From the IMG/VR virus record IMGVR_UViG_3300021185_000016, positions 1 to 30,109 of that record: 30,109 bases of DNA. The stretch is one strand, 5' to 3'. The stretch is from a virus. Below, piece by piece: positions 1 through 30,109 of the stretch. Position 1 is the first letter of the stretch. Each line of letters starts with the position of its first letter. Both the position numbers and the translations under genes were made by a program. The notes beneath the pieces are model-generated. The model worked only from the letters and a program-made list of their open reading frames with translations, was not told the DNA's origin and did no database searches.

Positions 1-3000
1 AGTAGTTCGGTCTATATTATCTGGGTCATCAGGATATTCGTCTACATAATCAGGAATACCATCTTCATCAGAATCAGTAGTATTATCTACATCGGGGTCA
101 GAATCATACTGATCAGGTATACCATCTTCATCAGAATCAGGTAAGTTTGGAGGTATGTTATCTGGATCATCGGGGTATTCGTCTACATAATCAGGTACAC
201 CGTCTCCGTCTGTATCAGTAGTATTATCTACATCGGGGTCAGAATCATACTGATCAGGTATACCATCCCCATCAGTATCAACTTCTTCACCAGTATCAAC
301 TTCTTCACCAGTATCAACATCTTCATCAGTATCAACATCTTCACCAGTATCAACATCTTCACCAGTATCGCCAGTATCGCCAGTATCAGAATCATCCCAA
401 GGAGCTGTTTGACCTTTAAACGGCGTACCGTCTTCGTTATAAACACCGCCTAAAGTTTCTCCGTCTCCTGCAACTAGTTGGAACTTACCAGCTTGAGTTG
501 GATGAGGAACTAAAGTATAAGGCTCATAAGTAGTGCCTGTATCAACTTCTTCACCAGTATCAACTTCTTCACCAGTATCAACATCTTCATCAGTATCAAC
601 ATCTTCATCAGTGTCAACTTCTTCACCAGTATCATCCCAAGGCGCTCTTTGATTTTTAAATGGTGTACCGTCTTCGTTATAAACACCACCTAAAGTTTCG
701 CCGTCTCCTGCAACTAGTTGGAACTTACCAGCTTGAGTTGGATGAGGAACTAAAGTATAAGGCTCATAAGTAGTGCCTGTATCAACTTCTTCACCAGTAT
801 CAACTTCTTCGCCGTCAGTATCGCCGTCAGTATCAAGTGGGTTAAGTTGTTCTCCAGTATCAGGATCAAATACATCAGTAGTGCCATCTGGACTAACGAC
901 TACTACATTACCTTCTTCGTTAGTGTACGTTACATCTCCAGTTTCGGCATCGTACTCAATACCACTTATATCTGGGTTGTTAGGGTCATTGTCTTGGTTG
1001 TCAGCTATACCGTCTCCATCAGTGTCGCCTTCACTACCATAGGTCATTGCCCAGTACGTAGCTAATTGGTCATCTAAACTAGAATCTGATGTGTATTCTC
1101 CATCAGCATTGACCATTAAAGCGGCTACATCTTCAGGGGTATACGTTAACCCTGAATCTCTTAGTATGTCAGTGGCTTCGACGGTACTTGTATATGCATC
1201 GTCATACACTATATCCATTACATTTGCTACTACAGTGGTAGCGCCATTAAATGCGTCATCCATAGCATCTTGCAGTTCTTCAGGAGAAAGAGTTAATCCG
1301 CTATCTAAAACAGCCACTAAAGTACTTAATGCTTGTGGATTTTGGGTTACTGCCGCAAAAACACCCATACCTGCATTAGCTAAGTCGCTAATACCCATCA
1401 TAGTAGTACTTACACCTAGACCCGCTGCCATACCTAAAGCAGTGGCTACCCCGTTTTCTTCAGATATGTTTATAGAGGGGTCTATTAAATGTAGTTCTCC
1501 GTTTACATAATCTGATACAAGGTACTCTTCACCTCCTTCACTAATAGTTTCTCCACCCGCTGCTTTTAACCTATACTTAGCACCAGTTAAAACCTTTTCC
1601 CATAAAGGCAACATTTCGTCGGGTACTTTACCATCAATAAAAAATTTATTTAGTTCCATACCTCCCGCTACCATTAGAGCGGTAGTGGAAATACCCGCCA
1701 CAAATGCAGCATTTGTAGCTAATGTTAATGCGTATTCGGTGGTTTCTTCGTTAAACGAATTTATATAGTCTTGTTTAGCTTGGCCTTTTAACCCCATCTT
1801 ATCGGCTTCTAGACCTAACATTTTTACTTTCGTATCAAAGGCTTGTTCATAAGTACCTGTAAAAGTAGCGCCCGCGCTTTCTCCAACATCAACAGCGGCA
1901 GCTCCCGTCAAACCAAGTTTCGTACTTAGACTACTAATAAAGTCGTCAGTCAAACCTAAGTTTTTTATAGATCTAACGCCTTCTAGTATAGCTTTACTTC
2001 CTAATTTAATTTTTGAACCTGCTACTATGGAAGCAAATTCAGAAGGAAACTCCACTATTATAGTCTGACTAAGAAAAACATTGGGGTCTTCATAGGCTGT
2101 TTTTAGTACATTTTTCATACCATGAAAAAATGCAGGTGCTCCTCTACTTTCGTCTCCCCCTTTATAATCTCCTTTTTTATGGAGAAGGCGGTCTCCTTGC
2201 GGAGTACTTATGTACACGTCTTCTTCGTAGTATTCAATTGGAGTATTAGGGTCGTCTACTGCTTTAGGTAAGTTTGCGGCAAACTCATTGGATCTTTCTA
2301 TAGCGTCGTTATACTCTTGAGTCCTTGCTCCTTCCGCAATAGTAGTCCAGTCTTTAGCGAATTGGCTTATTGCCCCTCCATATTCTTGAGATACTGAGTC
2401 CGCTAGTCCTCCTATAAATTCTGGTACTTGAGCCATACCTTGATTTAACACCGAATATAAATTTTGAGGGTGACTCCATTTTTCTTTATCTAGCTCCCAC
2501 CCTGTAGCTTCTTCTACTGCATCTACTGCTTCTTCTACGTATGTAGCTCCGTCATTCAGGGCGTCTAGGAACCACTGAGGTACATCTATATCTGGACTAT
2601 CTGATACCCATTCTCCGGTAGCGTTAGAAACGTATCCATCAGTTAAATTGTTATTATTTACTTCTTCTGTAAATTGTTCAGGGTCATATGCTGGAGAATC
2701 AGGATTACCCATGTCCTCTAATGTAGGCGCAGAGTTAGGGGTATTAGGATTATTAGGAGTAAGTGTATCTCCTATTGCTTCTGGGTATACCCGCTCATTA
2801 GTTTCTGGGTCTATACGGTAGTATTCGTTAGTCTCTTCGTCTTCTATATACAGATCCCCATCTGAAACATAAGGATCATTTGGGGGTATAGTCCACTCAT
2901 ACTGCCCCGTTTCGTCGTTATATATCTCTCTAGCGACACCATTTACTACGTCCGCAACGGTTACACCTTCTGCAAAAGAAGTGGGGCCAGAAACATATGA

Positions 3001-5580
3001 GTATTCTACTCCTGTAATATTACCATCATCGTCGTAACTAATATTTACTGTAGAGTTACCATCACCAGCTAATTCAAATATAGTTTCTCCTATAGCCGCT
3101 CCTACATCTAGATCTGCTACAGAAACACCTTCAGATTCGGCTATATCTTTATATCTGTCTACTATGGCTTTTCTTTCGGCAGGAGATAATGCAGTTACAT
3201 CTATTCCTGTCAGTCCTGCTACCGTGTCAAGCAAGTTACTCGCTTGCGCATTGTTTTGTGCTGTTAAACTTGTTTGGTTTGTTGGTAAGTTGTTATACAG
3301 TCCTTGGCTTAGGTAGTGCGCGTTGGCCTCTTCTACGGTAATACCGTTTTGTTCGGCGTAGAACTCGGCATCAAAATCAGGGTTTAAGTTTGCGACAGTA
3401 GCTTCATTAATACCTGCTAATGCTTCAGCAAACCCAGACTCGTAGTCGTCACCTCCATCTGATAATTCATCGTATGTACTTTGGTATAAGTCCGCAGCAG
3501 TATTGTATGCGTCAGTAGCGTTGTTATACTCTTCTGTGCCAGCATCTATTCTAGGGATGTAGTCGTTGTTTAATAGGTCTGTAAACTCGGTTTCTGCTGT
3601 ATCGTAGGCGGCTTTAGCTTCTTTGTAAGCAGCTATCTGTTCTGCGGTTGCATTACCATAACCGCCACCCATATCTTTCCATATATCATTAGCTGCATTC
3701 GCAAGTTCTGTTAAGTTATCAGCACCCTCAGAAATTAGCTGGTTTACTTCGTTTACTTCCGTTGCCGCATCTGCGCGTCTTTGTGCAGCCTCATCAGCTA
3801 CTATAGCTTGCTCAGTTAACGTATCGTACTTACCGCTTACTCTATCCCAAAACTCTGCAAAATCTTCTTGGAAAGTACCGTTATTTAGTGACTGCCTAAT
3901 AGTTCTTTCTAGTTGCGCTGCTAGGCTGTTTAAGAACGCATCAGAAACATCTCCCCCTAACATAGCCGCGTTTAACGACGTTTGTAGGGAGGTAGCAATC
4001 ATTTCTATACCACCAGAAGGTAAACTTTCTCCTACAAAACCTTTTAATGTCTCTGTAGTAATTACCGCAGAAGATATTATCTGTGCCATACGAGTTTCGT
4101 TAATATCGCCTGTAGCCAACTGAGAAGATATAGCTTCTTGTATCATACTTCTAGCTATCTTACCTATTGACTGAGGTGCTGACCCTCCTATTACTTTCGT
4201 ACCGCCTTTACCATCAGAGCCATATACTCTAGTATCTTCGGTAAAAGTACCTATTTCTTCTAGGTCGTCTAGTGCCCCATCAGTTAGCTCGTTTATTTTT
4301 CCAAGTACTCGACCTACGCCAACTTGCACGCCGCCAGTTAAGAAAGCCTCTAGAGGGTCTTGGTCTGTTATTAATGCGGCAATAACATTTTTAGTTCCCG
4401 CGGTCACTGCTTCCGCTATAAATCCATCTGAAGCCGCTCCAACAGCGGCGGCTGCCTCTACACCGAAACTTTCGGCCCACTCTCCAAACTTTTGCCCTAC
4501 AACATCATATCCACCAGCCATAGCAAACCAATCACTTGCGTGCATAGTCATACCTGAAGCGGCTTTAATAAGTGTAAGGGCTTGAGTCCCGCCGGGAATT
4601 ATTGCGGCAAGTACATTTACTACGGGGTTGGATAGAAATGTTTCCCAAGTACTTGCTTCAGGAGGGTCTTCGACCCACATCATTACATATTCGCCTGCCC
4701 CTGCATTACCATCACTAGTATCTATAAATCTACCAGTTTTTCCCATAGCCTCGTACATGGCTCGGTCTTCATCAGAAAACCCTTGGAATAAATTAGTGTT
4801 ACCCCCAGTATTAGGTAGTTTCATGTACAGACGATTGTTATCGTAGTCGTAGGGATAATCTACTTCAAAAGGTTCTGCAAGTTCATGGAAAGGACGAGCT
4901 TGAGACTTTCTTACCATCTCTATAAAAGGCTTGCCTAGCAATTGGTCTCTAGCCCATCCTTCGTAGTTTGTACCTGCTAAAGCACCACGGTTGGGGTCAA
5001 AATCATTAAATGCCTGTTGCTTTAACTTGGCTAAAGCGTCTTCAAAACCTTCGTCGGTTCGTGTTTGTGCGTACCAAAGGGCTACATCAAAGTCTTCATT
5101 TTCTTGGCGCCATTGGTCATACTCTGAGGCGTCTTCTTCAGTTACGTTACTCCAATTAAGATCTGTAGCCCACGTTGAATCACTACCTTGCCAACCGCTA
5201 GTATCTTCATCAGCATCATTATCAGCTACAGTCCTATCGCCTTCTTGTACCCAGCTCATGGTCGTACTATCAAAAGTCCAGCCATCTTCGACTGCTTCTT
5301 GTATATTTGGGTACCCTAATGACTCCCACCAAAATCCTTGCGGATCATCTCCTTTTCCGTTGTTACCTAGGTCAGGGTCAGAGTATAGAGACGGATCATC
5401 TCCTTTTCCGTTGTTACCTAGGTCAGGGTCAGAGTATAGAGACGGATCATCTCCTTTAATTCTATTTTCTTCTTTATCACGCAGATCTTTTATTTGCTTA
5501 TCTCGCTGGGCATCTTTCGCTCTAAGAGCAGCCGCTACTCCGCCACCTTGCCTAGGGTTATATAACTCTCTTCTAGCCAT
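1..5580 (-). CDS. Giant virion-type protein with TSP3-like calcium-binding repeats (3' end outside window)
   Basis: An uninterrupted frame begins at ATG 5580 and is still open at base 1, so at least 1860 residues. The N-terminus is basic and helical (MARRELYNPRQGGG), followed by a 17-residue unit starting GDDPSLYSDPD present twice plus a partial third copy (residues about 41-80). The middle is Ala/Asn/Glu-rich and mostly helical, with Gly/Ala-rich hydrophobic stretches such as that near residues 1280-1315. Near residue 1517 there is a DTDGDGIADNQ motif, then an 80-residue unit in tandem, runs of DTGEEV/DTDEDV hexapeptides (about 1584-1767), and a block of DTDGDGIPDQYDSDPD-type repeats (about 1767-1860). 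DxDxDG-x-D repeats are the signature of thrombospondin type 3 calcium-binding repeats. Size and position after the nozzle and fibre-type genes fit an internal/ejection protein or a large appendage; the catalytic role, if any, is not visible. It lies 11 bases after the preceding gene, with a weak AAGGG ribosome site. Confidence 0.85.
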   Translation of the reverse strand, partial: MARRELYNPRQGGGVAAALRAKDAQRDKQIKDLRDKEENRIKGDDPSLYSDPDLGNNGKGDDPSLYSDPDLGNNGKGDDPQGFWWESLGYPNIQEAVEDGWTFDSTTMSWVQEGDRTVADNDADEDTSGWQGSDSTWATDLNWSNVTEEDASEYDQWRQENEDFDVALWYAQTRTDEGFEDALAKLKQQAFNDFDPNRGALAGTNYEGWARDQLLGKPFIEMVRKSQARPFHELAEPFEVDYPYDYDNNRLYMKLPNTGGNTNLFQGFSDEDRAMYEAMGKTGRFIDTSDGNAGAGEYVMMWVEDPPEASTWETFLSNPVVNVLAAIIPGGTQALTLIKAASGMTMHASDWFAMAGGYDVVGQKFGEWAESFGVEAAAAVGAASDGFIAEAVTAGTKNVIAALITDQDPLEAFLTGGVQVGVGRVLGKINELTDGALDDLEEIGTFTEDTRVYGSDGKGGTKVIGGSAPQSIGKIARSMIQEAISSQLATGDINETRMAQIISSAVITTETLKGFVGESLPSGGIEMIATSLQTSLNAAMLGGDVSDAFLNSLAAQLERTIRQSLNNGTFQEDFAEFWDRVSGKYDTLTEQAIVADEAAQRRADAATEVNEVNQLISEGADNLTELANAANDIWKDMGGGYGNATAEQIAAYKEAKAAYDTAETEFTDLLNNDYIPRIDAGTEEYNNATDAYNTAADLYQSTYDELSDGGDDYESGFAEALAGINEATVANLNPDFDAEFYAEQNGITVEEANAHYLSQGLYNNLPTNQTSLTAQNNAQASNLLDTVAGLTGIDVTALSPAERKAIVDRYKDIAESEGVSVADLDVGAAIGETIFELAGDGNSTVNISYDDDGNITGVEYSYVSGPTSFAEGVTVADVVNGVAREIYNDETGQYEWTIPPNDPYVSDGDLYIEDEETNEYYRIDPETNERVYPEAIGDTLTPNNPNTPNSAPTLEDMGNPDSPAYDPEQFTEEVNNNNLTDGYVSNATGEWVSDSPDIDVPQWFLDALNDGATYVEEAVDAVEEATGWELDKEKWSHPQNLYSVLNQGMAQVPEFIGGLADSVSQEYGGAISQFAKDWTTIAEGARTQEYNDAIERSNEFAANLPKAVDDPNTPIEYYEEDVYISTPQGDRLLHKKGDYKGGDESRGAPAFFHGMKNVLKTAYEDPNVFLSQTIIVEFPSEFASIVAGSKIKLGSKAILEGVRSIKNLGLTDDFISSLSTKLGLTGAAAVDVGESAGATFTGTYEQAFDTKVKMLGLEADKMGLKGQAKQDYINSFNEETTEYALTLATNAAFVAGISTTALMVAGGMELNKFFIDGKVPDEMLPLWEKVLTGAKYRLKAAGGETISEGGEEYLVSDYVNGELHLIDPSINISEENGVATALGMAAGLGVSTTMMGISDLANAGMGVFAAVTQNPQALSTLVAVLDSGLTLSPEELQDAMDDAFNGATTVVANVMDIVYDDAYTSTVEATDILRDSGLTYTPEDVAALMVNADGEYTSDSSLDDQLATYWAMTYGSEGDTDGDGIADNQDNDPNNPDISGIEYDAETGDVTYTNEEGNVVVVSPDGTTDVFDPDTGEQLNPLDTDGDTDGEEVDTGEEVDTGTTYEPYTLVPHPTQAGKFQLVAGDGETLGGVYNEDGTPFKNQRAPWDDTGEEVDTDEDVDTDEDVDTGEEVDTGEEVDTGTTYEPYTLVPHPTQAGKFQLVAGDGETLGGVYNEDGTPFKGQTAPWDDSDTGDTGDTGEDVDTGEDVDTDEDVDTGEEVDTGEEVDTDGDGIPDQYDSDPDVDNTTDTDGDGVPDYVDEYPDDPDNIPPNLPDSDEDGIPDQYDSDPDVDNTTDSDEDGIPDYVDEYPDDPDNIDRTT
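17..282 (-). repeat. 141-bp tandem repeat encoding TSP3-like units
   Basis: Bases 17-139 and 158-280 are close copies with 141-base spacing. Each encodes DxDxDG-x-PDQYDSDPDVDN and a following DGxPDYVDEYPDDPDN segment. The array continues off the left edge, so the copy number is unknown. Confidence 0.85.
281..372 (-). repeat. 18-bp repeats encoding DTGEEV/DTDEDV
   Basis: The unit 'accagtatcaacttcttc' and close variants repeat without spacing here and again at 541-630 and 781-830. The product is a purely acidic, Thr/Gly-containing low-complexity linker. Confidence 0.8.
391..815 (-). repeat. 240-bp tandem duplication in the giant gene
   Basis: The segment from 391 repeats at 631 with few differences (both contain 'taaagtttcnccgtctcctg' and 'aactagttggaacttaccag'-type text). 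It encodes an 80-residue unit that ends with DTGEEV hexapeptides. The near identity implies a recent duplication. Confidence 0.85.
5341..5457 (-). repeat. 51-bp tandem repeat near the start of the giant gene
   Basis: Bases 5341-5391 and 5392-5442 are identical, followed by a 15-base partial third copy. The 17-residue unit begins GDDPSLYSDPDLGNNGK. Confidence 0.9.
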
Positions 5581-5591
5581 TATTTAAGCCC

Positions 5592-6497
5592 TTAATTCTT
5601 TATGAGGATGCCTTGGAAAGACGCCCCCACTTCTACGTTGGTAGTATCGGAAAGTGCTCGGCACTCTATGTCTGTTTTTTCTTCTATCTTTAGTGGGTAC
5701 GAGAGTGGTAATACTAGCAGGGCGCTTTGCATAGTTTGTATTATTCGCGTGCGGAACGTGTTAGAGCCAAAGTCACGGCTAACAAACTTTGCGGTAACAT
5801 TTTTATTTGCTAGTGATATTGCAGAGGTAAAAGTTACATCGTCTAGGTATAAAGAGTATCCGGCAGGGACTGTATAAACAGTAATTTGAGATTGGTTGTC
5901 TCCCTGTATAACGTGCGCATACGTAACGCCTGTAGGTACTCCAGAACTTACTCCGCTATTAGCTACGTATATGGCTCCAGCAGCAGTGCCTCCACTACCA
6001 GAAGTAACGACAAATATTCTGTTAACACGTAACCATGAGCTAGCGTCACCTACCTGCACCTGCGTCTGACCGTTCATGTTAACGGTTACGCTCTTGGCGT
6101 TGTAACTACCATCTACACCCTCTACCGTTACAGTATTAGCGCCCGTACCCCCATTAGAATCGGCAGTGCTGGAGCTACTTATGTACACTGTAGCGGCAGA
6201 TGTTAGGTATGGATAGTTACCCCCAGTGCCCCATATAGTCTCTTCAGTACCGTTAATGTCGGGATTAAACCCAAACTTGTATACGGTACTAGCACCTGCA
6301 ATCTGGCCTTTCGATACTTGCAATTCATACGGTTCTTGGACTGCCATAGCATTTCTCAGTGCGTTGTCTAACTGGTTAAAGTAGATACGCAGTACTCTAT
6401 TAAACTCTTCAAACGATTGCTGATCGTACACCTGCGGAGGGTACGGCAGCGCGGGAGCGCGAAAGGGTACGTCGTACCTAGTATTGTCTACAGCCAT
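5592..6497 (-). CDS. Putative virion structural protein, 301 aa
   Basis: The start ATG shares one base with the stop of the nozzle-like gene (TAATG). Residues 1-60 form a Pro-rich then helical segment (APALPYPPQVYD, FEEFNRVLRIYFNQLD) that looks like a virion-attachment or oligomerisation part. The remaining 240 residues are Thr/Ser/Gly/Val-rich beta structure, with VSKGQIAGASTVYKFGF and a terminal segment NVEVGASFQGILIKN. This type of protein is common beside nozzle genes in marine short-tailed phages. A tail or neck structural role is inferred from composition and from its place between nozzle and giant protein. No enzymatic motif is seen. Confidence 0.75.
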   Translation of the reverse strand: MAVDNTRYDVPFRAPALPYPPQVYDQQSFEEFNRVLRIYFNQLDNALRNAMAVQEPYELQVSKGQIAGASTVYKFGFNPDINGTEETIWGTGGNYPYLTSAATVYISSSSTADSNGGTGANTVTVEGVDGSYNAKSVTVNMNGQTQVQVGDASSWLRVNRIFVVTSGSGGTAAGAIYVANSGVSSGVPTGVTYAHVIQGDNQSQITVYTVPAGYSLYLDDVTFTSAISLANKNVTAKFVSRDFGSNTFRTRIIQTMQSALLVLPLSYPLKIEEKTDIECRALSDTTNVEVGASFQGILIKN

Positions 6498-8332
6498 TAT
6501 CGTCTGCCATCAGAACGCATATCTATTCGGGGAGAACCTAACTGCCAAGTTACTCCAACATCACTAGATTCTACCTTTATAGCAAGCTGTCGTCCACGCA
6601 CACGAGTAAATATCTGTCCCGTAAACTCTTCTACTGGTAACGTAGCAGTGCGTGTTACTCCTGCGCTATTAGAACCTCCTACAGAAGCGGGGCTATTATA
6701 CCCTGATCCTGAGTTTTGTAGGGGTAATAGTGTCATAGTAGCACTAGGTGAGCCTACTTCAGAACCATCAAATGTTATATCCGGTAGTATACGCCATATA
6801 AACGCGAACTGATGCCCATCTTCTAAATCAAATTGCGCTGATGATACATATGCAGGAATAGCTACTGTGGTAGCAGTTTCGTTGTCATCAACACCCTGCT
6901 CATGGTTAACTAAATTATTACTATATGTAGCAGCTAGTGGGTAGTTTCTTAATCCCGAATCAAGCCATGCGGTACGGTTCATAGTTCCGTAGTACCACAC
7001 CTGCTCTAAATAATTGTATACGACGTATCTGTCTGACACGTTAGAGTCTGAGGAACAATACCACCACCATATCTCATGGTATGACTCGTTTGTACCTGCA
7101 AACACTTGCTCATACTGTTCTTCATTAAAGTCATTAAACACAAACTTACGTAAGTTACACTGTAAAGGTTGGGTGCGCCCATCATACATATAGAACTTAT
7201 CTCTACCCATCCAGTAGGCTACACCATTAGCGTAAGCTACAGCGTTTTGAGAGGCTATAGATATGTTTTCTCCCACTAACTGAGCATTCCATACAGCAGG
7301 AGCGCCTACATACTGTAGCGCATATAACGCTGCATCTGTCCATACTAGTACTTCTTGGCGTGACTGTTTAGCTGCAACAATCTGAGTACCATTAGATAGT
7401 ATTAAATCACCTGACTGATTAGTAGCCGCAGGTAGCCAGTTGGTAGCGTCTTCTTGATCTGACCAACGTATGAGCATAGGGTTTATAGTCGCAGATGCAA
7501 GCTCGTTACACCCAAAACAAAACACAAACCTATTAATATCAGACACTAAAATAAGTTTTTGTGACGTAGGTACTTCTGTACCTGTAAGAGCTATTGCTCT
7601 AGTGTTTAGCCCGTTTGTGGCGTCCCATATGTATATACCCCCATCTCTAGGCCCAAAGATAAGGTCTTCACCAAAGTTAGCTTGGCTCCATATACGTATA
7701 GAGTCAGTGGATGTAGCGCCAATACCCCACGTACCAGAACCCCAACTACTTGCTCCCCAACCTACTAAGGGTACAACAAACGCAGGGCCGACATTGATTT
7801 GGTATGCAGCAGTTACGGTGCCTCCACCTGTAGCACTTGAACTAGCATTAGAACCTGCATCAATTGTATACACATTAGCAGTAGTAGTTTCAGTTAGCTG
7901 ATACTCGGCATTTAGGGTAAGACCACCTACGGCACTTGCACCGCTAAAAGTAACAAAGTCCCCATCCGAGTACCCGCCGTTAGCATCAGTAACTTCTACT
8001 ATGGGAGATCCACTAGTAGTCTCAAACGGGTTAGTCAGGGTTACAGTAGCACGTATAGGTGTGATGTCATTGTAAGCACCGCCGTTTTCTATATAAAACT
8101 TTAGATTAGTACCTACACCAATTAAATTTTGACTACCAAGAGTTACCCAGTTCCATAAAGATCGGCATACGCCTAAGAACGTAGTAGCAGATATACGTTG
8201 CCACCCACCTATCTTTTCCGGCGTACCTTGGCGAAACCGTATTTTGTCGCAGTCATACCAACCACCCTCGCTAGTATATCGCGTGTTCTCACGGTTTATT
8301 CCTGCTTTAAGTGTTAGTTTTTTAAGTGGCAT
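6497..8332 (-). CDS. Tail nozzle-like protein (tail tubular protein B / P22 gp10-like)
   Basis: 611 residues, beta-rich throughout. The N-terminus (GGWYDCDKIRFRQGTPEKIGGWQRI) is the opening seen in nozzle or 'DNA stabilisation' proteins of short-tailed phages: a strand pair announcing a propeller-like body. The body has repeated aromatic blade-like segments (GVAYWMGRDKFYMYDG; YEQVWYYGTMNRTAW). The C-terminus is FTRVRGRQLAIKVESSDVGV. Residues 191-203 hold W-x4-W-x4-W with Gly after each Trp (GWGASSWGSGTWG), the same signature as at the start of the 22-residue-repeat protein at 15797-16771. Length and position before the lysis genes fit a nozzle. Family assignment is from overall character rather than a diagnostic residue. 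Confidence 0.7.
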   Translation of the reverse strand: MPLKKLTLKAGINRENTRYTSEGGWYDCDKIRFRQGTPEKIGGWQRISATTFLGVCRSLWNWVTLGSQNLIGVGTNLKFYIENGGAYNDITPIRATVTLTNPFETTSGSPIVEVTDANGGYSDGDFVTFSGASAVGGLTLNAEYQLTETTTANVYTIDAGSNASSSATGGGTVTAAYQINVGPAFVVPLVGWGASSWGSGTWGIGATSTDSIRIWSQANFGEDLIFGPRDGGIYIWDATNGLNTRAIALTGTEVPTSQKLILVSDINRFVFCFGCNELASATINPMLIRWSDQEDATNWLPAATNQSGDLILSNGTQIVAAKQSRQEVLVWTDAALYALQYVGAPAVWNAQLVGENISIASQNAVAYANGVAYWMGRDKFYMYDGRTQPLQCNLRKFVFNDFNEEQYEQVFAGTNESYHEIWWWYCSSDSNVSDRYVVYNYLEQVWYYGTMNRTAWLDSGLRNYPLAATYSNNLVNHEQGVDDNETATTVAIPAYVSSAQFDLEDGHQFAFIWRILPDITFDGSEVGSPSATMTLLPLQNSGSGYNSPASVGGSNSAGVTRTATLPVEEFTGQIFTRVRGRQLAIKVESSDVGVTWQLGSPRIDMRSDGRR

Positions 8333-8342
8333 GATCTACTCG

Positions 8343-8702
8343 CTAGTAACACCAACACATCGGTTCAGTCTTACGAGTGTCAACGTGTACAAAAGTTTTA
8401 GCTACACCTACAGACATACCCATAGCTGATGCGTGTTTTACTATAGCTAGGCGTTGTGCTCCACCGGATACTTTAATATCAGCAGCAATGCCCTGCGCGT
8501 GGGTTCCTAATTTTTTACCAGCCGCAACTTTAGCGGTTTCTATACTATGGTTTGGCGACCTATACCCAGAAGTAATTATGAAAGGGAATTCACAAACGTG
8601 ACGTAGGTGGTCTAAGGCTTTTACAAAATCTGTATCCATTTCGTTCTCGCCTGTTTCTTGGCAGTCGAAATCTGATATTTTAAAATACCTAAAGTCACTC
8701 AT
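8343..8702 (-). CDS. Endolysin-like M15-family peptidase
   Basis: 119 residues. It carries the Peptidase_M15_3 signature: SGYRSP (residues 45-50), GTHAQGIAADI with putative zinc ligands His68 and Asp75, and FVHVDTR with His106 and Asp108. Members cut peptide cross-links of peptidoglycan (L,D- or D,D-peptidase), acting in the periplasm after holin opens the membrane. There is no signal peptide, so release depends on the neighbouring holin. Its ATG overlaps the holin stop by four bases (ATGA), which predicts translational coupling. The usual Asn-x-x pattern after SGYRSP is SPNHSIETAK here. The Cys-rich C-terminus (MCWCY) is slightly unusual. A virion-associated role is possible but less likely. 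Confidence 0.88.
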   Translation of the reverse strand: MSDFRYFKISDFDCQETGENEMDTDFVKALDHLRHVCEFPFIITSGYRSPNHSIETAKVAAGKKLGTHAQGIAADIKVSGGAQRLAIVKHASAMGMSVGVAKTFVHVDTRKTEPMCWCY

Positions 8703-9076
8703 TTTTCTCTTGCAACCTTTTTTGTTTTTTCGTAACTACGCATAGCACCCATACCAAGCATCCCCATAAGCACAGGAGTCAACAAAGCGGGGTCAACTTC
8801 TGGTACAGTAAACCATATACTAAGTATTTGCGCTATTAACACGTTATATAATAGACCAAGCCCACAAATCCACCCTATAAATGGGCGCCAACCGGCAACA
8901 AAAAGAGACTTATGAGCTGCCTCAACCTTGTTAATTTCTAACTGCCCTTTAGCTAACGCTAGGGCATGTTTCTCTGACATAGTAGCAATTTCATGTGCCA
9001 GAGCGTTTTTTGCGTCTTTATCTTCTATAAACTTATCTAATAGTCCTGTTACTGGGCCGATGAGTGCTTCTAACAT
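8699..9076 (-). CDS. Holin, GTA-type 3TM family
   Basis: 125 residues with an amphipathic N-terminal helix (MLEALIGPVTGLLDKFIEDK), a charged helix, then hydrophobic segments at about 59-89 (AGWRPFIGWICGLGLLYN is the hallmark) and 97-112 (LLTPVLMGMLGMGAMRSYEK). This arrangement matches the 'holin of 3TMs, for gene-transfer release' family, known from gene transfer agents and many phages of alphaproteobacteria and marine bacteria. It should form the inner-membrane hole that lets the M15 endolysin reach the wall. It starts in a TAATG overlap with the upstream XhlA-like gene and ends in an ATGA overlap with the endolysin, so the lysis genes are coupled. Confidence 0.85.
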   Translation of the reverse strand: MLEALIGPVTGLLDKFIEDKDAKNALAHEIATMSEKHALALAKGQLEINKVEAAHKSLFVAGWRPFIGWICGLGLLYNVLIAQILSIWFTVPEVDPALLTPVLMGMLGMGAMRSYEKTKKVAREK

Positions 9077-9279
9077 TACGATAATCTTTCAATGAGAAAC
9101 AAACCAATGATAAGGGGGTACATACCCCACACCATCATCTCTGCCTTTTTAAACCTAACAGAACCTTCATCGAGGCGCTTCTCAATAGCTTTAAACTTGT
9201 CTTCAATAGCTTCCATTCTAACAGCACATTCTCGTTCGTGAGCCTCAAGTTTTAATAGCGCCTCTTTGACAGTAGCCAT
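9076..9279 (-). CDS. Small coiled-coil, C-terminal membrane-anchored protein (XhlA-like lysis accessory)
   Basis: 67 residues. Residues 1-45 are a charged amphipathic helix with heptad character (LLKLEAHERECAVRMEAIED, FKAIEKRLDEGSVRFKK) and residues 49-65 are one hydrophobic segment (MVWGMYPLIIGLFLIERL). A soluble coiled coil followed by a C-terminal membrane anchor is the layout of XhlA/haemolysin-type holin partners. With the holin directly downstream, a lysis-assisting role is plausible. It begins in a TAATG overlap with the gene before it and ends in a TAATG overlap with the holin. There is no enzymatic motif. A tail-linked anchor is an alternative. Confidence 0.75.
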   Translation of the reverse strand: MATVKEALLKLEAHERECAVRMEAIEDKFKAIEKRLDEGSVRFKKAEMMVWGMYPLIIGLFLIERLS

Positions 9280-9503
9280 TAGTTTTTCTCGTCTACCGCG
9301 TCATCAACTTCTAGCTGTTGGGTAAGCATATTCATAAATGCTTGTCGGCCTACACTAAGTTGGTCAAGGTTAAATTGAGTGCTTGATATTTTGCGGTCAA
9401 GATCAGCAACATGATTGACCATCGCTTGTTGTTCTGGTGTCATGTCTTCGAGGGTGTATTCTACATCGTTGATCGTAATGGGGGTGGTTTTTTTCTCGCC
9501 CAT
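9279..9503 (-). CDS. Small conserved helical phage protein (DUF6447-like)
   Basis: 74 residues: a short beta segment (TPITINDVEYTLEDMTPEQQ) followed by one long helix with coiled-coil spacing (LDRKISSTQFNLDQLSVGRQ). The opening 'ITI-DVEYTLEDMTPE' then a helix resembles the DUF6447 type of small phage protein, whose role is unknown. The start is well supported by AGGAG eight bases upstream, the strongest ribosome site in this cluster. Together with the 36-base gap before it, this marks a fresh translation start after a run of overlapping genes. It ends in TAATG with the XhlA-like gene. Confidence 0.75.
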   Translation of the reverse strand: MGEKKTTPITINDVEYTLEDMTPEQQAMVNHVADLDRKISSTQFNLDQLSVGRQAFMNMLTQQLEVDDAVDEKN

Positions 9504-9539
9504 GTTAATCTCCTTTTAGTTAGTGAAATTACATTCTAC

Positions 9540-9641
9540 TTAATCTATCCATAGAAGTGAACTAAAGCCAATACTAAAAAATAAAATAGTAAAGATTAAC
9601 GCCTTCCATTCTTCCTTGTCTTTCCAGTCAAAATTACTCAT
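9540..9641 (-). CDS. 33-residue single-span membrane peptide
   Basis: A tiny gene of 33 codons plus stop. The product starts MSNFDWKDKEEWKA and continues into one hydrophobic segment (LIFTILFFSIGFSSLLWI, residues 15-32). Its ATG overlaps the TGA of the preceding gene by four bases (ATGA), as seen elsewhere in this chain, which is the main reason to accept so short a gene. A charged head and a single hydrophobic helix at the C-terminus recall tiny pinholin- or lysis-regulator-type peptides. That is inference from shape and from the nearby holin; no family is recognised. Confidence 0.6.
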   Translation of the reverse strand: MSNFDWKDKEEWKALIFTILFFSIGFSSLLWID

Positions 9642-9850
9642 TCAAAAATTACCGTATCTTCTGGGTCTATCCATTTTGTAACGCAGTATGCGGTCACAGG
9701 AAGATATTCATTGAACCTTATTTGCTTTGCTATCAACTCACTAAAGTAAATGCATCTGTTTAAATCACGAAAAAAAGCATATTCTTCAGCAGACTCAACG
9801 TAGTTATTACTGATTGTCTGAATCATCAGAACAAAAACAAGGGTTTTCAC
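9638..9850 (-). CDS. Small two-cysteine protein with hydrophobic leader, paralogue of next gene
   Basis: I chose the GTG at 9850, giving 70 residues (MKTLVFVLMIQTISNN...), because it overlaps the upstream TGA by four bases (GTGA) and puts a short hydrophobic leader at the N-terminus. A start at 9880 would bury the leader behind ten residues and overlap the neighbour by 34 bases. The mature part holds NRCIYFSELIAKQI and VTAYCVTKWID. These two cysteines line up with HACVYMCQELARP and IDCICKVTWV in the adjacent product, so the two genes look like a tandem duplication. Export followed by a disulphide in the periplasm is plausible. The function is unknown; the lysis neighbourhood is the only hint. 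Confidence 0.65.
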   Translation of the reverse strand: MKTLVFVLMIQTISNNYVESAEEYAFFRDLNRCIYFSELIAKQIRFNEYLPVTAYCVTKWIDPEDTVIFE

Positions 9851-10038
9851 TTTATAACTCGTGTAGAATTTTTCACCCAAGTCACCTTACAAATACAGTC
9901 AATAGTTTCATACTTTCGTGAGGGTCTAGCTAACTCTTGACACATATAGACACAGGCGTGTTTGTTAACGTAATAACGAGTCTTGCTCTCATCAACCTCA
10001 CCATTGATAAAGAAGATCAAAGCAAAGACCATTTTCAT
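9847..10038 (-). CDS. Small cysteine-rich protein with hydrophobic leader, paralogue of next gene
   Basis: 63 residues. The N-terminus MKMVFALIFFING is a short hydrophobic leader, followed by ESKTRYYVNKHACVYMCQEL and ETIDCICKVTWVK. There are four cysteines (two CxxxC/CxC-like pairs). The core HACVYMCQEL...DCICKVTW matches NRCIYFSEL...AYCVTKW of the gene after it. The start ATG shares a base with the previous stop (TAATG) and its own stop overlaps the next GTG (GTGA). It could be a small exported protein acting at the inner membrane or periplasm. No family function is known to me. Confidence 0.7.
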   Translation of the reverse strand: MKMVFALIFFINGEVDESKTRYYVNKHACVYMCQELARPSRKYETIDCICKVTWVKNSTRVIK

Positions 10039-10343
10039 TACTTTTTCTGTTCTAGCATGATAGTTATAAGTTGTGCTAACTTCTCATCGCTTGCTTTGGC
10101 TGTCTCTTGTTGATCAGCTAATCCTTTTGCAATTTGTTGGATAGCCTGAGAATTTAAAGCTACTGCCTTACCGTTGGCGTTAGATTCTTTTATAACCTCA
10201 ACCACAGCTTTTTCAACTCTTTCAACTTCAGATTTTGTAGCCTCTGCTTGAGCCATACTAGAGCCATAGGCAATCGCAACACCTAGGCCAGATATTACAA
10301 ACGGCAATGCCCACGTTGGGATGGATACAGTATTTTCACTCAT
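10038..10343 (-). CDS. Membrane-anchored coiled-coil protein (possible lysis accessory)
   Basis: 101 residues. A single hydrophobic segment lies at about residues 9-30 (TWALPFVISGLGVAIAYGSS), followed by a long Ala/Glu/Lys/Gln-rich helix (about 32-98) with heptad-like spacing and no aromatic residues. An N-terminal anchor with a long periplasmic or cytoplasmic coiled coil is the shape of inner-membrane spanin subunits, but a spanin would need an outer-membrane partner with a lipobox, and none is seen nearby. Its ATG overlaps the previous stop by four bases (ATGA). A lysis-linked role is inferred from context; a structural role cannot be excluded. Confidence 0.7.
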   Translation of the reverse strand: MSENTVSIPTWALPFVISGLGVAIAYGSSMAQAEATKSEVERVEKAVVEVIKESNANGKAVALNSQAIQQIAKGLADQQETAKASDEKLAQLITIMLEQKK

Positions 10344-10501
10344 TGTTTAGCCTTATTCCCTAGAAACGCAAACTGCTCAAGTATTTTGTAAGCCTTAGCA
10401 ACTAGCGCATCGTCCTTTGGTGTATCAGTGTAATTACAAATGACAGAGGCAATAGTTACCAGTGAAGTTGCAAGTACATATAATTCAATCAAGTAACTCA
10501 C
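10340..10501 (-). CDS. 53-residue small membrane protein
   Basis: The gene is read from GTG 10501 to TGA 10340. GTG overlaps the TGA of the previous gene by four bases (GTGA) and its TGA overlaps the next ATG (ATGA), so it fills exactly the gap between two genes. The product has a hydrophobic N-terminal segment (LIELYVLATSLVTIASVI, residues 4-21), a short linker with NYTDTPKDDA, and an amphipathic helix (VAKAYKILEQFAFLGNKAKQ). No family is recognised. The perfect end-to-end fit with both neighbours is the strongest evidence that it is translated. Confidence 0.65.
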   Translation of the reverse strand: MSYLIELYVLATSLVTIASVICNYTDTPKDDALVAKAYKILEQFAFLGNKAKQ

Positions 10502-10761
10502 GATGCGGTATATCCGTTACCTGCAACAATCGCGGCATCACAAGCAGTCATATCTTCACTGCCCCAATCGTCTTTAGCAACCATCAACTCTAGGTGCTGT
10601 ACGTTTCTATCAACACAGTCCTGACGATCTTCGGCATCATCTTCAGCCATAGAGTCTCCTGCGATTATGTCTGTAATTACTGCTACGCTGTCACCCATTG
10701 CTGAGTAATCTTGTGCTAGTTGTTCTTCGGTACGTGTTACTACTTCTACTTCTTCGCTCAT
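10498..10761 (-). CDS. Small acidic conserved hypothetical protein
   Basis: 87 residues, strongly acidic (MSEEVEVVTRTEEQLAQDYS ... DSMAEDDAEDRQDCVDRNVQ), helical, ending IVAGNGYTAS. AAGGA about nine bases before ATG 10761 supports the start. It lies six bases after the fibre gene stop and opens the chain of small genes leading to holin and endolysin. Acidic helical proteins after a tail-fibre gene could be fibre-assembly chaperones, but that is a guess from position only. I recognise no family. Confidence 0.7.
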   Translation of the reverse strand: MSEEVEVVTRTEEQLAQDYSAMGDSVAVITDIIAGDSMAEDDAEDRQDCVDRNVQHLELMVAKDDWGSEDMTACDAAIVAGNGYTAS

Positions 10762-10767
10762 GGTTAT

Positions 10768-13700
10768 TTATCCTTCTAAGGTTTCTATTCTTGCGGTTAA
10801 TGATTCAATCAATGCTTGTTGCTCTTGGATGGCTTTGACTAGGATAGGTACAAACTTGCTGTACTGTAGACCCATCTGCTTGCCGTCTGACCCATAACTA
10901 ACAGTAAGGTTTTTCTTATCTCCTACTTTGTAACCTGCGGCAATCTCAAGGGCTTCAACTTCTTGTGCCTTGAAACCAATGTCCAACCAATCTTCTTTGT
11001 GGGTTCCATCTGGAGTCTGTGCATTTAGGTCATAATCATCAGCACTCTTATCACCATACTTAGAACGCTTGTCCCACTTATAAGTAACAGGCTTTAGGTC
11101 TTTAACAAAGTCCAAACCAAGGTCTAGGGCTGTAAAGTCTGTTTTGTCTCTTGCATCAGAGGATACTGTCCAATCTACCTGTATGTAAGCATTGGTAATA
11201 TTATCATCACCCAAAACCATTACGTTACTTTGTGTAGTCCAGTTACCGCCGGGACTTCCTGTCCGTCCTGCATCTGCTCCAAGGAATAAATTATTATTTC
11301 CACTTGTTAATGCAAAACCCGCTGTTTGTCCGACACAGGTGTTTTTACCTCCTGTACAATCCTTTAATACATAAGAACCTACTGCTGTATTGTCATCACC
11401 ACAATTCACTGATAGAGCTTGGTATCCAACAGCTACGCATCCTGCGCCATCATCAGTACCATCACCTGCATACTTGCCCACGAATGTGTTGTTTGAGCCT
11501 GTGGTTAAATTTTCACCTGCGCTTTTACCAAAGGCTGTATTACTTGTGCCGCTAGTATTGTTAAAGAGAGCGTTGTGACCTACTGCGGTGTTGTCACTTG
11601 CGTTGTTTGTGTACAGCGCCTGAAAACCTATACCTACATTGCTTGCGCCTGTGGTGTTTGTTATTAAAGCACTTGTACCTACGGCTACGTTGTTTGACGC
11701 TGTTGTGTTTGATGCTAAAGAAGCCGTACCAACAGCAGTATTATGAGCACCTGTAGTGTTAAGATTTAAGGCTTGATGCCCTAACGCTGTGTTATCACTT
11801 GCCGTTGTATTTAGGAGTAGGGCTTGTCTACCTAACGCTGTGTTACCAGAGCCAGTGGTGTTTGCGGCTAAAGCACTCTGACCAACGGCTACGTTGTTAG
11901 AGGCTGTTGTGTTTGCGCCTAAAGCACTTGTACCAACAGCAATATTAAACTTACCAGTAGTGTTTGCATCCATAGCCTCTCCACCGATTGCTACGTTCTG
12001 CTGTCCTGTGGTGGTTGCTCCTAAAGTGTTATAGCCTATCCCTACGTTGTACGACGCAGTAGTGTTTGATTGCAGTACGTAGGCTCCAATACCAACATTT
12101 TGTGCGCCTGTGGTGTTTGCGGTTAAAGCCGCGTAACCGAGAGCAGTGTTGTTGGCCGCTGTTGTGTTTGCGTCTAAAGCGATAGTTCCAACAGCAACAT
12201 TCTGTGCGCCTGTGGTGTTTGCGATTAAAGCCGCGTAACCGAGAGCAGTGTTGTTGGCCGCTGTTGTGTTTGCGAGTAAAGCATAAGAACCTAAAGCAAC
12301 ATTGTTTGCGCCTGTTGTGTTTAACTGCATTGCATCAAGACCCACCGCAGTATTATAATTTGCTGTAGTGTTGTTCTGTAAAGCACTTGTACCCACTGAA
12401 GTATTACCAGTGCCTGTTGTGTTGCTAGTAAAACCGTTTCCACCAACTACAGTATTATATTGCCCTGTTGTGTTCGCATCCCCAGCTAAAGAACCAACTG
12501 CGGTGTTGTAGTCGCCTGTGGTGTTTGCGACTAAAGCGGTATAACCCACTGCTGTGTTGTTATTTGCTGTGGTGTTTACTCGTAAAGCACTTGTACCTAA
12601 TGCAGTATTATTAGATGCTGTAGTATTTAATAACAAAGCAGCCTCACCCACAGCAACATTATCTGCTCCTGTTGTATTAGCACCTAAAGCACTAGAACCT
12701 ACGGCTGTATTTCCATCTGCTGTAGTGTTTGCATCTAGGGCTAAAGCACCTATAGCTGTATTATCATCGCCTGTAGTGTTTGCGCTTAAAGACCGAGAAC
12801 CTACTGCTGTGTTGTTAGACCCTGTATTTGCGGCTAAAGCATTCTTACCCATAGCTACAAGCCCAGTTCCAGTCGTATTAGCTGATAAAGAAGCTGAACC
12901 TACTGCTGTGTTTTCTGAGGCTGTTGTTTGTGAAGTACCTGCCCTTTCACCGATAAAAGTATTATAGGCTCCTGTAGTAAGTGCTGTACCTGCTTGATAA
13001 CCAAAAGCATCGTTTCTTGTACCTGTAGTGTTTGCGACTAAAGCACTCTTACCCACTGCTGTGTTGTTGGAAGCTGTGGTATTAGCATATAAAGCACTCT
13101 CGCCTACGGCTACGTTGTTACTTCCTGTAGTGTTTAGACCTAGAGCATCTTGACCAAGGGCGGCATTTAATGTGCCTGTGGTATTTGTAGTTAAAGCAGT
13201 TTTACCGACTGCGGCATTACCTCCACCTGTGGTGTTTGCTCCTAAAGCGCTAGCACCGACTGCGGTGTTGTTAGATGCTGTTGTGTTAGCGTCTAAAGCA
13301 TCGTGCCCCACAGCCACATTACTTTCGCCAGTTAAGTTGTTTTGTAAGGCATCTCGTCCTAAAGCAGTGTTTCCTGCGCCAGTAGTATTAAGTTTTAAGG
13401 CTTCTCTACCTAAAGCTGTGTTACTATCTGATGTTTGGGCCGTGGTTAAAGCCTCCATTCCAATAGCCACGTTAAAACTGCCAGTGGTTAAAGCATCTCC
13501 TGCTTGATAACCTACCGCTACGTTACCTGTACCTGTAGTGTTTGCTCCTAAAGCGCTTGTACCAACGGCTGTGTTGTTAGAGGCTGTTGTGTTAGCTTCT
13601 AAGGCTTTGTAACCCATCGCTACGTTATTAGCACCTGTCGTGTTTTCTTCTAAAGCACTAGAACCAAATGCCGTATTTAACTGGCCTGTGGTGTTTCTAT

Positions 13701-15786
13701 ACATAGAAAAATAACCCACTGAAGTGTTGTCATTTCCTGTCGTATTAGTTTGTAAGGCTGTCCTACCAAGAGCAGTATTGCGCGTTCCAGTAGTGTTGTT
13801 GCCTAAAGAACTCTGTCCTACAGCGGTGTTACTAGAACCTGTGGTGTTCGCAGATAAAGAAAAATAACCTACTGCAGTATTGTCAGAAGCTGTTGTGTTA
13901 GCGTCTAGTGAGGCATAACCAACGGCTACATTACCTGCGCCTGTAGTGTTTGCGCCTAATGCTACAGTACCAACTGCTGTATTATAAGACGCTGTTGTAT
14001 TAGCATCTAAAGCACCTTGACCAACTGCTACGTTTGAAGCACCTGTGGTATTAACACCAAGTGCGGCATAACCTAAAGCAACATTAGTATTGCCTGTAGT
14101 AATTGCATCACCTGCTAGTCCACCAATGAGGGTGTTTTGAATGCCTGTGGTTACTAACCGCCCTGCATTCATACCAACGGCTGTGTTGTAAGAATTTGTG
14201 GCTGAAGTGAAGTTTTGACTAGCAAGGGCTTCTTGTCCTATAGCTACGTTTCTAGCTCCTAACGTATCAGAGGTTAAAGCACCATAACCGACAGCTACGT
14301 TATAATCAGAGTCAGTTAAAGCATCTCCTGCGTTACCACCTATAAGAGTGTTTTGAACACCTGTGGTTACTGCTTGACCTGCTTCAAAACCAACAGCAGT
14401 ATTAAAATTATCAACATCAGAGTTTTGTACTTTAAGTGCGCTTACTCCTATAGCTACATTCTTTCGTCCTGTATCTTCTCCACCTAAAGCAAAATAACCC
14501 AGAGCAACATTATTAAAGCCTGTTGTTAGGGCATCACCTGCTAGACCACCAATAAGAGTGTTTTGAACACCTGTGGTTACTGCGGCTCCTGCACTACGAC
14601 CCACCGCTACGTTATACGTGCCTGTGGAGTTATTAGCCAAGGCTCCATAACCAAAAGCAGAGTTATTGGCGGCAGTGTTGAGTTTTAATGCAGTGTGTCC
14701 TACTGCGGTATTCTGTGAAGAAGTTGCTAAGGTTTTTAATGCTTCAAAACCAACAGCTACATTGTTATCACCCGTAGTAATCGCAGTACCTGCTTCATCG
14801 CCCACGACGGTATTATAATTACCACCGTTTGCAATGCTGTTACCTGCGTTGACACCTGCAATAAAGTTAGATGTTCCTGCTGTGGTGGAATGAAGTCCTG
14901 CACTTGTCACACTAGAATTAAACGTAGCCGCACCTGCCGCTGACATATCAAGTCGCAACGCTGTGATACCCACACTTCCATCAACGCCTTCAAATTTCAT
15001 ATCTGCATCGGGTCGGGCAGAATAGATTTGTACATCAGAACCTGTATTGCGTATTTTAAAAAACTCAGTTCCTGCATCTTTAAAGAAAACACTACCACCA
15101 TCAGCATCAAGATTAATGTTACCTGCAACATCTATGGTTAGATCGCCAGAAGCATTGGTAATGTTGTCGCCAGCACTCATTACGATGTCTGTACCGCCAG
15201 TGGTATTACCCTGAGCAAGTACTTCAGCAAGGGTGTCGAAAGAGCCTACTTGAGCATCTACGTACGCCTTAATAGACTGCTGTGTAGCTAGAGATGTGGC
15301 GCTGTTTGACGCCATGTTGTCTTCGTCAAGTACCGCTGTAACAGTAGTGCTAGTACCTAACTGTAAAGAAGTAGTGCTAGTTACCGCTTCAATAACATTA
15401 GTCCCGTCACAGAACAGGAACATAGTACGTCCATTAGGGACAAGGATTCCGGTACCGCTAGCGGTTTTTAAAGTTACGTTCTGTGCTGCGGCGTTCTTAG
15501 CTATGTATATCTTAGACAAGGCTGGGCATACAACTGTACCCGCACCGGACAACTGAGTCCCTGTGTCTGTAAACTCTAGCATTGCACACCTAGATTCGGA
15601 GGTAGTACCGTTAGCAGTTGTAAGCGTATGTGAGTTAGTAGACCACGAGTTAATAACCGCACGGCCTGCGATTGCTTGTTCTACCATAGAAGTAATATTA
15701 TCGTTTACTACATCTCCCCAAGTACCACTAAGTTCACCCTGTACTGGGAGCGCGAGTTTTAATATCGAAGTGTATTGCGTTGTCAT
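10768..15786 (-). CDS. Giant tail fibre: SGTWG N-terminus, ~86 YadA-like 14-residue repeats, S74 intramolecular chaperone
   Basis: 1672 residues. Residues 1-140 carry the virion-attachment type N-terminus found in many marine phage tail proteins (LALPVQGELSGTWGDVVNDN, then a beta domain). Residues about 140-305 are a linker with a short helix and Gly/Asp-rich beta strands. Residues about 309-1512 are about 86 copies of a 14-residue repeat of the type N-T-A-V-G-x-x-A-L-x-A-N-T-T, resembling YadA head (Hep_Hag) repeats, which form trimeric left-handed beta rolls. Residues 1543-1672 are a Peptidase S74/endosialidase chaperone domain starting SDARDKTDF and ending in a coiled coil (IQEQQALIESLTARIETLEG). 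This domain helps trimer folding and usually cuts itself off just before the conserved Ser (here Ser1543). Role: host binding. GAGG lies upstream of the ATG. Confidence 0.9.
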   Translation of the reverse strand: MTTQYTSILKLALPVQGELSGTWGDVVNDNITSMVEQAIAGRAVINSWSTNSHTLTTANGTTSESRCAMLEFTDTGTQLSGAGTVVCPALSKIYIAKNAAAQNVTLKTASGTGILVPNGRTMFLFCDGTNVIEAVTSTTSLQLGTSTTVTAVLDEDNMASNSATSLATQQSIKAYVDAQVGSFDTLAEVLAQGNTTGGTDIVMSAGDNITNASGDLTIDVAGNINLDADGGSVFFKDAGTEFFKIRNTGSDVQIYSARPDADMKFEGVDGSVGITALRLDMSAAGAATFNSSVTSAGLHSTTAGTSNFIAGVNAGNSIANGGNYNTVVGDEAGTAITTGDNNVAVGFEALKTLATSSQNTAVGHTALKLNTAANNSAFGYGALANNSTGTYNVAVGRSAGAAVTTGVQNTLIGGLAGDALTTGFNNVALGYFALGGEDTGRKNVAIGVSALKVQNSDVDNFNTAVGFEAGQAVTTGVQNTLIGGNAGDALTDSDYNVAVGYGALTSDTLGARNVAIGQEALASQNFTSATNSYNTAVGMNAGRLVTTGIQNTLIGGLAGDAITTGNTNVALGYAALGVNTTGASNVAVGQGALDANTTASYNTAVGTVALGANTTGAGNVAVGYASLDANTTASDNTAVGYFSLSANTTGSSNTAVGQSSLGNNTTGTRNTALGRTALQTNTTGNDNTSVGYFSMYRNTTGQLNTAFGSSALEENTTGANNVAMGYKALEANTTASNNTAVGTSALGANTTGTGNVAVGYQAGDALTTGSFNVAIGMEALTTAQTSDSNTALGREALKLNTTGAGNTALGRDALQNNLTGESNVAVGHDALDANTTASNNTAVGASALGANTTGGGNAAVGKTALTTNTTGTLNAALGQDALGLNTTGSNNVAVGESALYANTTASNNTAVGKSALVANTTGTRNDAFGYQAGTALTTGAYNTFIGERAGTSQTTASENTAVGSASLSANTTGTGLVAMGKNALAANTGSNNTAVGSRSLSANTTGDDNTAIGALALDANTTADGNTAVGSSALGANTTGADNVAVGEAALLLNTTASNNTALGTSALRVNTTANNNTAVGYTALVANTTGDYNTAVGSLAGDANTTGQYNTVVGGNGFTSNTTGTGNTSVGTSALQNNTTANYNTAVGLDAMQLNTTGANNVALGSYALLANTTAANNTALGYAALIANTTGAQNVAVGTIALDANTTAANNTALGYAALTANTTGAQNVGIGAYVLQSNTTASYNVGIGYNTLGATTTGQQNVAIGGEAMDANTTGKFNIAVGTSALGANTTASNNVAVGQSALAANTTGSGNTALGRQALLLNTTASDNTALGHQALNLNTTGAHNTAVGTASLASNTTASNNVAVGTSALITNTTGASNVGIGFQALYTNNASDNTAVGHNALFNNTSGTSNTAFGKSAGENLTTGSNNTFVGKYAGDGTDDGAGCVAVGYQALSVNCGDDNTAVGSYVLKDCTGGKNTCVGQTAGFALTSGNNNLFLGADAGRTGSPGGNWTTQSNVMVLGDDNITNAYIQVDWTVSSDARDKTDFTALDLGLDFVKDLKPVTYKWDKRSKYGDKSADDYDLNAQTPDGTHKEDWLDIGFKAQEVEALEIAAGYKVGDKKNLTVSYGSDGKQMGLQYSKFVPILVKAIQEQQALIESLTARIETLEG
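11250..14860 (-). repeat. About 86 tandem 42-bp repeats inside the giant fibre gene
   Basis: On the plus strand the unit is recognisable by recurring 'gcctgtggtgtttgcg' and 'gctgttgtgtt' segments every 42 bases. Each encodes 14 residues (N-T-A-V-G-x-x-A-L-x-A-N-T-T). Neighbouring units often alternate TTG and TTA endings (NTTG/NTTA), a possible 84-base higher-order unit. The count is estimated from the length of the region. Confidence 0.9.
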
Positions 15787-15796
15787 TTGTAAAACC

Positions 15797-16771
15797 TCAT
15801 GCGGCTATTCTGTCCCAGTTAGGGTCTTGTGTGTTTGTTGTTTCACTCCATGTTGGAGTCTGACTATCATTTATGACCTGCCAGTTGGGGTCTTGGTCGT
15901 CATCAACTTCTCCCCATATATGTACTATTCCTATATATCCTACAGCAGATACTCCAATTAGGGAAACGTCTGCTTCTGCGTTGGTTGTAACGGCGCCAAC
16001 TTCGCCTTCGGCTTCTACACCTGTTATATGTACGGTTATACCAAATACTACATTAACCGCGCCTATATCTCCATCAGCTTCTACACCGGTTACTGTTACG
16101 TCAGCTTCAGCATCTACTGTTAAAGTGCCTACAACTCCGTCAGCTTCTACACCTGTTACTGCTACATCAGCTTCAGCATCTACTGTTAGTGTTCCTACAG
16201 CTCCGTCAGCTTCTACACCGGTTACAGAGGTGTTTGATTCAGCATCTACTGTTAAAGTGCCTACAGCTCCGTCAGCTTCTACACCTGTTACTGCTACATC
16301 AGCTTCGGCATCTACTGTTAGAGTACCTACAGCTCCGTCAGCTTCTACACCGGTTACAGGAGCGTTTGCTTCAGCATCTACTGTTAGAGTACCTACAGCT
16401 CCGTCAGCTTCTACACCTGTTACTGTTAGGTTTGCTATACCTGTAGCTGTTAATGTTCCTACAGCTCCGTCAGCTTCTACACCTGTTAATGCTATATCCG
16501 CTTCGGCATCTATGGTAACTGTACCGACTGCGGCAGCTCCAGCTACGCTGGTAACCATAACATCTGATTCAGCGTCAATAGTAGCTGTGCCAATACCTCC
16601 AGCAGCGTCTACACCTGTTACAGAAGTATTTGCTTCCGCGTCAGGTAATACAGTACCAATAACTCCTTCTGCGGCAACACCATCTACTGATACTATAGTT
16701 AAGTCTGTGCCCCAAGCCGTTTGGCCCCAAGCAGCACTTCCCCAACCTACGTACTCTACTGAAGATGGCAT
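15797..16771 (-). CDS. Repeat protein with twelve 22-residue units (probable tail appendage)
   Basis: 324 residues. The start MPSSVEYVGWGSAAWGQTAW has Trp10, Trp15 and Trp20, each followed by Gly, the same W-x4-W-x4-W signature as the nozzle-like protein. Residues about 25-285 are about twelve copies of a 22-residue beta unit (VTGVEADGAVGTLTVDAEAD); the inner copies are nearly identical at the DNA level (66 bp). The C-terminus has three QDPNW/QTPTW/QDPNW units spaced 11 residues apart, before IAA. AAGG precedes the ATG and the fibre gene follows ten bases on. It is probably a tail or neck appendage. A fibre adaptor joining the nozzle and the large fibre is plausible from the shared Trp-Gly signature, but not shown. 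Confidence 0.75.
   Translation of the reverse strand: MPSSVEYVGWGSAAWGQTAWGTDLTIVSVDGVAAEGVIGTVLPDAEANTSVTGVDAAGGIGTATIDAESDVMVTSVAGAAAVGTVTIDAEADIALTGVEADGAVGTLTATGIANLTVTGVEADGAVGTLTVDAEANAPVTGVEADGAVGTLTVDAEADVAVTGVEADGAVGTLTVDAESNTSVTGVEADGAVGTLTVDAEADVAVTGVEADGVVGTLTVDAEADVTVTGVEADGDIGAVNVVFGITVHITGVEAEGEVGAVTTNAEADVSLIGVSAVGYIGIVHIWGEVDDDQDPNWQVINDSQTPTWSETTNTQDPNWDRIAA
15990..16710 (-). repeat. Tandem 66-bp repeats (22 residues) in the appendage gene
   Basis: The repeated unit contains 'cttctacacctgttac' and 'cagcatctactgttaaag' every 66 bases. About twelve protein units can be aligned; the central six or seven are nearly identical in DNA, the outer ones have diverged. Confidence 0.85.
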
Positions 16772-16780
16772 TTAACTACC

Positions 16781-17218
16781 TTATGGAGTAGCAATACGCA
16801 CAATAGCGTTTGTCGCGTCTGCTGCGGGGAATTGCACAGTAAAGTCGCCCGCTGTAGATGTTTTATCTCCACCAAAATCTAGTACTGCAACCGCTGGATT
16901 GCTGCCACCTGACTTGTATATTAGAGCGCCTCTAGCAGTGATAGTAGCGTCAGTCCATGTGGTATCTGCAAAATCTAAGAATGCTGTGGTACCAGACGAT
17001 GCAGGACTAGCAGAAATAGTAAGTGTATTTCCTCCCGCAGTATAGTTTGTACCCGACACTTCATTAGTAGTAGCGTACGCAGTAGTAGCGGCACTTAAAG
17101 TTGCGCTAGACGTATATAGTGCGATTTTAAAAGTTTGTGATGTGTTACTACTAAAATCCATCTCTCCGTCTAAAAGAGCGACCTTAAAAGAAGTACACAT
17201 TGCTTGTGATATTGCCAT
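16781..17218 (-). CDS. Small virion structural protein, 145 aa
   Basis: A Thr/Ala/Ser-rich beta protein starting MAISQAMCTSFKVALLDGEM and including FKIALYTSSATLSAATTAY, NTLTISASPASSGTTAFLDF and a terminal FTVQFPAADATNAIVRIATP. Proteins of this type are frequent in tail/decoration regions of marine phages. I infer a tail or decoration subunit from composition and position between the connector gene and the repeat protein. GAGGA lies nine bases before the ATG. No catalytic motif is present. Confidence 0.7.
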   Translation of the reverse strand: MAISQAMCTSFKVALLDGEMDFSSNTSQTFKIALYTSSATLSAATTAYATTNEVSGTNYTAGGNTLTISASPASSGTTAFLDFADTTWTDATITARGALIYKSGGSNPAVAVLDFGGDKTSTAGDFTVQFPAADATNAIVRIATP

Positions 17219-17229
17219 TTTTTAGTTCC

Positions 17230-17859
17230 TCAACTAACTGGTGTTCTGAATTGTCCAGAACGATATGTATCTTCGCGTAACTTACCGTCACCGAGATTCT
17301 TTAATAACCCTATAGATAACCCGAACATCTTATCATAATTGGCTACAATGTCTGGTTCGCCTTTCATAAATCGGACTGCTTCTACTAACGCGCCATTTAA
17401 CAACGCAGAGTCAAACTCATTTCCTAGCCATGTAGTACCTGCGGTAACTATAGACTGAGGGTAATACCCATAATGAAGCTCCATAGCATACGCCGCATCT
17501 GGAGTTGGCCCAACTATAAAAGAGTCATCATCAAAATATGCGTAGTGTTTAGGTAACCCCGTACTTGTAGGATTAGGGTATGCCTCACGTATAAAATTGA
17601 CATCCTTATTAAGTAGGTAAGTATAGTTACCACTACTATCCACAACTGCAAGAGAGTACGACCATAAAAAATCAGTAGGTGCGCCTACATATTTATTACC
17701 GTTTGTTAGTGTACCTGTAACATTTTTACGCAATGCGGGTATCTGAACTGAGTTATATATCTTCTGCTCTGCTTGTTGCGTAAACATAGCAAGTTGATCA
17801 TCTGTGAACGTGTTCTCACATATGTCTTGGATATTAGCTTTCAGTTCCGTGTAATTCAT
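17230..17859 (-). CDS. Head-tail adaptor-like protein (SU10 adaptor / gp6-like)
   Basis: 209 residues. It opens with two helices (MNYTELKANIQDICENTFTD, FTQQAEQKIYNSVQIPALRK) followed by a beta stretch with TGTLTNGNKYVGAPTDFLWS, LNKDVNFIREAYPNPTSTGL and YFDDDSFIVGPTPDAAYAME, and a C-terminal helix (YDKMFGLSIGLLKNLGDGK). This 'AEQKIYxxVQxPALRKNVTG ... NFIREAYPNP' pattern is common to the head-tail adaptor proteins of SU10-like and many marine podophages. It would sit under the portal and join head to tail. It follows the tiny basic gene at 17862 by two bases. Confidence 0.72.
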   Translation of the reverse strand: MNYTELKANIQDICENTFTDDQLAMFTQQAEQKIYNSVQIPALRKNVTGTLTNGNKYVGAPTDFLWSYSLAVVDSSGNYTYLLNKDVNFIREAYPNPTSTGLPKHYAYFDDDSFIVGPTPDAAYAMELHYGYYPQSIVTAGTTWLGNEFDSALLNGALVEAVRFMKGEPDIVANYDKMFGLSIGLLKNLGDGKLREDTYRSGQFRTPVS

Positions 17860-17861
17860 AT

Positions 17862-18041
17862 TTATGCCATCGGGCCGCGAGCATATAGCCCTTTAGTAGC
17901 TGCTCCAGTCCCACGGATTTTTACTTTACCACCCTTAGAATAGGCGCTAGTCATAGACTCACCAGTCTTCTTAGATTCTTTCTTGGCCGCTTTTTTCCCT
18001 GCATCGGTATACGGGAATTCTTTATTTCCTACTTTTGGCAT
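17862..18041 (-). CDS. Tiny basic YSKGGKV protein
   Basis: 59 residues read from ATG 18041 to TAA 17862: MPKVGNKEFPYTDAGKKAAK, then a Lys-rich helix and YSKGGKVKIRG, ending LYARGPMA. The start is supported by AGGAG about nine bases upstream and the frame exactly fills the gap between its neighbours. It is one of a set of very basic small proteins in this region (see 19106-20333) that share Tyr-Tyr-Lys or Lys-Gly-Gly elements. A DNA- or capsid-interior-binding role is plausible from the charge. No family function is known. Confidence 0.75.
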   Translation of the reverse strand: MPKVGNKEFPYTDAGKKAAKKESKKTGESMTSAYSKGGKVKIRGTGAATKGLYARGPMA

Positions 18042-18051
18042 ATTAATGCTC

Positions 18052-18417
18052 CTATGAGGTAGTTACAGTAACTTGTCCTATACTACCAGTTATTAACAAT
18101 ACATTGGGGGTTAATTCAAAAGGATCAATTCCTCCACCTACAGGATTCCAACCCCACTGTATATCCCTACTACTATTGTTTCCTGACTCACCTAGACTCT
18201 GGTCTGGTCGTGGATCACGCAATGCTTGCGGATCATATACAGGAAACTCACCCAGCATATTTTGTGGCTGATCTTCATTCCAACATTCGGGACAAGCCTT
18301 TATGTTAGTATCTCTATTCTTGACTATTAGATTGCGCAGTTCTCGTAATTTATACTGGAATCCACACACATCGCAGTACGAAATAGCCTTATTGTTTGAT
18401 GCAAACTGCGTCCCCAT
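18052..18417 (-). CDS. CxxC zinc-ribbon-like small protein
   Basis: 121 residues. Cys15-x2-Cys18 (YCDVCGFQY) and Cys42-x2-Cys45 (ACPECWNED) form a treble-clef or zinc-ribbon style metal site; the interval is 23 residues with a basic helix (KLRELRNLIVKNR). The C-terminal half is Pro/Gly/Asp-rich, then a beta segment (NVLLITGSIGQVTVTTS). It lies between two adaptor candidates, so a structural head-tail joining role with a stabilising zinc site is reasonable; DNA binding is also possible. It ends just before AGGAG for the next gene. Family unknown to me. Confidence 0.7.
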   Translation of the reverse strand: MGTQFASNNKAISYCDVCGFQYKLRELRNLIVKNRDTNIKACPECWNEDQPQNMLGEFPVYDPQALRDPRPDQSLGESGNNSSRDIQWGWNPVGGGIDPFELTPNVLLITGSIGQVTVTTS

Positions 18418-18419
18418 AA

Positions 18420-19106
18420 TTATACGTATCCTATACGCGGAGCAAACCTAGCTGAGGTTTTTTCTCTATCTTCTCCTGCGGCCATCTCAAATTGTTCGTC
18501 ATACACAGCCTTTAGCATAGGTACTCTATCTACCATTTCGGGTAACTTCATAGCTATATAGTAAGCTAGTCCAGCTACTAGACAAGGAAAAAACCTAAAG
18601 TTCATATCCGCGGTGTCTACACCCGTACCAGCGTCTTGTATTCTGCGCATACGCCAATAATACAATACATAATCGTTGTTATCAGGTATAGGCCATATGT
18701 TTACTTTAGGAGCGTCGCGTAAACGCTCAATATACAGTTGTATAGGTCTACCTTGTGTTAACTTATTAGGTATAGATGCGTAGGTACTTACACTAATACG
18801 ACTTATAGTAAGGTCACTCTGCGTAGCTGTATTTCCACTACCTGTACGTATCTGATGCTCTAGTAAATCAATAGTATCTGCGGGTAGATCATACTGAGTC
18901 TGGCCTTTAACTAAATTAATAGTACCTTCATCAATAGTCCACATGTTAATGCCGCGGTTCTGCCACTCTATAGTAAGCAAATTCATAGACCGTCTGGCAG
19001 TGCGGAGATCATACCCAGAGCGCATTTCTCGTCCCGCACGTTCAAACGCTTCTTCAGCGATCTCTGTGAAGTCCATATTAAACGCTGTAGTACCTGATGT
19101 AGCCAT
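18420..19106 (-). CDS. Head-tail connector / tail tubular protein A-like
   Basis: 228 residues. The helical N-terminus (FTEIAEEAFERAGREMRSGY, RRSMNLLTIEWQNRGINMW) is followed by beta strands with QYDLPADTIDLLE and SKINIWPIPD-like NIWPIPDNNDYVLYYWRMRR, and C-terminal helices (LVAGLAYYIAMKLPEM, LKAVYDEQFEMAAGEDREK). The 'A.. AL.R.. W...G..LW(T)' and 'WPIPDN..Y.L.Y' pattern is typical of P22 gp4/T7 gp11-like connector proteins. It would contact the portal or adaptor ring. It starts in a TAATG overlap with the gene before it. It resembles the 17230-17859 protein only in general layout, so the phage may use two stacked adaptor rings. Confidence 0.7.
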   Translation of the reverse strand: MATSGTTAFNMDFTEIAEEAFERAGREMRSGYDLRTARRSMNLLTIEWQNRGINMWTIDEGTINLVKGQTQYDLPADTIDLLEHQIRTGSGNTATQSDLTISRISVSTYASIPNKLTQGRPIQLYIERLRDAPKVNIWPIPDNNDYVLYYWRMRRIQDAGTGVDTADMNFRFFPCLVAGLAYYIAMKLPEMVDRVPMLKAVYDEQFEMAAGEDREKTSARFAPRIGYV

Positions 19107-19408
19107 TATTTCTTTCTCCGCTTAGTAGCTGATACTCGTCTAGGTTTACCTGCTGGTTGTCCTAGTCTTTTCTTTTCGGCTACCTTCTTTTTCTTCTCGG
19201 CGCTAGACATTTCGCCAGAGGTCTTAGGAGTCTTCTCAGATACCCGTTTGCTAGGGCGGCAGTAAGGTGTTCCTCTACCATCTCCCTTCTTTCTACCACA
19301 AGCCTTACCGGTTTTAACGTCTTTCCAGTCTTCTTGGAACCATCGTTTTAAAGAAGCACCTTTCTCTGTCTTACGTATTTTACCGCCAGACTTGTAGTAC
19401 GTCCGCAT
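19106..19408 (-). CDS. Small very basic protein, MRTYYKSGG type
   Basis: 100 residues, more than a third Lys/Arg. N-terminus MRTYYKSGGKIRKTEKGASL, middle SLKRWFQEDWKDVKTGKACG and RKKGDGRGTPYCRPSKR, C-terminal Lys/Arg tail (GKPRRVSATKRRKK). The core 'KRW..E.WKD..TGKACGRK...GxPYCRPSKRVS..TP' occurs in many marine phage small proteins. Extreme charge and abundance suggest binding to DNA inside or during packaging, or to a charged capsid surface; that is inference. It starts in a TAATG overlap with the 54-residue gene and ends in TAATG with the connector gene. Confidence 0.8.
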   Translation of the reverse strand: MRTYYKSGGKIRKTEKGASLKRWFQEDWKDVKTGKACGRKKGDGRGTPYCRPSKRVSEKTPKTSGEMSSAEKKKKVAEKKRLGQPAGKPRRVSATKRRKK

Positions 19409-19572
19409 TACTTACCAGCCTTTTTCTTCCGGCATTTAGCAATGGCTCCCGACGCATAAGCAGACGGGAACACCTTATATTGCTTCTTTACTTTGGTGTA
19501 GCAGGCGTCTTTTACTGTACCGCCTTTCTTATACCCACAACCACAGCTACTTTTTTTGTAATAGCGCCGCAC
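19408..19572 (-). CDS. 54-residue basic cysteine-containing protein, MRRYYKKSS type
   Basis: GTG start at 19572 to TAA 19408. The GTG shares a base with the TAG of the gene before it (TAGTG) and the TAA shares a base with the next ATG (TAATG), so the frame fits exactly. The product starts MRRYYKKSSCGCGYKKGG and goes on to DACYTKVKKQYKVFPSAYAS and a terminal CRKKKAGK. The MRxYYKxx opening and K-K-G-G are shared with the genes at 19408 and 20333. Four cysteines could bind a metal. The 'TKVKKQYKVFPSAYASGAIAKC' segment recalls the small 'KVKxxYKVFPSAYASGA(I/L)xKC' proteins often seen in marine phages. Function unknown. Confidence 0.75.
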   Translation of the reverse strand: MRRYYKKSSCGCGYKKGGTVKDACYTKVKKQYKVFPSAYASGAIAKCRKKKAGK

Positions 19573-20021
19573 TATGCACCTTTCATCTTGACCATTTTAC
19601 AAACTCTACCACCACGAGCCATACCGCAGCCACGAACCTTACCGCCTTTCTTCATACGTGGCATAGCGCCACCACTGCCTTGATCCATACCCATTGGAGC
19701 ACGTTTCTTTTTCTTAGGCTGTGGGCCACCTGTCATAGGTTTTGTAGGGCCAGATTCCGGTACATCCGCTTCGGTAATCATTTTCCGTGCCATGCCACCT
19801 CTGTTCATTTTTTTCACTTCTTTCTCCTTATTTTGAGCTTTTAAAATCTCTACTTGCTTGGCAGCCTTCGCGTCGCTTAGGGGCATGTTGCCTGCGCCTT
19901 GAACAGATTTAGGGGAGCTATTTCGTAATTTACTTTCGTCTACCGACTTGTTTTCTTTTTTTCTTTCAGTCGCTAACATCTTCATGTAATCACTTTCTGA
20001 CATATTCTTTGGTTTTCTCAC
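19572..20021 (-). CDS. Basic Met/Gly-rich small protein with GG-K repeats
   Basis: 149 residues from GTG 20021, with AGGAG eight bases upstream. The N-terminal half is a Lys/Glu/Ser-rich helix (MSESDYMKMLATERKKENKS, MPLSDAKAAKQVEILKAQNK). The C-terminal half is Met/Gly/Lys-rich with repeated GG motifs: MNRGGMARKM, GSGGAMPRMKKGGKVRGCGM, ARGGRVCKMVKMKGA. The repeated x-K-G-G-K/R-V element links it to the neighbouring basic genes. Gly/Lys tails of this kind could bind nucleic acid. It ends in TAGTG overlap with the 54-residue gene. No family function known. Confidence 0.72.
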   Translation of the reverse strand: MRKPKNMSESDYMKMLATERKKENKSVDESKLRNSSPKSVQGAGNMPLSDAKAAKQVEILKAQNKEKEVKKMNRGGMARKMITEADVPESGPTKPMTGGPQPKKKKRAPMGMDQGSGGAMPRMKKGGKVRGCGMARGGRVCKMVKMKGA

Positions 20022-20030
20022 GTTATTCTC

Positions 20031-20333
20031 CTAACATTTCCATCGTTTCCTAGCTTGCCGTAACCTTGAATTAGGATCTTTAGCCGCTTTAGGAAACTTC
20101 TTCATTTGTCCGGCAGAACGAGCGCAATAGGACTTACGCCTACTCGCCCGCTTACCAGTTGGTTTATCCTCGGTAACCGCGGTCTTTAATTTAGAACCGG
20201 GATTATTTTTTCTGTACTTAGCTACGCCTTTAGCGGTCATACCCGCGCCAGATTTAGTGGGGCGTTTATCCCCACTTTTAATGGACATACCTTTCATGCC
20301 CACTCCACCGCCTCTTTTATAGTACTTACGCAT
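20031..20333 (-). CDS. Small very basic protein, MRKYYKRGG type
   Basis: 100 residues: MRKYYKRGGGVGMKGMSIKS, then DKRPTKSGAGMTAKGVAKYR and SKLKTAVTEDKPTGKRASRR, then KSYCARSAGQMKKFPKAAKD and a terminal RLRQARKRWKC. The 'RRKSYCARSxGQMKxFPKAAKDPNSRLRQARKRWxC' end is a very widespread small phage protein in marine viromes. Function is unknown; the charge points to nucleic acid or capsid binding. It starts in TAATG overlap with the upstream gene. Confidence 0.82.
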   Translation of the reverse strand: MRKYYKRGGGVGMKGMSIKSGDKRPTKSGAGMTAKGVAKYRKNNPGSKLKTAVTEDKPTGKRASRRKSYCARSAGQMKKFPKAAKDPNSRLRQARKRWKC

Positions 20334-20611
20334 TAGCTATAAAACACTGTCATAGCGGTAATATTGGTTAATACAGTGATGAAAACATCATCCTGAAAAC
20401 GTACACCATAGTCGGGTATGTTAACGGAGTGAGAGTCATTTGCTTCAAAATCAATATCTAAAAGAGTAGAACCACCATTACCATCAGTTATAGTAAGCCG
20501 ACCTGCGCCAGTAGTATTAGTAAGCACCTGCACTTGTCGTACGCGTGCTGGCCCTACCGCTAGTGAACCTGCTCCAGTAACCCGCTTTGCGGAAACATCA
20601 GAACTAGACAT
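20333..20611 (-). CDS. Small beta-rich virion-type protein
   Basis: 92 residues of beta character: VTGAGSLAVGPARVRQVQVL, TNTTGAGRLTITDGNGGSTL, then DIDFEANDSHSVNIPDYGVR and a terminal FITVLTNITAMTVFYS. A strong ribosome site (AGGAGG) sits before the ATG. Position right after the internal promoter and composition suggest a small decoration or tail structural subunit. I recognise no family. Confidence 0.7.
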   Translation of the reverse strand: MSSSDVSAKRVTGAGSLAVGPARVRQVQVLTNTTGAGRLTITDGNGGSTLLDIDFEANDSHSVNIPDYGVRFQDDVFITVLTNITAMTVFYS

Positions 20612-20623
20612 AAATGCCTCCTA

Positions 20624-20833
20624 TTAGCTAAGAGCCGCACCTACAGCAGTTACCCAAGCAGCGCCAGTGTTAATAACAATACAGTATTCGTTGTTGCCGC
20701 CACCATTGTCACTAACCATATATGCAGTACCTACAGCTACATCACCAAAAGCTGGAAGATTGGCAGTAGTTACTACGGGGATTTGAAAGCCATTGTCCGA
20801 ACGGACTGGGCCTGAAAAAGTTGTCTGAGCCAT
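20624..20833 (-). CDS. Small structural protein, first gene of the tail transcript
   Basis: 69 residues: MAQTTFSGPVRSDNGFQIPV, VTTANLPAFGDVAVGTAYMV, then NNEYCIVINTGAAWVTAVG. The 'TTFSGPVRSDNGF' opening is a common N-terminal tag of phage surface proteins, where it is followed by beta structure. It is the first gene after the terminator and promoter at 20926-20981. The ribosome site is poor: a 12-base palindrome (20843-20854) occupies the usual place and its GTGAG is the nearest SD-like element, so its translation may be controlled by that hairpin. Confidence 0.72.
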   Translation of the reverse strand: MAQTTFSGPVRSDNGFQIPVVTTANLPAFGDVAVGTAYMVSDNGGGNNEYCIVINTGAAWVTAVGAALS

Positions 20834-20842
20834 TATAAAGTT

Positions 20843-20854
20843 CTCACATGTGAG
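20843..20854. promoter_or_regulatory. 12-base perfect palindrome before a start codon
   Basis: CTCACATGTGAG reads the same on both strands and lies ten bases before ATG 20833. In RNA it could pair with itself between molecules or form a very tight hairpin; in DNA it could bind a dimeric regulator. It covers the normal ribosome-site zone of a gene that otherwise lacks one. Confidence 0.5.
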
Positions 20855-20925
20855 TTAAAGCGAATCTGTCTACATGTCGTCAGTCGGGTCTGTCAGATTC
20901 ACCGGATTGTTTCCCGATGTATAGG

Positions 20926-20955
20926 AACATATCACAGTGTGTGGTTATAAGTCAA
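20926..20955 (-). promoter_or_regulatory. Sigma70-type promoter for the tail/accessory genes
   Basis: On the minus strand TTGACT (20955-20950) and TATGTT (20931-20926) are separated by 18 bases; TGA just before TATGTT also gives an extended -10 (TGnTATGTT). It sits right behind the terminator and 93 bases before the next start codon. The leader holds an inverted repeat GAATCTG/CAGATTC (20862-20868 and 20894-20900). The placement strongly suggests a real promoter, but the -10 has two mismatches. Confidence 0.6.
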
Positions 20956-20957
20956 AC

Positions 20958-20981
20958 ATAAAAAAGGAGGCCGAAGCCCCC
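20958..20981 (-). terminator. Intrinsic terminator after the major capsid gene
   Basis: Read on the minus strand the sequence is GGGGGC-TTCG-GCCTCC followed by TTTTTT: a six-pair GC-rich stem (one G-T pair), an extra-stable UUCG-type loop and a U run. It lies 25 bases downstream of the major capsid stop (21006) and ahead of the promoter at 20926-20955. Confidence 0.88.
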
Positions 20982-21005
20982 TTAGTACAGCATGTTACTA
21001 CGCTA

Positions 21006-21914
21006 TTAAGCGCCGGGTGATCCGAAGATACCCAGTGGGTCGGAAACGCCAAACGAATAACGCTCACGAGCCTTGTAACGGCTGTTGCCGGTATCGAAGT
21101 CCGCATCCATAGAAGTAGCCATTGGGCTACGAACGAAGTGCTTCAAACCGTTAGGTACATCAGTCATCAAGAACCATGCGTCAGTGTCAGTCAGATAATG
21201 ATTGACTGCATATCCGCCGGGTACTGCGCCGTTAGTCATAATGGCGTTGATGTCGTTGTCAGCAGTTCCTACACGTCCTTCAGTCTCAAGCAAACGAGTT
21301 GCAACGAACTGTAAGGAAGGTGGGATAACTAGCTTCTTAGGCTTGGCCGCGATCAAAAGACCACGCTCATCGGTGTAGCCAGCAATCTGAATGATAGCTG
21401 CTTCCAAAGAAGTTTCGTTAAGGTCAGCCGCAACCGCAGGGCGGTTAGAGTTAGTTCCACCAGAAACAAGTGGGTGCGCTGTTGAACATAGAGATTGCCC
21501 GTCACCGTAAGTGGTGCCAGCAGCAAAAGCATTGTTCAAAATATCTGACGCTTTAACTTGCTTAGTGTAAGCCATAGCGCGAGCCAGTGCTTTGGTGTAA
21601 CGAGATGACAGAGAGTCATACAAGTTATCTTCAATCGCTTCTTCAGTGATTGAGAAACCCATTGCAACAGTTTCGTGCGTATAACGTGCGCTCCATGCTT
21701 CCTGCGCGTTATCATACTCGATTGCAGAACCTTCCGCCTTAGTTGGGGCAGAGCCAAAACCAGACAGTTTAGTTTCTTCTTCAAAAGAACGGTCAGAGGT
21801 TTCAGTCTCGAAAATCTCTTTATGCTCTTCACCATATTTCGCGTACTCTAGACCAAATAATGCGTTTAGTCCGGGGAGTAGCTCTTTAAGTAATTGACTT
21901 CTTGAAATAGCCAT
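21006..21914 (-). CDS. Major capsid protein (Mu gpT-like, HK97 fold inferred)
   Basis: 302 residues, about the length of Mu gpT. N-terminal helices (LLKELLPGLNALFGLEYAKY) are followed by a charged extended arm (FETETSDRSFEEETKLSGFG), a helical backbone (SRYTKALARAMAYTKQVKAS), the capsid-type segment QSLCSTAHPLVSGGTNSNRP, a middle helix (LNETSLEAAIIQIAGYTDER), AKPKKLVIPPSLQFVATRLL, and the C-terminal YKARERYSFGVSDPLGIFGS. The 'AHPL(V/T)..G.....' and 'P..L.IPP.L...A..LL' patterns are typical of Mu-like major head proteins. A clear AGGAG lies inside the last codons of the preceding gene. An intrinsic terminator follows immediately, as expected for a very highly expressed gene. Confidence 0.85.
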   Translation of the reverse strand: MAISRSQLLKELLPGLNALFGLEYAKYGEEHKEIFETETSDRSFEEETKLSGFGSAPTKAEGSAIEYDNAQEAWSARYTHETVAMGFSITEEAIEDNLYDSLSSRYTKALARAMAYTKQVKASDILNNAFAAGTTYGDGQSLCSTAHPLVSGGTNSNRPAVAADLNETSLEAAIIQIAGYTDERGLLIAAKPKKLVIPPSLQFVATRLLETEGRVGTADNDINAIMTNGAVPGGYAVNHYLTDTDAWFLMTDVPNGLKHFVRSPMATSMDADFDTGNSRYKARERYSFGVSDPLGIFGSPGA

Positions 21915-21918
21915 CTAG

Positions 21919-22533
21919 TTATTCTCCTACGATGCCGGTACCAAACTGGTGGTACGGTAGGTTAAATTTAACCAAGACATCAGTCTTAGCGTCGCCAATG
22001 GCAGAACCGGGCTTAGTTACAAAACCGATTACTTTGAACGCTTTAGTTGCAGTAGCAGTAGTAGCGTCCAACGCAATGTTAGACTTGCCAGTGGAGGTGT
22101 TTACAGAAGTAGTTGCATTCTGTGCGCCAGTCAAAGGAGCATTATGTCCAAGAGCAGTCTGAGCAATAGCGCCATCAGCTTGTACTTGGAAAGTTACACC
22201 CGGATCAGTTACTACATAAGCAGTAGCGTTAGCAGTGCCTGAAGGGTAGTACTGAGCAAAGATCAACTGGCCTTCAGCATTAACGTATTCACAACCAACG
22301 AACACACCTAAAGCACCAATGCTGCTGCCGCCAAGGTTGTTAGTAGTTGCATCTGCGCCAGTGCCAGAAGCTAGTTGGACATATCCTGCGTTTAGCTCAA
22401 CAATAGAACCGTAACCAATGTTCTGAGCTACGCCAGCAGGAGTAATAAGAAAAGCGTCACGGGCACCAGCGTAAGGTGTACCGTCAGCTTTACGTACGGG
22501 AACAAACCCGTATGGAGAGGCTGTAGTTGCCAT
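21919..22533 (-). CDS. Probable head decoration or capsid-associated protein
   Basis: 204 residues. It begins MATTASPYGFVPVRKADGTP, has a beta barrel-like body (ITPAGVAQNIGYGSIVELNA, FVGCEYVNAEGQLIFAQYY) and ends AIGDAKTDVLVKFNLPYHQF. Proteins beginning '..SPYGF.PV...DG.PY.GA' immediately before the major capsid gene are common in marine phages and abundant in virions, so a decoration or minor capsid role is likely. AGGTGA lies before the ATG. The last codons (VGE stop) contain the ribosome site of the major capsid gene. Confidence 0.78.
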   Translation of the reverse strand: MATTASPYGFVPVRKADGTPYAGARDAFLITPAGVAQNIGYGSIVELNAGYVQLASGTGADATTNNLGGSSIGALGVFVGCEYVNAEGQLIFAQYYPSGTANATAYVVTDPGVTFQVQADGAIAQTALGHNAPLTGAQNATTSVNTSTGKSNIALDATTATATKAFKVIGFVTKPGSAIGDAKTDVLVKFNLPYHQFGTGIVGE

Positions 22534-22558
22534 TTATTTCACCTATAAAATAGTTTAG

Positions 22559-23011
22559 TTATGACCCGCTACCAAAGGTAACTTTCGATCTACGATCGTT
22601 AAACAGTGGCATTCTAGGGTCGTTTTCTCGCATAAGGCTGTTATCAACTGATTGCATCTGCGCTTTACTTTGATCATTATAATAAGTATTACGTTCATCA
22701 ACCATTTCAACAGGAGCTTTACATAGCATCAACCCACCAATTATCAAGTTATCTTTGAACTTTTCGTTCTCTATAGATACAAGAGTAATCTCTGGGTGAT
22801 CCGATGCCTTTACTGGCTCCCAACCTTCGCGTAGTTTTGAGGACACATTAGTGGCGTCTACGTTACCTTGCGTGCTTACACGAATCCAGCGAAATGCATA
22901 GCCCTGCTCAGGGTTAGGTGAAGGTAATACTTCTGGCCTAGTCCAAGCTGATTTACGGGCCGTTTTTTCACGGGTGACTTCTTCACGTTTAATTCTGTTC
23001 TCAGCCATCAT
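22559..23011 (-). CDS. Conserved head-region protein of unknown function
   Basis: 150 residues: a basic N-terminal helix (ENRIKREEVTREKTARKSAW), then TRPEVLPSPNPEQGYAFRWI, VSTQGNVDATNVSSKLREGW, EPVKASDHPEITLVSIENEK, IIGGLMLCKAPVEMVDERNT and a terminal NDPRMPLFNDRRSKVTFGSG. The Trp-rich 'FRWIRVST...NVSSKLREGWEPVK' motif recurs in marine phage head clusters. It overlaps the scaffold stop by four bases (ATGA), which suggests co-regulated amounts. It may be a head-completion or assembly protein. No known domain. Confidence 0.75.
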   Translation of the reverse strand: MMAENRIKREEVTREKTARKSAWTRPEVLPSPNPEQGYAFRWIRVSTQGNVDATNVSSKLREGWEPVKASDHPEITLVSIENEKFKDNLIIGGLMLCKAPVEMVDERNTYYNDQSKAQMQSVDNSLMRENDPRMPLFNDRRSKVTFGSGS

Positions 23012-24012
23012 ACTTTCCTCATCTCTTCTGCAACCTTTTTGGCGTATAAGTCAAGGGGTACCCCAAGTTTCTTAGCAATAGCCACCTGTGTCTGCGTTAA
23101 TCGCACCTTTTTGGGTGCTGTGCTCCGCGTAGCGGGGGCAACCACATTAGACTGTCGCTTACTTGGTTTTTCCTCTAACTCTTCAGTTTCCCCAAACTCT
23201 TCGGGGAAGGTATTTCGCATACGAGAATTAATAGTCTCGTAGTATTCATCACTAGCGGTGTCCACACCTTGCTTAACCAGCTTACTGTGTACACCCATAG
23301 CATAAGCTGTCATCTCGTCATCAGAACCGAACCAAGAATTTTCATTTGCCCAATCGGACGCTTTGGTATCTACCTGAATAGGAGCTTCTTGTGGTATTTG
23401 TACAGGAATCTCAGCTTGTTGTAAAGACTCCGGTTCAAAATCACCTAATTTATCCGCCTTTATCTTAGCATTTGTTAGCTTTTCTTGCGCGTCTAATAAT
23501 TTATCTGCATTTCCTGCTTCATACGCTCGTTTGTATGCCCGCTTTGCAGATAGCACTTCTATCGCTGAGTTCTTTTTAGCTTGCTCCAGTAAAGCTGCTT
23601 GATTTTTTTCAACGCTACTCTTTAGCTTGTTATTCTCCTCAACAAGTGATTTCGCGTAATTCTCAAACTCTACTCGTTCACGGTGTGCTGCTTCTTTAGC
23701 TCGACGCTCATCGTGGTAGCCTTTACTGAAGTGCTGTATTCTTTTACGTACCTTATCTGAATAATCTTCTAACTCTTCATCAGTAAGGTCTTCAGGAGGT
23801 TTAGATGCTTTACGCCCTCTATCTGCTTTCGGCGTGTCATCTACAATTTCAAGCTCCACGTCTTCTTTAGCAGGCTTTTCTTCTTTAGCTGGTTTTTCCT
23901 CTGGTTCTGATTTACCAGATATATCAATTTCTATAGCACTAGAGTTTTCTATCTCTATATCCTTTTCCTCTTGTTCGTCAGGAAAGGTGTACTCTACTTT
24001 TTCAAATCCCAT
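23008..24012 (-). CDS. Capsid scaffolding protein
   Basis: 334 residues, highly charged, without large hydrophobic cores. Acidic N-terminus (MGFEKVEYTFPDEQEEKDIE, EEKPAKEEKPAKEDVELEIV), then long helices with coiled-coil character (RRAKEAAHRERVEFENYAKS, LVEENNKLKSSVEKNQAALL, VLSAKRAYKRAYEAGNADK). The basic C-terminal part is KVRLTQTQVAIAKKLGVPLD. Internal scaffolds of tailed phages typically show an acidic disordered start, a long helical middle and a basic capsid-binding tail, exactly this layout. Position between portal and major capsid gene agrees. GAGGAG lies before the ATG; the stop overlaps the next gene. The LTQTQ...A..LGVPLD tail is typical of scaffold C-termini in this group. Confidence 0.85.
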   Translation of the reverse strand: MGFEKVEYTFPDEQEEKDIEIENSSAIEIDISGKSEPEEKPAKEEKPAKEDVELEIVDDTPKADRGRKASKPPEDLTDEELEDYSDKVRKRIQHFSKGYHDERRAKEAAHRERVEFENYAKSLVEENNKLKSSVEKNQAALLEQAKKNSAIEVLSAKRAYKRAYEAGNADKLLDAQEKLTNAKIKADKLGDFEPESLQQAEIPVQIPQEAPIQVDTKASDWANENSWFGSDDEMTAYAMGVHSKLVKQGVDTASDEYYETINSRMRNTFPEEFGETEELEEKPSKRQSNVVAPATRSTAPKKVRLTQTQVAIAKKLGVPLDLYAKKVAEEMRKV

Positions 24013-24022
24013 TATCTACTCC

Positions 24023-24409
24023 TCACACTCGTGTAACGCCACGAGGATCGTTTACTACTGCTTCAATTGAATCATCGTTCATTAAACGATACTCAACACC
24101 ACCTACTTTAAAACGTGTACCAGTATTGGCACGGAACATTACATAGTCGCCTGTCTTACACCAAGGGCCAGTAGGAAAACGCTCTTTATCAGAATACGCT
24201 TGCTTGCCCATATCAAGTACAACCCCGATAGTAGACATAATGTATTCTTGGTGCATATCCTTACTAGACTTAATTATGCCACTTTCACCGTACGTATCTT
24301 CTACTTCCGGCATGGCTACTAATATACGATATCCCACGGGAGTGGGTATTTGTAGATCAAGCTCTGCGTCATTTTCCGCTTCTTTAGGTACTATATTCAA
24401 ATCAGTCAT
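24023..24409 (-). CDS. GroES-like co-chaperonin (Cpn10 family)
   Basis: 128 residues from ATG 24409. This start gives an eight-base overlap with the preceding gene; an earlier start at 24442 would overlap by 41 bases and add an unrelated N-terminus. The core follows the GroES plan: strand PTPVGYRILVAMPEVED (24-38), mobile loop TYGESGIIKSSK (39-50) in which Gly-Ile-Ile replaces the Ile-Val-Leu GroEL-contact triplet, a second strand STIGVVLDMGKQAY, then CKTGDYVMFRANTGTRFKVG, GVEYRLMNDDSIEAVVN. GroES caps the GroEL ring. A phage copy can replace host GroES to fold large capsid proteins. Location between portal and scaffold fits such a capsid-folding role. It is longer than typical GroES (95-100) by an N-terminal acidic stretch. 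Confidence 0.8.
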   Translation of the reverse strand: MTDLNIVPKEAENDAELDLQIPTPVGYRILVAMPEVEDTYGESGIIKSSKDMHQEYIMSTIGVVLDMGKQAYSDKERFPTGPWCKTGDYVMFRANTGTRFKVGGVEYRLMNDDSIEAVVNDPRGVTRV

Positions 24410-24599
24410 TATCTTCTTCCATATAATTACGCGAGAGGTCATTTACATGATTCAGACAGGAAGTGAGACCTCGTAGCATTCCTGTTATTTCTTTGTATTG
24501 AGCGAAGTCTTTAGCCCCACCATTACCTAGAAATTCTGTTGCAGAGGACATGTCATCCTCGATTTTATTTTTTAGCACGTCAAAGACGGTTTTAGCCAT
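24402..24599 (-). CDS. Small helical conserved phage protein
   Basis: 65 residues: MAKTVFDVLKNKIEDDMSSA, TEFLGNGGAKDFAQYKEITG, LRGLTSCLNHVNDLSRNYM. The element 'AKDFAQYKEITGMLRGL...L.HVNDLSRNYME' is widespread in marine phage head clusters and looks like a two-helix protein. It starts two bases after the portal stop, and the end of the portal gene (AAGGA) supplies the ribosome site. Its role is unknown; an assembly or chaperone partner is possible from its link to the co-chaperonin gene that overlaps it by eight bases. Confidence 0.75.
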   Translation of the reverse strand: MAKTVFDVLKNKIEDDMSSATEFLGNGGAKDFAQYKEITGMLRGLTSCLNHVNDLSRNYMEEDND

Positions 24600-24602
24600 G
24601 AT

Positions 24603-27071
24603 TTATTCCTTACGTTTGCGATCGACCTCACTAGTTGCTTTCATTAAGTCAAGGTCGAGTTTGGTGTTAGCTGTCCTTCTGTCGGCAGCTAGTTTAGCTC
24701 CAGCTTTCTGAGCATCTATTTCCAACTCTTGTCTTTCTATTTCGAGTTGTTGCTGATCTATCGTTACATCAGCTTGATCTTTTTGCGTTTTACGCTGTAA
24801 CTCTGCTTGTTTTAGCTGTATATCAGCTTGATCTTTTTGAGCTTTACGTTGTACTTCTTGCTGCTTAACCTGTAGTTCCGCTTGTTGTAGCTGAACTATA
24901 GGATCTTGCTGTTTTTGCTGCGCTTGTTTCTGCGCGGCTTCCTGTTGATGCTGCTGTGTAAGCTGCTTACCGCCTTCTGATATGAGCCTAGACAACTGAA
25001 CTTCAATCTCTTCAGGTAGCTCCTCATTAGGTGGTGGTAGAGCAACGCCCAGCTTGTCTTCCAATTGCTTACGGTATCTAAACCCTATATGCTCCGCTAG
25101 GTGTGCTTGCAATGCAGCCATAATCTGTTGTGCCTGCGGGTTCTGACCGATGGTTTGAGCAACCATAGGGTCTTGCATAAACGACTGATGAGCCATTATA
25201 TGAGCTTCGTGGTCTTGGTTTATAAACGCTTTTATGGGGGTACCTGTTAGCACGTTCATATTTTCGCTTACGGGGTCAGTAGGTCTAATATCATCTTCCG
25301 TAGGGACTAACTTGTCAGCGTTTTTGACGCCGAGCACTTCAATCATCTGCCGATGTAATTGAGGTAAGTTGTATATCTGTGGCGCCTGTTGTGACATTTG
25401 TAACACTGCTTGATACTGTACTACTCGCTGTGCCATTGTAGAGCTGTTAGGGTCACTTACAGGGATTACATCGACCATAGCGTAGTCAGACTGCCGTGCT
25501 GCTACTTCGCCTCTATTAGGCATATAATCGTATTCTACGGACGCTTCCTCCGCCATGATAGCCTTGAGCATCTTAAACTCTAACTTCATAGCGTAGTGAA
25601 CACGCGCCTGTACTGCTGCCATAGGTTTTAGAGTACGTTCTAGTAGGGCTAACGTAGTCCCTACAGGTGCATTCGCAGACATATCAGATATGTTCATATC
25701 ACTGATAGCGCCTAAACGACGGCCTTCAGTAGTGATCTGGTTTAACAATGCTAGTAGGGTTTGGCTTGGCTCCTTGTAAGGGAGAGGCATTATGTTTTCA
25801 CGTATACTGCCTGATGGCACATCAACGTCTTTAAATTCACCCGGTTCTATAGGAGAGTCGTCACCCTTAATACGTAATCCTCTAGACTTTAATCCTCCCG
25901 GTAAGTTAGATAGGGTACCAGCGTCCACCAATTGTCGTATAATCGACGTTCCTGCTTTAGCGTACCCACCTACTATATGGATCAGTCCAAGGCCGTAGAA
26001 TCCAAATCCGGGGACATATACGTAATGTACGAAGTGTTGACGCTTCATATTAAGCATGTCTTCTTCGTCCCAGTTACGACGTATAGCCAGTACGTTTTCA
26101 GTGCCACGCTCTATTGTAAATATGTAAGGTTTTGCTAGTCCATCTTCATCATCTATACCTTCAATAATAAGATCTGCGTGGATCTCGTATATCGTATATC
26201 GATCATCGTCAGTAATGTCATACCCACCTTCTTCGGCTTTCTTTTCCTCAATATCTGTATGGAAAGGAGCAGGGTCACCTAATTCTATATCTGTGTAAAA
26301 CCCACTAGCCTGTAACCGCATTACTTCATTCTTGGTCTTACGCATTACATGGGTAACACGCTCGGCAGACTCAATATTAGATGCGCCATAAGGCACTATA
26401 ACGTCTTCTGCTGGGATGTAGATGGCTGCTTGTCTTCCCATATTAGGGTCAAAGTAAACCTTCTTAAACGCTGATCCTGCGAGTCCTAGGCTATATAGCA
26501 TACGCTCATGTTCTGGGCGATATTCAACCATGTTCTCAGTAAGCTCGTAGTTCATGTCTGCTTTGACACGCTCTGCTGCTTCTAACTTATCTTTAGTCTC
26601 TTTACCTAATACTTTAACCTTTACGGGGCCAGCAGCAGGGAAAGTCTCGCTCATAGTCTCTGCTTGGAAACGTATTGCAGCCTCAGCTAAAACGGTAGAG
26701 TTTACGCCACAAGCGCCTTGCCAAGGAGTTGTACGCTCTTCGTACTTAAACCCTAATATATCAAGACCTTTAACGTAGGTATCAGCCCAATCTTTTCGGC
26801 TATCTACGTCTCCATCTACCATACCTATTAGGTCACCTGCTAACTCGTTTAGGTATCCTTCGTCTATAGCTTCTGCTAGATTAGCGTCAAAACCTAATAG
26901 ATCAGACTCGTCCCCGCCCGGAATCAGTGTTATCTCCATACTTCCGTCGGATAAAGTAACCATCTCAGGGTCAACTATTTCTATTTCTAGTTCTTTCTCA
27001 CCTGCGACTTTCTCTACTTCTACGTCTTCTATGCCTTCTGGTGCGGCGTAGATACCTTTCTCAATTGCCAT
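24603..27071 (-). CDS. Portal protein, P22-type, long C-terminal helical tail
   Basis: 822 residues. The core has ERTTPWQGACGVNSTVLAEA, AIRFQAETMSETFPAAGPVK, the stem/clip region (DRYTIYEIHADLIIEGIDDE, GFGFYGLGLIHIVGGYAKAG), and TVFxL-like ALLERTLKPMAAVQARVHYA. From about residue 690 the sequence becomes Gln/Lys-rich long helix with repeated QADIQLKQAELQRKTQKDQA units, which resembles the barrel helix of P22 gp1 but is richer in Gln. Portal rings form the DNA channel at one capsid vertex. GAGG precedes the ATG. Length and layout fit P22-like rather than lambda- or T7-like portals. Confidence 0.85.
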   Translation of the reverse strand: MAIEKGIYAAPEGIEDVEVEKVAGEKELEIEIVDPEMVTLSDGSMEITLIPGGDESDLLGFDANLAEAIDEGYLNELAGDLIGMVDGDVDSRKDWADTYVKGLDILGFKYEERTTPWQGACGVNSTVLAEAAIRFQAETMSETFPAAGPVKVKVLGKETKDKLEAAERVKADMNYELTENMVEYRPEHERMLYSLGLAGSAFKKVYFDPNMGRQAAIYIPAEDVIVPYGASNIESAERVTHVMRKTKNEVMRLQASGFYTDIELGDPAPFHTDIEEKKAEEGGYDITDDDRYTIYEIHADLIIEGIDDEDGLAKPYIFTIERGTENVLAIRRNWDEEDMLNMKRQHFVHYVYVPGFGFYGLGLIHIVGGYAKAGTSIIRQLVDAGTLSNLPGGLKSRGLRIKGDDSPIEPGEFKDVDVPSGSIRENIMPLPYKEPSQTLLALLNQITTEGRRLGAISDMNISDMSANAPVGTTLALLERTLKPMAAVQARVHYAMKLEFKMLKAIMAEEASVEYDYMPNRGEVAARQSDYAMVDVIPVSDPNSSTMAQRVVQYQAVLQMSQQAPQIYNLPQLHRQMIEVLGVKNADKLVPTEDDIRPTDPVSENMNVLTGTPIKAFINQDHEAHIMAHQSFMQDPMVAQTIGQNPQAQQIMAALQAHLAEHIGFRYRKQLEDKLGVALPPPNEELPEEIEVQLSRLISEGGKQLTQQHQQEAAQKQAQQKQQDPIVQLQQAELQVKQQEVQRKAQKDQADIQLKQAELQRKTQKDQADVTIDQQQLEIERQELEIDAQKAGAKLAADRRTANTKLDLDLMKATSEVDRKRKE

Positions 27072-27082
27072 TTTGTAACCTC

Positions 27083-28636
27083 TTAATAAAACCCGCTACC
27101 GCGATGTTTAAAGTATTTAATTTCTTCTGGCTCATCAGTTGGTAGTCGTATAAATCCGCCTTGTCTGAACCGCATAAGTGCCATAACTGTGGAATCCACT
27201 AGATCGTCATGGCTCATAAAGGGAAACCCAGCGATCTCTTCTACTACTTCCTCTGCCCATCTAGTCTGTGGAACCCATACTAAGCCAGATTGCACGATAT
27301 CAGATACAGAGTTTAGACGTGCTAGTTTATCACCAGAACCTCTATGGGGGGTATATTCTTGTACAAGTAAGCCCATACGACGCATTTCTTGATATAATGC
27401 TACCCCAGAACTCTTTTTCTCTACTATGAAAGCGTCTGGTTCCCATTCCATATACTGATCCATAGCTAGTTCTTTTAGCTCGTGGAACTCCATACGCTCT
27501 TTTATACTATTAAGCAAGATTATATTATACGCCGAAGTCTCCTCATTAAGAAACACCCCCCACGTAGTAAGTGCTGTAAAGTCAGCACGGTTGTGTTTTT
27601 CGGCTGCGGAGTCAAGGGACATGATTATATACTCGCAGGCGGGTGGCCGCTCTGCATCCCACTCGTTCCACCACTCTCGTTTGACCAGTGCTGCCTCTTC
27701 TGCGGTGGGTTGTTGTTGATATTGAGCGTTCCACTGGAACGTAGGCATAGATGCCTTGGTACGTAGTAGGGCTTCAAGATCAAAAAACTCAGGCCATAGG
27801 GGTTTTTGTATGGGTTTACCTGTCTCTTTATCATCTACATCTAGTATTGCAGGGAATTCAATGACCTCATACTGGTCAGCTCGCTCATTTTGAGTCATAT
27901 CTTTAACTACACGGCCCGTCAGGTCGTCCATATGCCATCTAGTTTGGATAATAGCTACGCTACCTCCGGGCATAAGACGAGTACGAGCACCAAATGTAAA
28001 CCACTCGTATGCCTTTTCAAACACCACAAAGTTACCATTAATAACGTCTTGCTCAGAGTGCGGATCATCTACTAGTAGTAAGTGGGCACCACGACCAGCC
28101 AATGCAGAACCAACACCACAGGCGTAGTATTCACCACCCATGTTTGTGTTCCATCGTCCGGCTGATTTAGAGTCACTTGCAAGTTTTACTGTTGGGAAGA
28201 TATCTGAGTAGGCTTCACTAGCTAAAATATTACGTACCTTACGCCCGAAGTCTACTGCCAAATCGGTAGTATGCGATACCATCATAACCTTTTTGTTAGG
28301 GTTACGTCCTAGATACCACGCGGGGTAAAATATAGATACAAGTTGGGACTTACCATGACGAGGAGGTATGTTTACACACGCTCTGTCTTTGTCCCCTCTT
28401 TCGATTTCCATTAGCAAATCAGCCAACATGCGATGATGTTTCCCAACTAAGTAGTCAGGTTGCATGATTTTACAGAATTCAATCAAATCGTCGTGCGCGG
28501 CTTTGACTGTACGTCTTTTATCCAGCTCATCGACGAGTTTTTCTATCTCAACTACTTCATCAGTAGTAAATGCGTCAATGTTATCCAACATATGCTGGAT
28601 TTCTTCTTGGGTAAAGTCTACAGCACCGTCATTCAC
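27083..28636 (-). CDS. terL: Large terminase subunit
   Basis: 517 residues from GTG 28636, which overlaps the small terminase by eight bases. ATPase: Walker A PPRHGKS (91-97), Walker B HLLLVDD (185-191), coupling region IIQTRWHMDD (229-238). Nuclease: Asp342 (IMSLDSAAE), Glu406 (AFIVEKKSSG) and Asp477/Asp478 (SHDDLVDS) match the three acidic positions of the RNase H-like terminase nuclease. All key residues are intact, so it should be functional. It docks to the portal made by the next gene, cuts concatemers and drives DNA packaging. The gene starts with GTG and lacks a strong ribosome site, consistent with coupling to the upstream gene. Confidence 0.95.
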   Translation of the reverse strand: MNDGAVDFTQEEIQHMLDNIDAFTTDEVVEIEKLVDELDKRRTVKAAHDDLIEFCKIMQPDYLVGKHHRMLADLLMEIERGDKDRACVNIPPRHGKSQLVSIFYPAWYLGRNPNKKVMMVSHTTDLAVDFGRKVRNILASEAYSDIFPTVKLASDSKSAGRWNTNMGGEYYACGVGSALAGRGAHLLLVDDPHSEQDVINGNFVVFEKAYEWFTFGARTRLMPGGSVAIIQTRWHMDDLTGRVVKDMTQNERADQYEVIEFPAILDVDDKETGKPIQKPLWPEFFDLEALLRTKASMPTFQWNAQYQQQPTAEEAALVKREWWNEWDAERPPACEYIIMSLDSAAEKHNRADFTALTTWGVFLNEETSAYNIILLNSIKERMEFHELKELAMDQYMEWEPDAFIVEKKSSGVALYQEMRRMGLLVQEYTPHRGSGDKLARLNSVSDIVQSGLVWVPQTRWAEEVVEEIAGFPFMSHDDLVDSTVMALMRFRQGGFIRLPTDEPEEIKYFKHRGSGFY

Positions 28637-29213
28637 TACTTAATAGCCCTAGTTCTGCGTCTACATCTATGGTTTGGCCGTCTAAAACGACTTCGTCTAC
28701 AGGATTTACCAGTTTTTCTAGCTTATTACGTAGTTTTGCCTTCAAATCATCCGTTGACTGGTGTGTAACGGTCACTTCTGACTTCTCTGCAAACAACCCT
28801 ACGTCTGAAATCTTACCCAGTAACTCCAACGCTCGGATACGGACACGTGGGTCGGGGTTTTCTGTCTCTAATATTAGCTTATTTGTTACTAAATGACGCA
28901 CAGAAACGGCTGACTCCACTACAGAGGCGCCAAATTCGGTAAGTATGTTGCTAGTTAGCACCAGCGAGGCTGGGGTCAGGTTAGCTATACGTTTGTTTGT
29001 TGCTTTTTTCGATGTCTTTTCAGGGTCATCGGCATACGCTAAAGCAATTTTAGCTGCTACGTCTTCATCTTCTTTATTAGGCTTCAATTCTAGCCCGTGT
29101 TCTGCCAGCTCTAAGGCCGTAGTCTTCGCTGCTTGCGCACGGACACTCAAGTCCACCGCAGGATCGTCATCAAATAGCGGAACCCCAGTCTCAGGTTCGA
29201 GTTTAATAGTCAT
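28629..29213 (-). CDS. terS: Small terminase subunit (probable)
   Basis: 194 residues from ATG 29213, beginning MTIKLEPETGVPLFDDDPAV; a GTG at 29255 would add 14 unlikely residues. The product is helical: an acidic start, then QAAKTTALELAEHGLELKPN, KIALAYADDPEKTSKKATNK, LTPASLVLTSNILTEFGASV and a C-terminal beta/acidic tail (VDEVVLDGQTIDVDAELGLL). It is located immediately before the large terminase and overlaps it by eight bases, as small terminases do. The N-terminal part should bind the packaging site and the middle form the ring. Identity rests on position, size and helical layout because small terminases diverge quickly. A promoter and palindrome lie upstream. Confidence 0.7.
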   Translation of the reverse strand: MTIKLEPETGVPLFDDDPAVDLSVRAQAAKTTALELAEHGLELKPNKEDEDVAAKIALAYADDPEKTSKKATNKRIANLTPASLVLTSNILTEFGASVVESAVSVRHLVTNKLILETENPDPRVRIRALELLGKISDVGLFAEKSEVTVTHQSTDDLKAKLRNKLEKLVNPVDEVVLDGQTIDVDAELGLLSSE

Positions 29214-29290
29214 ATTGTAATCGCAGGTTGTTAAACCGGAGTGCCTTTGTAACACACTTATTTTCTATAAACAAGTGTAGGTGAGTTACT

Positions 29291-29308
29291 CATACCATTT
29301 ATGGTATG
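29291..29308. promoter_or_regulatory. Palindromic operator- or hairpin-like site upstream of the terminase genes
   Basis: CATACCAT-TT-ATGGTATG is an 18-base inverted repeat with 8-base perfect arms. It lies at about +6 to +23 relative to the predicted promoter start and about 80 bases before ATG 29213. It fits a dimeric-regulator operator, or an RNA hairpin at the 5' end of the transcript. Confidence 0.5.
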
Positions 29309-29320
29309 CGATGCATGATT

Positions 29321-29349
29321 ATTATACATTTCCGATCATACCCGGCTAA
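29321..29349 (-). promoter_or_regulatory. Probable promoter for the terminase/head genes
   Basis: On the minus strand a perfect TATAAT (29326-29321) is preceded at 17 bases by TTAGCC, a weak -35. It is the only consensus -10 in the gap upstream of the small terminase. Transcription would start near 29314, just before the palindrome at 29291-29308. Confidence 0.5.
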
Positions 29350-29458
29350 CTATACAATACCGCCTCTTTTAACCCCCCACTGTATTGAGGCTATTTTGTG
29401 TTTGGTATTACTTTGTTTATTATTTCGGCGTGTGTTGTCGTTGTTACAGGATTATTAC

Positions 29459-29821
29459 TTATTGCGTTAGATGAGGGTCTCCCCTTTTAAAATTCTGTAG
29501 GGTGTAAAGCCCTTCTTGTTCTGCTTCACCTGTAAACTTGTTAGGGTTTAAGTTCATACCCGTTCTACGCCCTAACTCGTTTGCCCCCATAATAATTACT
29601 TTTTGCATATCTAAGGCTATGAACATATAGAAGTCTGCTAACTTGGGTGTGCGTAGATTATAGTAGTAGCGGGTAAGTGATTTATCTTCTGTTATCTTAG
29701 AAGGGTTTGCAGCTTTTACTTGTAGGGTAAACATATCGTTATTGTTTGACTGGCACCATAGGTCTACTCCGGAACGGTCTACATGGTGGCACTCTATACC
29801 GGCACGTTCTAACATATACAT
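29459..29821 (-). CDS. PD-(D/E)XK-like nuclease; true N-terminus probably upstream
   Basis: 120 residues from ATG 29821. It shows a PD-(D/E)XK-type core: GIECHHVDRSGVDLWCQ with the metal Asp, then MFTLQVKAANPSKI with Q-x-K (Gln instead of Glu, as in Mrr-type members). Upstream, the same frame remains open and encodes NRVNNSSHVGRVGEFFA, which looks like the conserved N-terminal helix with the third active-site acid (the Glu of GEFF), but it holds no ATG, GTG or TTG. GGAG seven bases before ATC 29884 would allow a non-AUG start giving 141 residues. Role: possible Holliday junction or restriction-type nuclease, perhaps used in DNA processing before packaging. The intact enzyme is uncertain. Confidence 0.6.
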   Translation of the reverse strand: MYMLERAGIECHHVDRSGVDLWCQSNNNDMFTLQVKAANPSKITEDKSLTRYYYNLRTPKLADFYMFIALDMQKVIIMGANELGRRTGMNLNPNKFTGEAEQEGLYTLQNFKRGDPHLTQ

Positions 29822-29884
29822 AGCAAAAAACTCCCCTACCCTACCTACATGCGATGAGTTGTTTACTCTATTGGATACTTTGAT

Positions 29885-30109
29885 AGCATTTCTCCGTAAT
29901 AGCCGGACACGTATATACAGTACAGTATAAAAAATTTTTTACAAGTCGGGTTTATAAAATAGGTGGGGGGTGTTCCTATATAGAGGGGGTAGGGGTACTG
30001 AACTCAGAAAAAAGTGATTTATTTGTGTAAATTGGTAATACATAGAGCGGCGGGACTCCTGCTGTGCCAAGTGGGTCATGGGGGCGGGGTAGGTGTCACT
30101 CTATACCGA
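29885..30109. other. Non-coding right edge with G runs and A6T6
   Basis: I see no supported gene. Bases 29929-29940 are AAAAAATTTTTT, then four G runs occur between 29948 and 29995 (3, 6, 5 and 4 G) and further G runs at 30070-30090. On the minus strand TATACT lies at 29935-29930, a possible -10 without a good -35. Confidence 0.4.

Follow-up and report, generated by a model that had tools for sequence, protein, structure and literature searches.

Thrombospondin type 3-like calcium loops in a giant cysteine-free phage protein, a probable ejection protein

Repeats of the thrombospondin type 3 (TSP3) kind near the visible end of a giant viral protein raise the question of what kind of protein carries them and whether calcium matters to it. 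The window analysed here is the entire 30,109-base virus record IMGVR_UViG_3300021185_000016. Its late operon lies on the minus strand and encodes the terminase large subunit, portal, GroES-like protein and major capsid protein in its first part, followed by an S74-type fibre, holin, M15 endolysin, P22-gp10-like hub and 301-aa protein. The giant ORF comes last and exits the window; its frame (5580..1) stays open up to the window edge, giving 1,860 residues without a cysteine.

Gene layout and repeats

1..5580, minus: gene of the giant cysteine-free protein; 1,860 codons lie in the window and the 3' end beyond it
1..279, minus: TSP3 array of four Ca-loop units (residues 1768, 1789, 1815, 1836) in two 47-residue tandem copies
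280..369, minus: DTGEDV/DTDEDV/DTGEEV hexads, residues 1738-1767
391..543, minus: ~51-residue 'GETLGG' module, copy 2, residues 1680-1730
544..630, minus: acidic hexads, residues 1651-1679
631..783, minus: ~51-residue 'GETLGG' module, copy 1, residues 1600-1650
967..1032, minus: junction TSP3 unit right behind the core, DTDGDGIADNQD, present in many homologues
1057..4422, minus: family core, residues 387-1508, predicted mostly helical in a low-confidence model
1663..1725, minus: hydrophobic segment, residues 1286-1306
4564..4623, minus: hydrophobic segment, residues 320-339
5341..5457, minus: N-terminal 17-residue repeats GDDPSLYSDPDLGNNGK, 2.3 copies
5592..6497, minus: 301-aa protein (phrog_8198), separating the hub gene from the giant gene, at the position of the P22 needle gene
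6497..8332, minus: P22-gp10-like 'phage stabilization'/hub protein (phrog_3287)

The contig end falls within a 141-bp tandem repeat, which is likely why the assembly stopped there, and an exact-match search found no overlapping contig that would extend it. For the window's other genes, cultured relatives derive from fresh water as well as from the sea; an ocean origin is not established.

Several other genes of the window are also repetitive or of unusual composition. The 1,672-aa fibre (10768-15786, minus) has many NTAVG..AL.ANTTG repeats and a terminal S74 endosialidase-type chaperone domain, and the 324-aa protein beside it (15797-16771, minus), overlapped by a long antisense ORF, consists of 22-residue repeats (VTGVEADGAVGTLTVDAEADVA) in a 66-bp tandem array. 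Three successive small, very basic Lys/Arg-rich proteins (100, 149 and 100 aa) are encoded at 19106-20333 (minus), and the portal C-terminus (24603-24900, minus) is a long repetitive Gln/Lys-rich helix-like stretch, possibly a P22-like portal barrel.

The TSP3-type repeats, acidic hexapeptides and two 80-residue copies reported by the initial annotation are all present in positions 1-1040 (minus). The final 351 residues hold five TSP3-type units, eleven acidic hexads (DTGEEV, DTDEDV or DTGEDV) and the two tandem 80-residue copies. The D-x-D-x-D-G units begin at residues 1519, 1768, 1789, 1815 and 1836, four in tandem and one separate, the second tandem pair being a 141-bp copy of the first. 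Each 80-residue copy, a 240-bp tandem period, is made up of the ~51-residue module (DTGTTYEP...APWDD), near-identical in both, plus hexads. A sixth D.D.DG, at residue 1585, falls in a DTDGDTDGEE run and does not count as a TSP3 unit. Shuffling the giant protein 20,000 times at the same composition gave a mean of 0.47 D.D.DG motifs and a maximum of 5, against the six observed; the longer TSP3 pattern occurred twice versus 0.00045 in the shuffles.

The five units carry the DxDxDGxxDxxD calcium-ligand pattern that TSP3 (PF02412) shows in tandem. A profile comparison, the check proposed in the initial annotation, recovered this likeness as a Pfam TSP_3 score of 18.8 bits at 967-1032, below the 25-bit gathering cut-off, which was reached among the homologues by L039 only (25.1); an hmmscan of the whole giant protein against Pfam returned no match. 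In a phmmer search of the PDB the four-unit array matched a solved TSP3-containing protein, the OmpA-family chain 5wtl_A, across the tandem units (E 1.7e-8). Unlike the TSP3 units of animals and of many bacteria, these contain no cysteines.

A family with variable acidic spacers

The giant gene is a member of an unnamed family whose proteins measure 1.7-2.6 kaa and occur in uncultured phage contigs only. Relatives sharing the core and C-terminus come solely from viral contigs, and none was confirmed in two scans of 84,980 genomes. Among cultured or annotated phages, tblastn found no homologue except a weak N-terminal match in MW202545, which hhalign identifies as a distant homologue of the family N-terminus (E 4.6e-15). 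In full-length relatives a variable N-terminus precedes a core of ~1,100 aa, which in many cases is followed by a TSP3-like junction unit; then come the variable spacer, ~34-aa repeats predicted to be helical, and a conserved end that carries the loop QLQYDVNNDGVIDINDQ and closes with AKGG..TD.L.RLIGE. In a second subfamily (L021, L031, L035, L040, L049, L054 and L055) the core is weakly related to that of the window and the C-terminus is shared.

The GETLGG module also occurs at the N-terminus of homologues L004, L014, L018 and L020. Between the window and L004 its codon identity among identical residues is 91%, against ~30-70% for most core segments; therefore the module was probably moved by recent recombination. 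Two loci are more loosely connected to the family. L019 (3461-7735) is related through its N-terminal part only (residues ~155-362), the remainder being collagen-like GIDGVDGVDG with many LADATGTSIEDLL repeats instead. In MW202545 (11947-15108) the distant homologue and its neighbour are extremely cysteine-rich, with 36 and 33 cysteines and runs such as CCSCCCSCCC, the reverse of what the rest of the family shows.

The initial annotation had expected that a distal binding domain or enzyme might follow beyond the window. Complete homologues end instead in a C-terminus that is conserved, predicted to be mostly helical and equipped with a dockerin-like calcium loop; no enzyme or receptor-binding domain is recognisable there. 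The missing part of the window's gene would be expected to run on through further TSP3 units and helical repeats to an end of the form QLQYDVNNDG...RLIGE. These C-termini are 38-55% identical to that of L004 and have many invariant columns, the invariance of the loop partly reflecting how loci were found, since the scans selected in part on it. The loop QYDVNNDGVIDINDQ resembles dockerin type I (PF00404; Pfam E 4e-4 for L031, PDB 2y3n E 2e-4). A model of the C-terminus (pLDDT 65.6) had no match at E <= 0.001 in fold searches of PDB and BFVD.

The spacer is a TSP3 array in L016, L021, L031, L035/L038, L040, L055 and the window, and elsewhere a run of 71 PVD motifs (L004), TPEP (L026), EADRLAAE (L022/L027/L029) or DEGDVDE (L025/L032/L033). 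Its net charge is negative in all 21 spacers measured. Acidic spacers of several kinds, the TSP3 array among them, are interchangeable in the family. Since about a third of the complete homologues have no TSP3-type unit, the family can do without TSP3-mediated calcium binding, and calcium looks like one solution among the spacers rather than the rule.

It is likely, judging from the loop sequences, that the array binds Ca2+. The nearest array, the eight units of L016, differs from that of the window at 19 of 88 residues, and none of the 19 differences falls on the 20 ligand positions (1, 3, 5, 9 and 12 of each unit; p 0.004). In 43 loop units from the family, a set that takes in C-terminal and GETL-module loops as well, positions 1, 3 and 5 are D/N throughout and positions 9 and 12 in 86-88%; the search pattern demanded the first three, so independent support comes from positions 9 and 12 only. 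Alternatively, the acidic repeats may be a mere disordered, charge-rich spacer whose TSP3 likeness has no calcium function. This is unlikely, though it is the strongest of the alternatives considered here: it would fit the sub-threshold Pfam score and the replacement of the array in homologues by net negative (PVD)n, TPEP, DEGDVDE or EADRLAAE runs. It does not fit the conservation of ligand positions while adjacent ones change, the retention of a calcium-type loop at the core junction of many members and in the C-terminus, or the recurrence of TSP3 arrays in both subfamilies.

The dependence on sea-water calcium that the initial annotation had raised is speculation, and it is weakened because sister proteins have (PVD)n, TPEP or charged EADRLAAE spacers without calcium loops. 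An effect of calcium on ejection may still exist, since the place of the gene and its lack of cysteine suggest a protein that is internal and ejected.

Calcium-loop motifs seem to be common among phage proteins: at least 119 viral contig stretches in IMG/VR (contigs L061-L140) encode D-x-D-G-D-G-[IV]-P-D loops, many of them single and in KKKPDADGDGVPDWADKKPG context, with some arrays (L129, L135). A literature search found no paper on TSP3 in phage.

Gene position, cysteine content and probable role

The giant gene probably encodes an ejection protein of a short-tailed phage of the P22 type, carried inside the virion and injected. Seen directly in the sequences are a constant location after the gp10-like hub and before three more large genes, a nearly complete lack of cysteine across this set of four, a core and C-terminus that are conserved and linked by a variable spacer of strong acidity, and, as the spacer of this lineage, TSP3-type calcium loops whose ligand positions are conserved. 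The core model (pLDDT 47.8, low confidence) gives this reading no fold support.

Across about 30 contigs the order M15-hub-small-[family]-513-650-giant was found in every locus as far as the flanks reach, the small gene of L056 being the one exception. This is the arrangement of a podophage ejection gene cluster downstream of hub and needle genes. Ejection genes are clustered and mosaic, and are often paired by size and synteny rather than by sequence (PMC8954989). In MW202545 the phage operon that holds the distant homologue ends in an SLT transglycosylase, and the family's giant neighbour is related to DarB-like/lytic-transglycosylase giants. In L023 (11472-17918) that neighbour has at least 2,149 aa, a HESAH metalloprotease-like motif and distant DarB-like similarity.

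The family has one cysteine in 34,098 aa and the genes downstream none in 41,802 aa, versus 96 in 13,914 aa for the upstream genes. In this it is like the large ejection proteins of T7 (gp15, gp16), P22 (gp7, gp20, gp16) and N4 (gp50, gp51, gp52), all with no cysteine; T7 gp14 has one. In ORFs of 400 aa or longer, taken from nine named phages, cysteine is absent from 17 of 20 within ejection cassettes versus 3 of 44 outside (p 8e-10), where the outside set includes the window's other ORFs and several cassettes are themselves assigned by synteny. In N4-like phages, cysteine absence in the injected polymerase (vRNAP) has been linked to passage through tail and periplasm (PMC3715699, PMC3915230). 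Counting against the ejection reading, scaffolds, some fibres and the N4 coat are also cysteine-free, and the cysteine-rich distant homologue in MW202545 is an exception to the family pattern. In the cassettes of L023 (7925-17918), T7, P22, N4, DSL-LC04, HTVC023P, HTVC027P and MinM2 most of the large proteins have no cysteine whatever, unlike neighbouring virion proteins. A cysteine census could give a simple general sequence test for ejection proteins, which are otherwise recognised mainly by gene position.

The place of the gene beside tail genes could also suit a tail fibre or external adhesin, in which calcium-stiffened TSP3 repeats hold a distal receptor-binding tip off the virion; the protein is large and repetitive, and TSP3 and coiled-coil-like repeats are known in surface adhesins. 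Adhesin tips usually vary, whereas this C-terminus is conserved, no fibre, receptor-binding or chaperone domain was found in the giant protein, the S74-chaperone fibre is a separate gene, and the position and the cysteine-free four-gene cassette match ejection genes. An adhesin is therefore improbable, and the role in host adhesion proposed at first is not borne out. A tape-measure-like or tail-lumen structural protein that stays outside the cell is similarly improbable. The DSL-LC04 gene at the same place is annotated as tail tape measure, long helices are predicted, and tape-measure proteins could be cysteine-poor too; on the other hand, the structural genes here are of the podophage type, which has no length-determined tail tube, the protein varies from 1.7 to 2.6 kaa with spacer swaps, and hhalign finds no similarity to the DSL-LC04 protein. 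Although TSP3 and dockerin modules are typical of bacterial surface proteins, a cellular protein or host contamination is practically excluded by the terminase, portal, capsid, hub, holin and fibre genes on the same strand, which bear out the phage context first assumed, by the lack of a core or C-terminus homologue in the genomes scanned, and by the conserved phage synteny.

As an ejection protein, the giant protein would be packed in the capsid, leave unfolded or extended via the narrow tail, and help to form a conduit across the envelope. The TSP3 array would be a slender, charged spacer, stiffening as it takes up Ca2+ where that ion is plentiful and remaining flexible in the cytoplasm, the Ca-poor site of the protein's synthesis. 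A bolder scheme makes the array a calcium-gated folding switch, disordered in the cytoplasm and folding on entry into the Ca-rich periplasm, so pulling the injected protein or locking it in place. RTX repeats, which fold on secretion, offer a parallel; such a switch is very improbable.

Comparison with known systems

The window array shares tandem DxDxDGxxDxxD loops and Pro-containing spacers with Pfam TSP_3 (PF02412) and the TSP3 region of 5wtl. It differs from them in having no cysteines, units of 21-26 residues, DPDVDNTT/EYPDDPDN spacers and a place in a phage protein. Dockerin type I has paired calcium loops with flanking helices, whereas the family C-terminus has a single conserved loop and does not belong to that class.

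In DSL-LC04 (the 'tail tape measure protein') and the pelagiphage HTVC023P (gp79-83), mostly cysteine-free genes occupy the same syntenic place after the hub; they are much shorter, have no TSP3, and those tested gave no significant profile similarity. Roseobacter phage CRP-901 is another isolate with this cassette. The order of the family locus parallels that of P22 (10-26-14-7-20-16), in which the ejection genes come last. Neither sequence nor profile searches linked the family to an annotated ejection protein, and the family proteins are larger than most of those of T7, P22 and N4; TSP3 units and a dockerin-like loop are not described for ejection proteins in the literature found. With T7 gp14/15/16, P22 gp7/20/16 and N4 gp50-52 the family shares large clustered genes behind a tail-hub gene, near-total cysteine absence, long predicted helices, mosaicism, fast evolution and variable size. 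Most likely, then, this is an ejection protein whose acidic spacer is of the Ca-binding type. With the carrier of such a repeat probably being injected into the host, the repeat offers a way to test how giant proteins get through a narrow tail and fold again.
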